Below are positions 1 to 62,706 of a DNA stretch of 62,706 bases, piece by piece. The notes beneath the pieces were generated by a model, which saw only the letters and a list, made by a program, of their open reading frames with translations, ran no database searches and had not been told where the DNA came from. How positions within the stretch are numbered: position 1 is the first letter of the stretch; every line of letters begins with the position of its first letter. The position numbers and the translations under genes are program-made. Origin of the DNA: Clostridiales bacterium (GTDB taxonomy: Bacteria > Bacillota > Clostridia > Christensenellales > Pumilibacteraceae); the NCBI GenBank assembly GCA_022508445.1, contig JAFLVG010000009.1, forward strand, positions 1 to 62,706, written 5' to 3'.

Positions 1-212
1 ACGGCTACCGTCCGCAGTTCTACTTCCGCACGACCGACGTTACCGGTTTGGTCGAATTGCCGAAGGGTGTCGAGATGGTTACCCCCGGCGACAACGTAAC
101 GATGACCGTTACGCTTATCCACCCGATTGCTGCCGAGAAAGGCTTGCGCTTCGCTATCCGCGAGGGCGGCAGAACCGTCGGCTCGGGCGTTGTCACCGAA
201 ATCATCAAATAA
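1..212 (+). CDS. tuf: Elongation factor Tu, C-terminal fragment
   Basis: This is the last 69 codons of EF-Tu, the GTPase that carries aminoacyl-tRNA to the ribosome; the gene enters from the left and is read from base 3. The visible part is the C-terminal beta-barrel domain (domain 3). It contains the family signatures [15 protein letters not shown], the MVTPGDN loop and the [16 protein letters not shown] segment, and ends normally with VTEIIK and TAA. A strong hairpin terminator follows, so tuf ends its transcription unit here. Confidence 0.97.
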
Positions 213-238
213 TTTAAGTTTAACGCAAATCAAAAAGA

Positions 239-268
239 ACGGCTTTTCTTTCGAAAAGTCGTTTTTTT
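239..268 (+). terminator. Rho-independent terminator after tuf
   Basis: A 10-bp stem (239-248 with 253-262, one G-U pair) closes a four-base loop and runs into a T tract of seven. It separates tuf from the aminotransferase gene. Confidence 0.85.
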
Positions 269-381
269 GTTTCGAAAAGTTTTGAGCTTGTTGAGTATAA
301 TACTAAATACGAGTATTGTTAATTTAAGGCTTGATTTTTTGGTTAAGGCGGTGTATAATAAGATAGTTAAGGAGATTAACT

Positions 382-1578
382 GTGGAAATAGCAACAAGAG
401 CAAAACAAATCTCGCCGTCATTGACTTTGGAAATTACGGCACGTGCAAAAAAGATGAAAGCGGACGGCATGCGCGTCGTGTCGTTTGCGGCAGGCGAGCC
501 CGATTTCAACACGCCCGAGTACATAGTCGAGGCAGGGCGCAAGGCGCTCGACCTCGGGCTTACCAAGTATACCCCTGCGGCAGGAACCGTCGAGCTTCGC
601 AACGCGATTTGCGCAAAGCTCAAAAACGACAATGCGCTCGATTACGAAAAGTCCAACATCGTAGTTTCAAACGGCGCAAAGCATTCGCTTTTCAATGCGT
701 TTATGGCAATTCTGAATCCCGGTGACGAGGTCATCGTGCCGTCGCCGTATTGGTTGAGCTATCCCGAGCTCATCAAGATGGCGGGCGGCGTTCCCGTTTT
801 CGTTCAGACAAAGGCAGAAAACAGCTTTAAGATAACTGCGGAAGAACTCGAACATTCCATTACGGCAAAGACAAAGGCGTTTGTTCTCAACAACCCGAAC
901 AACCCCACGGGCGCTGTGTACACGCACAAAGAGCTCAACGCGCTCGGAGCGGTCATCGAGGCGCACGATATATTCGTCATTTCCGACGAGATCTATGAAA
1001 AGCTCACATACGAGCGCCGTCACCACTCGATAGCGGCGTATTCTGACGCACTCAAAGAGCGAACGATTGTCGTAAACGGAATGTCCAAAACATATTCCAT
1101 GACGGGCTGGCGAATCGGTTATGCCGCGGCGGAAGAAAAAATCGCGGCGGCTATGGCGAGCATGCAAAGCCACAGCACGTCCAACCCCAACTCAATCGCG
1201 CAGTACGCGTCCACCGTTGCGCTCACAGACAGATTCCACGCCGACGTGTTCTTGGAGGACATGCGAGCGACATTCGACGCGCGGCGCGCACTAATGATGC
1301 TCAGGCTTTCGCGGCTCGGCATGAATTATATCGAGCCCAAAGGCGCGTTCTACGTGATGGCGTCCGTCAAGGAGTATATCGGAAAGAGCATAGACGGTCA
1401 GGTCATTCGCTCGGCTTATCATTTTGCGACGTTGCTTTTGGAGCAAGAGCAAGTCGCGGTTATTCCTTGCGAGGGCTTCGGGGCGCCCGATTATATTCGC
1501 CTGTCTTACGCCGCGTCGGAAAAGGACATCGAGCGCGGTCTGGACGCGATAGGCGGGTTTCTTGCACAATTACGTTAA
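382..1578 (+). CDS. Aspartate aminotransferase, class I/II PLP enzyme
   Basis: This is a 398-residue pyridoxal-phosphate aminotransferase of fold type I, most like Clostridia/Bacillus aspartate aminotransferases that exchange the amino group between aspartate and 2-oxoglutarate. Visible motifs are NPNNPTGAVYT, the DEIYEKLTY segment that contacts PLP, and SKTYSMTGWRIGY, which contains the Schiff-base lysine. Length is normal. The start is GTG at 382, chosen because AAGGAG lies 8 bases upstream; no in-frame ATG has a comparable site. A close P-loop gene and thrC follow, so it may share a unit with threonine synthesis from aspartate. Exact substrate (aspartate or a related amino acid) cannot be fixed from sequence. 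Confidence 0.9.
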   Translation: MEIATRAKQISPSLTLEITARAKKMKADGMRVVSFAAGEPDFNTPEYIVEAGRKALDLGLTKYTPAAGTVELRNAICAKLKNDNALDYEKSNIVVSNGAKHSLFNAFMAILNPGDEVIVPSPYWLSYPELIKMAGGVPVFVQTKAENSFKITAEELEHSITAKTKAFVLNNPNNPTGAVYTHKELNALGAVIEAHDIFVISDEIYEKLTYERRHHSIAAYSDALKERTIVVNGMSKTYSMTGWRIGYAAAEEKIAAAMASMQSHSTSNPNSIAQYASTVALTDRFHADVFLEDMRATFDARRALMMLRLSRLGMNYIEPKGAFYVMASVKEYIGKSIDGQVIRSAYHFATLLLEQEQVAVIPCEGFGAPDYIRLSYAASEKDIERGLDAIGGFLAQLR

Positions 1579-1603
1579 AAACCATAGAAGGAGTTTACAT
1601 ATT

Positions 1604-2005
1604 ATGATTTCTGTTATCTACGGAGCAAAGGGCAGCGGCAAAACCAAACGCATCATCGATGCGGCCAACCTCGCGGCGAGCAGTGTGACCGGTCAAGTGA
1701 TTTTCATCACCGACAACTCCGATTCGCTCGGCATTGCGGCAAGCGTTCGGTTTATCAACCTCGCCGAGTTCGACGTCAAGAGTGAAGCCGAGTTTATCGG
1801 GTTCCTCAAAGGCATGCTCGCTACTAACTTCGACATTCAAAAAGTATTTATCGACGGCATGGGAAGATTTTTGAGCAAATCCGCCGAGGAACTCAAAACG
1901 GTGTTCCAGACCATCGAAAAAGAGGCAGACAAGGCGGACTTCATTGCGACCGTATCCACAGACACACTTCCTGCGTTTTTGAAAAAATACGCGGCAAAGG
2001 ACTGA
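1604..2005 (+). CDS. Small P-loop ATP/GTP-binding protein, function unknown
   Basis: A 133-residue protein that is little more than a nucleotide-binding fold. A Walker A motif, GAKGSGKT, lies at residues 6-13, and a Walker-B-like strand (KVFIDGMGRF) lies near residue 83. I do not recognise a named function; similar short P-loop proteins in Clostridia are annotated only as ATP-binding. The start at 1604 is supported by GAAGGAG upstream, and an in-frame start at 1562 would overlap the aminotransferase for no benefit. It ends 1 base before thrC, which suggests translational coupling, although nothing in the sequence ties it to threonine synthesis. Confidence 0.8.
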   Translation: MISVIYGAKGSGKTKRIIDAANLAASSVTGQVIFITDNSDSLGIAASVRFINLAEFDVKSEAEFIGFLKGMLATNFDIQKVFIDGMGRFLSKSAEELKTVFQTIEKEADKADFIATVSTDTLPAFLKKYAAKD

Positions 2006-2006
2006 T

Positions 2007-3461
2007 ATGAAATACACTTCAACCCGCGATACGGCGGTTGAGGCGGACAGTGCAACCGCCGTCGTGGGCGGAATATCGGAAGACGGCGGACTGTATGTGC
2101 CGCAAGTCTTTCCCAAGCTCGATTATAAGCAATTTTTCGGTCTCGATTACGTAGAGCGCGCCGACAAGGTCTTGCGTGCGTTTTTCGATTTCAATGTTGA
2201 CGGTGTTGCCAAAGCGGCGTACAGTACGTTCGATACCGACGAGCCTGCACCGACGGTCAAGCTGGACGACAACCTGTTTGTCCTTGAACTTTGGCATGGC
2301 AGGACGCACGCGTTCAAGGATATGGCGCTTTCCGTTTTGCCGCATCTTCTCGTAAGGGCAAAAGCGCAAAAGTGCGAAACCGACAAAACGCTCATTCTCG
2401 TCGCGACGAGCGGCGACACGGGCAAGGCCGCGCTCGAAGGCTTTAAAGACGTAGACGGCACCGAAGTTTGCGTTTTTTACCCGACTGACGGAGTCAGCCG
2501 CGTGCAAAAGCTTGCCATGCAAACGCAAGACGGCAATAACGTTTTGGCTGTCGGCATAACGGGCAATTTCGACGACGCGCAAGGCTCGGTCAAGGCGGCG
2601 TTCCGCGACGACCGTTTAAAAGATTTGCTCAAAGATAATAATATCAAAATGTCGTCGGCCAACTCCATTAACATCGGTCGGCTTGTTCCTCAGATTGCGT
2701 ATTATTTTTCGGCGTATTGCGACCTCGTCGATTCGGGCGAGATAAAGGCCGGCGACAAGATAGATTTCGTAGTTCCGACGGGCAATTTCGGAAATATCCT
2801 CGCAGGGTGGTACGCGCACAACATGGGACTGCCCATAAGCAAGCTCGTTTGCGCGTCCAACCGCAACAACGTGCTTACCGACTTTATCGAAACGGGTATA
2901 TACGATATCAACCGCGAGTTCTACAAGACGGACAGCCCGTCCATGGACATACTTGTGTCCAGCAATCTCGAACGGCTCATTTTCGAAACGAGCGGCAGAA
3001 ACAGCGAGCTTACTTTAAAACGCATGAAGGATCTTGCTACTGCGGGCAGATACTCTGTCGATGAGCGAGAGATGGAAAAGATACGTGAAGTGTTTGCGGC
3101 CGATTATGCGGACGACGAGGACATCGAGGACGCGATAGCGGACATGTTCGACGAGTACGGATATCTTATAGACACTCATACCGCGGCGGCTTATGCCGTG
3201 GCGGCGCGTCGCGAGCTTGTTCGTCCGACGGTTGTGGTTTCTACCGCAAACCCCTATAAGTTCGCTCCTGCGGTGCTTCGCGCGCTCGGGGAGAAAGTGA
3301 GCGGCGAAGCTACGGAAGCTATGTTCTCACGCTTGGAAGATCTTACCGCAATGGAAGTGCCGAGCTCGCTCAAAGAGGTTTTCTACAAATCAGTGCGGTT
3401 TAACGAAACGATTGCGCCGAAAGATATCATCGAATACATCGCGGCACGTTACGGGAAATAG
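2007..3461 (+). CDS. thrC: Threonine synthase
   Basis: A 484-residue PLP enzyme that converts O-phosphohomoserine to threonine, the last step of threonine synthesis. The N-terminal segment YTSTRD and the lysine motif HGRTHAFKDMALSVLP (the K binds PLP) are typical of the longer bacterial class. The SGDTGKAALEGF phosphate-binding loop and the VPTGNFGN motif are also intact. It starts one base after the stop of the P-loop gene and ends 5 bases before trpS, so it lies inside a tight cluster. No T-box or threonine attenuator is visible immediately upstream. Confidence 0.96.
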   Translation: MKYTSTRDTAVEADSATAVVGGISEDGGLYVPQVFPKLDYKQFFGLDYVERADKVLRAFFDFNVDGVAKAAYSTFDTDEPAPTVKLDDNLFVLELWHGRTHAFKDMALSVLPHLLVRAKAQKCETDKTLILVATSGDTGKAALEGFKDVDGTEVCVFYPTDGVSRVQKLAMQTQDGNNVLAVGITGNFDDAQGSVKAAFRDDRLKDLLKDNNIKMSSANSINIGRLVPQIAYYFSAYCDLVDSGEIKAGDKIDFVVPTGNFGNILAGWYAHNMGLPISKLVCASNRNNVLTDFIETGIYDINREFYKTDSPSMDILVSSNLERLIFETSGRNSELTLKRMKDLATAGRYSVDEREMEKIREVFAADYADDEDIEDAIADMFDEYGYLIDTHTAAAYAVAARRELVRPTVVVSTANPYKFAPAVLRALGEKVSGEATEAMFSRLEDLTAMEVPSSLKEVFYKSVRFNETIAPKDIIEYIAARYGK

Positions 3462-3466
3462 AGATT

Positions 3467-4492
3467 ATGGAAAATAAAAACGTTCAAAACACGGATACCG
3501 AAAGACGCAAGCGCGTGTTCTCCGCAATTAAGCCGACGGGAAATCCCACGCTCGGCAATTATCTCGGCGCAATGCAGTATTGGCCGCAGATGGCGGACGA
3601 ATACGACTGCTTGTATGCGGTTGCCGATCTTCATGCGATAACGGTTGCAATCGAGCCCAAAGAGCTTCGCGAAAACAGCAAGCGGCTTTTTGCGCTTCTC
3701 ATCGCAATGGGCATCGACCCCGAGAAAAATATTCTGTTCATGCAGTCGCATGTGGGAGCGCACTCCGAGCTCTGTTGGCTTCTCAATAACTATACGATGT
3801 TCGGCGAAGCGAGCCGCATGACGCAGTTCAAAGACAAGAGCAAAAAAGCGCCCGACAATATAAATGTCGGACTTTTCGATTACCCCGTGCTAATGGCGGC
3901 GGATATTCTGCTTTATCAAGCGGACGTCGTGCCGGTAGGCGACGACCAATTACAGCACGTCGAGCTTTGCCGCACGATAGCTAACCGCTTCAACAACCGT
4001 TACAGCCCGACCTTTACCGTACCCGTCGGAAAAACTCCGAAATACGGTGCGCGCATATTTTCGCTTTCCGATCCCACCGCGAAAATGGGCAAGAGCGATG
4101 GCGCAGGGGACGGCTCGGTTTTCCTTCTCGATCCGCCGGAAGTCATCATGAGAAAATTCAAGCGCGCAGTCACAGATTGCGACACAAAGGTAAAGGCGAG
4201 CAAAGACAAGGCAGGCATAACAAACCTTTTGACCATTTACGCCGCGCTCAATAATACTACTGTCGAGAGTGCGGAGCGTGAGTTTGAAAACGCGGATTAC
4301 GCTACATTCAAGGCGCGCGTCGGCGAGGCGGCGGTCGAGCGGCTCCGCCCCATACGCGAAAGGTACGAAGCGCTTCGCCGCGACGAGGGCGCGCTTTGCG
4401 AGATTATGAACGCGGGCGCCGAAAAGGCGGCGAGGATAGCCAAACGCACACTTGACAAGGTCTACAAAAAAATCGGGTTTGTGCGCATATAA
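3467..4492 (+). CDS. trpS: Tryptophanyl-tRNA synthetase
   Basis: A 341-residue class Ic synthetase charging tRNA-Trp. The HIGH-type motif appears as KPTGNPTLGNYLGAM near the N-terminus; a T in place of the first H is a frequent variant in Bacillota. The KMSKS-type loop is AKMGKSDG. The tail KRTLDKVYKKIGFV is typical. It follows thrC by 5 bases and its stop overlaps the start of the next gene (TAATG). I see no T-box leader, so if it is regulated by tryptophan this is not from an immediately upstream riboswitch. Confidence 0.96.
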   Translation: MENKNVQNTDTERRKRVFSAIKPTGNPTLGNYLGAMQYWPQMADEYDCLYAVADLHAITVAIEPKELRENSKRLFALLIAMGIDPEKNILFMQSHVGAHSELCWLLNNYTMFGEASRMTQFKDKSKKAPDNINVGLFDYPVLMAADILLYQADVVPVGDDQLQHVELCRTIANRFNNRYSPTFTVPVGKTPKYGARIFSLSDPTAKMGKSDGAGDGSVFLLDPPEVIMRKFKRAVTDCDTKVKASKDKAGITNLLTIYAALNNTTVESAEREFENADYATFKARVGEAAVERLRPIRERYEALRRDEGALCEIMNAGAEKAARIAKRTLDKVYKKIGFVRI

Positions 4493-5361
4493 TGTACGGT
4501 TATATAGTTCCCCGAAAATCCACTTTGAGCGCGAGCGATTTCGTGCTGTACCGCTCGTTTTACTGCGGAATATGCTGTGAAACGGGTAGGCTGTACGGCA
4601 AGTTTCCGCGCTTTACTACCAACTATGACTTTGCCTTTCTTTCGGCATTGCTTTTCGACTACGCGTCGGCGGACGTCGTTATAGAAGAGCGCCCGTGCAT
4701 TCTCAATCCCAAAAAGAAAGCGATATTGCAAACCAATCCGCTTTTGGAGAAAATCACCGCAACCAATATAATTCTGTGCTACCAAAAAGCTGACGACGGA
4801 GTTATCGACGGCGACGGGATTAAGTATAAAGCGGTGCGGCGAATGCTTAAAAAGCCGTTTTTGCGCGCAAGACAGTTAGTACCCGAGGTGTGGGAAAAAG
4901 TAAAAGCCGCTTACGAGTGCCAACGAGAAGTCGAAAAAATCGGCGTAAAAAGCATAGACAGGGCGGCAGATCCGTTCGCGAGCCTCATGCGCGAGCTTCC
5001 GCAAACTATATTGGGCGTACAAACAGATGACAATCTCAAAGGATTGTGCTATAATATAGGCAAGTTCGTATATCTCGCCGACGCGCTCGACGATGTTACC
5101 GAGGATTTCAAGCATAAGCGATATAATCCGTTTTTGGCGGTCTACGATGACTTTAAGGACAGAAAGTCGTTTATCGCGGCACACAAAGATGAGCTCGAAT
5201 TTTGTTTCGGAAGCATTTGCAGTAGGGCGGAAGGATGTTTCAACGGGCTTAAATTCACGCAAAGTTACAGTCTTTTGAGAAATATAGTTTTCGACGGTAT
5301 GCGCGGCAAAACCGAAGAATTACTCAAATCCGCAAAGAAGCTGAAAAATCCGCGCGTTTAA
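4492..5361 (+). CDS. DUF5685 family protein
   Basis: A 289-residue protein with the DUF5685 hallmark N-terminus: MYGYIVPRKS, followed by YRSFYCGICCETGRLYG with the CxxC pair. The motif TTNYDFAFLSALLFDY and the C-terminal helical part (GKFVYLADALDDVTEDFKHKRYNPF, SICSRAEGCFNGL) also fit the family. Its biochemical role is not known. It shares one base with the trpS stop, so it is probably co-translated, and it is followed by a J-like protein, a pairing I believe is common in Clostridia. The YLADALDD aspartate-rich helix recalls isoprenoid-synthase-type helices, but I cannot defend an enzymatic call. Confidence 0.85.
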   Translation: MYGYIVPRKSTLSASDFVLYRSFYCGICCETGRLYGKFPRFTTNYDFAFLSALLFDYASADVVIEERPCILNPKKKAILQTNPLLEKITATNIILCYQKADDGVIDGDGIKYKAVRRMLKKPFLRARQLVPEVWEKVKAAYECQREVEKIGVKSIDRAADPFASLMRELPQTILGVQTDDNLKGLCYNIGKFVYLADALDDVTEDFKHKRYNPFLAVYDDFKDRKSFIAAHKDELEFCFGSICSRAEGCFNGLKFTQSYSLLRNIVFDGMRGKTEELLKSAKKLKNPRV

Positions 5362-5392
5362 ACTCTTTTAAACTCTATCCAAGGAGAGTACC

Positions 5393-6037
5393 ATGAAAGA
5401 TCCGTATGCAGTCTTGGGGCTTGACAAATCGGCATCCCCCGAGCAACTCAAAGCAAAGTATCAAGAGCTTCACGACATTTACGGCGAACAGCGCTTCAAG
5501 TCGGGCGAGGAAGGCAACGAGGGCGCGCGCAAGCTCCAAGAATTGGAGGAAGCGTGGGCTATAATCGGCGCGAACATAGAGCGCGACAGCAAAAGCGCGG
5601 CGTTCGGCGGCGATTACAGCCAGATAGACGATCTAATTCGTCAGGGCAAGTATAACGAAGCGCAGGACATACTCGATTCCATTCAAGACCGTAAGGGCGA
5701 ATGGCACTACATGCAAGCCATTGTGTTCTATAAGCGCGAGTGGCTGTCCGAAGCAAAGAGCCAGCTCGAAATGGCGCTTCGCGAAGAGCCCAACAATGCA
5801 AAATACCGCTCGTCGCTCGACAAGCTCAATCTCGCCATGGGCGCGCCGCAACCGTCGCCCTTCCAAAACCAGAGCAATGGGAATTACAATAACGGCAATT
5901 ACAATCAACAGCCGTACATCGATCAGAACGGACAATATCCCCAACAGCAGCCGGCGGATATGGCAAACTGTCTTTCATCGTGTTGCTGTGCGTATTGCTT
6001 GACAGACTTATTGTGCAACGCCATGCGTTGCTGCTGA
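5393..6037 (+). CDS. J-domain-like protein with TPR-like region and Cys-rich tail
   Basis: A 214-residue protein. Residues 2-65 align with a J domain (DPYAVLGLDKSASPEQLKAKYQEL, then LEEAWAIIG), but the HPD tripeptide needed to stimulate DnaK is replaced by a sequence around YGEQ, so canonical co-chaperone activity is unlikely. Residues about 75-145 form two TPR-like helical repeats (NEAQDILDSI, WLSEAKSQLEMALREEPNNAKY). An Asn/Gln/Pro-rich linker follows. The last 25 residues are packed with cysteines (CLSSCCCAYC, MRCC), suggesting metal binding or lipid/membrane attachment. AAGGAG supports the start. The stop overlaps the start of the next gene (TGATG), so the two are probably coupled. Confidence 0.8.
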   Translation: MKDPYAVLGLDKSASPEQLKAKYQELHDIYGEQRFKSGEEGNEGARKLQELEEAWAIIGANIERDSKSAAFGGDYSQIDDLIRQGKYNEAQDILDSIQDRKGEWHYMQAIVFYKREWLSEAKSQLEMALREEPNNAKYRSSLDKLNLAMGAPQPSPFQNQSNGNYNNGNYNQQPYIDQNGQYPQQQPADMANCLSSCCCAYCLTDLLCNAMRCC

Positions 6038-6747
6038 TGAACGCATCTACCCAAAAATTAACGACGGCGGCGGCTTGCACCGCGCTCGCCGTTATAATGT
6101 GCGTATTTACTGCGTACTTACCGCTTAGCTTTATGCCGTTATATGTGGCGGCATTTTGCATATTTTTGGCATGTAAGCGCGCAGGACTTTTTTACGGCGT
6201 GCTTTGCGCGTTGGCCTCGGTGGGGCTTATGTTTCTCATGACAGGGCTGTCGGTCAAGTGGCTCGCGTTCGTATTCATGTTTGCGCCCTACGGCGTGATA
6301 ACATATTTTATCCACATGTTCAATTATTTCAAAGTTAAATGGGGCGCTATCCGCGGCTTGATCGCTCTTTTGTATTTCAACGCCACATTCGGAATAGTGT
6401 ACGCGATTGCAGTCAATGTCTTATCTGTCGGTATAGAGGGGTTGAATATCGTCGAATGGGCGGACATAGTGGGCGGCTACCCGGTGCTTGCGGTAATAGC
6501 TACGCTTGTACTCGTGCCGCTCGACGTCATGTTCTCGTCAATGGCAATAGTGGTGCTTAAAAGAATCCCGGCACCGGTCACAAGACGCAAGCCGCCCGTA
6601 TCGAGCGCCGCGCCGCAAAATGGAGGCGAGAACGCCGACAATAATCCGTCCGCGCAAGAGCAAAGCGAAAAGAAGTACGACATTTTCGGATATGAAATTA
6701 CAGATGATTATAAGAGCGGCGACGATAATGACGCCGATAAACAATAA
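6037..6747 (+). CDS. Polytopic membrane protein, ECF S-component-like
   Basis: A 236-residue integral membrane protein with five to six hydrophobic segments in the first 180 residues and a charged, acidic cytoplasmic tail (after VLKRIPAPVTRRKPP). The N-terminal pattern, a short cytosolic start then TAAACTALAVIMCVFTAYLPL, recalls ECF-transporter substrate-binding subunits and YybS/DUF2232 proteins, but I cannot assign a substrate. The start at 6037 overlaps the TGA of the J-like gene; an in-frame start at 5980 inside that gene is less likely. No ECF ATPase genes are nearby. Confidence 0.72.
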   Translation: MNASTQKLTTAAACTALAVIMCVFTAYLPLSFMPLYVAAFCIFLACKRAGLFYGVLCALASVGLMFLMTGLSVKWLAFVFMFAPYGVITYFIHMFNYFKVKWGAIRGLIALLYFNATFGIVYAIAVNVLSVGIEGLNIVEWADIVGGYPVLAVIATLVLVPLDVMFSSMAIVVLKRIPAPVTRRKPPVSSAAPQNGGENADNNPSAQEQSEKKYDIFGYEITDDYKSGDDNDADKQ

Positions 6748-6773
6748 TCATACCGATATAGTATAGACAGTGC

Positions 6774-6877
6774 GACGCCGACAAATTAGGTGACCGCCGC
6801 TGCCGACAAGCGGAAAGAGTGCGCCGTCAGCGCGCGAATCCGGAGTTTGCTTTTTGGTATAATACATATTTTTTGCC
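6774..6877 (+). repeat. Dispersed intergenic repeat, copy A
   Basis: This stretch aligns over about 103 bases with 25135-25237. Shared landmarks, in order, are GACAAATT-GGTG, a GCTG..AGCGGAA hairpin, a GTGCG..CGCGCG hairpin and a TTTGCTTTTTGGTATAATAC..TTGCC end. Stem sequences differ between copies while the ability to pair is kept. It fills the space between the membrane-protein gene and the first degV promoter. Confidence 0.6.
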
Positions 6878-6887
6878 TTTTAATAAT

Positions 6888-6916
6888 TTGACAATTGTCG
6901 GCAAATGTGTTAATAT
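6888..6916 (+). promoter_or_regulatory. Sigma-A promoter of first degV gene
   Basis: TTGACA (6888-6893), a 17-base spacer and TAATAT (6911-6916), 44 bases before the start codon. The sequence from the -10 onward is nearly the same as in the promoter at 7980. Confidence 0.85.
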
Positions 6917-6959
6917 TGTGATAAATACGCGAAAAAATTTTCATTAAGGAGATATTATC

Positions 6960-7859
6960 ATGAGTAAGGTAAAAATTATCACCGATTCATGCTCGGATAT
7001 GGGCAAAGACCTCCGCGAAAAATACGACGTCGATTATGCGCGCATGACGGTTACTTGGAGCGGTGTCGAAAAGTATGCCTCCACAGATTGGGAAGAGTTT
7101 TCGGCAAAAGAGCTGTACGGCGCTATGCGAGCAGGCGTTCGCATAACCACCAATCAGGTGTCGGTGGCCGAGTTCGAACGGGTGTTCGGCAAGTACGCGG
7201 AGGAGGGGTACGACATCGTTTACGTCGCGTGCTCGTCCGCTCTTTCGGGCTCGTACAACGTCGGTCAGGTGGTCGCCAAGAACATGATGGAAAAATATCC
7301 GAACTGCAAAATCTTTTGCGTAGACCCCAAAAATTCGTGCGCAGGAGAGGCGCTTGTCGCTATCGAAGCGGCAAAGCTTGCGGCGCAGGGCTTGGAGGCG
7401 GAAGAGATTGCAAGAAAGGCGACCGAGCTTTCGGTAAAAGCATTGCAGTTTGTCACCACAGACACGCTCACATATCTCAAACGCGCAGGCAGAGTTAAGG
7501 CCGCCGCGGCGTTCTTCGGCAATCTCTTCGGAATAAAGCCCATCATCATCAGCAACGAAAAGGGCGAGAACGAGGCGATAAAGAAAATCAAGGGCAGAAA
7601 GAACGCTATGAACGCATGCGTGGATATGCTCAAAGCCTCTATCGACGCAGGCGACGTTCCGGCTTCCGAACAGACAGTATATGTCGTTAACGCAGACTGC
7701 GTAGAGGATTCGGACTACCTCGTGAGCAAAGTCAAGGAAGTAATAAATCCAAAAGACATTTACGTGAACACGATAGGTCCCATCATAGGTGCGTCTGTCG
7801 GCCCCGGCGCGGTCGCGGTTTACGCATTCGGCAATCCTAAAACAGCTTTGGGTGAATAA
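6960..7859 (+). CDS. fakB: DegV family fatty-acid-binding protein (FakB-like), copy 1
   Basis: A 299-residue DegV protein. Family members bind a fatty acid and present its carboxylate to FakA for phosphorylation, feeding exogenous fatty acids into phospholipid synthesis. Motifs visible are ITDSCSDMG at the N-terminus, TNQVSVAEFERVF, the acyl-binding ACSSALSGSYNVGQ loop, YLKRAGRVKAAAAF and the C-terminal GPIIGASVGPGAVAVYAFG. AAGGAG supports the start. A close paralogue lies 188 bases downstream and fakA after that, which supports the FakAB assignment. The acyl-chain preference of this copy cannot be read from sequence. Confidence 0.9.
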   Translation: MSKVKIITDSCSDMGKDLREKYDVDYARMTVTWSGVEKYASTDWEEFSAKELYGAMRAGVRITTNQVSVAEFERVFGKYAEEGYDIVYVACSSALSGSYNVGQVVAKNMMEKYPNCKIFCVDPKNSCAGEALVAIEAAKLAAQGLEAEEIARKATELSVKALQFVTTDTLTYLKRAGRVKAAAAFFGNLFGIKPIIISNEKGENEAIKKIKGRKNAMNACVDMLKASIDAGDVPASEQTVYVVNADCVEDSDYLVSKVKEVINPKDIYVNTIGPIIGASVGPGAVAVYAFGNPKTALGE

Positions 7860-7979
7860 CGAGCACAATATTCGGATTCGGCGGTGCGGTTTCGATTTCC
7901 GTAAAACCGATTTCGGTCGGAATCGACGGGCTCGATATCATCGAAACAAATAAATTTTGGGGCACGTCTCTTAAAAAGT

Positions 7980-8008
7980 TTGACATTTATCGACTTTTTT
8001 GTTAATAT
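7980..8008 (+). promoter_or_regulatory. Sigma-A promoter of second degV gene
   Basis: TTGACA (7980-7985), 17 bases, TAATAT (8003-8008). The -10 and start region (GTTAATATTGTGA-AAAT-CGCG) match the promoter of the first copy, so promoter and gene appear to have been duplicated together. Upstream, 7860-7979 holds several short inverted repeats around GATTTCGGTCGGAATC but no T tract. Confidence 0.85.
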
Positions 8009-8047
8009 TGTGACAAATGCGCGAAAGCGCTTTACATTGGAGAAAAA

Positions 8048-8947
8048 ATGAATAAAGTAAAAGTAATAACCGATTCCTGCTCCGACCTCGGCAAGGAGCT
8101 TCGCGACAAATACGGCATGGATTATGCGCTCATGAGCATCGTGTGGGACGACAAGGAGATCCCGGCATCGACCGACGGCGACCTGTTTTCTTTCAAGGAG
8201 ATGTACGACGCTTTGCGTGCGGGCAAGCGCATAATCACACAGCAGGTTAGCGCCGCCGAGTTCGAGCGCGTATTTTCATTATATCTCGAACAAGGGATGG
8301 ACGTAGTTTACGTGTCGCTCTCGTCGGCGATGTCCGGCTCGTACAACATCGGACAGGTCGTAGCCAAGCAGCTTATGGAAAAATATCCGGGAAGAGAGGT
8401 TATTTGCGTCGATCCCAAAAATTCATGTCTCGGCGAGGGCATTGTTGCCATTGAGGCAGCCAAGGTTGCGGCAACCGGTGCAGGTGTGGCGGAGGTGGCC
8501 AAGGCCGCGGAAAATGCGGCAAAATATGCCATGCAGTTTTGCACCGTTGAATCGCTTGAATACTTCAAGCGCGCCGGCAGAGTTAAGGCTTCGGCAGCCT
8601 TTTTCGGCAATCTTTTCGGAATAAAGCCTATCATCATAAACAGTCATTCGGGCGAGCTCGAAGCGGTCAAAAAGATCAAGGGCAGAAAGAAATCTCTCGA
8701 CGAGTGCGTTGACATGCTGGTTAAGTCCATCGGTTGCGATGCTTTCCCCGTAGAAGAGCAGACTGTTTATGTCGCTCACGCCGACTGCGAGCAGGACGCC
8801 AACTATCTTGCGGACGCTATCAGGGCAAAGATCAATCCCAAAGATATAGTTTTAAATCTCATAGGACCGACTGTCGGCGCTACCGCCGGTCCCGGGGCGA
8901 TTTCGCTTTGCGCATTCGGTAATCAGTACGCTACATTAGGTGAATAA
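8048..8947 (+). CDS. fakB: DegV family fatty-acid-binding protein (FakB-like), copy 2
   Basis: The second 299-residue DegV protein, the same length as its upstream paralogue and clearly homologous throughout (ITDSCSDLGKELRDKYG, TQQVSAAEFERVF, SLSSAMSGSYNIGQ, YFKRAGRVKASAAF, GPTVGATAGPGAISL). Family knowledge: bacteria often keep two or more FakB proteins with different fatty-acid specificity that share one FakA. Its stop codon overlaps the fakA start (TAATG), so this copy is translationally coupled to the kinase while copy 1 has an independent promoter. GGAG precedes the start. Confidence 0.9.
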   Translation: MNKVKVITDSCSDLGKELRDKYGMDYALMSIVWDDKEIPASTDGDLFSFKEMYDALRAGKRIITQQVSAAEFERVFSLYLEQGMDVVYVSLSSAMSGSYNIGQVVAKQLMEKYPGREVICVDPKNSCLGEGIVAIEAAKVAATGAGVAEVAKAAENAAKYAMQFCTVESLEYFKRAGRVKASAAFFGNLFGIKPIIINSHSGELEAVKKIKGRKKSLDECVDMLVKSIGCDAFPVEEQTVYVAHADCEQDANYLADAIRAKINPKDIVLNLIGPTVGATAGPGAISLCAFGNQYATLGE

Positions 8948-10632
8948 TGAGTTCAACTTATAGACTCGACGGTACGGTTTTTGCCGAAATGGTAAAAAGC
9001 GGCGCCGGCAACCTACGCAATAACGTTCAGACGGTCAACGAGCTTAATGTTTTTCCCATTCCCGACGGCGATACGGGCGAAAACATGTCCAGAACAATCG
9101 AGGGCGGCGTTTCCGCACTCTCGGCCTATAATTCGGACGATATTGCGCAGGCGACAGATATACTTGCACGCGGTATGCTCCTTTCCGCACGCGGAAATTC
9201 GGGCGTTATACTTTCGCAGTTTTTCGAGGGCGTGCGCATTGGGTTTGTCGGCTGTAAGGACGCAGGCGTCAAGGAGATTAAAGCGGCTTTCGCGGCAGGC
9301 GTTAAGCAGGCATATTCCGCCGTCGTTCAACCGACTGAGGGCACGATTCTCACGGTAATGCGAGAAGCAGGCGAGGTGGCAAACGCCGTTGACGACGGCG
9401 CCGCAATCGAGGAGTATTTCGATAAATACATAGACGAAATGTACGCCTCGCTCGAACGCACGCCCGAGCTTTTGCCCATTCTTCGCGAGTCGGGCGTTAT
9501 CGACAGCGGCGGCGCCGGCTTTGTGTACATTGTAGAGGGCATGAACCGTGCGCTTACGGGCGGCGCGGACTTGCACGTCGTTTCCGCCGAAAACGCGCAT
9601 GCGCATTTCGAAACGGCGGCGACGGCGGACGAAGATAAATTCGGCGCGGACAGCGAGATGAAGTTCGGTTATTGCACAGAACTCATCGTTCAGCTCATGA
9701 GCGCAAAGACCGACGTAGAAAAGTACGACGTAAAAACTTTAATCGAATATCTCGAAAGTATAGGCGGCGATTCGATTGTGGCGTTCAAAACGGGCACGCG
9801 GATAAAGCTTCACGTCCATACATTCGAGCCGGACAAAGTGCTTTGCTATTGCAGGAGCATAGGCGAGTTCATTTCGGTCAAGGTGGAGAATATGTCGGTG
9901 CAACACACCGAGGCGGTAGTTCGCAACAGATTCGAGCGCCAAACTCCCAAAAAGAGCAAGGAGCGCAAGAAGTATGCGACCGTCGCGGTTGCGGACGGGG
10001 ACGGGCTTATCGAGCAGTTCAAGTCGCTCGGCGCCGACTTCGTGGTTGACGGCAAGCAGACGATGAATCCGTCCACGCAGGATTTTATTGCGGCGTTCGA
10101 CGAGGTTAATGCGGACGTTATATTTGTTTTGCCCAACAACTCCAACGTAATCATGGCGGCAAATCAGGCGGCGGAGCTTTACAAAAGATCGCGTATCGAG
10201 GTGATAGCCAGCAAAACGCTTGCCGAAGGATATTCGGCAATGTCAATGCACGACTATTCGTCGGACAAAGTCGAGGAGATAAGAGCAGGCTTCGAAGATG
10301 CTGTAAACGGCGTCACGACGGGGCTTGTTACGTACTCGGTGCGCGACTGCAACATTAACGGGCAAAAAATCAAAAAAGGCGATTGGATGGGACTCTCGGG
10401 TAAGTCGGTGTATTCTTGTTCGCCCGATATTGTCACTGCGGCTTGCGACTTGATTGATAAGATTGATAAAGACGGCAAGTCGGTCATAATCGCAATGCGC
10501 GGAAAACAAAATGCCGACGATGAGATCGTGCAAAAAATAGCGGCGCACATCAACAAGAATTATCCAGATATCGAGTTCTACGATTTTTACGGCGGACAAG
10601 ATGTGTATTCGTTCGTGTTCGTAATCGAATAA
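8947..10632 (+). CDS. fakA: Fatty acid kinase FakA, DAK2/DhaL domain protein
   Basis: A 561-residue protein with an N-terminal DhaL-type ATP-binding domain (residues about 8-200, with NVFPIPDGDTGENMSRT holding the Mg-ATP aspartates and SARGNSGVILSQFF). A middle domain and a C-terminal DegV-like/DAK1-like domain (from about residue 330; VLPNNSNVIMAANQAAELY) follow. This is the YloV/FakA architecture and full length. It phosphorylates FakB-bound fatty acid to acyl-phosphate. One base overlaps the upstream degV stop. The next features downstream are a small hairpin and a strong terminator. Confidence 0.93.
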   Translation: MSSTYRLDGTVFAEMVKSGAGNLRNNVQTVNELNVFPIPDGDTGENMSRTIEGGVSALSAYNSDDIAQATDILARGMLLSARGNSGVILSQFFEGVRIGFVGCKDAGVKEIKAAFAAGVKQAYSAVVQPTEGTILTVMREAGEVANAVDDGAAIEEYFDKYIDEMYASLERTPELLPILRESGVIDSGGAGFVYIVEGMNRALTGGADLHVVSAENAHAHFETAATADEDKFGADSEMKFGYCTELIVQLMSAKTDVEKYDVKTLIEYLESIGGDSIVAFKTGTRIKLHVHTFEPDKVLCYCRSIGEFISVKVENMSVQHTEAVVRNRFERQTPKKSKERKKYATVAVADGDGLIEQFKSLGADFVVDGKQTMNPSTQDFIAAFDEVNADVIFVLPNNSNVIMAANQAAELYKRSRIEVIASKTLAEGYSAMSMHDYSSDKVEEIRAGFEDAVNGVTTGLVTYSVRDCNINGQKIKKGDWMGLSGKSVYSCSPDIVTAACDLIDKIDKDGKSVIIAMRGKQNADDEIVQKIAAHINKNYPDIEFYDFYGGQDVYSFVFVIE

Positions 10633-10695
10633 CAAAAACCAAATCGGCGAGGATTAACCGTAATTCCCATAGGGAATTTTAGGAAGTTACAGGAT

Positions 10696-10735
10696 AAGAA
10701 AATTAGGCGTGGCGTGAAGTCGCGCTTTTTTCTTG
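10696..10735 (+). terminator. Terminator after fakA
   Basis: An A-rich 5' arm and GCGTG (707-711) pair with CGCGC (721-725) and the following T6-C-T-T run. A smaller hairpin (AATTCCC/GGGAATT, 662-678) lies just upstream. Confidence 0.7.
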
Positions 10736-10755
10736 TTGAGATGAGAAACTACCGC

Positions 10756-10784
10756 TTGCATTTTCGCCTCTGATAAGCTATAAT
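10756..10784 (+). promoter_or_regulatory. Sigma-A promoter
   Basis: TTGCAT (10756-10761), 17-base spacer, TATAAT (10779-10784), 36 bases before the start of the TIGR04076-type gene. Confidence 0.8.
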
Positions 10785-10819
10785 GATTACACTATAAACA
10801 GTAATTTAGCGAGGCAATT

Positions 10820-11167
10820 ATGAAGAAATGGTATGACGAAGAATACGAGTGGGAAATCGAGGTGAAAGGTTTTCTGCGTGGAGATAAAACGGAGGGTTAT
10901 TGCAGGAACGGCGAGGAAATCGGAGATAAATACACCTGCACGTACGGTTGTCCGGTAAATGCAAACGGACAAGGCATTTGCTCCAAGGTTATGACGGTAA
11001 TGTTTCCGATAATGGAAGCGGTCAGAAGCGGCGGCGATTTGGAAAATATCGGTGGCGATAGTAAATACACGAAAGACGTTGTATGTCCCGACGGTTGCGT
11101 GTTGTTCAGAATGACGGCAAAGAAACTCGGAAATAAAAATTTCTTTAAGGGCAAGTTTTGGGGTTGA
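10820..11167 (+). CDS. TIGR04076 family protein
   Basis: A 115-residue soluble protein of the TIGR04076 type. The pattern EIEVKGFLRG, then the four-cysteine middle (GYCRNGEEIGDKYTCTYGCP, GICSKVMTVMFP), then VVCPDGCVLFRMTAKK is the family layout. The function is unknown; conserved cysteines suggest metal or redox chemistry. It is monocistronic, with its own consensus promoter upstream and a strong symmetrical terminator downstream. The start is ATG at 10820, preceded by GCGAGG. Confidence 0.8.
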   Translation: MKKWYDEEYEWEIEVKGFLRGDKTEGYCRNGEEIGDKYTCTYGCPVNANGQGICSKVMTVMFPIMEAVRSGGDLENIGGDSKYTKDVVCPDGCVLFRMTAKKLGNKNFFKGKFWG

Positions 11168-11202
11168 TTGCGTAATTTAAGAAGATAAGTTTTATATGCG
11201 AC

Positions 11203-11237
11203 AAAAAGCTCTCGGAGCTCAAAACCGAGAGCTTTTT
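11203..11237. terminator. Bidirectional terminator
   Basis: A perfect 13-bp stem (11203-11215 with 11225-11237), A5 on the left and T5 on the right, loop of nine. Its position between convergent genes suggests that it serves both strands. Confidence 0.9.
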
Positions 11238-11329
11238 CATTGCTTGAAAGTGTATTCATAAAAAATATTTTTAGATTGTATTACTATTCGAGCGGCTTTT
11301 TTATCCGCCGATTTTCATGCTTAAAGAAT

Positions 11330-12118
11330 TTACCGGTTGCCGAAAATATCGTCTAAAAATTTTTCGGCGGCTTTGAAGTGCTGTCCGATACTTGCCGAAA
11401 CGTGCGCGTCCGAGCCGAGAGGAGGTCGCGTTCCTCCTGCCGTCTTGTACGCTTTTAAAAAGTCGGCGCGCGGAAGCCGCATTTCGCCGCCGGCGTTGGT
11501 GTTCTCTTCAAAACGCACGCGGCGGTCGGTCGCCTTTTTTATGATTTCGTCCATGAGCGGCTTAAATATCTCGTATTCCATTGCGCGTTCGCTCTTGTCG
11601 TACGGCGCGTAACGCTCCGGAAAGCCGAGATGTCCGATTGTGTTGAACGCATACGGCGCGTCGAGAGAGGCGAGTACGGCATTCAAGTACGCCGTATATG
11701 CTTTGATGCGCCCTTGCGAAAAATGGTTGGTGGGGTTATTCGGATCGGGGCCTTGCCAATAATGTACGCTGTTTATCACATATTCGAGCGGAAGCTCGCT
11801 TATGAGCTTTGCCGTTTGCTCCGCAGTGCTTTTTTCAAACCCGACTTCCAAACCGATGTAGATCGTTAGGTCGGGATTTTTCGCGCGAACGCTTTCCCAG
11901 ACCGAAAAGTATTTGTCGAAGTCTATCGGCTCGCAACCGTTCCAATGCCCGATGTCGATGTGGTCTGTCACGATAAAACCGCGTAAGCCCTTTTTGCGCA
12001 CTGCCGCCGCGATATCTTCGGGAGAGTCCGCGCCTGCGTCTTTTGCGTCGGGCGAAAATCGGCTGTGCAAATGACAGTCCATTCCGCTTAAATCGGTTGT
12101 ATCGGGAAGCAGCTTCAC
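11330..12118 (-). CDS. PHP-domain phosphoesterase, HisJ-like histidinol phosphatase
   Basis: A 262-residue PHP-superfamily hydrolase. The metal-binding motifs are all present: DCHLHSRFSPDA, TDHID, GLEVGFE, NSVHYW, IGHLGFPER, ENTNAGG and the C-terminal GSDAH. This is the layout of HisJ-type histidinol phosphatases, which use a metal cluster to remove phosphate from histidinol phosphate; no other histidine genes are near, so a related phosphoester substrate is possible. The start is GTG at 12118, with GAGG about 9 bases upstream. It is the only minus-strand gene in this part and lies divergent to the giant lipoprotein. Confidence 0.82.
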   Translation of the reverse strand: MKLLPDTTDLSGMDCHLHSRFSPDAKDAGADSPEDIAAAVRKKGLRGFIVTDHIDIGHWNGCEPIDFDKYFSVWESVRAKNPDLTIYIGLEVGFEKSTAEQTAKLISELPLEYVINSVHYWQGPDPNNPTNHFSQGRIKAYTAYLNAVLASLDAPYAFNTIGHLGFPERYAPYDKSERAMEYEIFKPLMDEIIKKATDRRVRFEENTNAGGEMRLPRADFLKAYKTAGGTRPPLGSDAHVSASIGQHFKAAEKFLDDIFGNR

Positions 12119-12240
12119 TTCGTTCCTCTTTCGTGGTCTGTAATTTTCGACATCATTATATCACCGTCCGCGCACTGTGTCAATATATCGCGTATGTGCG
12201 CCGTTTTAGATTACATAAGCAATAAATTCTCATGCTTCTA

Positions 12241-12269
12241 TTGACAAGCCGCTTGAATAGTTGTATCAT
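12241..12269 (+). promoter_or_regulatory. Sigma-A promoter of giant lipoprotein gene
   Basis: TTGACA (12241-12246), 17 bases, TATCAT (12264-12269), 53 bases before the ATG. A consensus element suggests vegetative expression of this 10-kb gene. Confidence 0.8.
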
Positions 12270-12321
12270 ATACTATATAATAAGGTAATTGTGCGCAAAA
12301 TCACAATCGATGGGGGAAACA

Positions 12322-15300
12322 ATGAAAAGAAATCGCATTGTATTATTGCTTGCTATACTGATTTTTACTATGTTCGGATTTACCGCAGTGGCGTGCGGCA
12401 AGGCCAAGTCGCCGGAAACAAAAACGTTTACGGTGACTTTTGACCTTAATTACGAAGGAGCGCCCAACGGCGGAGTTTACAAAACTTCGCCGGTAGAGAG
12501 CGGCAAGACGGTCGCCAAACCGTCCGATCCTAATCGTACCGACGGATACACGTTTGTCGAGTGGACGGAAAACCGCGACGGCACAGGCAAGTGGAATTTT
12601 TCCACAAAGATAACCAAGGATAAAACGCTGTACGCGCAGTGGAAAGAGCAGCAAAAGCCCGTACTTACGGGAATCCGCGTAACTCCTCCCACAAAGACGG
12701 TATACTTCGTGGACGAAGAGTTTTCCAAAGATGGCATGGCGGTTACCGCCGTGTATTCCGACGCGAGCGCAAATCATTCCGTCGATATCGATGAATGCAA
12801 TATACGCGGCTACGACATGCACGTAGCCGATACGTACATAGTAACGGTTGAATATAAGGGCTTTGAGGATACGTTTGATATCACCGTCAAAGAGCCTAAA
12901 ACCGAATATGTGGACGTCACGTTCAATCAAAACACAGATTACGACGTTTCGGGTATGCCCGATAAGCAAACCGTCGTTAAGGGCGAAAAAGCGCAAGAGC
13001 CGAGCGCGCCCTCCGTCAAGGGCTTTACGTTTGACGGTTGGTACACCGAGGACGGCGAAGAGTTCGGCTTTGACTCTGCGGTGAACTGCGACGTTGAGCT
13101 TTTTGCGCATTGGACTGCCAAATCATACACGGTTAACTACATAGTGGAAGGCGGCGCCGCGCCCACAAACGGTACTTACACCGCTACGTCGGGCGTGTTC
13201 GAGCCGTACGCGCTTGAAGTGGCGCATCAAGACCACTACACCTTTGACGGTTGGTATTTGAATAGCGAGTACGACGGCAAAAAATACGAGCAACTGACTT
13301 ACGATGATATTACCGATTCAAACGAGTTTACGTTCTACGGCAAATTCACACCCGAAACATACACAATAGAGTACCGCTTGGGCGGAAGCGTGGACACTTA
13401 CAGTGCGACTTGGGCGCAAGGCTACACGCCCGTTACGTCGTACAGCTACGGCAGCACCGTTGCGCTTCCTACGGCCGAAAACATAGTTATCACTGCGGCG
13501 GAAGGCAGTTCCGCTACATATAATTTTGTGGGCTGGTTGCTTGACGGCAAGGTCGTCGGCGACATAAGCGCAACCGATTTCGGCGGTAAGATTTTGACGG
13601 CGAACATCACGTCCGATCCAATTTACACTGTGACGTACGACCATAACTACGAGAACGGACCTGCCGAAACCAGAGATGTCAAAAAGGACGGAACTGCGCC
13701 CAACCTCACTCCGACAAGAAAAGGATATACATTTGACGCTTGGTATCACGACGCCGGTTGTACAAACGCTTACGACTTCGAAACCGAAACGGTAGCGGGC
13801 AATATCACTCTTTACGCGAATTGGACTGCGGATGAGTACTCAATTATTTATGTGCTCGGCGAGGGCGGCGAGAATCATGCAGACAACCCCGACACATACA
13901 CAATCGAGAGCGAAATAACGCTCGAAAACCCCACGCGCGAGCATTATGATTTTGACGGCTGGTATAACGGCGATAAAAAGGTAGAAAAGATTGAAAAGGG
14001 CTCTACCGGCAGTATCACACTTACTGCGCATTGGACTCCCAAGAAATATTCCATTATTTATGTGCTCGGCGAGGGCGGCGAAAATCATGCAGACAACCCC
14101 GATACATACACAATCGAGAGCGAAATAACGCTCGAACACCCTACGCGCGAACACTACACGTTCGAAGGCTGGTATTTGAACGGCAAAAAGGTAGAGAAAA
14201 TCGAAGTAGGCACCACGGGCGAGATCACGCTTACCGCGGCGTGGGAAGCGATAGAGTACACGCTCGAATACAACACAGGGCTTTACGGCGAAACCATAGA
14301 AAGCAAGACATTTACGATTGAGACTTTCGATACGGTTGCGACCTTGCCCGAGGTTACAATCAACGCCGCAGGCGTAGCCGGCGGATACTATTTATTGGGC
14401 TGGTATACGGCAGGCGACGGCGGTGATAAGATTGACGTAATTTCAACCGATGAGCTTATTAACCTCAACGGTAAGACGCTGACCGTGTTTGCTCAATACT
14501 CCAATCTGTACACCGTGACCTTCGACGTAAAGGGCGGAGCTCTTGCGCAAGGTGCGGCAAAAACTCAAAGCGTCGCGTTCGGCTTAAAGATTACGGAGCC
14601 TTCGGTTACAAGGTCGGGCTACAAGCTGCTCGGATGGAAGAAAGATGGCGGCACGGCGTATTGGAATTTCGACAGCGATACAATGCCTGCGGAGAACATC
14701 ACGCTCTACGCTGTTTGGGAGGAGAATCCCACAAACGGTTTGTATCTGCGCATAACCTACAATAATTGGGAGACTTCCGAAGTTGTCGAAGCTACCGCTA
14801 ATGAAGACGGAAGCGAGTACACGGTGAAGGGTGTACGCCTCGCGCAGGGCGCTAACTTCTACATTGCAGATTATAAAAACGGCAACGTTGCAAGCGACGG
14901 CTACGTAAAGCCGAGCGGAAGCAGCGTGGCGACTTACGTAACGCCCGACAAGCAGATTAGCGGCATTGCGTTCGGCGTTGCGAGTGAGGACTACGGCAAC
15001 TATACCGTTACCACGTATAACAAAGACTACAACGACTTCACTTGGGATATGTACGTGCATCGCGAAAAGGTCTCCGTAAGGCTTTCGACGACCAACACTG
15101 CGCTTCGCAATCCCGACGGTACGGCAAACCCCGAATTCACGCCCGACGCCGAGGATAAAGCCGTTTACATCATGGGCGAGTTCAATAGGTACAGCCCGAG
15201 TAACGTGTGGTCGAACGAAAGCATGATGATTACCACCGCGCACATCGGCACCAAGTATTACTTCACGGGCGTGCAGATCAATAAGTACGACCAGTTCAAG

Positions 15301-18300
15301 ATTTATGTTGCCGGCGCACAAAAAGGCAAAGGCACATGGTACGGTATCGATACCGACAAGGCGTTTAAGCTGGGCGAGAACACGCTGTCAAGCGCACAAG
15401 AAGCGTTCAACATAGTGTTCACGGTCGGCGCGAGCGGACTGTACGATCTTGTGTTCGACACCAACGGCAACAAACTCACGGTAGCGGCGCACAAGACGCT
15501 CGCCGTCACAATAAACAAAACGGTGTACGTCGGCGACACGCTCACAAAGGACGACATTACCGTAAAGAGCAACGATAAGACCGTAACAGATTATACGCTT
15601 TATGCGGAAGAAGCACAGCTCGGCGACGACAACACGCTTACCGTAGTGTATAGCGGCACGGTATTTAAGACCACGTACACGGCATACGACGTTGAAGCGA
15701 CGGGCCTCGAAGTCGTTTTGAAAGTGACCGAATACACGCTCGGCGACACGTTCTCATTAGACGGCGCGGAAGTGCGGCTTGTCAAAAACAACAACACCTT
15801 TGAGCCTGTTACCGACATGAGCAAGCTCACCGTTTCCCAAATCGTGTTGAAGAATGTCGGCGAACAAATCGAAATAACGATAACGCACGAGGACACCGGT
15901 CTTACCGCAACGGTCAAGATCAACGTTTCTCCCGCTACCGTCACGTTTATAAGCGCAGGCGGCAGTGACGTCGAGCCTGTATCCATCACAGAGTACGGTC
16001 AGAAGATCGATGCACCCGTGTCCGAGATGAAAGGATACGAACTGCTCGGCTGGTTTGCAGCCGATTCCGAAACCGCGTTTGACTTTGCAACAACCGGCTT
16101 TACGGGCAGCATGACGCTAACTGCAAAGTGGAGGGCAAAAGACTACACCGTTACTTACGACGCAAACGGCGGAACTGTCGACACCCCGAAGCAAAATTAC
16201 ACGATAGAAACGGAAGATCTTACGCTTGCCACTCCCACGCGCGACCACCGCATGTTTGACGGCTGGTTCACGGACAGGGACGGCGGCATCAAAGTAGAGC
16301 CTGCAATGCTTATCGAAAATCCGCAGGACATCACGCTGTACGCGCACTGGTCGTTTGACAGCCACACCGTCGAGTTCGATATCGACGGCGGCGAGGGTAA
16401 GACTCCCGAAGGAAGAACGGTCACCCACGGCGAAGAGACGGTTATGCCCGACGCGCCTACCAAGACAGGTTATAGCTTCGGCGGTTGGTATAACGGTACC
16501 GTCACGAAACAGGCAGGCGAAAGCTACACCGTCGAGGACGACACGGTGTTTACAGCTATTTGGACTGCGGAAGAGTACGCAGTCACGTTCGTGTTTATCA
16601 CGAGCGACAAGTATACGGCGAGCTTTGCGGACGGCTACACGGCACCCACTTCGTATACTTACGGCGAAGGGCTTACGCTCCCGACTGCCGAATTCATAAA
16701 GGTAGTTGGCGCAGGGTACGAATTCAAGGGCTGGGCGATTGACAAAAATCCGACGGCTAACAGCACGCTTTACGACGAGATCGGCATAACCGAAACAGGC
16801 GAAAAAACCTTCTACGCGTTCATTTCCGACAAAGCGTCGGTTGACTTTACATTCGATTACAACTACGACGGCGCAGATCCCAGAACCAAGACCGTACAGG
16901 TCGTTATCGGAAGAGCTGTCACAGAGCCTGCCAAGCCAACTCGCGAAGGTTATGAGTTTAAGGGCTGGTACAACAACAAGGAAGGCTTGGGCGATAAGTA
17001 CGTCTTCGGCAGCAGTGTTCTGGAAAAGACCACTGTTTACGCGAAGTGGGAACGCCTGTCTTACACCGTCACGTTCGAAACCAACGGCGGCAGTGCAGTC
17101 GATAGCGCAACCGTTTATCACGGCGAAACTGTAAGCAGACCTTCCACGGAACCGACAAAGAAGGGTTACACGTTCGCAGGCTGGTACAAGAACAGTGACT
17201 GCACGGAGCTTTGGAATTTCGAAGAGGACACCGTCAAAGCCGCAACGACCATTTACGCAAAGTGGACGGCAAACGACGTAACGGTCACGTTTAACGCCGA
17301 CGGCGGCACGCCCGAACCGGCATCTCGCACTTATAAGTTTGACAGCGCTTTGCCCGAGCTTCCCGTCGTTTCCAAGGCCGGCTACGAATTCATCGGCTGG
17401 TTTGACGGCGGCAAAAAATGGCAAGAGGGCGATACGCTCAACGTTACCGAGCTCAATCTCACCGCGCAGTGGGAGGCGATTTCCTACACAATCGAATATG
17501 TTGTCAACGTATCGGTTAACGGCACGGCCGTTAAGGCAAATGCGGTGGACGCAAGATACACCGTGTTCACGGTGGAGAAAATCGGCTTTGCACTTCCCGA
17601 AAGTCTCGAAGGCATCAACCCGAGCCATTATCTGTTTGTCGGCTGGGTAGACGCGCAGGGTAAACCCGTAACGTCGATATCTCTCGATATGTTCGAAGAT
17701 GGCAGAAAGATTACTCTGACCGCCACATACGAGCTCAGAAAGTATACTGTGACGTTTGACGCCAATGGCGGCAAGCTCGCGGCAGGCACGTCCGAAACCG
17801 TTCAAGTCACTTACGGCGAGACGGTAAAAGAACCTGCCAAGCCGACTCGCACGGGCTGGACGTTTGCCGGATGGTATCTTGGCAACAGCGCATACGACTT
17901 TAAGCAAGCCGTCAAATCCGACATTAAGCTCGTCGCGCAGTGGAACGGCTCTGTCGGCACATTCCTCTACTACACGACCGACGGCACGAATTGGATTAAC
18001 GGCCAGCAAGCCAAGAAAGATCCGAATGCCGATAACCAATATAAGATCGACAACGTAACCATATACAACAACATGCAGTTCTTGGTAGTTACCAGAAAAT
18101 CGGACGGCACTTCCGTTTATCTGAAAGCCGCCGGTGATTTGGAGGTAGGCGAAGTCGAAAACGCCATGACGGTGACGTCGTCGTCTCCCGACAACAACTT
18201 CAAGATCACTAACTTAAAGGCAAACTATGTTGGCGCAACTTGGACGATATACATTTACAATCTGCAAGGCGGCGCTACGGTGGGCTCCGACGGTTCGCTT

Positions 18301-21300
18301 AATTACTCCGGCTCCGACGCCTATGCGAAAGGAATAAGCATACGCACGTCGGCGGCTACGGTAGAGGTACGCGACCCGTCTACCAGAGAAAACACCAACG
18401 CGAGTAGCGTTAAGGTCTACGAGGAGTCGAGTGTGAAGTCGAGCGTCGCAATCTATTTGCCGGGTAGCTTCACAAACAACTTCAAGTTCAGCGACGAGTG
18501 GTCGAGCAGCAGCACGCTTTTGACGGTTCTTAAATCGGGCAACGTTTACACCTTCCGCCATGTGTATCTTAAAAAGGGCGATCTGTTCAAGGTGTATTTG
18601 CCGAGCGGCGCAACAAACCAGAAGTGGTACGGCGGCAACTTCACGGCTGTCAACACTCCGTTTACGCTTTCGTATTCGTCGCAAGCCAATATCTATCTCG
18701 GCTCGATTGCGGATGACTACTACGATATCGTTTTCAATACCAGCACCAAACAGCTCACAATCAAGACCTACGTAGCTCCGGTGATTACCGAGATCAAAGT
18801 CACCGTAAGCAAGACCGAGTATAAGGTGGGCGAGCCGTTTGACGCGAGTACCGTCAAGGTGGAAATACTCGACAGCGACGGTAAGAATCACAACACCGAG
18901 TACACAATCTCCACGAAACCCAATACCAATGTCAAGGGTGACAACGTTGAAGGTGTGATCGAGTACACCGGCAATCTCGGCGGAGAACGGTACAAGACAT
19001 TCACAATAAACGTCAAGCAGATAGTCGTTAGCTTCGTTACGGGCGACGGCGCTACTTCGGTAGACGATTTGAATCCACTTTATATGACGACGTTCACATT
19101 GCCCGAAGCGCCGAGCAAGACAGGATACGAATTCAAGGGTTGGAGTAGCGGCGCAACAATCTATGCGGCAGGCGCGCAATACGAGGGCGGTGTTGCGGAC
19201 GATATGACCTTTACTGCCGTGTGGGAGATAAAGAAGTACACCGTTACGTTTATGGCAAGCGGCGAGCAGTATGGCGAGATCGTAACGGTCGAGCACGGAC
19301 AGACGCTCGCCGATAAAAAGCCTGCCGATCCTAAAAAGACGGGCTACACATTTAGGCATTGGTCGGCTAACGGTGAGGGCGGCTCGGCATACAACTTCGA
19401 AGCCAAGGTCACAGGCAATCTCACGCTTACCGCCGTGTTTGAAATCAACGTTTACGAAGTCGAGTTTATCGTGGACGGCAAACAATACAAGCTCGTCAAC
19501 GTCGAACACAACGAAAAGATCGGCGACAAGAAACCCGCAGATCCGTCGAAGAAAGGATACGAATTCAAACATTGGTCGGCTGATGGCGAGAGCGGCTCGG
19601 CATACGACTTCGACACCGCCGTTACCGACGATGTTACGCTTACCGCCGTGTTCGAAATCGTCAAGTATTCGATAGATTATGTCTATGAAGATTGCGGCAT
19701 AGAAGGTGTGACCGAAAAGGCGACGTTCACTCCCGAATACATCGAGTATACCGTGGAAAGCAATATCACGCTCGGAGAACCGACTCCGCCTGCCGGCGTT
19801 ACATTCGTCGCATGGCATGTGGGAAGCAAAACAGGCCCGCAGATTTCCGCTTTGCCGAGCGAGTACGCGCAAAACTTGGTGCTTTACGCGGAGTACACCA
19901 AAAATCCGACGGTCGAGTTCGTGTTCGATTACAACTATCCCGACAAAGCGCAAACCGCGCAACCGGCAGATGTAGTGAATAAGATTGTCTCCGGTTTGAC
20001 CGTGGAACCGCCTGCCAAACCTACGCTCGAAGGATACGAGTTTAAAGGTTGGTTTGCAGAAGGCGCTTCGACCGAGTACGACTTTACTCAGCCGGTCAAC
20101 GAGCGCACGGTCGTTTATGCGAAATGGGAGATCTTGACTTACACTGTCACCTTCGATATCAACGGAGGCAAAGGTGAAGATCCCGAATCGCAGGAAGTGG
20201 AATATTTGGAAAAAGTGCAGGCTGTTGCCGATCCCGAAAGAGACGGCTACACGTTCGGCGGTTGGAAATTCGGCAGCAAGACGTGGAGCTTCGAGGACGA
20301 CGTGGTAACGAGCAACATTTCTCTCATCGCGGATTGGACGCCGATAAAATACACGATAACGTATGTACTCGGCGACGGCGGCGTAAACGGAGAAGGCAAC
20401 CCCGAGTTCTACTACGTCACGAGCGAAACCATCTCGCTTAAACCCGCAACTCGCAAACACTATGAGTTCACGGGCTGGCATGACGGCAATGGAATTGTTA
20501 CGGGAATAAGTCAAGGCTCTTTCGGCAACATAACGCTTACGGCACAGTGGAGAGCGATAGAGTACACCGTCGAGTATAACGTGTCCGGCACGGTTGGCGG
20601 AGCGACAATAACCGCCGATTCGGTAGACAGCGCGCCGTTCTCGGCTGAGCAAGACGTAGTTCTTCCGACGACTCTCACCGGCGTTACCAAGGGCTACAAG
20701 TTTGTCGGCTGGACATTCGGCGGCAAGGATGTGACCGAGGTCACGCTTTCGATGTTCGAAGACGCAAGAAGCATAACGCTCACCGCCAAGTACGAGATTA
20801 TAGTCTACTCCATAACCTACAACTTGGATAGCGGCACGAACGGTGCCAACCCTACTACTTACAAAGTCACGGACGGCACGGTAGAGCTCAAAGACGCAAG
20901 CAAGGCCGGCTACGACTTCAAGGGCTGGTACACCGCGGCCTCGAACGGCGACAGAGTGACCGAGCTTACGATAGACTTCTTCGTAGCATACGACAGCAGC
21001 AAAGCCATTCCTCTATACGCCATATTCGAAAAGGTTGTGAAGGTGGACGGCATTTACGACGGCGATACGCTTGTCAAGGCGTTTGTCGTAAGCGACGAGG
21101 GCAAGGAGTTTGCGGCCAAGTTCATCAAGGTTGAAAGCGCATCCTCTGCAAACCCGTTCAAGTTCAAGATTTACGTCAACAACGCGGTCGTGACTACGAA
21201 CACCAATCTCAAAGACGGCTCGGACAGCAACGTCACCGTTTCCAACAGCGAGTTCGCGATTAAGAAGTCGGGTATTTACACGATGTATTACAGATACAAA

Positions 21301-22473
21301 GTGGGTTCCGACGGCAACGCAACCGGTGTTTACTTCACGCGTCACGGCGAAGCGTCCGACTTCGTAGAGCCCGGCATTGTGGACGGCGACGGTATTTATG
21401 TCGGCGGCAAATTCACTGCTCCGTTCGTGTTCAATGACAATAATATGAACCAAGTAATGGCGCAAGGCGTAACCGTTACCGCTTCCGACAACAACTCCAC
21501 AATAGAAGTGACGTTCAAGTATGCAGGTAAAGATATATCCTTGACTTATCTCGACGTTGATTCGAAAGTCACGAATGCCGGCACAGACAACAACGTCAAG
21601 CTGTACAGCGGCAAATACAACTTCTACTACAACTACGCCAAAAACGGTGAGGTTACGTCAACCGACCATCAGCATGCCGCTAATCGCATGTGGATTGACG
21701 GCGAGCAGACGGGCGGACCTAAACTTGTTATTCCCGAAGGCGCAGTCAAGGTCTCGAAGGAGAGCAGCTTCTATCTCGTCGGCAAGTTCGGTGACAGCAG
21801 CGTAACCTACGAATACGGTTTCGAGATGTCGCCCAACGGTTCCAGCACTACCGAGTTTATGTACACTAAAAATCTTGTCGCCGGTGACATGTTTGCCGTT
21901 TACCGTAAGGATTGGAATTTCTGGTGTACGACTATCGAAAACTCCGATTATATGAATACATATCTCGAATCGGAAAAGATAGACGGAAAAACGTATATGA
22001 AGGTGAAGTCTAACGGCGCCGGATCCTATACGTTCTACTTCAAGAACGAGTATAACAACGACAGAATCTATATCGCCTTTACGGCTACCGGCAGTACTGA
22101 AAAGGAGATCGTACTCGAACCCAACTCCGCGATATTCAAGTTCAATGACGGTATGTTTGTTCTTCAACTCGGATATATGCCCACTTGGGCAGACAACAAT
22201 TCGGCATTTGCCTACGACGGCGGCGTTTGGGCAAACAGATATTTGCTAAACGGCTCGACATATATAATCAATAAAAACAAGAGCGCGGTTTCTTTCATGG
22301 TAGGCTTTACGCAAGGAGGAGGAGGTAAGAATACGGATAGTATTTCTTGCAGCAAATTTACCAATGACAAGGTTAACAAAGTTACAAATATATATGGTAA
22401 AAGCGATGATTTCAGTTGGAAGAATAACATGTGGGAATACACTTTGACGACCGCGGCAATCACCTACAAATAA
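12322..22473 (+). CDS. Giant InlB-repeat (Flg_new) surface lipoprotein
   Basis: A 3383-residue exported lipoprotein. A lipoprotein signal peptide ends at a lipobox, TAVAC, with Cys25. I count about 27 Listeria-Bacteroides/Flg_new (InlB B-type) repeats of 65-85 residues, recognised by YTVTFDxNGG..., a central GYxFxGWY and a closing xLYAxW. They fall in three blocks (about 35-108 plus 196-803, 1203-1876, 2234-2905). The blocks are separated by bacterial Ig-like domains (about 113-195, 1060-1200, 2153-2233) and by two aromatic-rich modules (about 803-1060 and 1877-2151) that look like carbohydrate-binding folds. A third such region makes up the C-terminus (2906-3383). No LPXTG or transmembrane anchor is present, so attachment is by the N-terminal lipid. 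A role as a ligand- or glycan-binding surface fibre is inferred. GGGGGA precedes the ATG. Confidence 0.9.
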   Translation: MKRNRIVLLLAILIFTMFGFTAVACGKAKSPETKTFTVTFDLNYEGAPNGGVYKTSPVESGKTVAKPSDPNRTDGYTFVEWTENRDGTGKWNFSTKITKDKTLYAQWKEQQKPVLTGIRVTPPTKTVYFVDEEFSKDGMAVTAVYSDASANHSVDIDECNIRGYDMHVADTYIVTVEYKGFEDTFDITVKEPKTEYVDVTFNQNTDYDVSGMPDKQTVVKGEKAQEPSAPSVKGFTFDGWYTEDGEEFGFDSAVNCDVELFAHWTAKSYTVNYIVEGGAAPTNGTYTATSGVFEPYALEVAHQDHYTFDGWYLNSEYDGKKYEQLTYDDITDSNEFTFYGKFTPETYTIEYRLGGSVDTYSATWAQGYTPVTSYSYGSTVALPTAENIVITAAEGSSATYNFVGWLLDGKVVGDISATDFGGKILTANITSDPIYTVTYDHNYENGPAETRDVKKDGTAPNLTPTRKGYTFDAWYHDAGCTNAYDFETETVAGNITLYANWTADEYSIIYVLGEGGENHADNPDTYTIESEITLENPTREHYDFDGWYNGDKKVEKIEKGSTGSITLTAHWTPKKYSIIYVLGEGGENHADNPDTYTIESEITLEHPTREHYTFEGWYLNGKKVEKIEVGTTGEITLTAAWEAIEYTLEYNTGLYGETIESKTFTIETFDTVATLPEVTINAAGVAGGYYLLGWYTAGDGGDKIDVISTDELINLNGKTLTVFAQYSNLYTVTFDVKGGALAQGAAKTQSVAFGLKITEPSVTRSGYKLLGWKKDGGTAYWNFDSDTMPAENITLYAVWEENPTNGLYLRITYNNWETSEVVEATANEDGSEYTVKGVRLAQGANFYIADYKNGNVASDGYVKPSGSSVATYVTPDKQISGIAFGVASEDYGNYTVTTYNKDYNDFTWDMYVHREKVSVRLSTTNTALRNPDGTANPEFTPDAEDKAVYIMGEFNRYSPSNVWSNESMMITTAHIGTKYYFTGVQINKYDQFKIYVAGAQKGKGTWYGIDTDKAFKLGENTLSSAQEAFNIVFTVGASGLYDLVFDTNGNKLTVAAHKTLAVTINKTVYVGDTLTKDDITVKSNDKTVTDYTLYAEEAQLGDDNTLTVVYSGTVFKTTYTAYDVEATGLEVVLKVTEYTLGDTFSLDGAEVRLVKNNNTFEPVTDMSKLTVSQIVLKNVGEQIEITITHEDTGLTATVKINVSPATVTFISAGGSDVEPVSITEYGQKIDAPVSEMKGYELLGWFAADSETAFDFATTGFTGSMTLTAKWRAKDYTVTYDANGGTVDTPKQNYTIETEDLTLATPTRDHRMFDGWFTDRDGGIKVEPAMLIENPQDITLYAHWSFDSHTVEFDIDGGEGKTPEGRTVTHGEETVMPDAPTKTGYSFGGWYNGTVTKQAGESYTVEDDTVFTAIWTAEEYAVTFVFITSDKYTASFADGYTAPTSYTYGEGLTLPTAEFIKVVGAGYEFKGWAIDKNPTANSTLYDEIGITETGEKTFYAFISDKASVDFTFDYNYDGADPRTKTVQVVIGRAVTEPAKPTREGYEFKGWYNNKEGLGDKYVFGSSVLEKTTVYAKWERLSYTVTFETNGGSAVDSATVYHGETVSRPSTEPTKKGYTFAGWYKNSDCTELWNFEEDTVKAATTIYAKWTANDVTVTFNADGGTPEPASRTYKFDSALPELPVVSKAGYEFIGWFDGGKKWQEGDTLNVTELNLTAQWEAISYTIEYVVNVSVNGTAVKANAVDARYTVFTVEKIGFALPESLEGINPSHYLFVGWVDAQGKPVTSISLDMFEDGRKITLTATYELRKYTVTFDANGGKLAAGTSETVQVTYGETVKEPAKPTRTGWTFAGWYLGNSAYDFKQAVKSDIKLVAQWNGSVGTFLYYTTDGTNWINGQQAKKDPNADNQYKIDNVTIYNNMQFLVVTRKSDGTSVYLKAAGDLEVGEVENAMTVTSSSPDNNFKITNLKANYVGATWTIYIYNLQGGATVGSDGSLNYSGSDAYAKGISIRTSAATVEVRDPSTRENTNASSVKVYEESSVKSSVAIYLPGSFTNNFKFSDEWSSSSTLLTVLKSGNVYTFRHVYLKKGDLFKVYLPSGATNQKWYGGNFTAVNTPFTLSYSSQANIYLGSIADDYYDIVFNTSTKQLTIKTYVAPVITEIKVTVSKTEYKVGEPFDASTVKVEILDSDGKNHNTEYTISTKPNTNVKGDNVEGVIEYTGNLGGERYKTFTINVKQIVVSFVTGDGATSVDDLNPLYMTTFTLPEAPSKTGYEFKGWSSGATIYAAGAQYEGGVADDMTFTAVWEIKKYTVTFMASGEQYGEIVTVEHGQTLADKKPADPKKTGYTFRHWSANGEGGSAYNFEAKVTGNLTLTAVFEINVYEVEFIVDGKQYKLVNVEHNEKIGDKKPADPSKKGYEFKHWSADGESGSAYDFDTAVTDDVTLTAVFEIVKYSIDYVYEDCGIEGVTEKATFTPEYIEYTVESNITLGEPTPPAGVTFVAWHVGSKTGPQISALPSEYAQNLVLYAEYTKNPTVEFVFDYNYPDKAQTAQPADVVNKIVSGLTVEPPAKPTLEGYEFKGWFAEGASTEYDFTQPVNERTVVYAKWEILTYTVTFDINGGKGEDPESQEVEYLEKVQAVADPERDGYTFGGWKFGSKTWSFEDDVVTSNISLIADWTPIKYTITYVLGDGGVNGEGNPEFYYVTSETISLKPATRKHYEFTGWHDGNGIVTGISQGSFGNITLTAQWRAIEYTVEYNVSGTVGGATITADSVDSAPFSAEQDVVLPTTLTGVTKGYKFVGWTFGGKDVTEVTLSMFEDARSITLTAKYEIIVYSITYNLDSGTNGANPTTYKVTDGTVELKDASKAGYDFKGWYTAASNGDRVTELTIDFFVAYDSSKAIPLYAIFEKVVKVDGIYDGDTLVKAFVVSDEGKEFAAKFIKVESASSANPFKFKIYVNNAVVTTNTNLKDGSDSNVTVSNSEFAIKKSGIYTMYYRYKVGSDGNATGVYFTRHGEASDFVEPGIVDGDGIYVGGKFTAPFVFNDNNMNQVMAQGVTVTASDNNSTIEVTFKYAGKDISLTYLDVDSKVTNAGTDNNVKLYSGKYNFYYNYAKNGEVTSTDHQHAANRMWIDGEQTGGPKLVIPEGAVKVSKESSFYLVGKFGDSSVTYEYGFEMSPNGSSTTEFMYTKNLVAGDMFAVYRKDWNFWCTTIENSDYMNTYLESEKIDGKTYMKVKSNGAGSYTFYFKNEYNNDRIYIAFTATGSTEKEIVLEPNSAIFKFNDGMFVLQLGYMPTWADNNSAFAYDGGVWANRYLLNGSTYIINKNKSAVSFMVGFTQGGGGKNTDSISCSKFTNDKVNKVTNIYGKSDDFSWKNNMWEYTLTTAAITYK
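13840..14259 (+). repeat. Tandem near-identical 210-bp coding repeat
   Basis: Two consecutive 70-codon units (13840-14049 and 14050-14259) inside the giant gene. The first 100 or so bases of the units, encoding SIIYVLGEGGENHADNPDTY, are almost identical at the DNA level, whereas most other repeats in the gene have diverged strongly. This points to a recent unit duplication or gene conversion. Confidence 0.8.
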
Positions 22474-22495
22474 TGACGCACTCATGAAAAACATT

Positions 22496-22528
22496 AAAAG
22501 CAACTCCGTCACGGGGTTGCTTTTTTTT
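22496..22528 (+). terminator. Terminator after giant lipoprotein gene
   Basis: AAAAGCAACTCCG pairs with CGGGGTTGCTTTT around a three-base loop, then eight T. The 3' part also supplies the -35 of the next promoter. Confidence 0.9.
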
Positions 22529-22545
22529 GCAAGCCATGATATAAT
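22517..22545 (+). promoter_or_regulatory. Promoter of rsmA, overlapping the terminator
   Basis: TTGCTT (22517-22522), 17 bases, TATAAT (22540-22545). The -35 hexamer lies within the 3' arm of the upstream terminator. Confidence 0.6.
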
Positions 22546-22596
22546 ATATTTGTGGAGATGTGGCGTTGCCGCATAGATACAAACTTCGGAGCGAGA

Positions 22597-23412
22597 ATGG
22601 TAGATTTCGAGAGCGTACTGAATAAACACCGCTTTAAGTATAAAAAAGCGTTCGGGCAGAATTTCATTTTCGATGAAGGTATTCTGGACGAAATCGCCGA
22701 GGCCGGCGGTGCGGACGGCGAGTGCGTCGTTGAGATAGGCGCGGGCGCGGGCTCGCTGTCGCGTGCCATCGCAAAGCGGGCAAAGCGGCTTTGCGCGTTC
22801 GAGATAGACGAAACGCTCTTTCCGATTCTCGACGAAACGCTTGCGGGATTTGACAACATTCAGCTTTTCAGCAACAACGTATTGGAGCTCGGAATCGAAA
22901 CGGTCGATATGCTCATCGGCGAGCCGTACATAGTCATTGCAAATCTTCCGTATTATATAACTACGCCGCTTATTTTTCTGTTCCTCAAATCATCCATGTG
23001 CAAGTCCGTAACTTGTCTTGTTCAAAAAGAGGTGGCGGACCGCATTTGTGCGGATGACGGCGGAGATTTCGGCGCGCTGTCTGCTAGCGTTCAGGCGGTT
23101 GCACGGCCGACGAAAATACGCGACATCAAGTCGTGGGACTTTACGCCCATGCCCGAGGTGGACAGCACGCTCATTCGGCTCGACCGCATAGACGGTGCGG
23201 AGCTTTCGGACGGGCTTGAAACGTTTATCAAGCAGTGCTTTATTCAAAAACGAAAAACGCTTGTGAACAACCTGACCTCCGTCGGCATAAATAAGCAAGA
23301 ACTTACTGCGGCGCTCGATAAACTCGGGCTTGCCGCAAACGTACGAGCGGAACAGCTCGGCGCGCAAGGGCTTATGCGGCTGTATAAAGAGCTATACGGC
23401 GAAAAAGAATAA
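22597..23412 (+). CDS. rsmA: 16S rRNA (A1518/A1519-N6)-dimethyltransferase RsmA (KsgA)
   Basis: A 271-residue SAM-dependent methyltransferase that dimethylates two adjacent adenines in the 3' hairpin of 16S rRNA during small-subunit assembly. Motifs are KKAFGQNFIFDEGI, the SAM loop VEIGAGAGSLSRAI, the acidic FEIDETLF and the catalytic NLPYYITTPLI. Length is normal. The start at 22597 has GGAG 5 bases upstream; a GTG at 22552 in frame has no better site. In Bacillus, ksgA is near veg and ispE; both genes are in this window but no longer adjacent. Confidence 0.95.
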   Translation: MVDFESVLNKHRFKYKKAFGQNFIFDEGILDEIAEAGGADGECVVEIGAGAGSLSRAIAKRAKRLCAFEIDETLFPILDETLAGFDNIQLFSNNVLELGIETVDMLIGEPYIVIANLPYYITTPLIFLFLKSSMCKSVTCLVQKEVADRICADDGGDFGALSASVQAVARPTKIRDIKSWDFTPMPEVDSTLIRLDRIDGAELSDGLETFIKQCFIQKRKTLVNNLTSVGINKQELTAALDKLGLAANVRAEQLGAQGLMRLYKELYGEKE

Positions 23413-23478
23413 AAGACGCGCAAAGCGCTTGCAAATAATTATGTAATTTTTTGGGGCATTAAGCCCAAAGGAGCAAAT

Positions 23479-25056
23479 ATGCAAACTTACGGGATCGAAA
23501 AGTACGGGATTTTAAATCCCAAGAAAGTTGACCGCAATCTCAGCCCTGCGGTCCTTACCGAGGAAGCGCTCAAAACCGAGCCGTCGCGCCTCATGGATAC
23601 GGGCGCGCTTCTCGTCGAGACGGGTGCGTACACCGGTCGTTCGCCTAAGGACAGATTTATCGTCGACGAGGCCGGCGTGTCCGAAAAAATAGGCTGGGGC
23701 AACGAGAACAAAAAATTTCCGCTCGACAAGTTCGAGCTTATCTATAAAAAGGTAGGCGAGTATCTTTCGGGCAAGAACGTGTACTTATTCGACGGCTTTG
23801 CCGGCGCAGACGAAAAGTACCGCGTTTCGGTGCGCGTCATAAACGAATACGCGTCCGAAAACCTGTTCATGAACAACATGCTCATTCGCCCTACCGAGGC
23901 CGAGCTTAAAAGCTTCAAAGAGGACTATACGCTCATTGCAGCGCCCGGATTGAAGCTCGATCCCAAAGAGTGCGGCACGAACAGCGAGGCGGCGATACTC
24001 CTTTGCCTTAACCGCAAGCTCATTCTTGTCGTCGGCTCCAAGTATGCCGGCGAAATGAAAAAATCGGTGTTCAGCCTTATGAACTACCTTCTTCCGCAAA
24101 AGGGCGTACTCGGCATGCACTGCTCGGCAAACATGGCGCTCGACGGCAGCGGCGACACCGCATTGTTCTTCGGACTTTCGGGTACGGGCAAGACGACGCT
24201 TTCCGCCGATCCCAAGCGCGGACTCATCGGCGATGACGAACACGGCTGGTCGGACGACGGCATTTTCAACATCGAAGGCGGCTGTTACGCGAAGTGCATA
24301 GACCTCAGCAAGGAGCATGAGCCCGAGATCTACGGCGCTATTAAGTTCGGCGCGCTCGTGGAAAACGTGGTTATCGACAACGAAACGCGCAAGCCCGACT
24401 ATAAAGACCGTTCGCTCACCGAGAACACTCGCGTGTCGTACCCGATTGACTTCATACCCAATAAAGTTGTGCCGTCTGTCGGCAAGCACCCCAAGACGGT
24501 TATATTCCTCACGGCGGACGCATTCGGCGTGCTTCCTCCCGTCGCAAAACTCACAAAAGAGCAAGCGATGTTCTATTTCGTTTCGGGTTACACGTCCAAG
24601 GTCGCAGGAACGGAGCGAGGCATTACCGATCCCGTCAGCACGTTCTCGACGTGCTTCGGCGCACCGTTCATGCCTTTACCGTCCGCGGTTTACGCAAATC
24701 TTTTGGGCGAGAAAATCGAAAAACACGGCTCGTCCGTTTACCTCATCAATACGGGCTGGACGGGCGGCGCTTACGGCGTTGGAAAACGCATGAGCTTGCC
24801 TGCGACTCGCGCGATAGTTACCGCCGCGCTTGACGGCACGCTCGCCGACGTGGAATACGAAACCGAGCCGTTCTTCGGGCTTGCTATACCCAAGACCTGC
24901 CCCAATGTGGATAGCAATATTCTCAATCCCAAAAACGTTTGGAAGGATAAAGCGGAATACGACCGCCTTGCGAAAAAGCTCGCTCACGATTTTGCCGAGA
25001 ACATCAAAAAATACAATCTCGACGCCTCTATCGTAAACGCAGGGCCCAAGGCGTAA
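23479..25056 (+). CDS. pckA: Phosphoenolpyruvate carboxykinase (ATP)
   Basis: A 525-residue ATP-type PEP carboxykinase that interconverts oxaloacetate and PEP with ATP/ADP, in gluconeogenesis or in anaerobic CO2 fixation. The ligand motifs are present: TGRSPKDRFIV, HCSANM, the kinase-1a loop GLSGTGKTTLSADP, the Mg/Mn site DDEHGWSDDGIFNIEGGCYAK, and ENTRVSYPIDFI. Full length. AAGGAG precedes the ATG. It stands alone between rsmA and malQ, and a foldback element follows that may end its transcript. Confidence 0.96.
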   Translation: MQTYGIEKYGILNPKKVDRNLSPAVLTEEALKTEPSRLMDTGALLVETGAYTGRSPKDRFIVDEAGVSEKIGWGNENKKFPLDKFELIYKKVGEYLSGKNVYLFDGFAGADEKYRVSVRVINEYASENLFMNNMLIRPTEAELKSFKEDYTLIAAPGLKLDPKECGTNSEAAILLCLNRKLILVVGSKYAGEMKKSVFSLMNYLLPQKGVLGMHCSANMALDGSGDTALFFGLSGTGKTTLSADPKRGLIGDDEHGWSDDGIFNIEGGCYAKCIDLSKEHEPEIYGAIKFGALVENVVIDNETRKPDYKDRSLTENTRVSYPIDFIPNKVVPSVGKHPKTVIFLTADAFGVLPPVAKLTKEQAMFYFVSGYTSKVAGTERGITDPVSTFSTCFGAPFMPLPSAVYANLLGEKIEKHGSSVYLINTGWTGGAYGVGKRMSLPATRAIVTAALDGTLADVEYETEPFFGLAIPKTCPNVDSNILNPKNVWKDKAEYDRLAKKLAHDFAENIKKYNLDASIVNAGPKA

Positions 25057-25078
25057 TAGATTATAAGTAAATACCGTT

Positions 25079-25248
25079 AAAAGGATTCGGTGATTCGAGG
25101 AACAAATTTGCTTGCTTGCAATGGCAAATTTGTGACGACGACAAATTTGGTGTAATACCACGCTGCTTGCAGCGGAACTTGCGTGCATGCACGCGAGGAA
25201 GAAGCTTGCTTCTTGGTATAATACCTAATTTATTGCCGAGTCCTTTTT
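25079..25248 (+). repeat. Foldback intergenic element containing dispersed repeat copy B
   Basis: An element of about 170 bp bounded by an inverted repeat (AAAAGGATTCGG at 25079-25090 with CCGAGTCCTTTT at 25236-25247). Inside is a row of small hairpins with CTTG or CATG loops (TTG-CTTG-CAA, CGCTG-CTTG-CAGCG, GCGTG-CATG-CACGC, GAAG-CTTG-CTTC). Bases 25135-25237 match copy A at 6774-6877. The T6 after the outer stem means that it could also end the pckA transcript. It fills most of the 281-base gap before malQ. Confidence 0.7.
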
Positions 25249-25272
25249 TGTTCGTTAAATTTTGCAAATCGA

Positions 25273-25301
25273 TTGTATTTTGCGGATATCTATGATATAC
25301 T
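25273..25301 (+). promoter_or_regulatory. Promoter of malQ
   Basis: TTGTAT (25273-25278), 17 bases, TATACT (25296-25301), 37 bases before the TTG start. Confidence 0.65.
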
Positions 25302-25337
25302 TATAGTATATAAATTACATACAGGAGATGAGTTATT

Positions 25338-26780
25338 TTGGAACGTAAAGCCGGTGTGCTCATGCACATTTCGTCGCTACCCAACGAGCGCGGAATAGGT
25401 TCGATGGGAAAGGCGGCGTATGAGTTTGTAGATTTCATGGCGGAAGCAGGACTGTCGCTCTGGCAGGTTCTTCCGCTTTGCCCCACGTCTTACGGTGATT
25501 CGCCGTACCAATCGCCGAGCGCGGTGGCAGGCAATCCGTATTTTATCGATATCGACACGCTTATCGAAGAGAAGCTTTTGAAGCCGACCGAAGCCAAGCA
25601 GTACAAACTCGCGGCCGTCGATTATGCGGCAGTGTATTTCGAGAGGTTCGACACGCTTCGCAAGGCGTATAAGCGGTTTATAAAGAATCCGCCCGAGGAC
25701 TACGAAACTTTCAAGGCCGAAAACGCGTTCTGGCTGGACGACTACGCGCTTTTTATGGCGCTCAAAGAAGCGCACGATATGCAAGCTTGGTATACTTGGG
25801 AGGACGAGTTCAAGTACCGCACTGCGGACATGTCGAAGTACGTGGAAGCAGGCGAGTTCCATAAATTTTTGCAGTATGAGTTTTTCCGTCAGTGGCTTGC
25901 GCTCAAATCGTATGCTAACAGCAAGGGTGTAAAGATAGTGGGCGATATGCCCATATATGTGGCACACGACTCCGTAGAGGTGTGGGGCAATCCCAAGCAG
26001 TTCCTGCTCAACGAGGACCTTTCCAAAAAGGTGGTTGCGGGAGTTCCGCCCGATTACTTCTCCGCAGACGGTCAGCTTTGGGGCAATCCCATTTACGATT
26101 GGAATTACATGCGCGACACAAATTACGATTGGTGGGTTATGCGCATGAGCATGGCGCTCAAACTGTACGATATCGTCCGCATAGATCACTTCCGCGCTTT
26201 TGCAGACTACTACGTCATTCCGGCCGATCGCACCGACGCGCGCGTGGGCGAGTGGAGAACCGGTCCGGGCATGGCGCTATTCAATGTCATCAACGAAAAG
26301 CTCAATCATCCGGCGATAATTGCGGAAGACCTCGGCGAGCTTCACGACTGCGTACGCGAGCTTGTAAAAGAGACGGGCTTCCCCGGCATGAAGATAATGC
26401 AGTTCTCGTTTGACGGCAATCCCAATAACGATTTCTATTATACAAATTACAACCGGAATTGCGTGGCGTATCCCGGAACGCACGACAACGACACTACGCG
26501 CGGCTGGTTTGAAGCGCTCGACGATTACAACAAGTCGCTCGTCAGAAGAACGCTCGGTTACGACGGCGACGCGATTGCCGCGGAGATAATCAAGCGCTTG
26601 TTATCGTCAAAGGCCGACACCGTAATAATCCCCATGCAGGACTTTTTGAATTTGCCCACAAGTGCGCGCATGAATATTCCGTCTACGCTCGGCGGCAATT
26701 GGGCGTGGCGTTCGAGTGCAAAATGGGTGAGAAAGGCAAAGAGCATCAGAAGACTTCTCGAAAAGTACGACAGACTCTGA
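25338..26780 (+). CDS. malQ: 4-alpha-glucanotransferase (amylomaltase), GH77
   Basis: A 480-residue GH77 enzyme that transfers alpha-1,4-glucan segments in maltodextrin and glycogen metabolism. Motifs are GVLMHISSLPNERGIGSMG, SPYQSPSAVAGNPYFIDI, VRIDHFRAF (with the nucleophile Asp), IIAEDLG (with the acid/base Glu) and PGTHDNDTTRGW. Length is typical. The start is TTG at 25338 with GGAG 11 bases upstream; a nearby ATG is out of frame. No other glycogen genes are adjacent, but a ROK glucokinase lies further along. A hairpin terminator follows. Confidence 0.94.
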   Translation: MERKAGVLMHISSLPNERGIGSMGKAAYEFVDFMAEAGLSLWQVLPLCPTSYGDSPYQSPSAVAGNPYFIDIDTLIEEKLLKPTEAKQYKLAAVDYAAVYFERFDTLRKAYKRFIKNPPEDYETFKAENAFWLDDYALFMALKEAHDMQAWYTWEDEFKYRTADMSKYVEAGEFHKFLQYEFFRQWLALKSYANSKGVKIVGDMPIYVAHDSVEVWGNPKQFLLNEDLSKKVVAGVPPDYFSADGQLWGNPIYDWNYMRDTNYDWWVMRMSMALKLYDIVRIDHFRAFADYYVIPADRTDARVGEWRTGPGMALFNVINEKLNHPAIIAEDLGELHDCVRELVKETGFPGMKIMQFSFDGNPNNDFYYTNYNRNCVAYPGTHDNDTTRGWFEALDDYNKSLVRRTLGYDGDAIAAEIIKRLLSSKADTVIIPMQDFLNLPTSARMNIPSTLGGNWAWRSSAKWVRKAKSIRRLLEKYDRL

Positions 26781-26801
26781 TAAGATATTTATAAGCAATA
26801 G

Positions 26802-26830
26802 AAAAGCGGCTGCATGTACAGTCGCTTTTT
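26802..26830 (+). terminator. Terminator after malQ
   Basis: AAAAGCGGCT (26802-26811) pairs with AGTCGCTTTT (26820-26829), followed by T. Convergent with the minus-strand acidic protein gene. Confidence 0.75.
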
Positions 26831-26863
26831 GTATGCTGTAAATTCTTGAATAAGATTTTACGA

Positions 26864-27370
26864 TTACAGATCTTCTTCCTCTTCGTCATCCTCTTCGAAA
26901 TCGTTGGGATCTACGTCGAAGTCGAAGTCGTCGGGTTCGTCGGACACCGTTTCGACGTCGTCGAAGTCTTCCTCCTCTTCTTCCTCTTCCTCTTCTTCGA
27001 TCAACATCTCTTGCATGCCGTCGGGCAGCTCTTCTTCCTCGTCATCGGCAAACGGGTCCCAGCTGTTGTTTTCGTCATCGTCGTTTTCGGAGATTTCGAG
27101 AGATTCCTTTTCTTTCTCCTCGCGCTCTTTTTTGCACTCGAAGCAAATGTCCTCGTCCTCGCCGAGAAGATTGATATGGCAAATCGGGCAAATGCGATCT
27201 CCTTGCTCTTCTTCCTCTTCGGGGAGCAGAATGGACGGATCGCCTATACCCATTTCGGCTTTGCAAACGGCGCAAAGCTTGTCGCGCTTGTCTATATAGT
27301 TGATTTCACAGCGCGGACAAAGAATGTAAACGGGGCGTTCGTCTTTTTTTGTCTTTTCGGATTTTTTCAT
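26864..27370 (-). CDS. Double zinc-ribbon protein with long acidic tail
   Basis: A 168-residue protein I cannot name. Two CxxC...CxxC zinc ribbons occupy residues 18-36 (CPRC...CAVC) and about 61-79 (CPIC...CFEC). From residue 82 to the end almost every residue is Glu, Asp or Ser, including an uninterrupted run of ten Glu. An acidic, probably disordered tail behind zinc ribbons suggests a nucleic-acid-associated or polymerase-associated factor, but that is inference. GGAG lies 8 bases before the start, and a minus-strand consensus promoter is present upstream. Confidence 0.75.
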   Translation of the reverse strand: MKKSEKTKKDERPVYILCPRCEINYIDKRDKLCAVCKAEMGIGDPSILLPEEEEEQGDRICPICHINLLGEDEDICFECKKEREEKEKESLEISENDDDENNSWDPFADDEEEELPDGMQEMLIEEEEEEEEEEDFDDVETVSDEPDDFDFDVDPNDFEEDDEEEEDL

Positions 27371-27422
27371 TGTGTTTTCTCCGTATCGGTGATATATCGG
27401 TAGATATCGATAAGTCGCCCAT

Positions 27423-27451
27423 ATTATATGCGTTTTGACACGTTTTGTAAA
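27423..27451 (-). promoter_or_regulatory. Minus-strand promoter of zinc-ribbon gene
   Basis: Read on the minus strand: TTTACA (27451-27446), 17 bases, TATAAT (27428-27423), about 50 bases before the start at 27370. Confidence 0.7.
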
Positions 27452-27556
27452 CTGTTTAGAGGTGCATTTTCGAATTTTTAGAAGAGATTTTGTAAAAATT
27501 TAAATTTTTGTTATGCCGTCACGGCAAATTGTCCATAATTACGGGCGGAGGAGCTT

Positions 27557-27799
27557 ATGCGACAGCGTGCCACAAGTGTTGACGAAGTAAAGCAAAAGAT
27601 TGCCCAATTGAAGGGCAAAAACCTTTCGGTGGCGGTTAACCGCGGCAGGAAAAAGGTGACAAAGCTCAGCGGAGTTATTGTAGAGCTGTTTCCGTCGGTG
27701 TTCACGTTCCGAGCGGCGGCAGGCGACATAGTGTCGTTCTCGTATTCGGACGTCATATGCGGCGACATCGTATTCAGAGAAGCAACGGGAAAACGCTGA
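27557..27799 (+). CDS. veg: Veg family protein
   Basis: An 80-residue Veg (DUF1021) protein. The signature KGKNLSVAVNRGRKKVTKLSGVIVELFPSVFTF and the SFSYSDVICGDIVF ending cover the entire small SH3-like barrel. In Bacillus subtilis Veg is abundant and has been linked to biofilm matrix regulation; here only the family can be stated. GGAGGAG lies just before the ATG. A small hairpin (TGCCG-TCA-CGGCA, about 27515-27527) sits upstream. It is monocistronic, with a terminator at 27867. Confidence 0.93.
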   Translation: MRQRATSVDEVKQKIAQLKGKNLSVAVNRGRKKVTKLSGVIVELFPSVFTFRAAAGDIVSFSYSDVICGDIVFREATGKR

Positions 27800-27866
27800 C
27801 AAAAGTTCCCGTCATCAATATTATATGCGTACGGTGTTCGGGCGTTCTTGCGCTTTAACACCAAGT

Positions 27867-27906
27867 CGTGCGAAATTATGATTCGACCGATTTCGCACGC
27901 GTTTTT
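27867..27906 (+). terminator. Terminator after veg
   Basis: CGTGCGAAAT (27867-27876) pairs with ATTTCGCACG (27890-27899), then T5. The gap around it holds nothing else that I recognise. Confidence 0.75.
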
Positions 27907-27988
27907 ATTTCAAGGATAAAACCCGTGGCATAATTTTAAAACTTAACGAATATCATGTAGCGATAACATTTTATTCAAGGAGTAAATT

Positions 27989-29470
27989 ATGCCCGAAAAC
28001 ATTCAAATCAAAAGCGACGAAATTACGTTTGCGGCACGCGGTCAAGCCGTAGTCGAGGCGCGGCAGCCGCTCGAAGCGGAGAGCAAAGTGCTTTCCGTTT
28101 CGGCGCTTGCGACAGCCGTTCCGAGCGAGATATTTGCGGGCGAGGTGCGGTACATGGGCAAGGTGCGGTTTGATTGTATCGTCCTTACCGACGGAAAGGT
28201 CGAATGCATGCAGACCGTTGCCGAGTTTTCGGATAAGATATCGTCGCCGCTTATTTCGGCAGGAACTTTTGTGACGCTCGTTCCCGAAGTAATAAACGTC
28301 GAATCGAGCGTCGAAAACGGAACGCTTAAAACTGTTGCGGTCGTGGATACGATCGCGGTGCTTGCCCGTTCCAACGAGTATCAGTGTCTCGTTCAGACAG
28401 ACGACTGCGTTTATGCCGAAAAGCGAGTCGTCGATTATTGCACGGTGAGCGCCGAGCAGTCGGAGACCGTGTACGTCACCGATAGCACGAGCGCGACCAA
28501 GATTTCCGAAATACTTTGCGTTACAAGCCGCTCGGTAGTCACGGGTGCGCAAGCGTCCGACGGAGAAGTCAAGGTGTCCGGCGCAGTTTATTCTAACGTA
28601 ATCGTACGCACCGACGACGATACGGTTTCGACATGTAAGATTGTAACGCCGTTTGTTAAGAGTATTTCCGCAATGGGCGCAAGCGACGGAAATACCGCAA
28701 TTGCCATCGCGGAAGTAGACGACGCTACGGCAACTCTCGGTGCGGAAAACAATACTATCGAGCTTGCAATCACAATGCGCGTAAATGTGACGGCGATTGA
28801 ATGCAAACACGCAGACGCGGTCGTAGACGTATTCTGCGCCGACAACGAGATTGAGCCGAAGACCGTTGAGGCAAATTGCGTCGCCGTAGATCCGCTCGTG
28901 ACCGTCATAGACACTGTCGACGGACAGATACCGATTGCCGCAGATCGTCTTGCCGCGGACAACGTATTGTGCGTCAACGGCTCGTTCTGCACGCTTTCAG
29001 AGTCCAAGGTGGAGGAGGGGCGCGTTATCGTCGAAGGCTTGGTAGGCGGAGATATCGTTTACTATAACGCCGAAAAGAACGATGTGGATACGCTGTCGTT
29101 CAGACTCCCGTTCAGCATGCCGCTCACAATACACACCGACGCCGCAAACATATGGGCAACCGCAACCGTGACTGACGTTACTGTGCGCGTCCGCCGCGAA
29201 TCGGTGTTCGACATCAAAGCCGAAGTAGCGTTCACATTGCTACCGTCCACTCCGTCCGTTTGTTCGTTCGTAGAGAGCGTGAGCATGGGCGCCGAGATAC
29301 CTCGTCCCGACGCGTCGGTCATTGTTCACATCGCAAAGGCGGGAGAAACGCTGTGGCAAGCCGCAAAGGCGCTTTGCTGTTCGCCCGAGCGCGTCAAGCA
29401 GCAAAACGACGCACCTGCGCCGTATGCAGGCGGCGAGAGGCTCATCAACTTTTGCAGTAAGAGCAAGTAA
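27989..29470 (+). CDS. DUF3794 (SPOCS) and LysM domain protein
   Basis: A 493-residue protein with repeated SPOCS/DUF3794 beta-rich domains over residues 1-430 (for example FAGEVRYMGKVRFDCIVLTDGKVECM and VVTGAQASDGEVKVSGAVYSNVIV). A C-terminal LysM motif (VIVHIAKAGETLWQAAKALCCSPERVKQQN) would bind peptidoglycan. SPOCS domains are found in spore-coat and spore-peptidoglycan proteins such as SafA- and SpoVID-like factors, so a role in spore envelope assembly is likely. No signal peptide is seen, which fits assembly from the mother-cell side. AAGGAG precedes the start. Confidence 0.87.
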   Translation: MPENIQIKSDEITFAARGQAVVEARQPLEAESKVLSVSALATAVPSEIFAGEVRYMGKVRFDCIVLTDGKVECMQTVAEFSDKISSPLISAGTFVTLVPEVINVESSVENGTLKTVAVVDTIAVLARSNEYQCLVQTDDCVYAEKRVVDYCTVSAEQSETVYVTDSTSATKISEILCVTSRSVVTGAQASDGEVKVSGAVYSNVIVRTDDDTVSTCKIVTPFVKSISAMGASDGNTAIAIAEVDDATATLGAENNTIELAITMRVNVTAIECKHADAVVDVFCADNEIEPKTVEANCVAVDPLVTVIDTVDGQIPIAADRLAADNVLCVNGSFCTLSESKVEEGRVIVEGLVGGDIVYYNAEKNDVDTLSFRLPFSMPLTIHTDAANIWATATVTDVTVRVRRESVFDIKAEVAFTLLPSTPSVCSFVESVSMGAEIPRPDASVIVHIAKAGETLWQAAKALCCSPERVKQQNDAPAPYAGGERLINFCSKSK

Positions 29471-29495
29471 AATACAGTATAATAAAGACTATTCG

Positions 29496-29530
29496 AACGG
29501 ACGGCATTTAAACAGGTGTCGTCCGTTTTT
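29496..29530 (+). terminator. Terminator after SPOCS/LysM gene
   Basis: AACGGACG (29496-29503) pairs with CGTCCGTT (29520-29527), T5 follows. It leaves about 95 bases for the spoIIE promoter; a second hairpin (CGCGAC-AACA-GTCGCG) lies in that space. Confidence 0.85.
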
Positions 29531-29626
29531 ACGCGTGTGCTTTCCCAAGGCGGTCGCGACAACAGTCGCGGTGATTCGCCCTTTTGTTACATAAACGCCA
29601 CCGCTCGGTGCTGTAATATTGTATAC

Positions 29627-31867
29627 ATGAGCAAAAAGAACAAATCTGCGCTGTGGCTGTTTGCGGCGGCGCTTATAGTAGTCTGTTGCGGCGGCAAGGT
29701 TTACGGTGTTATGCCGTTCGGCACGGCTATGTTTTGTGCGCTTTCCAATCATTTCTTCATAGGGTTTATCGCGCCCGTCTATCTTTTGTGCTGCTTTCTG
29801 TTCACGTTCGAGGTTTGGCGGCTGTACACTTGCGGGGCTGTGATATTTCTCATGGCGGTGCGGTGGTTTTTGGGGCTTAAAATTCCGCGCTTTGATAAAT
29901 ACGTTGCGAAAACGCTCTTCTCGATTGGCGCGCTTGTAATCGAAACCGTGCTGTTCGGATTATTCATGCCGATAGTTGACGCCGTTATAACAGGATTTAT
30001 TGCAGTGGTTTTCTATTACTTTGCGTCGCATGCGGCGGCGTGTGTGGAGAAAAGCTTTGCCTGCCGTTTGAGCGTGATAGACGGTGCGTCGATGTGCGTA
30101 ACGCTCATCGTGTTGGGAATTGCGTGCGGCAGAGCGCAGGTCTATGGATTTATCGTAGGGCTTGCACCTGCCATGTTCGTTTTGCTCATGCTCGGTGCGG
30201 TCGGAGTAAAAGAAACTTCGCTCGGCGGAGCGGCGATTGCGTTCGGGCTTGGACTGAACGGAAATATCGCGCTCATTCCTTCGCTGATAGCCTGTGTGTT
30301 TGCAATAGCCGCGTTCGGCAAGCTCGCGCGCCCAATATACTTGGTGGCGGCGCTCGGACTTTTCGCCGCGACGGCAACGCTGTTTTTCGTGGAAGCGGTT
30401 GCGGTGGGTAAAAGCACGCTCATGCTCGCCTCGGGCGGCGTTCTTTACTGTTTGCTTCCAAAACGCGCAGTGCGTGCAGTCAAAGCGTACTTTGATTTCG
30501 ACGGCACGGCACGGCTCGCAGTCAGGCATTATATTAACCGCACAAAGGCGGATGCCGGGAACCGCATGCTCGCCGTGGCGACGGTATTCGACGAAACGGC
30601 GAGGTTGATGAACGCATTTGCATCTTCGTCGCCCGACTATGCCGCAATAGGCGCGGCGCTGTCGGACAGCGTTTGCCCGTACTGCCCAAACCGCGCAAGC
30701 TGCGACAGTGAAGTGTCCTCTGCCGCGTTCACGGCGCTTGCCGAGCGTGCACACGCAGGCAAAGCGATAATATCCGATTTTCCCGAGTTTTTCACGTCGT
30801 CTTGTGCGCGAACTGTGGACGTAATAGCGCATGCCAACGAGATAACAGATTCGGCGAGAGAAATGGCGAAGGAGCGTGAGTGCGAAAACAAGGCAAAGAC
30901 AATCGTCACAGAGAGGCTTGTCGCTATAAAGGACGTTTTGGAGGAGCTGGGCAGAAGCCAAGCTCTGCCTGTCGGATTCGACGGCACGGCGGAGGAGCGC
31001 ATAGTTAATGAGCTTGGGCTTGTCGGCGTGGAGTGCGCCGAGGCGTTTTGCTCGCAAGGCGGTGTGACTGCAATCGTGAGAACGCAGTCTGCGTCGGGCG
31101 AAAAAATCCGCCGCGCAGTGAGCGCCTGCCTTAAACGCGAGTACGAATTAAAGTCGCTCGAAAGAACGCAAGCGGCAGGGTGGAGCGTTGCTTCGCTCAA
31201 AAAACGTCCGGCTTACGAGGCGGTTTATGCGCGTGCGGGACTCGGCAAAAACGGCGTAACAGGCGATAGCTACACATTCGAGCGCATAGGCGATAAGTTT
31301 TTGGCGGCGCTTCTCGACGGCATGGGCGCCGGCATGCGCGCAGGCGAGAGCAGCGGCGCGGCGACAGAACTTATTAGCTGTTTTTATCGCGCAGGGTTCG
31401 ATTCGCAGTCAGTCATTGCCGGAGTAAACAGATTTTTGAAGCTTCCGGCTACCGAGAATTATTCTGCCGCGGACGTTGTGGTTTGCGACCTCGATACCGC
31501 CGCTGTCGACATTATAAAAATCGGCTCGCCGCCGTGCTTTATAAAGACCACCGACACCGTGCTTAAAATCGAGAGCAATTCTCTGCCGATAGGCGTACTC
31601 GACGAAATGCGCCCGTTCGTTACGACAAAGCGGTTATACCCCGGGCAAATGCTCATCATGGTTACCGACGGCGTGAGCGATTGTTTTTCGGGCGACGAGC
31701 TTCCCGAATACATAAACGGACTGTCCGTTTTCAATCCCGAAAAGGCCGTAAACGCCATACTCACCCGAGCGCTCGCGCTGTCGGGCGGCGCGCCGCGCGA
31801 CGATATGACGGCTATTGCGTTCAGACTGTTCGATGCGCCCAAAAGAAAAAAGAAGAGCGCAGTATAA
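29627..31867 (+). CDS. spoIIE: Stage II sporulation protein E, PP2C-type phosphatase
   Basis: A 746-residue SpoIIE. Residues about 8-290 form a polytopic membrane region with around ten hydrophobic segments, a central region follows, and the C-terminal PP2C domain (from about 520) carries the catalytic aspartates in LLDGMGAGMRAG, VTDGVSD and PRDDMTAIAF. SpoIIE dephosphorylates the anti-anti-sigma factor SpoIIAA to activate sigma-F in the forespore and helps to build the polar septum. The start at 29627 (MSKKNKSALWLF) is chosen over an in-frame ATG at 29516 that would lie inside the upstream terminator. A TAATAT at 29614 lies so close to the ATG that the mRNA may be leaderless; no Shine-Dalgarno is seen. 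Confidence 0.92.
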   Translation: MSKKNKSALWLFAAALIVVCCGGKVYGVMPFGTAMFCALSNHFFIGFIAPVYLLCCFLFTFEVWRLYTCGAVIFLMAVRWFLGLKIPRFDKYVAKTLFSIGALVIETVLFGLFMPIVDAVITGFIAVVFYYFASHAAACVEKSFACRLSVIDGASMCVTLIVLGIACGRAQVYGFIVGLAPAMFVLLMLGAVGVKETSLGGAAIAFGLGLNGNIALIPSLIACVFAIAAFGKLARPIYLVAALGLFAATATLFFVEAVAVGKSTLMLASGGVLYCLLPKRAVRAVKAYFDFDGTARLAVRHYINRTKADAGNRMLAVATVFDETARLMNAFASSSPDYAAIGAALSDSVCPYCPNRASCDSEVSSAAFTALAERAHAGKAIISDFPEFFTSSCARTVDVIAHANEITDSAREMAKERECENKAKTIVTERLVAIKDVLEELGRSQALPVGFDGTAEERIVNELGLVGVECAEAFCSQGGVTAIVRTQSASGEKIRRAVSACLKREYELKSLERTQAAGWSVASLKKRPAYEAVYARAGLGKNGVTGDSYTFERIGDKFLAALLDGMGAGMRAGESSGAATELISCFYRAGFDSQSVIAGVNRFLKLPATENYSAADVVVCDLDTAAVDIIKIGSPPCFIKTTDTVLKIESNSLPIGVLDEMRPFVTTKRLYPGQMLIMVTDGVSDCFSGDELPEYINGLSVFNPEKAVNAILTRALALSGGAPRDDMTAIAFRLFDAPKRKKKSAV

Positions 31868-31895
31868 GACGAAATATAAGGACTGTTATATTCGG

Positions 31896-31924
31896 TTGAC
31901 TTTTTGTGCGAAATGTAATAAACT
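31896..31924 (+). promoter_or_regulatory. Promoter of typA
   Basis: TTGACT (31896-31901), 17 bases, TAAACT (31919-31924), 43 bases before the typA start. Confidence 0.7.
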
Positions 31925-31966
31925 TTATCATATATCGGGCTTTTACAATCGAGGCTTTTTCCGAAT

Positions 31967-33820
31967 ATGAATAAAGATAAAATTCGAAATGTAGCAATAA
32001 TCGCGCACGTCGATCACGGCAAGACGTCGCTTGTCAACGAGCTTTTGAAGCAAGGCAATGTTTTCCGTGACAATCAGGCGGTTGCCGACAGGGTTATGGA
32101 CAGCAACGCGCTCGAACGCGAGCGCGGCATAACCATATTGAGTAAAAACGCATCGTGCATGTACGACGGATTTAAGATAAACATAGTAGACACGCCCGGG
32201 CATGCCGATTTCGGCGGCGAGGTGGAGCGCGTTCTCAAAATGGTGGACGGCGCACTTCTCGTCGTTGACGCGTTCGAAGGGCCCATGCCGCAGACACGGT
32301 TTGTTTTGGAGCGCGCGCTTGCGCTCGGGCTTAAAATAATCGTAGTAGTCAATAAAATAGACAGATCGGACGCGCGGCTGAAAGAAGTCGTTGATGAGAC
32401 ATTGGAGCTGTTCCTCGACCTCGACGCGAGCGAAGAACAGCTTAACAGCCCGTTCGTTTTTGCGTCCGCGCGCAACGGCGTTTCGTCGCGCATAATTTCG
32501 GACAGCGGCAGAAATATGCAACCGCTTTTTCAAACGATTATAGAGCATATTCCTGCGCCGTCGGGCGATGAGAACGAGCCGTTCAAAATGCTAGTTTCCT
32601 CGGCGGAGCATAACGATTACGTGGGCAAACTCGCGGTCGGCAAAATCGGGAGCGGCGTCGTATCCGTCGGCGATCAAGTTTTGCTTACCAACTATCACGA
32701 CAGCGAGAAATCCGTAAAGAGCAAGGTTGTAAGCCTTTTTACTTACGACGGACTGAAACGCATTCCGGCAGAGAGCGCGTCGGTTGGCGACATTGTTTGC
32801 ATTTCCGGTATAGACGGCGTCATGATAGGCGACACCGTTTGCACGGAGGCGGACACCGCGCCTATCGAGTTTGTAAAAATCGCCGAGCCGAGCGTGGAAA
32901 TGACGTTCATGGTAAACGATTCGCCGCTCGCCGGCAAGGAAGGCAAGTACGTCACAAGTCGTCATCTTCGCGACAGGCTGTATAAAGAAGCGGTCAAGGA
33001 CTTATCGCTACGCGTGTCGGACGGAAGCACTGCGGATAGCTTTGTGGTTTGCGGCAGAGGCGAAATGCACCTTTCGATTCTGATAGAAACAATGCGGCGA
33101 GACGGATACGAGTTTTCCGTCAGCATGCCCAAAGTGCTTATAAAGACGATTGACGGCGTAAAGTGCGAGCCGATCGATCGCGTGTTCATCGATGTTCCCG
33201 AAACCTGCGTCGGCACTATCATGAGTAAAATGGGAACGAGAAAGGGCGAGCTTGTGGACATGACTCCGCACGGCAGTCGCATTAAAATGAACTTCAAAGT
33301 CCCTGCGCGCGGTTTGTTCGGGTATCAGAGCGAGCTCATGACGGACACCAAGGGCGAGGGCATCATGTCGAGCGTGTTCGACGGCTATGAGCCGTATAAG
33401 GGCGAAATCAACCGCCGCGAGTTCGGTTCGCTCATCGCGCACGAGGACGGCGAGTCCATAGTTTACGGACTGTTCAACGCGCAAGAGCGCGGCACGCTGT
33501 TCATCGGAGCAGGCGTTCCCGTCTACGGCGGCATGGTTGTTGGATTGAATCCGCGCGGCGAAGATATTGTCGTCAACGTGTGCAAGAAAAAGCACCTCAC
33601 AAATACCAGAAGCAGTGGCAGCGACGACGCGCTTAAACTCATCACGCCCATGCGCATGACGCTCGAAGACTGCATAGAGTTTTTGGCGGACGACGAGATT
33701 TTGGAAGTCACGCCCAAGAGCTTGCGCATAAGAAAGCGCCTTTTGGACGCTACCGCACGTATGCGCGAGCGCGCGAGAATATTGGGACTCGGCAAGCACG
33801 CGCAAGGCGCGAACGATTAA
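31967..33820 (+). CDS. typA: Ribosome-associated GTPase TypA/BipA
   Basis: A 617-residue translational GTPase of the EF-G superfamily involved in ribosome assembly and stress responses. G motifs are intact: AHVDHGKTSLVNELL (G1), ERGITI (G2), DTPGHADFGGEVERVL (G3), NKIDRSDAR (G4) and SARNG (G5). The C-terminal half has the BipA-specific RGLFGYQSELMTDTKGEGIM and NVCKKKHLTNTRSSGSD. Length is normal. GAGG lies 12 bases before the ATG. A Fic gene follows after 35 bases without a terminator. Confidence 0.96.
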   Translation: MNKDKIRNVAIIAHVDHGKTSLVNELLKQGNVFRDNQAVADRVMDSNALERERGITILSKNASCMYDGFKINIVDTPGHADFGGEVERVLKMVDGALLVVDAFEGPMPQTRFVLERALALGLKIIVVVNKIDRSDARLKEVVDETLELFLDLDASEEQLNSPFVFASARNGVSSRIISDSGRNMQPLFQTIIEHIPAPSGDENEPFKMLVSSAEHNDYVGKLAVGKIGSGVVSVGDQVLLTNYHDSEKSVKSKVVSLFTYDGLKRIPAESASVGDIVCISGIDGVMIGDTVCTEADTAPIEFVKIAEPSVEMTFMVNDSPLAGKEGKYVTSRHLRDRLYKEAVKDLSLRVSDGSTADSFVVCGRGEMHLSILIETMRRDGYEFSVSMPKVLIKTIDGVKCEPIDRVFIDVPETCVGTIMSKMGTRKGELVDMTPHGSRIKMNFKVPARGLFGYQSELMTDTKGEGIMSSVFDGYEPYKGEINRREFGSLIAHEDGESIVYGLFNAQERGTLFIGAGVPVYGGMVVGLNPRGEDIVVNVCKKKHLTNTRSSGSDDALKLITPMRMTLEDCIEFLADDEILEVTPKSLRIRKRLLDATARMRERARILGLGKHAQGAND

Positions 33821-33855
33821 AAATCAATATAAAAATAAAGGGGAATAAGCCAATC

Positions 33856-34452
33856 ATGGAAAACAAACTCGGGATAATATCGGCAGTAGAGCTTGCCGAT
33901 GCGGAAGAGCGGCTCGGAAAACTCGGAGTGCGCAATTTGTACGATTCGGGACGCCTGCCGGTCATGTCAGTCGGCACGTTTGATTCGCTCGCAGAAATAC
34001 ATAGGGCAATGCTCGGCGGCATTTACGATTTTGCCGGCGAGCTGCGCACAGTCGACATCTACAAGGGCAACGTGCGGTTCGTGCTGGTGGAAGGACTTCA
34101 AAGCGCAGTCAGGTTTGCGGCAGTCATGTCGCAGGACACATACGATGAGATTATAAACAAGTTTGCGCAGATGAACATCGCGCATCCGTTTCGCGAGGGT
34201 AACGGCAGAGCGATGCGGCTTTGGTTGGATTTGATGTTCTGGGCAAAGTTCAAAAAGCTCGTGGATTGGAGCAAAATAGATAAAAAGAGCTTTGACGTCG
34301 CAATGGGAATGAGCGCGCTGGACAGTCGCGCCGTCGCGCAGATAATAAGGCCGGCGCTTACCGACAAAGTTGATCGCGCGATGTTCTTGCGCGCTATCGA
34401 CGGCAGTTTTGCGTTGGACGGATATAATAAGTATCGCGCCGAACAGCTATAA
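33856..34452 (+). CDS. Fic/DOC family protein
   Basis: A 198-residue Fic-fold protein with the active-site motif [16 protein letters not shown] (His attacks the nucleotide; Glu-Gly-Asn-Gly-Arg binds phosphate and Mg). Most Fic proteins transfer AMP from ATP to a hydroxyl on a target protein. The upstream [27 protein letters not shown] flap region is also typical. I do not see a clear (S/T)xxxE(G/N) inhibitory motif, nor a separate antitoxin gene. It sits between typA and guaA in host-style DNA, so it may be a resident regulator and not mobile cargo. GGGGA precedes the start. Confidence 0.88.
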
Positions 34453-34478
34453 TCGAAATTTTTACCAAGGAGTTAATT

Positions 34479-36017
34479 ATGACACAAACGGTTCTTGTAA
34501 TCGATTTCGGCGGGCAATATAATCAGTTGATTGCTCGGCGTGTGCGCGAAGCAAACGTGTACTGCGAGGTTAAGTCGTATAAAACACCGATAGCCGAGAT
34601 TCGCGCTATTAACCCCAAGGGAATAATATTCACCGGCGGACCGAAGTCGGTGTATTTGGACGATTCGCCGCGTATGGACGGCGAGATCTTCGAGCTCGGC
34701 ATTCCCATTCTCGGGATTTGCTACGGCGCGCAGTTCCTCGTCTACGGTTTGGGCGGCGAAATAGGCGCTGCGAGCGCGGAGGCCGCGGCGGAGTTTGGCA
34801 GAACCGATTGCAAGTTCGACACGAGCTCTCCGCTTTTTAATGGTATCAAAAAGCAGTCGGTCGTTTGGATGAGCCACAACGACTACATAAAGACTCTGCC
34901 GAACGGGTTTAAGTCGATTGCACACAGCGCAAAGTGTCCGTACGGCGCAATCGAAAACACAGAAAAGAAGTTCTACGGCACGCAGTTCCATCCCGAGGTC
35001 AACCACACAGAGCAGGGCTTCGACATGCTCAAAAATTTCCTCTTCAATGTGTGTGGGTGCAAGGCCGATTGGACGATGCAAAATTACGCCGAGACCGCGA
35101 CCAAGGAGCTTCGCGAAAAAATCGGGAACGGCAAAGCGCTGCTCGCGCTATCCGGCGGTGTTGATAGCTCTGTCGCGTGTAAGCTACTCGCAAACGCTAT
35201 CGGGAGCCAGCTCACCTGCATCTTTGTCGATCACGGGCTTATGCGAAAGAACGAGGGCGACGAAGTCGAAGCGGCGTTCCGTGACAGCGGCGTAAATTTC
35301 GTACGCGTTAATGCCGGTGAGCGGTTTTTGGAAAAATTAAAGGGCGTTACCGAACCGGAAAGAAAAAGAAAGATAATAGGCGAGGAGTTCATCCGCGTTT
35401 TCGAGCAAGAAGCCAAAAAGATAGGAACAGTGGACTACCTCGTTCAAGGCACAATATATCCCGACGTCATAGAGAGCGGACTCGGCGACGCCGCGGTGAT
35501 TAAGTCGCACCACAACGTCGGCGGTCTTCCCGACTACGTCGATTTCAAAGAGATCGTCGAGCCGTTGCGCTTGCTGTTTAAGGACGAGGTAAGAGCGCTC
35601 GGCAGCGCTCTGGGATTAAGCGACACGCTTGTGTGGCGCCAACCCTTCCCGGGACCGGGGCTTGCAATCAGAATCATAGGCGAGATAACGCCCGAAAAGG
35701 TGGCGATTTTGCAGGACGCCGACGCGATATTCCGCGAGGAAATCGCAAAAGCAAAACTCGACCGCGCCATCAATCAATACTTTGCCGTACTTACCAATAT
35801 GCGCTCGGTGGGCGTCATGGGCGACGGCAGAACGTACGACTATACGCTTGCACTCCGCGGCGTGACGACAACCGATTTCATGACCGCCGATTTTTCGCGT
35901 ATTCCTTACGACGTACTCGAAAAGGTTTCCAATCGTATAGTCAACGAGGTGGGACATATAAACCGCATCGTTTACGACATTACCTCTAAGCCCCCTGCGA
36001 CTATCGAATGGGAATAA
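34479..36017 (+). CDS. guaA: GMP synthase (glutamine-hydrolysing)
   Basis: A 512-residue two-domain enzyme that aminates XMP to GMP. The N-terminal class I amidotransferase domain has the catalytic Cys in [15 protein letters not shown] and the His/Glu in [12 protein letters not shown]. The PP-loop ATP pyrophosphatase domain has [15 protein letters not shown], and the C-terminal dimer domain ends with [15 protein letters not shown] precedes the start. No guanine riboswitch is visible. Its 3' end is the left boundary of an AT-rich accessory island; guaA is an established integration target of genomic islands. Confidence 0.97.
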
Positions 36018-36018
36018 T

Positions 36019-36186
36019 ATGCTAATGAATGAAGAGCAGTACAAGTTTCTATGCAAATGGATGGTCGATAACGGAAGGCGCCCACTAAGCCAACTGGAAA
36101 AGGAACTCATCAAACAAGCAATCGACAACGCCCAAAGCCCTATTGAAATGGTCGTATCGATTTTAGCATTACTGCCGAGAAATTAG
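36019..36186 (+). CDS. Small 55-residue ORF directly after guaA
   Basis: An ATG one base after the guaA stop opens a 55-codon frame, MLMNEEQYKFLCKWMVDNGR through ALLPRN. The product is a helical, charged small protein with no signal peptide and no family that I can name. There is no good Shine-Dalgarno, so it would depend on coupling with guaA. Base composition is intermediate between guaA and the AT-rich genes that follow. It may be the first gene of the island or a remnant. Confidence 0.5.
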   Translation: MLMNEEQYKFLCKWMVDNGRRPLSQLEKELIKQAIDNAQSPIEMVVSILALLPRN

Positions 36187-36196
36187 TAAAAGAACA

Positions 36197-36793
36197 ATGG
36201 TTATGGATGATAAGACGAAAATCAAGTTTGGCAAATTAGTTATCAACTGCCAGGCGTTTTATCGTGTAGCTACTATGTTATGGGAAGACTATAGTTGTGA
36301 TGAAACAATCGAGAATGTTGTGACAATTGTTGTCAATTCTGTTTTTGCCTGTGAGCTGGCGCTGAAAGCTATTTTAATGAAGAGTGAAAAAGACTATTGC
36401 AGGGTACATAAGTTATACGAGTTATATAGTGAATTAGAACCCGAAGAAAAAGAATGTATACTGCTTGCATTAAAACAGTTTTATCCCTCGCAGACGGAAG
36501 AATGGCTTGTTGATAGCATAAAAATAGCGTCTGACATTTATCAGAAAGCAAGATACTTTCAAGATTACACGATAGCTATCGACTTGACATTCTGTAGAAA
36601 TTTAATGGAGGCTTTATTTTCTGTCAAACAAAAAATATGCGGAATCTACGGCGTAAAAGATATGAGTGGGGAAGTAGAAGTGGATGAACAGAGGTTGGAT
36701 TCAGAAATCAATAAAACCTTGACGGATATGGTTGCAGAAGCGGAAAAATCAAAAAAAATAGTAGTAGAATATGACATTAAAAATATCAGATAG
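36197..36793 (+). CDS. HEPN-domain-like protein
   Basis: A 198-residue, mostly helical protein. Residues 12-140 match the HEPN pattern: a helix with NSVFACELALKAILM, then RVHKLYELYSEL (equivalent to the GHdLxxL motif), and later YQKARYFQDYTIAIDL. HEPN proteins are often RNases or nucleotidyltransferase partners in toxin-antitoxin and abortive-infection systems. The strict Rx4-6H RNase motif is not obvious, so catalysis is uncertain. An alternative ATG is at 36203. Its last 23 bases overlap the next gene, indicating a co-translated cassette with the zinc-binding and membrane proteins downstream. Confidence 0.7.
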   Translation: MVMDDKTKIKFGKLVINCQAFYRVATMLWEDYSCDETIENVVTIVVNSVFACELALKAILMKSEKDYCRVHKLYELYSELEPEEKECILLALKQFYPSQTEEWLVDSIKIASDIYQKARYFQDYTIAIDLTFCRNLMEALFSVKQKICGIYGVKDMSGEVEVDEQRLDSEINKTLTDMVAEAEKSKKIVVEYDIKNIR

Positions 36794-37037
36794 AACTGTA
36801 AGACTCATATGCCCTGTATGCGGAAGCGATAACTTTAATTATTTAAACGGTATCTCTTTTGACGATATGAATGATAGCGACACAGTTCAGTGCGCAATGT
36901 GCAAACAGACATTTACAAAAGAGCAAATCCTCGAAGCAAACCAAGATAGCATTGATGCAGAGATAGAGGCAATGCAAGATGAAGCCATCTCCCAAGTTGT
37001 AAAAGAGTTAAATAAAGCATTTAAGAAATTTAAGTGA
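36771..37037 (+). CDS. ECs_2282-like zinc-binding protein
   Basis: An 88-residue protein with a single zinc ribbon: CPVCGSDNF near residue 14 and CAMCKQTFTKEQILEAN near residue 41. A helical C-terminus (DEAISQVVKELNKAFKKFK) follows. This is the layout of the ECs_2282 family of putative zinc-binding proteins found in mobile elements. Function unknown. It begins inside the HEPN-like gene and its stop adjoins the next gene's ribosome-binding site (GAGG), so the three are tightly coupled. Confidence 0.72.
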   Translation: MTLKISDRTVRLICPVCGSDNFNYLNGISFDDMNDSDTVQCAMCKQTFTKEQILEANQDSIDAEIEAMQDEAISQVVKELNKAFKKFK

Positions 37038-37045
37038 GGCGAATT

Positions 37046-37510
37046 ATGGAACAGTTTTTTATGGATTGGGGCGGACATATTTTATCGGCAATTGCTATAA
37101 TTTTCACGGCTATTACATTTTTTCTGTCACTGAAAGCAAATAGATTGCAGAACCGTGTTAACGAATTGGATGCCAAAATTAAGAAATACGAACTCGATAA
37201 AATTCAAAAAGAAAAAGAGGAAGAAAAAACTTTTGAGTTAGGTGCAACGATAGTCAAAATCGGTAAAAGATTTAGGCTGAGAGTTTATAATATAGGTAAG
37301 CGGACGGCGTACAATGTTTCTGCTCGCATTGAGGGAGATAATATAATGCTATCGACTGGCAAAATGCCATTTGATGAGCTTGAACCCCAAAGAAATTTTG
37401 AAGAAACATTACTTTTCTATGATAAAGCACCTCGTAAATTTAGGGTTATCATAACTTGGCAGGATGAAAACCAACAAGAGTATAATAGAACTCAAATGTG
37501 TTCTGTGTAA
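37046..37510 (+). CDS. Single-pass membrane protein with coiled coil
   Basis: A 154-residue protein with one N-terminal transmembrane helix (residues about 10-28, HILSAIAIIFTAITFFLSL). A charged coiled coil (about 30-65) and a beta-rich domain (about 70-150) resembling an immunoglobulin-like fold (FRLRVYNIGKRTAYNVSARIEG) follow. I do not recognise a named family. The start at 37046 is preferred because GAGG lies 6 bases upstream. It is the third gene of the HEPN/zinc cassette and could be the membrane effector or anchor of that set; this is inference. A hairpin follows its stop. Confidence 0.68.
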   Translation: MEQFFMDWGGHILSAIAIIFTAITFFLSLKANRLQNRVNELDAKIKKYELDKIQKEKEEEKTFELGATIVKIGKRFRLRVYNIGKRTAYNVSARIEGDNIMLSTGKMPFDELEPQRNFEETLLFYDKAPRKFRVIITWQDENQQEYNRTQMCSV

Positions 37511-37512
37511 TG

Positions 37513-37543
37513 GAATAGGCAGGAATAACTATCCTGCCTATTC
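37513..37543 (+). terminator. Terminator after HEPN cassette
   Basis: A perfect 12-bp stem, GAATAGGCAGGA (37513-37524) with TCCTGCCTATTC (37532-37543), loop of seven, then only a weak T-rich stretch. Confidence 0.7.
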
Positions 37544-37618
37544 TTATGTTTCGCTACTATTTCTATCAGTAATATTAAGTACCAAAACAAACCTTCTCCA
37601 AAATCGTACCAAAATTGG

Positions 37619-37648
37619 TTGACTCCCGAGCTGTTTCGGAGGTATTAT
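37619..37648 (+). promoter_or_regulatory. Promoter of serine recombinase gene
   Basis: TTGACT (37619-37624), 18 bases, TATTAT (37643-37648). Two direct GTACCAAAA repeats lie just upstream (near 37580 and 37607) and could be recombinase or regulator sites. Confidence 0.5.
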
Positions 37649-37700
37649 CCCAGTACAAAATTTAAGTAAAGTCAGATTTGAGACTTAAAGGAAGGTATAG

Positions 37701-38444
37701 TTGTCCGTATACGGTTACGCAAGAGTCAGCACCCAACGCCAAAAGTTAGATAGACAGATAACCAATATTCTATCTGTTTACCCCAAAGCTATCATGAAGA
37801 CAGAGCACTTTACTGGAACAACTACTGCGAGACCAAACTGGGAGCAGTTAAAGAAGATGCTCAGAGAAGGTGACACGGTGGTGTTCGATAGCGTGAGCAG
37901 AATGTCAAGGAACGCCGAGGAAGGCTTTGCAGATTATGAGATGCTGTTCAAGATGGGAGTGAACCTTATATTCATTAAAGAGCCTCATATCAGCACCGAG
38001 GTATACAAACAGTCCATTGCAAAAGCATTTAATATTGAAGTAAGCACTGGGAACGATGCCGTGGACGAATACTTTGCAGGGAATATGGAATTAGTGAATA
38101 GACTTCGGATGAAACTTGCCCAACAGCAAATCAGATTAGCCTTTGAGCAGGTAGAAAAGGAAGTTACCGATTTGCACCTACGAATTTCAGAGGGGATGAG
38201 AGAGGGTAAAGCAAAAAGCAGTCAGATAGGTTTGGTAAAAGGAACGACCCTCACCACCAAGAAGTCGATAAAGTGCAAGAAGATAATAAAAACGCATTCC
38301 AAGACATTCGGCGGAAACTTATCCGACGAGGAACTAATAAAGCTCTGTGGGTGCACTCGCAATTCATACTATAAATATAAAAGAGAGATGCTTTGTGAAT
38401 GGGTGTCGGATATGCTTAAATGTACGATAAAAAAATTTAAATGA
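37701..38444 (+). CDS. Serine recombinase (resolvase/invertase family)
   Basis: A 247-residue small serine recombinase. The catalytic-domain motif YGYARVSTQRQKLDRQ contains the nucleophile Ser; FTGTTTARPNWEQL and VFDSVSRMSRN are also typical, with SRMSRN carrying conserved Arg residues. A long helix (about 120-165) follows. The C-terminus has a resolvase-type helix-turn-helix (LSDEELIKLCGCTRNSYYKYKREM). The start is TTG at 37701, preceded by AAGGAAGG. Such proteins cut and rejoin DNA at short palindromic sites. It stands alone with its own promoter and could move or invert parts of the island. Confidence 0.88.
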   Translation: MSVYGYARVSTQRQKLDRQITNILSVYPKAIMKTEHFTGTTTARPNWEQLKKMLREGDTVVFDSVSRMSRNAEEGFADYEMLFKMGVNLIFIKEPHISTEVYKQSIAKAFNIEVSTGNDAVDEYFAGNMELVNRLRMKLAQQQIRLAFEQVEKEVTDLHLRISEGMREGKAKSSQIGLVKGTTLTTKKSIKCKKIIKTHSKTFGGNLSDEELIKLCGCTRNSYYKYKREMLCEWVSDMLKCTIKKFK

Positions 38445-38465
38445 TTAAGAAATTTATAATTACTA

Positions 38466-38494
38466 TTGCAAAAATATATGATTTATGATAAGAT
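38466..38494 (+). promoter_or_regulatory. Promoter of deaminase/kinase-Nudix operon
   Basis: TTGCAA (38466-38471), 17 bases, TAAGAT (38489-38494), 30 bases before the first start of the three-gene operon. Confidence 0.65.
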
Positions 38495-38524
38495 ATGGTC
38501 AAATTAAACAGAGGATAATTGCTA

Positions 38525-39160
38525 ATGAAAAAATTCATCACTACGATTGTAACATTTGTTTTCACAGTTTTAGGATGTTTCATTCCGCTATTAAAGATAG
38601 ATGATTTATATAAAATCCTGCTTATTGCGATTCCGGCAATAGGATGGTTGATTATAGTGATTTTAGATATAATTGAATTTTGCGAAAAAAATATTGGCAT
38701 AAAAAGAAAAAAGAGAATCCGAACAGCCCAATCTTTTATAATGAATGCTACACACAAAATAATCCTATTTGGAGGTAATTTGAGTTGGGCTAAAGATTAT
38801 AGTGAAGCTCTACGAAAGAAAATAGAAGATAACTGTTGTGCGGAAGTATATTATGATAAGAAAGAATATGGAGATTTAGCAAGACAGACATTGGAAACTA
38901 ATATTCAATTGTTGAAAAGGATAGGATGCAAGGTTTATCAACTAGATAAAATTTATGGATTAAAGTGCATCTTTAGCGACCCACTAAATGATTATAGTAG
39001 TTTTCAAGTATTAACAATAGAAAAGTTACGAGAATATAATAACTCACAAAAAAATAGATATAAGGCTGAAACATTAGACTTCAATAATAATAAGGATGTG
39101 GCAAAAATATACCAATGCATCTATTCGATGATTGCAAATAAGGGGTTAACGGAGGAATAA
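38525..39160 (+). CDS. Membrane-anchored protein of unknown function
   Basis: A 211-residue protein, first gene of the three-gene operon. Two transmembrane helices (residues about 2-22 and 28-52) are followed by a basic stretch (KRKKRIRTAQ). The cytoplasmic domain begins HKIILFGGNLSWAKDYSEAL and continues AEVYYDKKEYGD, NIQLLKRIGCKVYQLD and YGLKCIFSD. This alternating pattern recalls phospholipase D-like or nucleotide-binding alpha/beta folds, but no HKD catalytic motif is present, so I leave the function open. Its position suggests the membrane-acting or sensing component. GAGG lies 10 bases upstream of the ATG. Strongly AT-rich. Confidence 0.65.
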   Translation: MKKFITTIVTFVFTVLGCFIPLLKIDDLYKILLIAIPAIGWLIIVILDIIEFCEKNIGIKRKKRIRTAQSFIMNATHKIILFGGNLSWAKDYSEALRKKIEDNCCAEVYYDKKEYGDLARQTLETNIQLLKRIGCKVYQLDKIYGLKCIFSDPLNDYSSFQVLTIEKLREYNNSQKNRYKAETLDFNNNKDVAKIYQCIYSMIANKGLTEE

Positions 39161-39162
39161 GT

Positions 39163-39639
39163 ATGAATAAACATATTTCATGGGATGATTATTTCATGGC
39201 GGTTGCTATTTTATCTTCTAAACGAAGTAAAGATGATAATACTAAGGTAGGATGTTGTATTATTAATAAAAGTAAAAGAATAATAGGGTGTGGATATAAT
39301 GGGATGCCGAATAATTGTAGTGATGATGAAATGAATTGGAATCGTGAAGGTAATGGAATTAACACCAAATATTTTTATGTGGTGCATGCGGAAGCGAATG
39401 CGATATTAAATAGTGACAGAAAAGATTTGATAGGTGCTTCATTGTATACTACCTTGTTTCCATGCAATGAGTGTGCTAAATTAATAGTGCAAGCAGGAAT
39501 AAGGGAGATAATATATTTATCTGATAAGTATCATGGCACTGATTCAAATTCGGCGAGTAAACTAATTTTTAATAAAGCAAATATTGAGTGTAGAGAGTAT
39601 AGTTCTATTTTTTTAAATTCAATTGATAGGATATGGTAA
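39163..39639 (+). CDS. dCMP deaminase family protein
   Basis: A 158-residue zinc-dependent deaminase of the ComEB/dCMP deaminase type. The catalytic motif HAEAN near residue 75 (His ligand, Glu proton shuttle) and PCNEC near residue 100 (two Cys ligands) are intact, as are TKVGCCIIN and GYNGMPNNC of the substrate pocket. The family converts dCMP to dUMP, but the target could be another cytosine nucleotide or nucleic acid. GGAGG overlaps the end of the previous gene, and the next gene starts 1 base after its stop. AT-rich codon use and phage-like company suggest acquired DNA. Confidence 0.87.
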   Translation: MNKHISWDDYFMAVAILSSKRSKDDNTKVGCCIINKSKRIIGCGYNGMPNNCSDDEMNWNREGNGINTKYFYVVHAEANAILNSDRKDLIGASLYTTLFPCNECAKLIVQAGIREIIYLSDKYHGTDSNSASKLIFNKANIECREYSSIFLNSIDRIW

Positions 39640-39640
39640 T

Positions 39641-41095
39641 ATGTCGCAGCAAGAAAAATTGACACAATATTTATCATTACTGCAAGAAAAAAGAGATTAC
39701 AAATTAAATAGTAATGGTATTAAAGAACCCGTTAAAACAAAAAGGCGCCCTATTATTATTGAACTTTCTGGATTGCCTAAAAGTGGAAAATCAACATGTA
39801 TAGAAGCGGTCAAGAAATTGCTGAGTTCGCATGGATTTAAAGTAAGAATAATTGGGGAAAAAGCAGCTTTATGTTCATTAAGTAAATTCGATATAAGTTT
39901 CAATTTATGGACTTATACTAATTTTATTAATGAGCTTAATGAAGCATTACAAATGAATGAACAATTTGTAGATAGTGAAAAAGATGATGTAATTTTATGT
40001 GACCGTGGTGTGTTTGATGCTCTTGTTTGGTTTACTTGGCATTATAAGAAAAAGAGCATTTTACCCAGTGAATATAATAATATAAAAAACATTGTTCTAT
40101 GGGAACGTATGAATCGTGTGCATTCTGTAATCGTATTAAAATGCAAGCCTGAAGATGCCCTATTACGAGAGCCAGCTCACTCACTTATTAATATTAATCA
40201 TTCAATTATGAAGAAGACAGTTTTATCTAGATTAAATGATTGTATAGAATTTGTAAAGAAAGATTTTAGAAAAACCAATACAAGTATTTTTGAAATTGAT
40301 TCTGTATATAATAATGAAGATACATTAAAATTTGATGTGGCTTATAAGGTTTTAGAATGCATGGATGAATATTATGATGAGAAGATTGCTTATATAACCA
40401 AAGATGAGTTGCACTTTCAATTAGAAAAAGGGGTATTGCCAGCAAAACAAGTTAGAAAAATTGAACAGATGGAGTTAAAATATGATGCTCGAAGTAAAGT
40501 GGAGGGGGATTCAGGTTTACTGCAAATTATTCCAGTAGCATTAATTGCTTATAAAGATAAAACTACACACAAAACCAAAGTACTTTGTGTTAGAAAAAAT
40601 GCTAATTCAATTGAACGAGAGAACAATCGCGCTCCTGAGCTACAAAAAGACTTATTCTATGTGGGCGGGCATATTCGCACATCTGATAAGGGCGCAACCA
40701 CGGTGAAGACCATGGTGAACGCATTGAGAAGAGAAATATTTGAAGAATTAGGGCTGTCAGTTGCAATCAGTGATAAAGTAAAATTTAAAATGGTTTATTA
40801 TGATGACAATGCTAAAAGTGCGAAACATTTAGCTGCTTATATAGTAATATATATTGATTATGATAATGTTGAAATAAAATTAGATGGCACTGAACTTGTT
40901 CAAAAAAGAGGTTCGACAAACAGCGGAAAATTTTTTGATGTTAGTAACATGCCTAAGTCATTAGTTTTAGAAAGTTGGTCTAAGGAAATATTGACAAATG
41001 AGTTTGGAGATGTTTTAAATAAAGATTTTATTGAATATTGTATACAAATGAAAACTTTTCTTGAACTATTTTCTGATATAGATGGAAAAAATTGA
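39641..41095 (+). CDS. P-loop nucleotide kinase fused to Nudix domain
   Basis: A 484-residue fusion. Residues about 37-245 form a thymidylate-kinase-like P-loop domain: Walker A GLPKSGKST at about 44-52, FKVRIIGE, and CDRGVFDALVW, which resembles the DR(Y/F) motif of deoxynucleotide kinases. Residues about 285-470 form a Nudix domain with VGGHIRTSD and the metal-binding LRREIFEELGL near 362-372; the upstream Glu of the classical Nudix box is not conserved. Nudix enzymes cleave nucleoside diphosphates linked to another group. Together with the deaminase, this suggests processing of a deoxynucleotide or a nucleotide signal. ATG at 39641; an in-frame ATG at 39623 lies inside the deaminase gene. 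Confidence 0.78.
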   Translation: MSQQEKLTQYLSLLQEKRDYKLNSNGIKEPVKTKRRPIIIELSGLPKSGKSTCIEAVKKLLSSHGFKVRIIGEKAALCSLSKFDISFNLWTYTNFINELNEALQMNEQFVDSEKDDVILCDRGVFDALVWFTWHYKKKSILPSEYNNIKNIVLWERMNRVHSVIVLKCKPEDALLREPAHSLININHSIMKKTVLSRLNDCIEFVKKDFRKTNTSIFEIDSVYNNEDTLKFDVAYKVLECMDEYYDEKIAYITKDELHFQLEKGVLPAKQVRKIEQMELKYDARSKVEGDSGLLQIIPVALIAYKDKTTHKTKVLCVRKNANSIERENNRAPELQKDLFYVGGHIRTSDKGATTVKTMVNALRREIFEELGLSVAISDKVKFKMVYYDDNAKSAKHLAAYIVIYIDYDNVEIKLDGTELVQKRGSTNSGKFFDVSNMPKSLVLESWSKEILTNEFGDVLNKDFIEYCIQMKTFLELFSDIDGKN

Positions 41096-41233
41096 ATAAT
41101 TGTGACTGATAATACGAAATCAATATTAAGCCAGTCATTTCAATCATAGATGACGAAAATAGTATTTTTATATGAAGGATGCTGTTTTGTAATGGCTAAA
41201 TTAAGTGAAGGGCAAAGATAGAACCTTTTTTAG

Positions 41234-41262
41234 TTGATTCGTCGAAAACATTGTGCTATAAT
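41234..41262 (+). promoter_or_regulatory. Promoter directed at the palindromic region
   Basis: TTGATT (41234-41239), 17 bases, TATAAT (41257-41262). It would start RNA near 41269, about 25 bases before the left palindrome arm. Between the kinase-Nudix stop and this point (41096-41233) I see only a weak GACTG/CAGTC hairpin and a 9-codon ORF (near 41192, MAKLSEGQR). Confidence 0.65.
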
Positions 41263-41295
41263 ATATTTGATAAAGGTCATACTATAAATTAGCAT

Positions 41296-41488
41296 AATCT
41301 CAGTTTTCGTCGAGATAGACAAAGAGATTTCCTAAAGCATAAACAGTATAAAAACCTTTATCACACAAGATAAGGGTTTTTTCTTATGCTACATAGTGGG
41401 GTAGGCTACTATATATGCCACTGAGGGAAAGGTTTTTATATGTTTATGTCAGGGAAGACTTATTTCTATCACGACGAAAACTGAGATT
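41296..41488. repeat. Nested long palindrome: possible structured RNA or foldback element
   Basis: The outer arms, 41296-41318 and 41466-41488, are complementary over 23 bases with one mismatch; the core is AATCTCAGTTTTCGTCG. Inner arms, 41338-41359 and 41428-41448, pair over 21 bases with one bulged G. The whole could fold into one hairpin of about 190 nt. With the promoter at 41234 it could be a non-coding RNA. Alternatives are a miniature inverted-repeat element or an invertible segment acted on by the recombinase at 37701. It matches no RNA family that I know. Confidence 0.7.
41351..41382. terminator. Terminator-like hairpin inside the palindrome
   Basis: AAAACCTTTATC (41351-41362) pairs with GATAAGGGTTTT (41369-41380) around ACACAA, then T. 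Its left arm is the same sequence that forms the inner long-range stem, so the two pairings exclude each other. It is near-symmetrical and could act on either strand. Confidence 0.65.
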
Positions 41489-41490
41489 GT

Positions 41491-41835
41491 ATGCGAACAA
41501 ATGCCATGGCGCAAAAGGAACTGAAAGCAAAAGTATTTCCGCGTATCTGGGCAAAAACCATGAAAGGCGATAAGATTACGCGCGATTACATGTACGAGCT
41601 TGACGATGCGTTCGACGAGGACAAGCTCTTCGAATACCTGTGCGAGATTACTCGGGCAATGGACATCCCGACGCCCGTCATTTTAAACAGTCATACATAT
41701 AATTTCGTGCATTTCAATATTGCCAAGTTTTTGAAGCGCGAGTTCGTGGAAGAAGTCGACTTCGACTATTTGGTGCTTGAAAACGCTTCGGGAACCATAA
41801 AGCCGTTGCCGAGATATTTCGCAGAAGATTTATAA
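41491..41835 (+). CDS. Conserved small protein of unknown function
   Basis: A 114-residue soluble protein (109 if the ATG at 41506 is used) that I cannot name: KELKAKVFPRIWAKTMKGDKITRDYMYELDD, then PTPVILNSHTYNFVHFNIAKFLKREFVEEVDFDYLVLENA. It has no signal peptide or obvious motif. Codon use is back to host style. The gene begins right at the edge of the palindrome and has no good Shine-Dalgarno or promoter, as if the island inserted at its 5' end; it may now depend on readthrough from the island or be silent. Confidence 0.72.
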   Translation: MRTNAMAQKELKAKVFPRIWAKTMKGDKITRDYMYELDDAFDEDKLFEYLCEITRAMDIPTPVILNSHTYNFVHFNIAKFLKREFVEEVDFDYLVLENASGTIKPLPRYFAEDL

Positions 41836-41887
41836 GCCTTTTGAACGCGGCGTTGCGATGCATAAATTGTAATTCAAACTAAATATC

Positions 41888-41917
41888 TTGACAAAAATTC
41901 GCAAAACGCAGTATACT
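41888..41917 (+). promoter_or_regulatory. Promoter of lipoprotein gene
   Basis: TTGACA (41888-41893), 18 bases, TATACT (41912-41917), 65 bases before the lipoprotein start. Confidence 0.75.
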
Positions 41918-41981
41918 ATATATACTATGTAATTACATTCGGAGTACATATCCGCGCTTCGAATATTGAGGAGTAAAGACA

Positions 41982-43655
41982 ATGAAGAAGAGATTGATAG
42001 CTGTAATTTCGATAATTCTTGCGCTCGTGATCGGCGTTTCGTTCGTCGGTTGCGCAAGCGACGATCCCAAAGAGAAAGAGCCTACGCCGCCCGACATCAA
42101 TGCCGCGATTACAAAGCTCGTAACGAGCGACGGGTTCAAGGGCGAGCTGTCGTACGCCATGTCGACAAAAGCCAAAGGCGAATACAAATCGGAGGACAAT
42201 GCCTTTGAGCGCCGCGGCGCCAAGGTTATGTATGTAAATGAAAACGGCGGCACGCCGATTACACGCATATTCGATTTGCAAAACGGTTACTTGTATTATA
42301 AAAACGCAGAGCTTGACGGATATGTCGTAAACAGTTGGTTGCCCCAAGGCACTCTCGATTACGCGATGCTCATGCTCGAAAATCAGCTTAAAAACATGCA
42401 GGTCGAGTCTGTGGGCGAGCTGTTTAAGTACGACAGCAAGACCAAAACCGCTACTGCGGAGTTCGACGAGGCGGAGAGGGTTAACAGTTTGCTCGCGCCC
42501 ATTCAGTCGGCTTACAGAAACAATGATAACCTTTTGAAGGTTATTAACGACTATCTCAAACTGTATTCGCCCAGCAAAAACAATCCTTACACGCTCGAAA
42601 CGATATTAAATCTTTTGATCGCGTACGCCAAGGTTAATCCCAACTTGACGGTAGGTGACGCAATCGCCCAAGCGAACGCGTTCGGATTTGATGTTTACGG
42701 CACGCTCGAAAAGAGCGGCATTTTGGCGAGGTTCGGCATTACGCTCGACAGCGAAACAAAGAAGGTTGTCGAGGCGCGCAAGCTTTCGCAAGCTATTGCG
42801 GGCTTCCACGATTACATCACGCCGCGCTTGGACGCTTTGACCGACTACATCACATCGCCCGATCCGAGTCAAGCCGGAGAATTCCCTATAAATGTTGTCG
42901 AGCTCATAAACGCAGTGTTCGTCGATGACGTGGAAGTGGGCGATCTCAACGAGAAAATGACAAACCTCAAAAATCTTACGCTCGCGGCGCTTACGTTAAT
43001 CACAGTCAAGCCGATGGTCGATAAGTATCTCGGCTCGTCGAATGGAAGCTTATACAAGAACGAAGCGTATGCGCTCATCAAGAACAGAGTGCAGTTCGAA
43101 AAGCTTGAAGCGCAAATAACCGTTAAATTCGATGACAGCGGAAATATCGCAGGGGTTAGCGGCGCGGCCTACGTGCGGCACGACTACGACAGCACGAATG
43201 CCGGTTCGCTCATTCTTTCGGACAACAAGTATTCGTTCGAGTTCGAATTGAACATCACAGAATATCTCACTTCGCCCGAGCAGTTCGACATACAGTACTC
43301 GTCAGTTACGAGAACGCCGTCGCGCATTTGCGCACTTAGCTACGGCGACATCGACGACGTCAGCGTATATTTGGAAACGTGCGGCAAGAACGTTGAGGTA
43401 GTGACGGGTGAAGGCTTGACATACGACAGCGCTTCGCACACGTTGACTGTATCAAAGGCGTACTTGACAGCCGCGGCGGCAAGCGAGGACTTTAACGGAT
43501 TTGTGATTTGCCCCATAACCGTAGACGGCGAAGACGTGAATATCGTTGTCGCTGTGATGCCCGACGATATCGAAGAGCTTCCCACCATAGCCAAAATGTT
43601 CATGGCTATGGTAATGGGTGGCGTCGGCTATCCCGACGACGGAAGCGACGACTAA
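41982..43655 (+). CDS. Large secreted lipoprotein of unknown function
   Basis: A 557-residue protein with a lipoprotein signal peptide (MKKRLIAVISIILALVIGV, lipobox FVGC). The mature part has no domain I can name. It is rich in acidic and aliphatic residues, with helical segments (LEKSGILARFGITLDSETKKVVEARKL) and strands (KLEAQITVKFDDSGNIAGVSG, YSFEFELNITEYL) reminiscent of surface substrate-binding or LolA-like folds. GAGGAG lies just upstream. It is monocistronic with its own promoter and a foldback terminator region behind it. Lipid anchoring to the outer face of the membrane is likely. Confidence 0.8.
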   Translation: MKKRLIAVISIILALVIGVSFVGCASDDPKEKEPTPPDINAAITKLVTSDGFKGELSYAMSTKAKGEYKSEDNAFERRGAKVMYVNENGGTPITRIFDLQNGYLYYKNAELDGYVVNSWLPQGTLDYAMLMLENQLKNMQVESVGELFKYDSKTKTATAEFDEAERVNSLLAPIQSAYRNNDNLLKVINDYLKLYSPSKNNPYTLETILNLLIAYAKVNPNLTVGDAIAQANAFGFDVYGTLEKSGILARFGITLDSETKKVVEARKLSQAIAGFHDYITPRLDALTDYITSPDPSQAGEFPINVVELINAVFVDDVEVGDLNEKMTNLKNLTLAALTLITVKPMVDKYLGSSNGSLYKNEAYALIKNRVQFEKLEAQITVKFDDSGNIAGVSGAAYVRHDYDSTNAGSLILSDNKYSFEFELNITEYLTSPEQFDIQYSSVTRTPSRICALSYGDIDDVSVYLETCGKNVEVVTGEGLTYDSASHTLTVSKAYLTAAAASEDFNGFVICPITVDGEDVNIVVAVMPDDIEELPTIAKMFMAMVMGGVGYPDDGSDD

Positions 43656-43777
43656 TCAAAAAGCGGAAAAGCACAGAGTAGTTTATTTGAGCGGTTTGCT
43701 TATTGTTATTTATAATTAATATGCATTGTCAGGCGCAACGACTTTTCCTTGCGCATAATCGAGGTGCCGCTTTTTGA
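43656..43777 (+). terminator. Long-range foldback, possible terminator
   Basis: TCAAAAAGCGG directly after the lipoprotein stop (43656-43666) pairs perfectly with CCGCTTTTTGA (43767-43777). Inside is a second hairpin, GCGCAA/TTGCGC (43733-43738 with 43749-43754). The layout, an outer stem bracketing inner hairpins, resembles the element at 25079. Confidence 0.5.
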
Positions 43778-43809
43778 GTTTTGGGCATAATAGTACAAAT
43801 GAAAGTTAA

Positions 43810-44700
43810 ATGGTAACGGGAATGGGAAAAAGAGAGTTCGACTTGATTATTATAGGCGGCGGACCTGCCGGGATATCGACTGCGCTGTACGCGGTGCGCG
43901 GAGGGCTTGACGTCGCGGTTATTCACAGCGGAGATTCGGCTTTACACCGCGCAGAGCACATACAAAATTATTATGGCTCGGGCGAGCTATCCGGGACCGA
44001 GCTTTATGACCGCGGAATAAAACAAGCGGAAAAGCTCGGCATTACGGTTATAAGCGGACAAGTCACGTTTGTCACGACAGACGGCAGTTCGTTCACAGTG
44101 GAAATGCCGAGCGGAGCTTTGCACTCGTCTCGGCTTGTCGTTGCGACAGGCTCTACGCGAAAACGCGCGAACATTAAAGGGCTTTCCGATTTCGAGGGCA
44201 AGGGCGTAAGTTACTGCGCGGTGTGCGACGCGTTTTTCTACCGTAAAAAACGCGTGGGCGTTATCGGCGCGGGCGAGTTTGCAAAGCACGAATACGCGGC
44301 GCTCGAAAAGGTAGCAGGCGAGGTGTATTTGCTAACGGACGGCGAAACGCCGACTTTCCAAGCGGCGCATGTAATGCCCCAAAAGATTTCGCGCGTGTTC
44401 GGGCGTGACGACGGAAGAGTGGGCGGCGTTGAGTTTGTCGACGGAGAAACGCTCGAACTTGACGGATTGTTTGTCGCGCTCGGCGTTATGGGCAGTAATT
44501 CGCTCGCAAAAAGCGTAGGGGTTTTTACGGACGGCGACGGTGCAATCGTCACGGACGGCGACGGACGGACCAACGTCAATGGACTTTACGCGGCAGGTGA
44601 CTGCACCGCCGGCGTCAAGCAGATAAGCAAGGCCGTGGACGACGGCATGAGAGTCGGGCTTTTTATTGTCAAAGATTTTAAGCGCGGAGATAAGCGATGA
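43810..44700 (+). CDS. Thioredoxin reductase-like FAD/NAD(P) disulfide oxidoreductase
   Basis: A 296-residue flavoprotein of the thioredoxin-reductase type. The FAD-binding loop is IIIGGGPAGISTALYA at the N-terminus, the redox CxxC is YCAVCDAFFYR near residue 140, the pyridine-nucleotide loop is GVIGAGEFAKHEYA (GxGxxA-like), and the C-terminal FAD motif is GLYAAGDCTAGVKQISKAVDDG. It should shuttle electrons from NAD(P)H to a disulfide protein; no thioredoxin gene is adjacent. The start ATG at 43810 lacks a good ribosome site and overlaps a five-codon ORF (43799); an internal ATG at 43822 is possible. A 4-base overlap links it to the HAD gene. Confidence 0.85.
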   Translation: MVTGMGKREFDLIIIGGGPAGISTALYAVRGGLDVAVIHSGDSALHRAEHIQNYYGSGELSGTELYDRGIKQAEKLGITVISGQVTFVTTDGSSFTVEMPSGALHSSRLVVATGSTRKRANIKGLSDFEGKGVSYCAVCDAFFYRKKRVGVIGAGEFAKHEYAALEKVAGEVYLLTDGETPTFQAAHVMPQKISRVFGRDDGRVGGVEFVDGETLELDGLFVALGVMGSNSLAKSVGVFTDGDGAIVTDGDGRTNVNGLYAAGDCTAGVKQISKAVDDGMRVGLFIVKDFKRGDKR

Positions 44701-45359
44701 AAGATGTAGTGCAAGGTATCAGAGTCGCGCTGTTCGACCTTGACGGAACGCTTTTCGACTCGGTCGGCATGTGGCATGAAATCGACAGGATATTCTTGGC
44801 AAAGCGCGGACTTATGCCCACTTCGGAGTATATCCATCATATTGCCGCGCTCGGCTTTCGCGCTACCGCAGACTACACAATCGAGTATTACGGGCTTAAA
44901 GACAGTGCGGAAAAGCTCATGGACGAATGGACGGAACTTGCGCGTGACGCGTATTCGAATACGGTCAAGACGTTCACGGGCGTTACCGAATATCTCGAAC
45001 ATTGCAAAGCCGCAGGCGTGACGATAGCCGCCGTGACGAGCGGTCGCCGCGATTTTGCCGAAGCGTGCATGAAAAACAACGGAATCTACGAATACTTTTC
45101 GCGCATTTTTACGTCGGACGAAGCGGGACTGCTGAAATCTTCGCCGGAAATTTTTGTCTTCGTGGCAAAAGCTCTCGGTGCGACTGCCGACGAGTGCGTA
45201 GTGTTCGACGACGTGCCGACTGCTATAAAAGCGGCGAAGTCGGCAGGCATGCACACCGTAGCCGTCGAAAACGCCGTGTATGCCCAAGATTACGACGGTG
45301 CGGCCGATTACATAGTGCGTTCGCTTATTGACGCGCCAAAGATTATCGGGATAAAATAA
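44697..45359 (+). CDS. HAD superfamily phosphatase
   Basis: A 220-residue haloacid-dehalogenase hydrolase with the helical cap between motifs I and II (phosphoglycolate phosphatase/beta-phosphoglucomutase-like). Motif I is ALFDLDGTLFDS, motif II is AAVTSG, the motif III lysine is in LLKSSPEIF, and motif IV is VVFDDVPTAIKAAKSAGM. The family removes phosphate from small metabolites through an aspartyl-phosphate; the substrate cannot be read. ATGA overlap with the upstream flavoprotein gene suggests translational coupling, though a shared pathway is not evident. Confidence 0.86.
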   Translation: MKDVVQGIRVALFDLDGTLFDSVGMWHEIDRIFLAKRGLMPTSEYIHHIAALGFRATADYTIEYYGLKDSAEKLMDEWTELARDAYSNTVKTFTGVTEYLEHCKAAGVTIAAVTSGRRDFAEACMKNNGIYEYFSRIFTSDEAGLLKSSPEIFVFVAKALGATADECVVFDDVPTAIKAAKSAGMHTVAVENAVYAQDYDGAADYIVRSLIDAPKIIGIK

Positions 45360-45417
45360 AATCGTAAAGGAAAAGGCGCAATGCGCCGCAACTGCTTATG
45401 CTCGAAAGGAGCCGATC

Positions 45418-46293
45418 ATGGGGAATAAAATAAGACTTCGCGCGTTCGCAAAAGCAAATCTGTCGCTCAACATTCTCGGAAAAGACGAGGCAAGCGGACT
45501 TCACAAGCTCGACAGCGTAATGATGTCGCTTGATAAGTTCGACACGCTTACGGTAAAAGAGCGCGACGACAAGCAAATAAACGTACGGTTTTCGAACGCC
45601 GATATAGGCGAGGATAACACCGCAAAAAAAGCCGCAAAAGCCGTTCAAGCCGCGCTCGATTGTAACGGTTTCGATATCGAGATAGAAAAGGGCATCCCGA
45701 TCGGTGCCGGACTGGGCGGCTCGTCTGCCGACGGTGCGGCGGTGTTGCGCGCGCTCGACGTTTTGTACAGGCTTCCGCAGCGCGGCGTGGACATGCGCAA
45801 AATAGCACTGTCCGTAGGCTCGGACGTGCCTTTTATGCTGACAGGCGGACTTGCAAGAGTTAGCGGCACGGGCGACGAGCTTTTCTTCATTGAGAACAAG
45901 CTCGAACTTTTCGTCGTCGGACTCATGGCAAACAGCGTATCGACTGCAAAGGCCTATACGGCGTTCGACGATATTTATAAGGACAAAAAATACAGTCCGT
46001 CGGATAACGACAAGCTGTGCGAAAAACTTTTGGACGGCGATAATTCCGCACTACGTTACTTCGGCAATGCGCTTTATGCGCCGGCAGTAAAGCTTTCGCC
46101 CGAGATAGAGAAAAACGCCGATATTTTGCGTTCATACGGCGCGACGGTCAATCTTACCGGCTCCGGCGGAATGACGCTCGGATACTTTACGGACATAGAA
46201 AAGTTTGCGGCTTGCGCTAAGGCGCTTAAAGACTGCGACGGTTTTTGCGTGCTTGCGCCCGTTAAAACGGGAATACTGCACGAAAGAATATAA
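45418..46293 (+). CDS. ispE: 4-diphosphocytidyl-2-C-methyl-D-erythritol kinase
   Basis: A 291-residue GHMP kinase of the MEP pathway, phosphorylating CDP-methylerythritol on the way to isoprenoids. Motifs are FAKANLSLNILGKDEASGLHKLDSVMMSL, the ATP loop PIGAGLGGSSADGAAVLRAL, the SVGSDVPFMLTGGLARVSGTG substrate segment and the third motif NLTGSGGMTLGYF. Length is normal. AAAGGAG precedes the ATG. It lies before spoIIR, with a palindromic element and a terminator between them. Confidence 0.94.
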   Translation: MGNKIRLRAFAKANLSLNILGKDEASGLHKLDSVMMSLDKFDTLTVKERDDKQINVRFSNADIGEDNTAKKAAKAVQAALDCNGFDIEIEKGIPIGAGLGGSSADGAAVLRALDVLYRLPQRGVDMRKIALSVGSDVPFMLTGGLARVSGTGDELFFIENKLELFVVGLMANSVSTAKAYTAFDDIYKDKKYSPSDNDKLCEKLLDGDNSALRYFGNALYAPAVKLSPEIEKNADILRSYGATVNLTGSGGMTLGYFTDIEKFAACAKALKDCDGFCVLAPVKTGILHERI

Positions 46294-46306
46294 TAGATAA
46301 TTAAAG

Positions 46307-46375
46307 AGTGAATAGGTGCGCACTGCGCGACGCACTATACTTAAAACCCGACCGACAACCTCCGCACTATTCACT
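46307..46375. repeat. Small palindromic intergenic element
   Basis: Inverted arms AGTGAATAGGTGCG (46307-46320) and CGCACTATTCACT (46363-46375), one bulge, about 42 bases apart, in the gap between ispE and spoIIR. A MITE-like remnant or RNA hairpin is possible; only one copy is seen in this window. Confidence 0.5.
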
Positions 46376-46391
46376 ATTACACATTACTTTC

Positions 46392-46418
46392 AAGCCCGAA
46401 TCAATCGGGCTTTTTTTA
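46392..46418 (+). terminator. Terminator after ispE
   Basis: AAGCCCGA (46392-46399) pairs with TCGGGCTT (46405-46412), continuing into T7. Confidence 0.88.
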
Positions 46419-46439
46419 TAAAATTTATATGGTAGTCAT

Positions 46440-46468
46440 GTATAAACTTTTTTTGCGCGGCAATAATC
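46440..46468 (+). promoter_or_regulatory. Sigma-F-like promoter of spoIIR
   Basis: GTATA (46440-46444), 14 bases, GGCAATAATC (46459-46468), close to the sigma-F consensus GYATA ... GGNNANAHTR (last base differs). The spoIIR gene is a sigma-F target in Bacillus. The -10 ends only 6 bases before the ATG. Confidence 0.5.
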
Positions 46469-46474
46469 GTGTGT

Positions 46475-46999
46475 ATGAAAAAACTGTCTCATGTATGTAA
46501 GAAAACATTGTGTTTGTTATTGGCTTCTTTTATTATTTTTTGTATACCGTCAATATTTTTGGGGTGTATAGATAATAATACTTATGACGGCGAGCTGTTG
46601 CGACTGCATATTCGCGCAAATTCGAATTCCGCAATCGACCAGTCGGTCAAGCTCAAAGTGCGCGACGCGGTAAATGCGTTCATTACCGAAAACATTCACA
46701 AATCGACGTTCGAAGAGGCGTATTCCGAGATTGGCAAAAACCTCGGCGTGCTTAACGCCATAGCGACAAACGTGCTTCGCCGCAACGGATTTTCTTACGG
46801 CGCAAGAACGCGGCTTGCCAACGAGTATTTCCCGTCGCGCATGTACAAGGACGTGACCGTACCCGAAGGGTACTACGACGCACTCATAATCGAGCTCGGT
46901 GAAGGAAAGGGTGATAATTGGTGGTGCGTGGTGTATCCGCCGCTGTGCTACGGCGAGGATTTCAAGTACAAATCGTTCTTTGCCGAGCTGTTCGGTTAA
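46475..46999 (+). CDS. spoIIR: Stage II sporulation protein R
   Basis: A 174-residue exported signalling protein made in the forespore. SpoIIR crosses into the intermembrane space and triggers SpoIIGA to activate sigma-E in the mother cell. An N-terminal hydrophobic segment (LCLLLASFIIFCIPSIFLG) is followed by the family core: ELLRLHIRANSNSAIDQSVKLKVRDAVNAF, the FPSRMYKDVTVPEGYYDALIIELGEGKG region and NWWCVVYPPLCYGE. It ends soon after this core, as short clostridial forms do. No Shine-Dalgarno is visible and the sigma-F-like -10 is adjacent, so the mRNA may be leaderless. A GTG at 46469 is a less likely start. Confidence 0.9.
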   Translation: MKKLSHVCKKTLCLLLASFIIFCIPSIFLGCIDNNTYDGELLRLHIRANSNSAIDQSVKLKVRDAVNAFITENIHKSTFEEAYSEIGKNLGVLNAIATNVLRRNGFSYGARTRLANEYFPSRMYKDVTVPEGYYDALIIELGEGKGDNWWCVVYPPLCYGEDFKYKSFFAELFG

Positions 47000-47049
47000 T
47001 TCGATTAGCAACGCTTAAAGCCGATCAAAAACGAGGAACATAAGATATC

Positions 47050-48183
47050 ATGACAAAAACATTTAAGCGCGCGGTACTTCCCGCAATAACGGCAGTTCTG
47101 TTCGTATTCGTCATTGCGCTCACACTTGTGCCCACGGTTTACGCGGATGTCGCGAGCGGAAACAGCTACGGCAATGTCGCGGCGGTGCAGGCACGGCTTT
47201 CCACTCTCGGATATTACACTTCGACGGTGGACGGCAAGTGGGGCAGTCGCACGACTGCGGCGGTCAAGAAATTCCAGACAGATAGCGGTCTCAAAGCGGA
47301 CGGCATTGTCGGAGCGTCGACAGCAAGCAAGCTCAAAATCAAACTGCCCGTTACGGGCGGTATTGCGCTAGGCAAGACGACAGCCAATATCGCGGCTGTG
47401 CAAGCGCGGCTCAAAACCTACGGCTATTACAAGTCCGCAGTGGACGGCGTGTGGGGCAACGGCACGCTTGCCGCAATACTCAAATACCAGTCGAACGCCG
47501 GTCTCACCGTTGACGGCGTTGTGGGAAGCGGTACGGCGAGTAAGCTTGGAATAACGTTGAGTGCGGCGAGCCGCTCGGGCGGAATATCCAAGGGCAAGAC
47601 CGCGGCTAACGTCAAAGCGGTGCAGAATGCACTCAAATCCGCAGGGTATTACACGTCAAGCGTGGACGGTGTGTGGGGCAAGCGCACTATGTGCGCGGTC
47701 ATGCACTTCCAGTCCGACTGCGGTCTTACAGTTGACGGTGTTGTGGGGGCTTCGACCGAAAAGAAGCTCGGCATAACGCTCGGTAGCGGAAGCACCGGCG
47801 GCACGGGCAGCGTGAACGGCACGAACATAAGCGACAGCGATCTCAACCTGCTTGCAAGGTGCGTATACGGCGAATCGCGCGGCGAACCGTACAACGGTCA
47901 AGTCGCGGTGGCGGCGGTCGTTCTCAACCGCGTTCGCTCGTCCAAGTTCCCCAACAGCATATCGGGCGTTATATATCAGAAGGGAGCGTTCACGGCGGTA
48001 AGCGACGGGCAAATTAATCTCACGCCCAACCAGTCCGCGTACAACGCCGCGCGCGACGCACTGAACGGCTGGGATCCGACGGGCGGATGTCTTTACTACT
48101 ACAACCCCGCGACAGCGACGTCGAGCTGGATTTGGTCGCTCACCGTGCATATCAAGATAGGCAAGCACAACTTCGCGCTGTAA
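47050..48183 (+). CDS. sleB: Spore cortex-lytic enzyme SleB-type hydrolase
   Basis: A 377-residue secreted cell-wall hydrolase. A signal peptide (LPAITAVLFVFVIALTLVPTVYA) is followed by three peptidoglycan-binding type-1 repeats (about 38-95, 110-165, 185-245, each with VQARL..GYYTS.VDG.WG..T..AV..FQ...GL..DGIVG..T). The C-terminal SleB/Hydrolase_2 domain (from about 262: LNLLARCVYGESRGEPYNGQVAVAAVVLNRV) includes the catalytic Glu of GESRGE. SleB is a lytic transglycosylase that degrades spore cortex at germination. Bacillus SleB has one binding domain; three here is an expansion. GAGG precedes the start, and ypeB follows after 44 bases. Confidence 0.92.
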   Translation: MTKTFKRAVLPAITAVLFVFVIALTLVPTVYADVASGNSYGNVAAVQARLSTLGYYTSTVDGKWGSRTTAAVKKFQTDSGLKADGIVGASTASKLKIKLPVTGGIALGKTTANIAAVQARLKTYGYYKSAVDGVWGNGTLAAILKYQSNAGLTVDGVVGSGTASKLGITLSAASRSGGISKGKTAANVKAVQNALKSAGYYTSSVDGVWGKRTMCAVMHFQSDCGLTVDGVVGASTEKKLGITLGSGSTGGTGSVNGTNISDSDLNLLARCVYGESRGEPYNGQVAVAAVVLNRVRSSKFPNSISGVIYQKGAFTAVSDGQINLTPNQSAYNAARDALNGWDPTGGCLYYYNPATATSSWIWSLTVHIKIGKHNFAL

Positions 48184-48227
48184 TAAACAGCACATAAATA
48201 TAATCTAACAAACAGAGGAAATCACTC

Positions 48228-49370
48228 ATGACAAACAATCTTAACGAAAAACGCAGTTATCACGTAATAATCGCGGCAATAGTTTCCGCGCTTGTCGTAA
48301 TGCTGTGCGGCATGATAACGGGCATGGTGTACGCAGTACGCGTGCACCGGGCGGGCGACAGCGACAGTGACGTGGCGGGATATCTTCTCGAAGACGCCGC
48401 GTACGGTTTAAGGAATTCGATGTCCGCATTGCGGCTTTGCAACGAGGTAGAGCCTGCGGAAAGCATCAATCGCACGGCGCTCGTGTTCGCTGTGCGTGCG
48501 GAAACGGCGCTCGAATGCAACAAAGAGGATTGGGCGGACTGCCGCTGCAAGGAGCAGTTCCTCAACGATATGGTTACGGTACTGCACTCATATTCCACAG
48601 AACGCACAATCGAGATGTCGGATAAGCTGTACGAATACGCCGCCAAGTTCTACGACTGCGTTATGTCAGATAAAAACGGCAAAGCCGAAAACAACGACAA
48701 ATTCGAGTACGACGGCGAGCTTATAGAAAATACTTCCGATAACGACCACAAGACCGAAATTACGGATGAAGATATTGAAAATGCGAAAACACTTGTGGAA
48801 AGCGCGCTGAACGCCACGCATACGGAACATGTCGGCTCGTGGGGCGGACACATCGAATTCAATGTGGAACGAAACGGCACGACGGGATACGCATTGGTGT
48901 GCGGCGACAAGATTATCGAGTATTCGTTTATGCGCGGCGAAGATCAAGAGGGAGCGGACGTCACGTCTGCCCAAAAGCTCGCGCTAGAAGCGGCGGAGGC
49001 GTGCGGATACGACAATCTTACAGTCAAGTACAGCGGCGAAACAGGCAAGTCGGTTAGCGTAATCATGTGCAAGAACTATAACGGCGCGCTAGCCGGAGAC
49101 GACGTTGCGACCGCAGTGGTAGTGGGCGATAAGGTTGTCGCGTTCTCGGCAGGCAAGTGCGACAGCGAGCACAGAAACATTCCGACCGTCAAGAAAACGG
49201 AAAGCGAAGCGCGCCGCGCGCTCAAAAGCGAAACGAGCACAGGCACACTGTTGGTGCGTAAGGTGAACGGGAAAGAGCGCGTTTGCTATGAGTACCGATA
49301 TGAGCTGGACGACGGCGTGCATTACGTTTACGTGTGTGCGGAAAACGGGAAACAAATGGAAGTAAAATAA
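48228..49370 (+). CDS. ypeB: Germination protein YpeB
   Basis: A 380-residue spore membrane protein needed, in known spore-formers, to localise and stabilise SleB. An N-terminal transmembrane helix (residues about 10-33) is followed by a helical region and, toward the C-terminus, PepSY-like repeats (KLALEAAEACGYDNLTVKYSGETGKSVSVIMCKNYNGAL; EARRALKSETSTGTLLVRKVNGKERVCYEYRYEL). Gene order sleB-ypeB is the standard bicistronic germination operon. AGAGG lies upstream of the ATG. A strong terminator ends the unit. Confidence 0.9.
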   Translation: MTNNLNEKRSYHVIIAAIVSALVVMLCGMITGMVYAVRVHRAGDSDSDVAGYLLEDAAYGLRNSMSALRLCNEVEPAESINRTALVFAVRAETALECNKEDWADCRCKEQFLNDMVTVLHSYSTERTIEMSDKLYEYAAKFYDCVMSDKNGKAENNDKFEYDGELIENTSDNDHKTEITDEDIENAKTLVESALNATHTEHVGSWGGHIEFNVERNGTTGYALVCGDKIIEYSFMRGEDQEGADVTSAQKLALEAAEACGYDNLTVKYSGETGKSVSVIMCKNYNGALAGDDVATAVVVGDKVVAFSAGKCDSEHRNIPTVKKTESEARRALKSETSTGTLLVRKVNGKERVCYEYRYELDDGVHYVYVCAENGKQMEVK

Positions 49371-49390
49371 AGTAAAAGTAATTTATCGCA

Positions 49391-49427
49391 ACGAGAGTAT
49401 TGCTTCTTGTAATACTCTCGTTTTTTA
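49391..49427 (+). terminator. Terminator after sleB-ypeB
   Basis: ACGAGAGTATT (49391-49401) pairs with AATACTCTCGT (49411-49421), then T6. Confidence 0.92.
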
Positions 49428-49458
49428 ATGTTAAAACGTATTAATTTTGTGTTACTTA

Positions 49459-49487
49459 TTGACATCCGTGTCGAATTTTGATATCAT
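49459..49487 (+). promoter_or_regulatory. Promoter of uraA-upp
   Basis: TTGACA (49459-49464), 17 bases, TATCAT (49482-49487), 71 bases before the uraA start. I see no clear PyrR-type attenuator in the leader. Confidence 0.75.
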
Positions 49488-49558
49488 ACAAAAGGTTGTG
49501 TCGAAAAGCGTGAAAAGGCTTGCGGCACGGTTCAATAAAAATACGGGAGATAAAAGTT

Positions 49559-51097
49559 ATGGAGATGATCTACGGCGTGAAAGACAGACCGAAAATACCG
49601 CGTCTGCTTTTATTTTCGCTACAACAACTGCTTGCCATATTAGCGGCGACAATCGCCGTGCCTATGATTATAGGCAACGGCATGCAGCCTGCGGCGGCGC
49701 TTTTCGGCGCAGGTGTGGGAACAATTGTTTACTTATTGTTCACAAGGTTTAAAAGCCCGGTGTTCCTCGGCAGTTCGTTCGCTTTCCTCGGTTCGATGGG
49801 TGCGGCGTTTGCAGGCGGCGTTACAATGTCGCTCGGCTACCTCGGACTTGTCATCGGTGCGGTTTTTGCGGGACTTGTTTATGTTGTTATAGCGGTCGTA
49901 GTCAAGTTTGCCGGAACGAAGTGGATTGACAAGATTATGCCGGCGGTCGTTATCGGTCCGACGGTTGCCATTATCGGACTTTCGCTCGCAGGCAACGCAA
50001 TCGGCGATCTCTTGTCCGGCAGCGCCATGCACAAAATCATTGACGGTTCTGTAATCGAAGTTGTCGAAGGCGTTGAAAAAATCGTTCCAAACGTCGTATC
50101 GGTTGCGTACGCCCATCAGCTTATCGCACTGCTGTGCGGACTTGTTACCTTAGGCGTTACGATAGTCTGCTCGGTGTACGGCAAAAAGATGCTCAAAATG
50201 ATCCCGTTCATCATCGGCATTCTTTCCGGTTACGCAGTTGCTGCGATATTCACAGGTTTCAGCTATATCAAAGGCGCGGAAGCTCTTCGCGTAATCGACT
50301 TCACAGCGTTTGAAGCGCTTAAAACCGCAGAAGCCTGGTACCCCGACTTTGCATTCTTAACGGCGTTTAACGCTCACGGCGGCGGATACGGCTCCACAAA
50401 TATCGGCGCATACATAGGCACGATTGCAGTAGCATACATACCCGTTGCTTTCGTCGTATTCGCCGAACACCTTGCCGACCACAAAAACATTTCGTCTATC
50501 ATCGAACACGATCTTCTCGAAGATCCCGGTCTTCACCGCACCCTTCTCGGCGACGGTGTAGGCTCGATCGCAGGCGCGTTCTTCGGCGGCTGCCCCAACA
50601 CGACGTACGGTGAATCGGTCGGCTGCGTCGCCATTTCGCGCAACGCTTCGGTATGCACAATACTCGTAACCGCGTGCATGGCTATACTGTCGGCGTTCCT
50701 CGCTCCGTTCACGCTTTTCCTTGCGAGCATTCCCAAGTGCGTCATGGGTGGCGTGTGCATTGCGCTCTACGGCTTCATCGCGGTGTCCGGTCTTAAAATG
50801 ATACAGAAGGTAGACCTCAACGAAAACCGCAACCTGTTCACGGTGTCCGTCATCCTCATTGCAGGTGTGGGCGGTATGGCGCTCTCGTTCGGCAAGGTCA
50901 CGATAACCGAAGTCGCGTGCGCGCTCATTCTCGGCATCCTTACAAACCTTCTCGTAAACATTAAGGGCAAGAAAGTCGAGCAAAGCGAAGCCGTCGAAAC
51001 AGCGGCGGAGGATAACGCTCAAACAGCTGAAAACGTCAACGCGGACGAGCATACCGAGCCCGATAAGGAAGCCGCCGCGACGGAAGAAACCGAATAG
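49559..51097 (+). CDS. uraA: Uracil permease, NCS2 family
   Basis: A 512-residue transporter of the nucleobase-cation symporter-2 family with about fourteen hydrophobic segments. Uracil-permease signatures include IYGVKDRPKIPRLLLFSLQQLLAILAATIAVPMI, SSFAFLGSMGA, VVIGPTVAIIGLSLAGNAIGD, FAEHLADHKNISSII (with the substrate Glu) and GGCPNTTYGESVGCVAISRNASV. It has an unusual acidic tail of about 45 residues. The start at 49559 is supported by GGGAG; a start at 49520 would add residues unlike the family. It is followed by upp after 33 bases, forming a uracil uptake and salvage pair. Confidence 0.93.
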   Translation: MEMIYGVKDRPKIPRLLLFSLQQLLAILAATIAVPMIIGNGMQPAAALFGAGVGTIVYLLFTRFKSPVFLGSSFAFLGSMGAAFAGGVTMSLGYLGLVIGAVFAGLVYVVIAVVVKFAGTKWIDKIMPAVVIGPTVAIIGLSLAGNAIGDLLSGSAMHKIIDGSVIEVVEGVEKIVPNVVSVAYAHQLIALLCGLVTLGVTIVCSVYGKKMLKMIPFIIGILSGYAVAAIFTGFSYIKGAEALRVIDFTAFEALKTAEAWYPDFAFLTAFNAHGGGYGSTNIGAYIGTIAVAYIPVAFVVFAEHLADHKNISSIIEHDLLEDPGLHRTLLGDGVGSIAGAFFGGCPNTTYGESVGCVAISRNASVCTILVTACMAILSAFLAPFTLFLASIPKCVMGGVCIALYGFIAVSGLKMIQKVDLNENRNLFTVSVILIAGVGGMALSFGKVTITEVACALILGILTNLLVNIKGKKVEQSEAVETAAEDNAQTAENVNADEHTEPDKEAAATEETE

Positions 51098-51130
51098 GCG
51101 TAACGACCTAATTACCCACGAGGAAAAATC

Positions 51131-51769
51131 ATGAAAAAGTTTAAAAACGTTACCATACTCGATCATCCGCTTATTAATCACAAAATAGCGATTTTGCGTT
51201 CGGTCGATACGCACACCAAGGATTTCCGCGAGCTCGTGGAAGAAATAACAATGCTTCTCACATACGAGGCGTTCAAGGACGTTCCCACGCAAGTAGTCGA
51301 GGTGCAGACTCCGCTCGAAAAGTGTAAGCAGGAGATGGTTTCCGAAAACTCTATCGCGGTTATTCCCGTGCTTCGCGCAGGGCTAGGCATGGTGTCGGGC
51401 GTACACACGCTGTTCCCGACGGCAAAGGTAGGGCACATCGGTATGTACCGCGACGAGGAAACTTTGCAGCCCCAAGAGTATTACTGCAAGCTTCCCGACG
51501 GCATAGAGAAAAAGCGCGCAATCGTGCTCGATCCCATGCTTGCAACAGGCGGCAGTGCGTGTGCGGCTATAAATCTGTTAAAGAGCAAGGGTTGCAGAGA
51601 TATTCACCAGATGTCGATTATCGCCGCGCCCGAGGGCGTCGAGCGTTTGGCAACCGAACATCCCGACGTGCGGATTTTTGTCGCTGTGCTTGACAGAGGT
51701 CTCAACGAGAACGGCTACATAGTTCCCGGCCTCGGTGACGCGGGCGACAGACTGTTCGGCACTAAATAG
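51131..51769 (+). CDS. upp: Uracil phosphoribosyltransferase
   Basis: A 212-residue enzyme joining uracil and PRPP to UMP. Motifs are ILDHPLINHKIAILRSVDT near the start, IPVLRAGLGMVSGV, the PRPP loop VLDPMLATGGSACAAI and the uracil-binding YIVPGLGDAGDRLFGTK C-terminus. Full length. It follows the uracil permease gene in the same transcription unit and is followed by a strong terminator. GAGG precedes the ATG. Confidence 0.96.
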   Translation: MKKFKNVTILDHPLINHKIAILRSVDTHTKDFRELVEEITMLLTYEAFKDVPTQVVEVQTPLEKCKQEMVSENSIAVIPVLRAGLGMVSGVHTLFPTAKVGHIGMYRDEETLQPQEYYCKLPDGIEKKRAIVLDPMLATGGSACAAINLLKSKGCRDIHQMSIIAAPEGVERLATEHPDVRIFVAVLDRGLNENGYIVPGLGDAGDRLFGTK

Positions 51770-51790
51770 GTAAGAGTGATTCGATTAAAC

Positions 51791-51824
51791 AAAAGTCGGC
51801 ATTTATAAATGCCGACTTTTTGTA
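51791..51824 (+). terminator. Terminator after upp
   Basis: AAAAGTCGGCATTT (51791-51804) pairs with AAATGCCGACTTTT (51807-51820) around a two-base loop, then T. Confidence 0.92.
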
Positions 51825-51863
51825 TGCTTTTATTATCCGACAAAACACCTGCTTGAAAATCGC

Positions 51864-51892
51864 TTGCAAAACATTTGTTTTTGTGATAGAAT
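51864..51892 (+). promoter_or_regulatory. Promoter of corA leader and corA
   Basis: TTGCAA (51864-51869), 17 bases, TAGAAT (51887-51892), just ahead of the GGAGG of the leader ORF. Confidence 0.7.
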
Positions 51893-51910
51893 ACAAAACG
51901 GAGGATAGCA

Positions 51911-51943
51911 ATGGACAGTTCCGACGGTAGTTGTAATAGTTAG
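51911..51943 (+). CDS. Putative 10-residue leader peptide upstream of corA
   Basis: A perfect GGAGG (51900-51904) sits 6 bases before an ATG that encodes MDSSDGSCNS and then TAG. The frame is the same as corA, which begins 48 bases after the stop, and corA itself has no good ribosome site. A hairpin, GGGCG-CGATA-CGCCC (51962-51976), lies between. This could be a regulatory leader, or the original corA initiation site cut off by a stop codon. Confidence 0.45.
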   Translation: MDSSDGSCNS

Positions 51944-51991
51944 GTTCGCGCTTACGGTTGTGGGCGCGATACGCCCGTTGTTAAGCACGCT

Positions 51992-52930
51992 ATGTTAAAA
52001 ATATATGCTATGGAAAGCGGCAAGCGCGAGCTTGCAGAGCGCACGGAAATCGTGCCCGGAACGTGGATTAACCTCGAAAATCCGTCCGATTTGGAAGTTG
52101 AGCTCGTAAGCGCCGCCACCAAAATACCCGAAGAAATGCTCAAAGCCGCACTCGACGAAGAGGAGCGCGCGCGTATCGACGTAGACGACGACGTCACGCT
52201 CGTGCTTGTGGACATTCCCGTTATCAACGAGGAAAAGGACGCATACGTATATTCCACGCTCCCCCTTGCCATGGTGTTCAATAAGGATTATTTCGTTACC
52301 GTATGCCTGCGTGAAACATCCGTTCTCGGCGATTTCGTGACAAAGGCTATCCGCAATTTCGACGTAAACAAGCGTACGCGGTTTATCTATCAGATACTGT
52401 ACTGCAATGCGACAAAATATTTGTACTACCTCAAACTTATCGACCGCACGGCAAGCCGCATTCAGCAGTCTTTGCATCGCTCGCTAAAAAACACAGAGCT
52501 CATCAAGCTTCTCGATCTCGACAAAGCGCTCGTTTATTTTTCCACGTCGCTAAACGCCAATCAGATAGTTATCGACCGCATTCGCACTCTTTCGACTATT
52601 AAGCATTACGAGGACGACAACGATTTGCTAGACGACGTCATCATCGAGAACAAGCAGGCGATAGAAATGGCGTCCATTCACCGCGAGGTTTTGTCCGGAA
52701 CGATGGACGCGTTCGCATCGGTCATTTCCAACAACCAAAACATCGTGATGAAATTACTCACGGCAATCACGATTTTGCTGACTATCCCAACGCTTGTCAG
52801 CGGACTTTGGGGCATGAACGTACTTGTGCCGTTTGCCGAAACCCAATACGGGTTCTGGATAATACTCGGAATAATCGCGGTAATACTCATTCCCGTCATA
52901 ATCATTATGATTCGAAAGCGAATGTTTTAG
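51992..52930 (+). CDS. corA: CorA family divalent-metal transporter
   Basis: A 312-residue CorA-type magnesium/cobalt channel protein. The large N-terminal cytoplasmic domain (starts MLKIYAMESGK, then TWINLENPSDLEVELV) leads to two C-terminal transmembrane helices. The signature GMN is present in SGLWGMNVLVPF before the second helix, and the tail is basic (IMIRKRMF). Length fits the shorter Bacillota CorA group. The ATG at 51992 matches the usual family start but lacks a Shine-Dalgarno; see the leader ORF upstream. A hairpin-like ACAAATTACGTAAATTTGT follows the stop. Confidence 0.91.
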   Translation: MLKIYAMESGKRELAERTEIVPGTWINLENPSDLEVELVSAATKIPEEMLKAALDEEERARIDVDDDVTLVLVDIPVINEEKDAYVYSTLPLAMVFNKDYFVTVCLRETSVLGDFVTKAIRNFDVNKRTRFIYQILYCNATKYLYYLKLIDRTASRIQQSLHRSLKNTELIKLLDLDKALVYFSTSLNANQIVIDRIRTLSTIKHYEDDNDLLDDVIIENKQAIEMASIHREVLSGTMDAFASVISNNQNIVMKLLTAITILLTIPTLVSGLWGMNVLVPFAETQYGFWIILGIIAVILIPVIIIMIRKRMF

Positions 52931-53002
52931 CGAAAATTTAATCTGTTTGTGACAAATTACGTAAATTTGTGTACGGTTTTTCGCTTAAATTTTGACAAAA
53001 TA

Positions 53003-53031
53003 TTGACAAAAAAAAGTAAGCGTTGTATAAT
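53003..53031 (+). promoter_or_regulatory. Consensus sigma-A promoter, likely leaderless transcript
   Basis: TTGACA (53003-53008), 17 bases, TATAAT (53026-53031): a perfect match to consensus. Normal initiation falls at about 53037-53038, on the A of the start codon. Confidence 0.88.
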
Positions 53032-53037
53032 TGTTCT

Positions 53038-54759
53038 ATGTTAGATTGGAGTAGTATCTTCAATATCGTATTCGTTGCGGCTGCCGCCTTTTTCGCAGTC
53101 TACTTTTTGATTGTTACAATCGCAGTAGCGGTAAAGGGTAAGCGCAAGTGCAACGCATTCGATGTTATCACGCGTATTCTCGCCACGCTCGTGTTTATTG
53201 CGGCGGTCGGCATGCTGGCAGGCGCTATTTTGAGCATGCTGGATAGCGGCATGTACATAGTGGCGGCAACTGTGGAGGGTAAGTCCGCGGCTGTACTCGT
53301 TATAGGCGAGACGGCGACCGAGCTACCCGTACCCGAACTGTTTGTAGCATTGGCGTCGTCAATCGGTGCGGAGCTTTCCGTGGCGCTGTTTATTTGCAGT
53401 CTTGCCGCGCTCATCGTCGATTGCCTTGTTGCAAACAAAAAGTCCGAAAAGAAGGCAAAAGTAAACCAAGTCAAGCAGACCAAAACCGCCGAACAGCTAA
53501 AACGCGAGGCGGAGCTAGAAAGGATTCGCAAGATAGGCGAGTCCGCAGTCAAGAAAACAAACGCCGCGGCACGCACTGCCGATCAGACTTCTGCGACCGA
53601 GAAACCGCAGGGCGACGAGCCGCAAGTTTCACAAGCGCAGGAGCAAGCGGAGCCGGAGCAGAGCTTCGATTGGCGCGAAACTCCCAAAGAGCAACCGCAT
53701 GTCGGTTTTGTAGGTATAAAGGATACCGTGGACGATTTCGACAGCTTTGACGATGTGCCGCAAGATTCGGAAGAAACGAATGAAGAAGTGCCGCAAGACT
53801 ACGACTTCGTAAACGGCGAAACCGATGATGTGCAAGCCGATAAAGCGGATGAAGCGGAAGAGCAGTACGAAGAGCAATCGTACGAGGACGAAAACTACGA
53901 AGAAGTGAGTGACGACGAGCAGGATATCTACGCCAAAACCGAAGAGGAGGATGGCGTAGTCGAGGACGAAGAGGCCGTTGAAGAGGTAGTTGAAGAACAA
54001 GCCGAAGAAGAGGATGTCGAGGAAATCGAAGAAGAATTTGATGAGCAAACAGGCGAAGAAGCCTACGAAGAAGAAATCGAAACACAAGCGGAAGACGACG
54101 ATATAGTCGTTGACGAGGGTAGCGACGAAGAAGAGGTCTACGAAGAAGAGTTCGAGGAAGAGGCTGAACCCGAAGCAGATGGCGAAACGCCGTGGTATGC
54201 AGTAAACGGCGAAAGCGAAGAGGAAGAGGATGTCTACGAAAAGTCCGACGAACAATCTGACGATCAAGAGCTTGAAGAAGTAGAGGACGACGGTCAAGAT
54301 GACGAGCAGGTTGTCGAAGAACAGTCTCATGTCGAGCAACCTGTCGCCGACGAGCAGGTAGACGAGCATATCGAACCCAACCGCGGAATATACATTCCCG
54401 AAATTCGAACGCTCACCCGTCAGCCCGAAATCGAAAATCCGAATAACGATCAATCGCAAGAAAAGAACACGCCCACCGCTACGCCAAAGCGGCAGGCCCA
54501 AAAGCAATCGACAGACTCCAAGCCCGCAACGGGCGGAGCAAAACGCACGGCAGGCAGCGGAACGAAATCCAAACCGCGCGGCGGAGCGAAGTCTGCGGCA
54601 AAGCGGATTGTTGACGAGAAGAAACTGCCGGTTACGAGAAGATACGTTATTCTCGATAGGCGCAACGCGGTCAATATGTTCGGCGAATATTTGAAAGAAC
54701 GCAGTAAGGCGGAGAAAGACAAGCTCCGTTCGTCGATTAGCACCATTATAATCGAGTAA
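53038..54759 (+). CDS. Membrane protein with long acidic domain and basic C-terminus
   Basis: A 573-residue protein of unknown function. The N-terminus has three transmembrane helices (about 8-32, 42-66 and 98-130). A basic linker (KKSEKKAKVNQVKQTKTAEQLKREAEL) leads into about 250 residues dominated by Glu, Asp and Gln, with many Tyr-Glu-Glu units (about 190-455). A Pro/Lys/Ser-rich basic stretch follows, then a conserved-looking C-terminal motif (KLPVTRRYVILDRRNAVNMFGEYLKERSKAEKDKL). The layout suggests a membrane scaffold with charged disordered regions. The ATG at 53038 lies at the expected transcription start and has no Shine-Dalgarno. An in-frame TTG at 53023 lies inside the promoter and is rejected. 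Confidence 0.78.
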   Translation: MLDWSSIFNIVFVAAAAFFAVYFLIVTIAVAVKGKRKCNAFDVITRILATLVFIAAVGMLAGAILSMLDSGMYIVAATVEGKSAAVLVIGETATELPVPELFVALASSIGAELSVALFICSLAALIVDCLVANKKSEKKAKVNQVKQTKTAEQLKREAELERIRKIGESAVKKTNAAARTADQTSATEKPQGDEPQVSQAQEQAEPEQSFDWRETPKEQPHVGFVGIKDTVDDFDSFDDVPQDSEETNEEVPQDYDFVNGETDDVQADKADEAEEQYEEQSYEDENYEEVSDDEQDIYAKTEEEDGVVEDEEAVEEVVEEQAEEEDVEEIEEEFDEQTGEEAYEEEIETQAEDDDIVVDEGSDEEEVYEEEFEEEAEPEADGETPWYAVNGESEEEEDVYEKSDEQSDDQELEEVEDDGQDDEQVVEEQSHVEQPVADEQVDEHIEPNRGIYIPEIRTLTRQPEIENPNNDQSQEKNTPTATPKRQAQKQSTDSKPATGGAKRTAGSGTKSKPRGGAKSAAKRIVDEKKLPVTRRYVILDRRNAVNMFGEYLKERSKAEKDKLRSSISTIIIE

Positions 54760-54771
54760 CAAGAGGGTTGT

Positions 54772-55716
54772 ATGTATTGTGTCGGTATTGATATCGGCGG
54801 TATGTCGATAAAAGCCGGTGTTGTAGATAAAGACGGCAACATCATCAAAAAGGGAAAAGTCGTTACCGACGTCGCCGCAGGCGAGCATAAGATAATCAAT
54901 GATATCGGCAATCTCGTTTTGTCGCTTGCCGATCCCAAAGACCGTGATTTTGTCGGTATCGGTATCGGTTGCCCGGGCGCGATAAATTCGTCCACCGGCG
55001 TAGTCAACCGCGCGTTCAATTTGAATTGGCACAACGTTGCGCTTGCCGAAGAGCTTGCGCGTATGATTAACAAGCCTATAAAGGTGTGCAATGACGCAAA
55101 CGTAGCCGCGCTCGGCGAAACGATGTTCGGCGTCGGTAGGACGTACAAAGACGCCATTTTCCTCACGCTCGGCACCGGCGTCGGCGGCGGCATTGTTCTC
55201 GGCGGCAAGCTCTACGAGGGCAACGAGAGCAAGGGCGCGGAGCTCGGACACATGGTGCTTGTCGTGGACGGCGAGCCATGCTCGTGCGGCAGGCGCGGTT
55301 GCATGGAAGCGTATTGCAGTGCGAGTGCGCTCATTCGCGAGACCAAAAAGGCCATGCTTGCCGACAAGAATTCGAGCATGTGGAAGTTTTCTCCGACGCT
55401 CGACGAAGTGGACGGAAGAACGGCGTTCGAGTGCAGTAAGACGGGCGATCGTGCCGCGTCGCAAGTCGTAGACTATTTTGTCAAATATTTGGGCGAGGGC
55501 ATGCTCAACTTTGCCAATATTTTCAGACCGCAAGCCATAATTCTCGGCGGCGGAGTCTGCGCGCAAGGCGACTATTTGATTTACAAGCTCAAAGACTACT
55601 GCAAGGACAGAAATTACGGGTTTGCCGACACGCCCAGGTTCGATATTTTGGCGGCCCAGCTCGGCAACGACGCCGGCATAATCGGTGCGGCGGCGCTCAT
55701 ATACGCGATGGCTTGA
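54772..55716 (+). CDS. ROK family glucokinase
   Basis: A 314-residue sugar kinase of the ROK family, most likely glucokinase. The ATP loop is GIDIGGMSIKAGVVD at the N-terminus. IGCPGAI, the catalytic-region CNDANVAALGE, LGTGVGGGIVLGGKLYEG and the zinc-binding ELGHMVLVVDGEPCSCGRRGCMEAYCS are intact. The absence of an N-terminal helix-turn-helix marks it as a kinase, not a ROK repressor. AGAGGG precedes the start, 12 bases after the acidic membrane protein, so they may share a transcript. Terminator downstream. Confidence 0.92.
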   Translation: MYCVGIDIGGMSIKAGVVDKDGNIIKKGKVVTDVAAGEHKIINDIGNLVLSLADPKDRDFVGIGIGCPGAINSSTGVVNRAFNLNWHNVALAEELARMINKPIKVCNDANVAALGETMFGVGRTYKDAIFLTLGTGVGGGIVLGGKLYEGNESKGAELGHMVLVVDGEPCSCGRRGCMEAYCSASALIRETKKAMLADKNSSMWKFSPTLDEVDGRTAFECSKTGDRAASQVVDYFVKYLGEGMLNFANIFRPQAIILGGGVCAQGDYLIYKLKDYCKDRNYGFADTPRFDILAAQLGNDAGIIGAAALIYAMA

Positions 55717-55746
55717 ACGCAATCCGACTTTAAATATAGTTTTTAT

Positions 55747-55774
55747 GCGGTGACTCGATGTCGCCGCTTTTTTT
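55747..55774 (+). terminator. Terminator after ROK kinase
   Basis: GCGGTGA (55747-55753) pairs with TCGCCGC (55761-55767; one G-U), then a long T run. Confidence 0.82.
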
Positions 55775-55819
55775 TGTTGAAAACTATATATACAGTTTGG
55801 TAGAAATTTGGCGAAGGGC

Positions 55820-55848
55820 TTGACTTGTCATATTCCGAGTGTTATAAT
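55820..55848 (+). promoter_or_regulatory. Promoter of rubrerythrin gene
   Basis: TTGACT (55820-55825), 17 bases, TATAAT (55843-55848). The -10 lies in TTATAATTATGA, which matches one half of a PerR box (TTATAATNATTATAA), so peroxide control is conceivable. Confidence 0.75.
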
Positions 55849-55878
55849 TATGACACAACAAATAAAGGAGTAAAAATC

Positions 55879-56418
55879 ATGAAAAGCCTCAAAGGTACAA
55901 AGACAGAAGAAAACCTTATGACCGCGTTCTCGGGCGAGAGCATGGCGCGCAACAAGTACGATTACTATGCTTCCAAGGCCAAGAAGGACGGATATGAGCA
56001 GATAGCGAGCATCTTTGCCGAAACCGCCGCTAACGAGAAGGAGCATGCCAAAATTTGGTACAAGCTCTTACATAACGGCATCGGCGATACGCTTACAAAC
56101 CTCAAAGACGCCGCCGACGGCGAACACTTCGAGTGGACGGATATGTACAAGACGTTCGCCGAGGAAGCCGACAAAGAGGGCTTTGCTTCCATAGCGGAGC
56201 TTTTCCGCAAGGTTGCGGCTATCGAGAAAACGCACGAGGAGCGTTACGTCAAGCTTGCGGCAAACATCGAAAAGAACGAGGTGTTCACCAAGGGCGTTAA
56301 AGTTGTTTGGGTATGCTTGAACTGCGGACACATGGTCGTTGCGGACAGCGCGCCCGAGGTTTGCCCCGTCTGCGCACATCCCCGCGCGTTCTTTGCTATG
56401 AAAGCGGAAAATTATTAA
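55879..56418 (+). CDS. Rubrerythrin
   Basis: A 179-residue non-haem diiron peroxidase that protects anaerobes from hydrogen peroxide. The diiron ligands are in the four-helix part: [29 protein letters not shown] and [15 protein letters not shown]-terminal rubredoxin-type Fe(Cys)4 site (VCLNCGH and [11 protein letters not shown]) supplies electrons. The start at 55879 has AAGGAG upstream; an in-frame start at 55825 lies inside the promoter. Monocistronic, between a consensus promoter and a terminator. Confidence 0.95.
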
Positions 56419-56453
56419 ACCCATATCTTCTGGAAATCTATCTATCGACATTA

Positions 56454-56487
56454 AATCGGGATTCAAAAACGAACCCCGATTTTTTGT
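56454..56487 (+). terminator. Terminator after rubrerythrin
   Basis: AATCGGGATTC (56454-56464) pairs with GAACCCCGATT (56471-56481) with one mismatch, then T6. Confidence 0.87.
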
Positions 56488-56531
56488 ATTGTTGTCTTGA
56501 CTGACACCCGAATACTTGTTTGCAAAAACGC

Positions 56532-56560
56532 TTGTAAAGCGCTCGATTTTATGTTACAAT
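56532..56560 (+). promoter_or_regulatory. Promoter of flavodoxin-like gene
   Basis: TTGTAA (56532-56537), 17 bases, TACAAT (56555-56560), 29 bases before the start. Confidence 0.65.
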
Positions 56561-56589
56561 ACATACATTACAAATGCAGAGGTTTTGCG

Positions 56590-57252
56590 ATGAAAGGTAA
56601 GCTGCTTATTGTTTTCAAGTCCACTCACGGCTATGTCAAGCGCTACGTCGATATTCTCGGCAACGCGCTCGGTTGCGACGCCGTGCCGGCGGACAAGCTC
56701 AAAGCCGAGTATCTCGGCGGATATGATAAGATATTGTTTATCGGGAGCGTGCGAGGCGGACAGATTGCCGGATTTAAGAGGATAAGCGATTTTCTCGAAG
56801 GAATTTACAAAAAGCTCACGGTCTGCGGCGTAGGAATGTTACCGTACAGCAAGGAGATTGCGGAAAGCATTAAGAGCAGTACGGTAAGCGTCATGTACGA
56901 GAAATTCATCCCCGTGTTTTACGCGCAAGGCGGCTTCGATTTCAACGAGCTTTCGCGCACCGAAAAGATGTCCATGACAATGATGGTTCGCCAAATCAAG
57001 GCGGGAAGCGTCATAAGCGAAGAGGGCACGTTCTTTTTAGACGCAATGCACACTCCTGTCGACGAGGTAAAGCAGTCCAACATCCAACCGCTTATAGATT
57101 ATCTCGACGACAAGACGGTTGATGAAAAGCTCTACGTTCCGCCCGAAATAACCGATTCCGAACAGGAAAAGCAATTCTTCGAGGAAATGGAGAAGGCAGC
57201 GGCCGCGCCGGACAACAAAAAGCGCGCGCTCAAAAAGAAACTCATGAAGTAG
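56590..57252 (+). CDS. Flavodoxin-domain protein
   Basis: A 220-residue protein whose first 150 residues form a flavodoxin fold (MKGKLLIVFKSTHGYVKRYVDIL with the FMN phosphate loop, then YDKILFIGSVRGGQIAG). It resembles the Flavodoxin_5/HemG-like group, small flavoproteins used in redox reactions, but it has a long extra C-terminal part with a basic end (NKKRALKKKLMK). A redox role is likely, the partner unknown; neighbouring rubrerythrin makes oxidative-stress chemistry plausible. AGAGG supports ATG 56590; an in-frame start at 56497 lies ahead of the promoter. Confidence 0.78.
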   Translation: MKGKLLIVFKSTHGYVKRYVDILGNALGCDAVPADKLKAEYLGGYDKILFIGSVRGGQIAGFKRISDFLEGIYKKLTVCGVGMLPYSKEIAESIKSSTVSVMYEKFIPVFYAQGGFDFNELSRTEKMSMTMMVRQIKAGSVISEEGTFFLDAMHTPVDEVKQSNIQPLIDYLDDKTVDEKLYVPPEITDSEQEKQFFEEMEKAAAAPDNKKRALKKKLMK

Positions 57253-57277
57253 CCTTTATAACCAAACCATCAATTTA

Positions 57278-57318
57278 AAAGCGCTCCTTTTCACTATGAC
57301 ATTTGGGGAGCGCTTTTT
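57278..57318 (+). terminator. Terminator after flavodoxin-like gene
   Basis: AAAAGCGCTCC (57278-57288) pairs with GGAGCGCTTTT (57307-57317), loop of 18, then T. Confidence 0.85.
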
Positions 57319-57364
57319 GATTGAAAAAATTTTTTATAAATATCTGAAAATCGCATAAATATGT

Positions 57365-57393
57365 TTGACATATAGTCGCGTTTACTATATACT
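57365..57393 (+). promoter_or_regulatory. Promoter of XRE-cupin regulator (and pot operon)
   Basis: TTGACA (57365-57370), 17 bases, TATACT (57388-57393), 72 bases before the regulator start. Confidence 0.85.
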
Positions 57394-57418
57394 ACTTTTC
57401 GGTTTACTAAATGTAAAC
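57380..57418. promoter_or_regulatory. Candidate operator: GTTTAC repeats
   Basis: GTTTAC-TAAAT-GTAAAC is a perfect inverted repeat at 57402-57418, and a further GTTTAC half-site lies in the promoter spacer (57380-57385). This position, over and just after the -10, suits repression, most simply by the adjacent XRE-cupin protein on its own promoter. Confidence 0.5.
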
Positions 57419-57464
57419 AAAAAGTTTAAATAAAATTAACTTTTGTTTGAGAGGAAATTCGGAC

Positions 57465-58019
57465 GTGGACGAGAGCAGAGAAGTTACAATAGGATCGAAG
57501 CTGCGCGATCTTCGGCTCAAAAACGGACTTACGCAAGAGGAGCTTGCAGACCGTGCGGAGCTTACGAAGGGGTTTATAAGCCAGCTCGAAAACGATTTGA
57601 CGTCGCCGTCGATAGCGACGCTCATCGACATACTCACTTTGCTCGGCTCCAATCTTTCCAAATTTTTTGCGGGCTACGACGAAGAGGAGCAACTCGTGTT
57701 CACGCCAGTCGATTATTTTGAAAAACAAACCGACTCTTCCACAGTGCAATGGATTGTGCCGACGGCGCAAAAAAACGCCATGGAGCCGATTATCACCGAA
57801 CTCGAAGTCGGCGCTTCCACGGACGCTGACATTCCGCACGAGGGCGAGGAGTTCGGGTACGTTCTGAAAGGCAAGGTGCGAGTCGTCGTTGGTGAGCGCG
57901 CGCAAATAGCTTCGGAGGGCGACAGTTTCTACTTTCAGTCCGATAAGAGGCACTACATAGAAAACGCGTCGGACGGAAAGAGCAAGGTTTTGTGGGTGTC
58001 CTGTCCGCCTACGTTTTAA
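57465..58019 (+). CDS. XRE-cupin transcriptional regulator of polyamine transport
   Basis: A 184-residue regulator. An N-terminal XRE helix-turn-helix (residues about 10-65: IGSKLRDLRLKNGLTQEELADRAELTKGFISQLENDLTSPSI) is joined to a C-terminal cupin sensor (about 110-180: HEGEEFGYVLKGKVRVVVGERAQIASEGDSFYF). This PuuR-like class often lies beside potABCD in Clostridia and is thought to sense polyamines. The start is GTG at 57465 with GAGAGG 10 bases upstream; an in-frame TTG at 57447 would overlap that site. A GTTTAC inverted repeat upstream may be its operator. Confidence 0.88.
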   Translation: MDESREVTIGSKLRDLRLKNGLTQEELADRAELTKGFISQLENDLTSPSIATLIDILTLLGSNLSKFFAGYDEEEQLVFTPVDYFEKQTDSSTVQWIVPTAQKNAMEPIITELEVGASTDADIPHEGEEFGYVLKGKVRVVVGERAQIASEGDSFYFQSDKRHYIENASDGKSKVLWVSCPPTF

Positions 58020-58149
58020 GCGATAACTGCGGAGAAGTGAAAAGGTAACGGGGGAGGCAATACTTTTACTTCATAAATTATAAAGCAATCGGTTTTGGGA
58101 TTTTTCATTATAACTTTTGCTTTTTACTTCAAATTTTCGGAGGTACAAA

Positions 58150-59658
58150 ATGGCAACGGCTACAAGAGAGAAGTTCGATAACATTATCGAAATCAAAAAC
58201 GTGACCAAGGTGTTCGACGGCATCACCGCCGTGGACAACGTCAATCTTGCCGTAAGGCGCGGCGAGTTTGTCACCCTTCTCGGTCCGTCGGGTTGCGGCA
58301 AGACAACCCTTCTTCGCATGATCGCTGGATTCGAGTTGCCTACTTCGGGGACTATTCTTCTCGAAAAACAAAACGTCACCACAATGCCGCCGCACGTGCG
58401 CCCGATCAACACCGTGTTTCAAAAGTATGCGTTGTTTCCGCACCTCAATGTTTTCAAAAACATCGCATTCGGACTCAAACTCAAAAGAATCCCCACGGGC
58501 GAGTTCGATAAAAAGGGAAATCCGATTTTACGCAAGTACACAAAGGACGAAATTGCCGAAAAGGTGGAGCGCGTGTTGAAGCTCGTAAACCTGGAAGCTT
58601 ACGGTTACCGCGGAATCACCGGGCTTTCCGGCGGACAACAACAGCGCGTTGCGATAGCGCGAGCGATAGTGTGCGAACCCAAGGTCCTTTTGCTCGACGA
58701 ACCGCTCGGCGCGCTCGATCTTAAAATGCGCAAGGAAATGCAGTTGGAGCTTGCCGCTATGCACAAGAATATCGGCATAACCTTCATTTACGTTACGCAC
58801 GACCAAGAAGAAGCGCTCACGATGTCAGATAAGGTAGTCGTCATGACCGACGGAGCCGTTCAGCAATACGGCACGCCCAAGGCGATATACGACGAGCCGG
58901 CAAACGCGTTCGTCGCCGACTTTATCGGAGAGAGCAACATTCTTTCGGGCGTCATGAAAGAGGATTTTCTCGTCGAGTTTTGCGGCGCAAAGTTCAAGTG
59001 CCTCGACAAGGGCTTCGGAAAGGACGAGCGAGTTGATTTGGTCGTTCGCCCCGAGGACATCGAAATAGACACAAAAAAGGGCATGCTCGAAGGCAAAGTC
59101 GTATCCACCGTCTTCAAAGGCACGTACTACGAAATGGAAATTTTGGCAGGCGATTATCAGTTCACCGTGCAAAACACGGTCGAGCGCCTGCCTGACGAAA
59201 CCGTGTGGCTGTCGATCAAGCCGGACGGCATACACATCATGAAAAAGCTCAAAACGGTCAACGAGTACGTCGGCGAGGTGCTGACCGAAAATACCGTCGA
59301 GTTTTGCGGCGGTGAGTTTGAGTTTGTCAATACGGACGGATTCGAGCGCGGCGACGAAGTCAAGGTTCAAATCCCGTTCGACAAGATTGAGCTCACCGAC
59401 GACGAGGACGACGGCGTTATCGGTGCGAACGTCACGCAAACTCTTTACAAGGGCAGTTATTATCAAGTTCAAGTGTATACCGACGACGACAACGATTTTC
59501 TCGTCGATACGGTAGACGAATGGGATATCGGCGACCGCGTTGGCATTAAGATAAATGCCGAAAACATCACGGTGACAAAGAAGGAAGAGGAGAGCGAGAA
59601 GAGCGAGAAAATCGAGCCTGCCGAAAACGAAGCAGAGGAGGCCGAAGATGGAGAGTAA
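58150..59658 (+). CDS. potA: Spermidine/putrescine ABC transporter ATP-binding protein
   Basis: A 502-residue ATPase of the polyamine importer. Walker A is GPSGCGKTTLLRM, the ABC signature is LSGGQQQRVAIARAI, Walker B is VLLLDEPLGALD, and the His switch is VTHDQEEAL. After the nucleotide-binding domain come two TOBE-like beta domains (about 270-370 and 380-470) and an acidic Glu-rich tail. This makes it longer than the 370-residue Escherichia coli PotA but similar to the clostridial long form. GGAGG is 6 bases before the ATG. It overlaps potB by 11 bases. The preceding gap (58020-58149) holds a GAAGTGAAAAG/CTTTTACTTC hairpin. Confidence 0.95.
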   Translation: MATATREKFDNIIEIKNVTKVFDGITAVDNVNLAVRRGEFVTLLGPSGCGKTTLLRMIAGFELPTSGTILLEKQNVTTMPPHVRPINTVFQKYALFPHLNVFKNIAFGLKLKRIPTGEFDKKGNPILRKYTKDEIAEKVERVLKLVNLEAYGYRGITGLSGGQQQRVAIARAIVCEPKVLLLDEPLGALDLKMRKEMQLELAAMHKNIGITFIYVTHDQEEALTMSDKVVVMTDGAVQQYGTPKAIYDEPANAFVADFIGESNILSGVMKEDFLVEFCGAKFKCLDKGFGKDERVDLVVRPEDIEIDTKKGMLEGKVVSTVFKGTYYEMEILAGDYQFTVQNTVERLPDETVWLSIKPDGIHIMKKLKTVNEYVGEVLTENTVEFCGGEFEFVNTDGFERGDEVKVQIPFDKIELTDDEDDGVIGANVTQTLYKGSYYQVQVYTDDDNDFLVDTVDEWDIGDRVGIKINAENITVTKKEEESEKSEKIEPAENEAEEAEDGE

Positions 59659-60523
59659 CGTCGAAAACCTCATAAACGCCACGACGGGCGAGCAGCCCGG
59701 CGCGGAAGAAAAAGCGCCGCGCAAAACAAAGCTCAAAATCCGCGGCATGAAGCGCTCGGCGTTTGCAATGCCGTATCTCGCGCTTTCGATAGTGTTCGTC
59801 ATAGTGCCGCTTTTCATCATGCTGTACTATGCGTTTACAGACGGCGACGGCAACGCGTCGGTCGCCAACTTCGTGCATTTCTTCGTGCGCCCGAACATCA
59901 TGGCGGTTATGGGTAAGTCGTTTCTCATAGCTTTGCTTACGACCGCCGTTTGTTTGGTGCTTGCGTTTCCGCTTGCGCTCGCGCTTAGCTCGACAACGCT
60001 CAACAAAAAATTCATACTCGTAATGCTGTTCGTTCTTCCGATGTGGATAAATTCGCTACTTCGGACTTATGCCGTAAAAATCGTTCTGTACATGCTCGAA
60101 ATTTCCAATGCTTGGGTGGCGGTTACAATCGGCATGGTATATGACTTTTTCCCGTTCATGCTCCTGCCGCTGTACTCGGTGCTTTCGGGCATGGACCGCT
60201 CGCTCATCGAAGCGTCGCAAGACCTCGGCGCGTCGCCGCTCAAAACGGTGTTCAAGGTGCAACTTCCGCTGTCGCTACCCGGTATTGTGTCGGGCGTGTT
60301 GATGGTGTTCATGCCCACCGTATCCACGTTCGCGATTTCGGACGTTTTGGGCGACACGTCCACGTACATGTTCGGTAACATAATCAATCAGTGGTTTGCA
60401 AACAGCGGCGGCTGGAACATCGGCTCGGCATACTCGCTGCTTCTTCTCATTCTTATTGCGGCAACCGTAATACTCGCTAACAAGATTACAAAAGGTCAAG
60501 CCGAAGTGGGAGGTGTGCTGTGA
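59648..60523 (+). CDS. potB: Spermidine/putrescine ABC transporter permease PotB
   Basis: A 291-residue inner-membrane permease with six transmembrane helices and a charged N-terminal cytoplasmic extension of about 35 residues. The coupling-helix EAA motif, LIEASQDLGASPLKTVFKVQLPLSLPGIVSG, is typical. VPLFIMLYYAFTDGDGN and the C-terminal half also match PotB. It pairs with PotC to form the channel. It overlaps potA by 11 bases and potC by 4, so the operon is tightly coupled. Confidence 0.94.
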   Translation: MESNVENLINATTGEQPGAEEKAPRKTKLKIRGMKRSAFAMPYLALSIVFVIVPLFIMLYYAFTDGDGNASVANFVHFFVRPNIMAVMGKSFLIALLTTAVCLVLAFPLALALSSTTLNKKFILVMLFVLPMWINSLLRTYAVKIVLYMLEISNAWVAVTIGMVYDFFPFMLLPLYSVLSGMDRSLIEASQDLGASPLKTVFKVQLPLSLPGIVSGVLMVFMPTVSTFAISDVLGDTSTYMFGNIINQWFANSGGWNIGSAYSLLLLILIAATVILANKITKGQAEVGGVL

Positions 60524-61323
60524 GTAGAAACGTTAAATCGTGTCTTATTTGGGCGTTTGTCGGCCTTATGCTTGCCGTCATGTACATTCCCATTTTGATT
60601 CTCATTATTTACTCGTTCACGGGCGCAAAGGCGCTCGGCGTGTGGAGCGGATTTTCGTTCGAGCTGTACGCGGATCTTTTCACCAACGAGAGCATTTTGG
60701 GCGCATTCAAAAATTCGTTTATATTGGCGTTTGTGTCGGCGGCGCTTGCGACAATTCTCGGCACGACCGCCGCGATAGGTATTTTCCACATGAAAAAGTG
60801 GCGCAAGTCCGCCTCAAACTTCATTGCGAATATCACAATGGAAAATGCGGAGATAGTCACGGGCGTGACGTTCATGATGTTCTTTCTCGCGTTGCGCTTG
60901 CCTTACGGGTGGGCTACGCTCATAATAGCGCACACCATGATTACAACACCTTACGTCATTCTTTCGGTAACGCCCAAGCTGTCGCAGCTCAACCCCAATC
61001 TCTATGAGGCGGGACTAGACCTCGGTGCGTCGCCCATGCGCTCGGTATTCACCGTCATCGTGCCGCAGCTTATTCCCGGCATGTTGAGCGGATTTGTCAT
61101 GGCGTTCACTCTGTCGTTCGATGACTTTATAGTTTCAAAGTTCGTAAACGGCAGTGTGGAAACTATCCCCGTGTACCTTTACAATGCGCTCGCAAAGCGC
61201 GGCGCCGATCCCACTCTTCGCGCACTGTCGTCTGTGCTTTTCATAGCGGTACTCACAGTGCTTATTGCGCTCAACGTCGTTTCGGCAAAGCGTAAAAAGA
61301 AAGCGCAAAAAGCAAGCGCATAG
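60520..61323 (+). CDS. potC: Spermidine/putrescine ABC transporter permease PotC
   Basis: A 267-residue permease with six transmembrane helices, the second channel subunit of the polyamine importer. The N-terminus (MYIPILILIIYSFTGAK) and the EAA motif (LYEAGLDLGASPMRSVFTVIVPQLIPGMLSG) are typical, as is FTLSFDDFIVSKFVNGS. The start is GTG, overlapping the potB stop by four bases (GTGA), and its stop lies at the Shine-Dalgarno of potD. Confidence 0.94.
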   Translation: MSRNVKSCLIWAFVGLMLAVMYIPILILIIYSFTGAKALGVWSGFSFELYADLFTNESILGAFKNSFILAFVSAALATILGTTAAIGIFHMKKWRKSASNFIANITMENAEIVTGVTFMMFFLALRLPYGWATLIIAHTMITTPYVILSVTPKLSQLNPNLYEAGLDLGASPMRSVFTVIVPQLIPGMLSGFVMAFTLSFDDFIVSKFVNGSVETIPVYLYNALAKRGADPTLRALSSVLFIAVLTVLIALNVVSAKRKKKAQKASA

Positions 61324-61333
61324 GAGGCATCAA

Positions 61334-62584
61334 GTGAAGAAGAATAAATTGGCATCATTTATTTTTGCGGGAGTGCTCGCGGTTTCTTCCGTACCCGTGT
61401 TTACCGGCTGTGCGCCGAGAAACGAGGTGCTTCGTATATATAACTGGGGCGACTACATCGACGAGAGCCTGATAGGCAAGTTCGAGAGCTGGTACAAGGC
61501 CGAAACGGGCAAGCGCATAGAAGTCGAGTACGACACGTTCGACACCAACGAGGATATGATAATGCGCATAGAGGTTATCAAAAGCGATTACGACCTTGTT
61601 TGCCCGTCCGACTATATGGCGGAGCGCATGATAAAAAACGGACTCGCGCAAAAGGTAGATCGGAGTATCTTCGACATGACCGACGACTTTATGTACGACG
61701 GGCTTGCGGAAATGATTGAGCCGTTCGACGAATATCACGAATATTTCGTTCCGTATGTTTGGGGAACGTTCGGATTGATGTACGACACAAACCATATCGA
61801 GGCCGGCTCGGAAGAAATGAAAACGTGGGGCGCTATGTGGTCGAGCAAGTACAAAAAGCGCATACTCATGAAGGACAGCGTGCGCGACGCGTATTCAGTT
61901 TCGAGAATATACCAAAACCGCGAAAAGCTGGCCGAGCTGTCGAACGGCTTTACCGATTACAACGACGAGTACCGAAAAGAGCTTACGACGTACTTTACCG
62001 AGATTTCGATGTCAGCCATTAAGTCGGCGCAAAACTCGCTCATCAAGCAAAAGAGCTATCTCTATAAATACGAAGTGGACGACGGCAAAAACGACATGCT
62101 CGCCGGAACGACAAAAGCGTGGCTAGGACTGTTCTGGACGTGCGATACTTGCCTTATAATGCAAGAAGACGGCGGCGATCATTTTTACTACGAGGTGCCC
62201 AAAGAGGGAAGTAACGTTTGGGTTGACGGCTGGATAATCCCCAAGTACGCAGGCAACAAGACGGCGGCAAACTACTTTTTGAAGTTTATCAGCATGTACG
62301 AGGGCGACGGCAAGCACGATTACGCAATGACCAACTTCGAGTACATGGGCGCGTCTATGGCGAGCAAGAGCGTCATGGCGGCGGCAAAGGCCGATCTCGA
62401 AGAGGACGACGGCACCGACGAGGACAGCGTATTCTACGGCAAAGAGCCGTGGTTCAAGCAGATGTATATAGACATGCTTTTCCCGACGGACGAGGTGCTG
62501 TCGCGTTGCGCGGTAATGCGCGACTTCGGCAAAAAGTGGAGCACCGAGCTCGACAGCATGTGGATTGACGTCAAAACAAGCTGA
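61334..62584 (+). CDS. potD: Spermidine/putrescine-binding lipoprotein PotD
   Basis: A 416-residue substrate-binding lipoprotein: signal peptide LASFIFAGVLAVSSVPV, lipobox FTGC, then LRIYNWGDYIDESLIGKFESWY, the PotD/PotF signature start. SDYMAERMIKNGLAQKVD, YVPYVWGTFGLMYDT-like residues (here FVPYVWGTFGLMYDT) and WVDGWIIPKYAGNK also match. It delivers spermidine or putrescine to PotBC from outside the cell. The start is GTG at 61334 with GGAGG 6 bases upstream; an in-frame start at 61265 lies in potC. It is the last gene of the operon. Confidence 0.95.
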   Translation: MKKNKLASFIFAGVLAVSSVPVFTGCAPRNEVLRIYNWGDYIDESLIGKFESWYKAETGKRIEVEYDTFDTNEDMIMRIEVIKSDYDLVCPSDYMAERMIKNGLAQKVDRSIFDMTDDFMYDGLAEMIEPFDEYHEYFVPYVWGTFGLMYDTNHIEAGSEEMKTWGAMWSSKYKKRILMKDSVRDAYSVSRIYQNREKLAELSNGFTDYNDEYRKELTTYFTEISMSAIKSAQNSLIKQKSYLYKYEVDDGKNDMLAGTTKAWLGLFWTCDTCLIMQEDGGDHFYYEVPKEGSNVWVDGWIIPKYAGNKTAANYFLKFISMYEGDGKHDYAMTNFEYMGASMASKSVMAAAKADLEEDDGTDEDSVFYGKEPWFKQMYIDMLFPTDEVLSRCAVMRDFGKKWSTELDSMWIDVKTS

Positions 62585-62660
62585 TAAGTGCAAATAAAAA
62601 TTATAAACGACAAAAGGCGCAACAATGGTGTGTTTCGTAGGAAATTAACAGTGGACGAAA

Positions 62661-62706
62661 AGCACACTATATTTCGGAAACGAAGTATAGTGTGCTATAC
62701 TTTTAT
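62661..62706 (+). terminator. Hairpin after potD
   Basis: AGCACACTATA (62661-62671) pairs with TATAGTGTGCT (62686-62696), extended by TTCG-GAAA-CGAA at the tip, followed by ATACTTTTAT at the window edge. A probable terminator of the pot operon. Confidence 0.75.

Follow-up and report, generated by a model that had tools for sequence, protein, structure and literature searches.

It is known that AvcD (DcdV) combines a P-loop kinase-like part and a deaminase in a single protein, and that modules of the CBASS and Pycsar type place a nucleotide-handling enzyme beside a small membrane protein, with exchangeable partners and in an island setting. Here we describe a three-gene operon from a 62,706-nucleotide contig of a Clostridiales bacterium (hereafter the window, that is, the whole stretch of DNA analysed) that resembles both in part. 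With AvcD/DcdV (NF041025; PDLC02373) it shares a dCMP-type deaminase with intact zinc-site motifs and a P-loop nucleotide-kinase-like part, but the kinase and the deaminase (158 aa) are encoded by separate genes, and the operon further encodes a Nudix-like half and a pseudo-PLD membrane protein. The organization of CBASS and Pycsar loci is also recognizable, but the enzyme is a kinase(-Nudix) rather than a signal-making cyclase: no match to a CD-NTase or a pyrimidine cyclase was found among the eight proteins scanned (36203-41835). Unlike toxSAS toxin-antitoxin loci, the operon contains no alarmone-synthetase toxin; alarmone synthetases matched none of the eight window proteins, and one is present only beside a relative, L021, described below.

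The features discussed in the text are as follows.

36018..41288, no strand: AT-rich genomic island, between guaA (34479-36017) and a 114-codon ORF (41491-41835)
37701..38444, + strand: serine recombinase, resolvase domain (PF00239, 1e-17; phrog_125 DNA invertase, 1.4e-28)
38466..38494, + strand: weak promoter-like site TTGCAA-N17-TAAGAT, read from the sequence
38525..39160, + strand: gene 1, 211 aa, ATG start; two N-terminal membrane helices and a phospholipase-D-like (HKD) domain
39163..39639, + strand: gene 2, predicted DCTD-type dCMP deaminase, 158 aa (PF00383, 6.1e-26; HAEAN, PCNEC)
39641..41095, + strand: gene 3, 484 aa; TMK/dNK-fold kinase (residues ~35-248) and Nudix-like domain (~280-455), from profiles and the structure model
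39764..39796, + strand: Walker A region LSGLPKSGKST of gene 3, residues 42-52 (coordinates computed from residue numbers)
40001..40021, + strand: DRGVFDA motif of gene 3, residues 121-127
40730..40756, + strand: Nudix core REIFEELGL of gene 3, residues 364-372, with the REUxEExGU pattern intact

The island is 5.3 kb long and has 34% GC, vs about 50% outside; for the three genes the content is 30-34%, vs about 50% on either side. In relatives the ORF equivalent to 41491-41835 comes after guaA; in G019 only 24 bases separate the guaA stop from this ORF (L093) and there is no island, and in G016, G005 and G010 the same site also lacks it. The corresponding site being empty in several relatives, the operon is indeed island-borne, as had been proposed. 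The right end of the island was defined from the similarity between 41289-41483 and the post-guaA stretch of G002. The HEPN-like gene (PF05168, E = 3.5e-7) and the recombinase that had been reported in the island are both present, the latter probably being a mobility gene. An Rfam match to MIR869 over 41292-41494 (28.7 bits, gathering score 330) was taken as a by-product of a long palindrome in this stretch.

Re-reading confirmed the coordinates, order, AT-richness and 1-2 base spacing of the three genes given in the initial annotation: gene 1 is followed after a 2-base gap by gene 2 and the latter after a 1-base gap by gene 3, all on the + strand (38525-41095). The ATG of gene 3 is at 39641; a start at the alternative in-frame TTG (39623) would make it overlap gene 2. 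Among 300 composition-shuffled versions of the island the longest ORF reached 197 aa (mean 90 aa); for gene 3 and for gene 2, which at 158 aa is shorter than the shuffle maximum, clear relatives exist. The single promoter suggested earlier fared less well. The TTGCAA-N17-TAAGAT site does occur, but it matches 8 of 12 consensus bases by hand count (the limit of the scan was 9), and promoter-like sites passing the scan are not in excess in the region (31 vs 27.3 +/- 5.5 expected from the shuffles).

Gene 1 had been described as a two-helix membrane protein. Both helices are there, but the description is incomplete, as residues 58-211 of the predicted structure (pLDDT 73, built on three sequences) align to HKD/PLD proteins, with the best Foldseek E = 0.0014. 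These residues have the fold of HKD/PLD nucleases and pseudo-PLD proteins (NucT, Zucchini, TrmB, FAM83), and gene 1 may be likened to Zucchini/mitoPLD also in being membrane anchored. Unlike in the nucleases, the catalytic HxKx4D is not intact: in the three known members of the gene-1 family the histidine is replaced by G, N or R, the homologue in L028 having a histidine one residue before the catalytic position. The Pfam iHKD match is below the threshold (13.6 vs 27 bits), a sequence search against PDB gave no useful match, and no relatives were found in 50,697 phage or 72,556 plasmid records (E 0.1). We propose that the HKD domain is non-catalytic and serves for ligand binding or docking.

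For gene 2, the alignment confirmed the earlier observation that the zinc-deaminase motifs HAEAN and PCNEC are intact. The best solved relative is human DCTD (PDB 2w4l; 6.6e-56, residues 3-146), and the phrog_174 dCMP deaminase profile matches at 6.1e-45. The protein has the same catalytic motifs as human DCTD and would convert dCMP to dUMP; in contrast to DCTD, this predicted activity is encoded in a bacterial island operon whose host has a further deaminase. Gene 2 is thus an extra copy, the other, chromosomal deaminase being 37% identical to it. Among NCBIfam models ComEB is the first (81.2 bits), followed by NF041025, the anti-phage dCTP deaminase, at 78.8 bits, well under its cut-off of 400. 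The only PADLOC match is the dCTPase model PDLC02373 (3.7e-26).

The fusion of a P-loop kinase to a Nudix domain in gene 3 is supported by both profiles and the structure model. The Walker A pattern GxPxxGK(S/T) is present in all 25 alignment rows having sequence there, the 26th (L024) stopping at a contig end. The pattern (D/E)RG(I/V/F)FD(A/S) is observed in 26 of 26 rows, at what we take to be the position of the DR/ERS motif of TMK/dNK kinases. The kinase half shares its fold with thymidylate and deoxycytidine kinases (1e2g, 1p60), but in the rows shown it is 12-19% identical to them, too low to give the substrate, and the family has its own motifs (ExA...P, FNxWT, DRGxFDA, GxIM). The Nudix half scores 16.3 bits with PF00293 (cut-off 21.1) and resembles the Tm1382 Nudix protein (PDB 3e57, E = 2.1e-13) in profile, fold and the REUxEExGU core, but it has a longer loop between GGHxRxxD and this core and is fused to a kinase. 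Compared with the Nudix box GX5EX7REUXEEXGU, the REUxEExGU part is intact, while the stretch before it exceeds x7. In two family members the core is lost (L026) or degenerate (L027).

A scan of bacterial genomes with gene 3 alone gave no match, whereas a two-row alignment as the query retrieved 24 kinase(-Nudix) loci. Partial matches were excluded, namely 46 of 47 genomes in one tally, matching only the Nudix half (mostly separate proteins of ~200 aa) or a short P-loop stretch; 8 of 11 and 3 of 4 partial, weak matches in two further searches; and 2 of 3 short, weak ones (E = 0.001 and 0.007) in another. Viral-collection scans with gene 3 and with alignments A1 and A3 were negative, whereas alignment A2 yielded three kinase(-Nudix) loci, two of them being one stretch; a later search recovered only two loci, both already known. 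Phage (50,697) and plasmid (72,556) records contained no relatives of gene 3 at E 1e-5, and the plasmid records gave no match with another family member either.

In 20 of the 24 bacterial loci a membrane-protein gene is located directly upstream of the kinase on the same strand, with spacing from an overlap of ~35 nt to a gap of 24 nt, depending on the chosen starts. Thus, recurrence of the kinase next to a membrane partner, with some defence genes in the vicinity, was supported. One unnamed multi-helix family (2-4 helices by hydropathy window) precedes the kinase in 17 of the 24 loci and spans four phyla, Bacillota, Bacteroidota, Pseudomonadota and Ignavibacteriota (the count includes L020, nearly identical to L019 and left out of the multi-helix alignment A4); it is also found on one viral-collection contig (L072). 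In L028 and L029 the kinases have no Nudix half and are preceded by gene-1 homologues; in the tree the window kinase is near these two, but on long branches. In L021 a small alarmone synthetase (RelA_SpoT, 1.4e-26; YwaC, 4.8e-19) is encoded 24 nt upstream of the kinase-Nudix gene, and L026 and L027 have no adjoining membrane gene. Hence the partner before the kinase is exchangeable: a multi-helix protein, a protein of the gene-1 type or an alarmone synthetase.

The window fits this pair layout except that the deaminase gene is placed between the membrane gene and the kinase. By motif, no deaminase was found within 3.5 kb of the kinase(-Nudix) gene in any of the 24 loci, some flanks of which end at contig ends; conversely, the surroundings of six other deaminase relatives (ORFs or annotation, with short flanks in two) contained no kinase-Nudix or gene-1 relative. 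The full trio occurs once, in the window. The claim that the three genes form one system is therefore not supported, and a conserved three-gene system is rejected, as the deaminase is seen beside none of the 24 relatives; for the same reason we regard it as a local addition. What recurs is a core of two genes, encoding a membrane protein and, after it, a kinase that usually carries a Nudix half.

The surroundings of the pair include mobility genes and defence-like genes. In L014 it lies between tRNA-Pro and a tyrosine recombinase (integrase), QatC is among the neighbours in L016, a YhcG nuclease is ahead of the pair in L002/L012, and a GHKL ATPase/HSDR_N protein is a neighbour in L029. In L022 a possible TIR gene (E = 1.7e-4, below the cut-off; no PDB match) precedes the pair by 15 nt. 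PADLOC families matched numbered 73 among 136 neighbour ORFs and 17 among 135 control ORFs, a weak comparison: the figure of 73 refers to profiles, of which many are redundant (single-member PDC-S02 rows) and 25 were detailed, with no member names, while the control set was drawn in part from different taxa and contains some Nudix-like proteins that stand alone. There are also ordinary-looking neighbours, namely a LepA-like factor (L010) and glycosyl transferase-like and transposase-like ORFs (as read from ORF starts). The initial annotation knew of no named system with this exact composition, and none is present in PADLOC, where besides the dCTPase model for the deaminase only weak PDC-S07 matches to the Nudix half were obtained (9 of 24 members, best 2.1e-4). 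The pair is not described in titles or abstract openings of the open-licence literature among the matches listed, which does not imply its absence from print.

We consider the locus to be a mobile nucleotide-handling module of an undescribed kind, probably directed against phages, in which the kinase(-Nudix) controls an exchangeable partner and to which the deaminase has been added in the window; the probability of this reading is somewhat below one half (about 0.48), and we infer the defence role from genomic context. The kinase(-Nudix) would bind or turn over a deoxynucleotide that becomes more or less abundant in infected cells, and would thereby switch the partner protein, which in turn would arrest or kill the infected cell. 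Here the partner would be the two-helix membrane protein with the non-catalytic HKD domain, and the deaminase inserted between the pair may, by converting dCMP to dUMP, supply or shift the nucleotide handled by the kinase. Deoxynucleotide chemistry is proposed because a TMK/dCK fold is encoded beside a dCMP deaminase. A wider version is somewhat less probable: a defence family of at least four phyla, whose partners (multi-helix protein, membrane-anchored sensor with a dead HKD domain, alarmone synthetase) swap, whose kinase-Nudix protein reads the deoxynucleotide state of the cell, and which at this locus recruited the deaminase, with dUMP as the trigger or the depletion route.

The main rival to the switch is AvcD/DcdV-like depletion of dNTPs, which we find unlikely. 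The Nudix domain would cleave dCTP, or some other dNTP, down to its monophosphate, dCMP would be converted to dUMP by the deaminase and the kinase would act on dUMP/dTMP or be a regulatory nucleotide sensor, so that dCTP is drained on infection, the membrane protein being a regulator or an anchor. AvcD is described as acting on dCTP and dCMP, both of which drop on infection (PMC10511110). The intact deaminase motifs, the adjoining TMK/dCK fold, the sole PADLOC match and the second place of NF041025 all agree with depletion, but the NF041025 score is far from the cut-off. Besides, the Rfam search of 35900-41600 yielded no family at the gathering score, and no RNA antitoxin was recognised; AvcI, the upstream RNA antitoxin of AvcD/DcdV, would be retrieved in this way only if Rfam includes it. 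As no deaminase is seen at the 24 loci, the recurring core must serve for something other than depletion through dCMP. The same absence, together with the different surroundings of the six deaminase relatives, is what would be expected if gene 2 were an unrelated passenger outside the module, an option cutting across the other readings. We hold it to be rather doubtful, since the deaminase gene is flanked, at 1-2 bases, by the two members of a recurring pair, its active site is intact, and its product is of the kind handled by such a kinase fold.

The tight two-gene coupling, the exchangeable partner and the mobile setting would also suit a toxin-antitoxin module for addiction or stability, in which the kinase(-Nudix) counteracts a toxic membrane protein (or, in L021, a toxic alarmone synthetase) or eliminates the product of this toxin, phage defence perhaps being secondary; some Nudix enzymes act on alarmones. 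However, L028 and L029 keep the pair without the Nudix half, an enzyme of two domains would be unusually large for the antitoxin role, and the alarmone synthetase is found in one case only, making this explanation quite improbable. Finally, the dCMP deaminase, the TMK-like kinase and the Nudix protein are all nucleotide-metabolism enzymes, and their genes, serving dUMP/dTMP supply, could have come together by chance on a mobile element or a remnant of a phage and play no part in defence. Deaminase relatives are indeed frequent in phages (2905 of 50,697 records), and three viral-collection loci hold the kinase(-Nudix). Still, no phage deaminase reaches 60% identity to gene 2, as against 60.6% for one copy on a bacterial plasmid, genes 1 and 3 have no matches in the phage and plasmid records at the thresholds given above, the recurring membrane partner would be needless, and the host already has a deaminase. 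Ordinary salvage is therefore very improbable. A phage nucleotide-metabolism module is likewise held to be unlikely from the lack of gene 1 and gene 3 matches in these records, although the three viral-collection loci leave it some likelihood.

Should the core pair prove to be a defence module, it would represent a new family based on an enzyme with the fold of a DNA-precursor kinase, and sensing of the deoxynucleotide pool as the infection trigger would be directly testable. The exchangeable partner, including the alarmone synthetase in one relative, provides a natural handle on the target of the kinase-Nudix protein, and the window copy raises the question of whether the added dCMP deaminase changes the trigger or the outcome.

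The three ORFs lie exactly at the positions given in the initial annotation, separated by spacers of 2 bases (genes 1 and 2) and 1 base (genes 2 and 3); by ORF reading, the operon comprises:

38525-39160, + strand: gene 1, predicted membrane protein with two helices and a phospholipase-D-like (HKD) domain lacking the catalytic His
39163-39639, + strand: gene 2, predicted dCMP deaminase, 2 bases after gene 1
39641-41095, + strand: gene 3, ATG start at 39641, 484 codons, predicted TMK/dNK-fold kinase fused to a Nudix-like domain, 1 base after gene 2

In 300 shuffles of the approximately 5.3-kb AT-rich stretch the longest chance ORF did not exceed 197 aa, hence gene 3 with its 484 codons is not a chance ORF; clear relatives were found for genes 2 and 3. 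The promoter proposed for the operon is present, but it is weak, and promoter-like sites were equally common in the shuffles.

The membrane protein and the kinase, with or without the Nudix half, form a unit that recurs. When 84,980 species genomes were scanned by a pattern-based method with a two-row alignment as the query, 24 loci emerged, 22 with kinase-Nudix (L006-L027, L024 being truncated by the end of its contig) and two with the kinase only (L028, L029); L012 and genome G009, whose contigs are equal in length, were taken as one place, and likewise L016 and G684. In 20 of these 24 loci the kinase gene is immediately preceded, in the same orientation, by a gene for a membrane protein (2-4 helices in a hydropathy window), and in 17 of the 24 this partner belongs to a single family, A4 (L020, almost identical to L019, is counted although it was kept out of the alignment, whereas L010 was aligned but is too divergent to count). 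No Pfam match is common to more than one member of the A4 family, and there is no PADLOC match. Homologues of gene 1 precede the kinase in L028 and L029, while in L021 a small alarmone synthetase (RelA_SpoT, 1.4e-26; YwaC, 4.8e-19) is encoded 24 nt before the kinase-Nudix gene; in this locus (2146-4353) the synthetase occupies the place of the multi-helix membrane protein at other loci. The other exceptions are the truncated L024, and L026 and L027, where no membrane-protein gene adjoins kinase-Nudix. Among stretches from viral collections, L072 carries a multi-helix membrane protein paired with the kinase, and L073 (the same stretch as L074) a lone kinase after a one-helix protein.

In the kinase tree (25 rows) partner types cluster more than in shuffles; the closeness of the window kinase to those of L028 and L029 is unsure, as all three are on long branches. 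Many genomes of the phylum encode Nudix-like proteins, most of them about 200 aa long, that are relatives of gene 3's Nudix half and adjoin what look like ordinary chromosomal genes (L042-L068). Among the papers listed from the open-licence literature, none describes the pair in its title or opening abstract lines; a published description may still exist.

GC content is 34% across the roughly 5.3 kb that contain the operon and about 50% in the surroundings. Among 20 genomes of the genus, guaA was detected in 15. In a near relative (G019, guaA identity 95%) and a more distant one (G016, 65%) the equivalent of the window ORF starting at 41491 follows guaA within 25 bases, and in the window 36018-41288 intervenes between them. 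In G005 and G010 the gap after guaA is longer, yet contains no island. Other relatives (e.g. G001, G011, G014, G018) carry different genes there, hence the site is variable. The insert also encodes a HEPN protein, a small zinc protein, a membrane/coil protein and a serine recombinase; the first three (the zinc protein matching NF047912, the membrane/coil protein phrog_6723) form a second cassette with overlapping ends (36203-37544), behind which lies a 13-pair hairpin resembling a terminator (37512-37544). A 201-bp palindromic element (41289-41489; 24-nt inverted repeats at 41296-41319 and 41465-41488) has one copy only in this genome and is 79.5% alike to a stretch at the corresponding position after guaA in a different species of the genus (L099, 3039-3235). 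Directly before guaA lies an ORF for a Fic-like protein (33856-34452; HPFREGNGR read from the sequence), and similar ORFs precede guaA in G014 and G018. Elsewhere in the window, 12289-22473 of the + strand is one uninterrupted open frame, about 3394 codons long.

Counting the window's own copy, gene 3 is represented at full length in 2 of 61 closely related genomes, in 3 of 396 from the order and in 1 of 398 from the phylum. Gene 1 was found only in its own genome among the 61 relatives and the 398 genomes of the phylum; a set of 200 genomes from the order added nothing but two weak matches of short length. In L014 the pair has a tRNA-Pro gene on one side and a tyrosine recombinase on the other. 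The patchy presence together with the spread over phyla suggests that horizontal transfer has been at work.

As to defence context, the genes adjoining the pair include QatC in L016 (PDB QatC, 8.4e-23), a YhcG nuclease in L002 (the same place as L012), NA37 in L019, DUF5677 in L015 and a weak DUF2971 match in L009. A PADLOC QatC match (3.4e-50) came from the pooled neighbour ORFs and is not tied to a named locus. In L022 a possible TIR-domain gene lies 15 nt before the membrane gene (E 1.7e-4, under the family cut-off). In L029 (7255-11043) the gene next after the gene-1 homologue and kinase encodes a protein that combines a GHKL ATPase with an HSDR_N-like part. Of the 165 neighbour ORFs, 136 were compared with PADLOC profiles at E 1e-6 and gave matches to 73 families, versus 17 for 135 control ORFs drawn from window sequence beyond the island and from other taxa; these counts include redundant families, and the matches listed cover 25 of the 73, with members unnamed. 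This excess is only suggestive of a defence context.

By sequence, gene 2 belongs with human DCTD among the dCMP deaminases (PDB 2w4l, E 6.6e-56), and its motifs are intact. Some match to it was found in 60 of 61 genomes, its own included. Outside its own genome, G048 and G024, the top match is in every case a remoter deaminase (E 1e-13 to 1e-19). Since the window's genome also holds this remoter type (37% identical), gene 2 is an additional copy. Proteins nearer to gene 2, with 54-61% identity, are encoded in G048, G024, a Jeotgalibacillus plasmid, a Fusobacterium record and a Subdoligranulum element, and one with 47% in Collinsella. No relative of kinase-Nudix or gene 1 was seen around these six in ORFs or annotation (about 1.5 kb per side for G048 and G024), and none of the 24 kinase(-Nudix) loci showed a deaminase motif in flanks of up to 3.5 kb, some of which are short. 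The deaminase being a mere passenger, a reading that cuts across the others, is a minority possibility, about one we would expect to hold in a quarter of such cases.

The known anti-phage deaminase AvcD also includes a P-loop kinase-like part, and the locus resembles it in having a deaminase together with such a part; it differs in that gene 2 fails the AvcD family model (NF041025; 78.8 versus 400 bits). The PADLOC dCTPase model matches no kinase(-Nudix) member at E 0.01. Judged by sequence, the locus is not a member of the AvcD family, although it may work partly like AvcD, described as a deaminase acting on dCMP/dCTP (PMC10511110). Depletion of dNTPs, as in AvcD, ranks second among the explanations and is rather unlikely. 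A toxin-antitoxin pair is a still less probable reading, and plain nucleotide salvage is improbable.

We favour, at a probability of slightly under one half, a deoxynucleotide-responsive switch of the membrane partner, because the partner is exchangeable, the kinase has a predicted TMK/dNK fold and a deaminase that would make dUMP stands between the two. Our observations cover the gene content, the folds as predicted and the recurrence of the pair; all further steps are inferred. Given the exchangeable partner, the most plausible assignment is that kinase(-Nudix) exerts control and that the partner provides the output; the TMK/dNK fold suggests a deoxynucleotide or deoxynucleoside. In the window, the dCMP deaminase inserted between the membrane protein and the kinase would make dUMP, the kind of nucleotide that TMK-fold enzymes handle.
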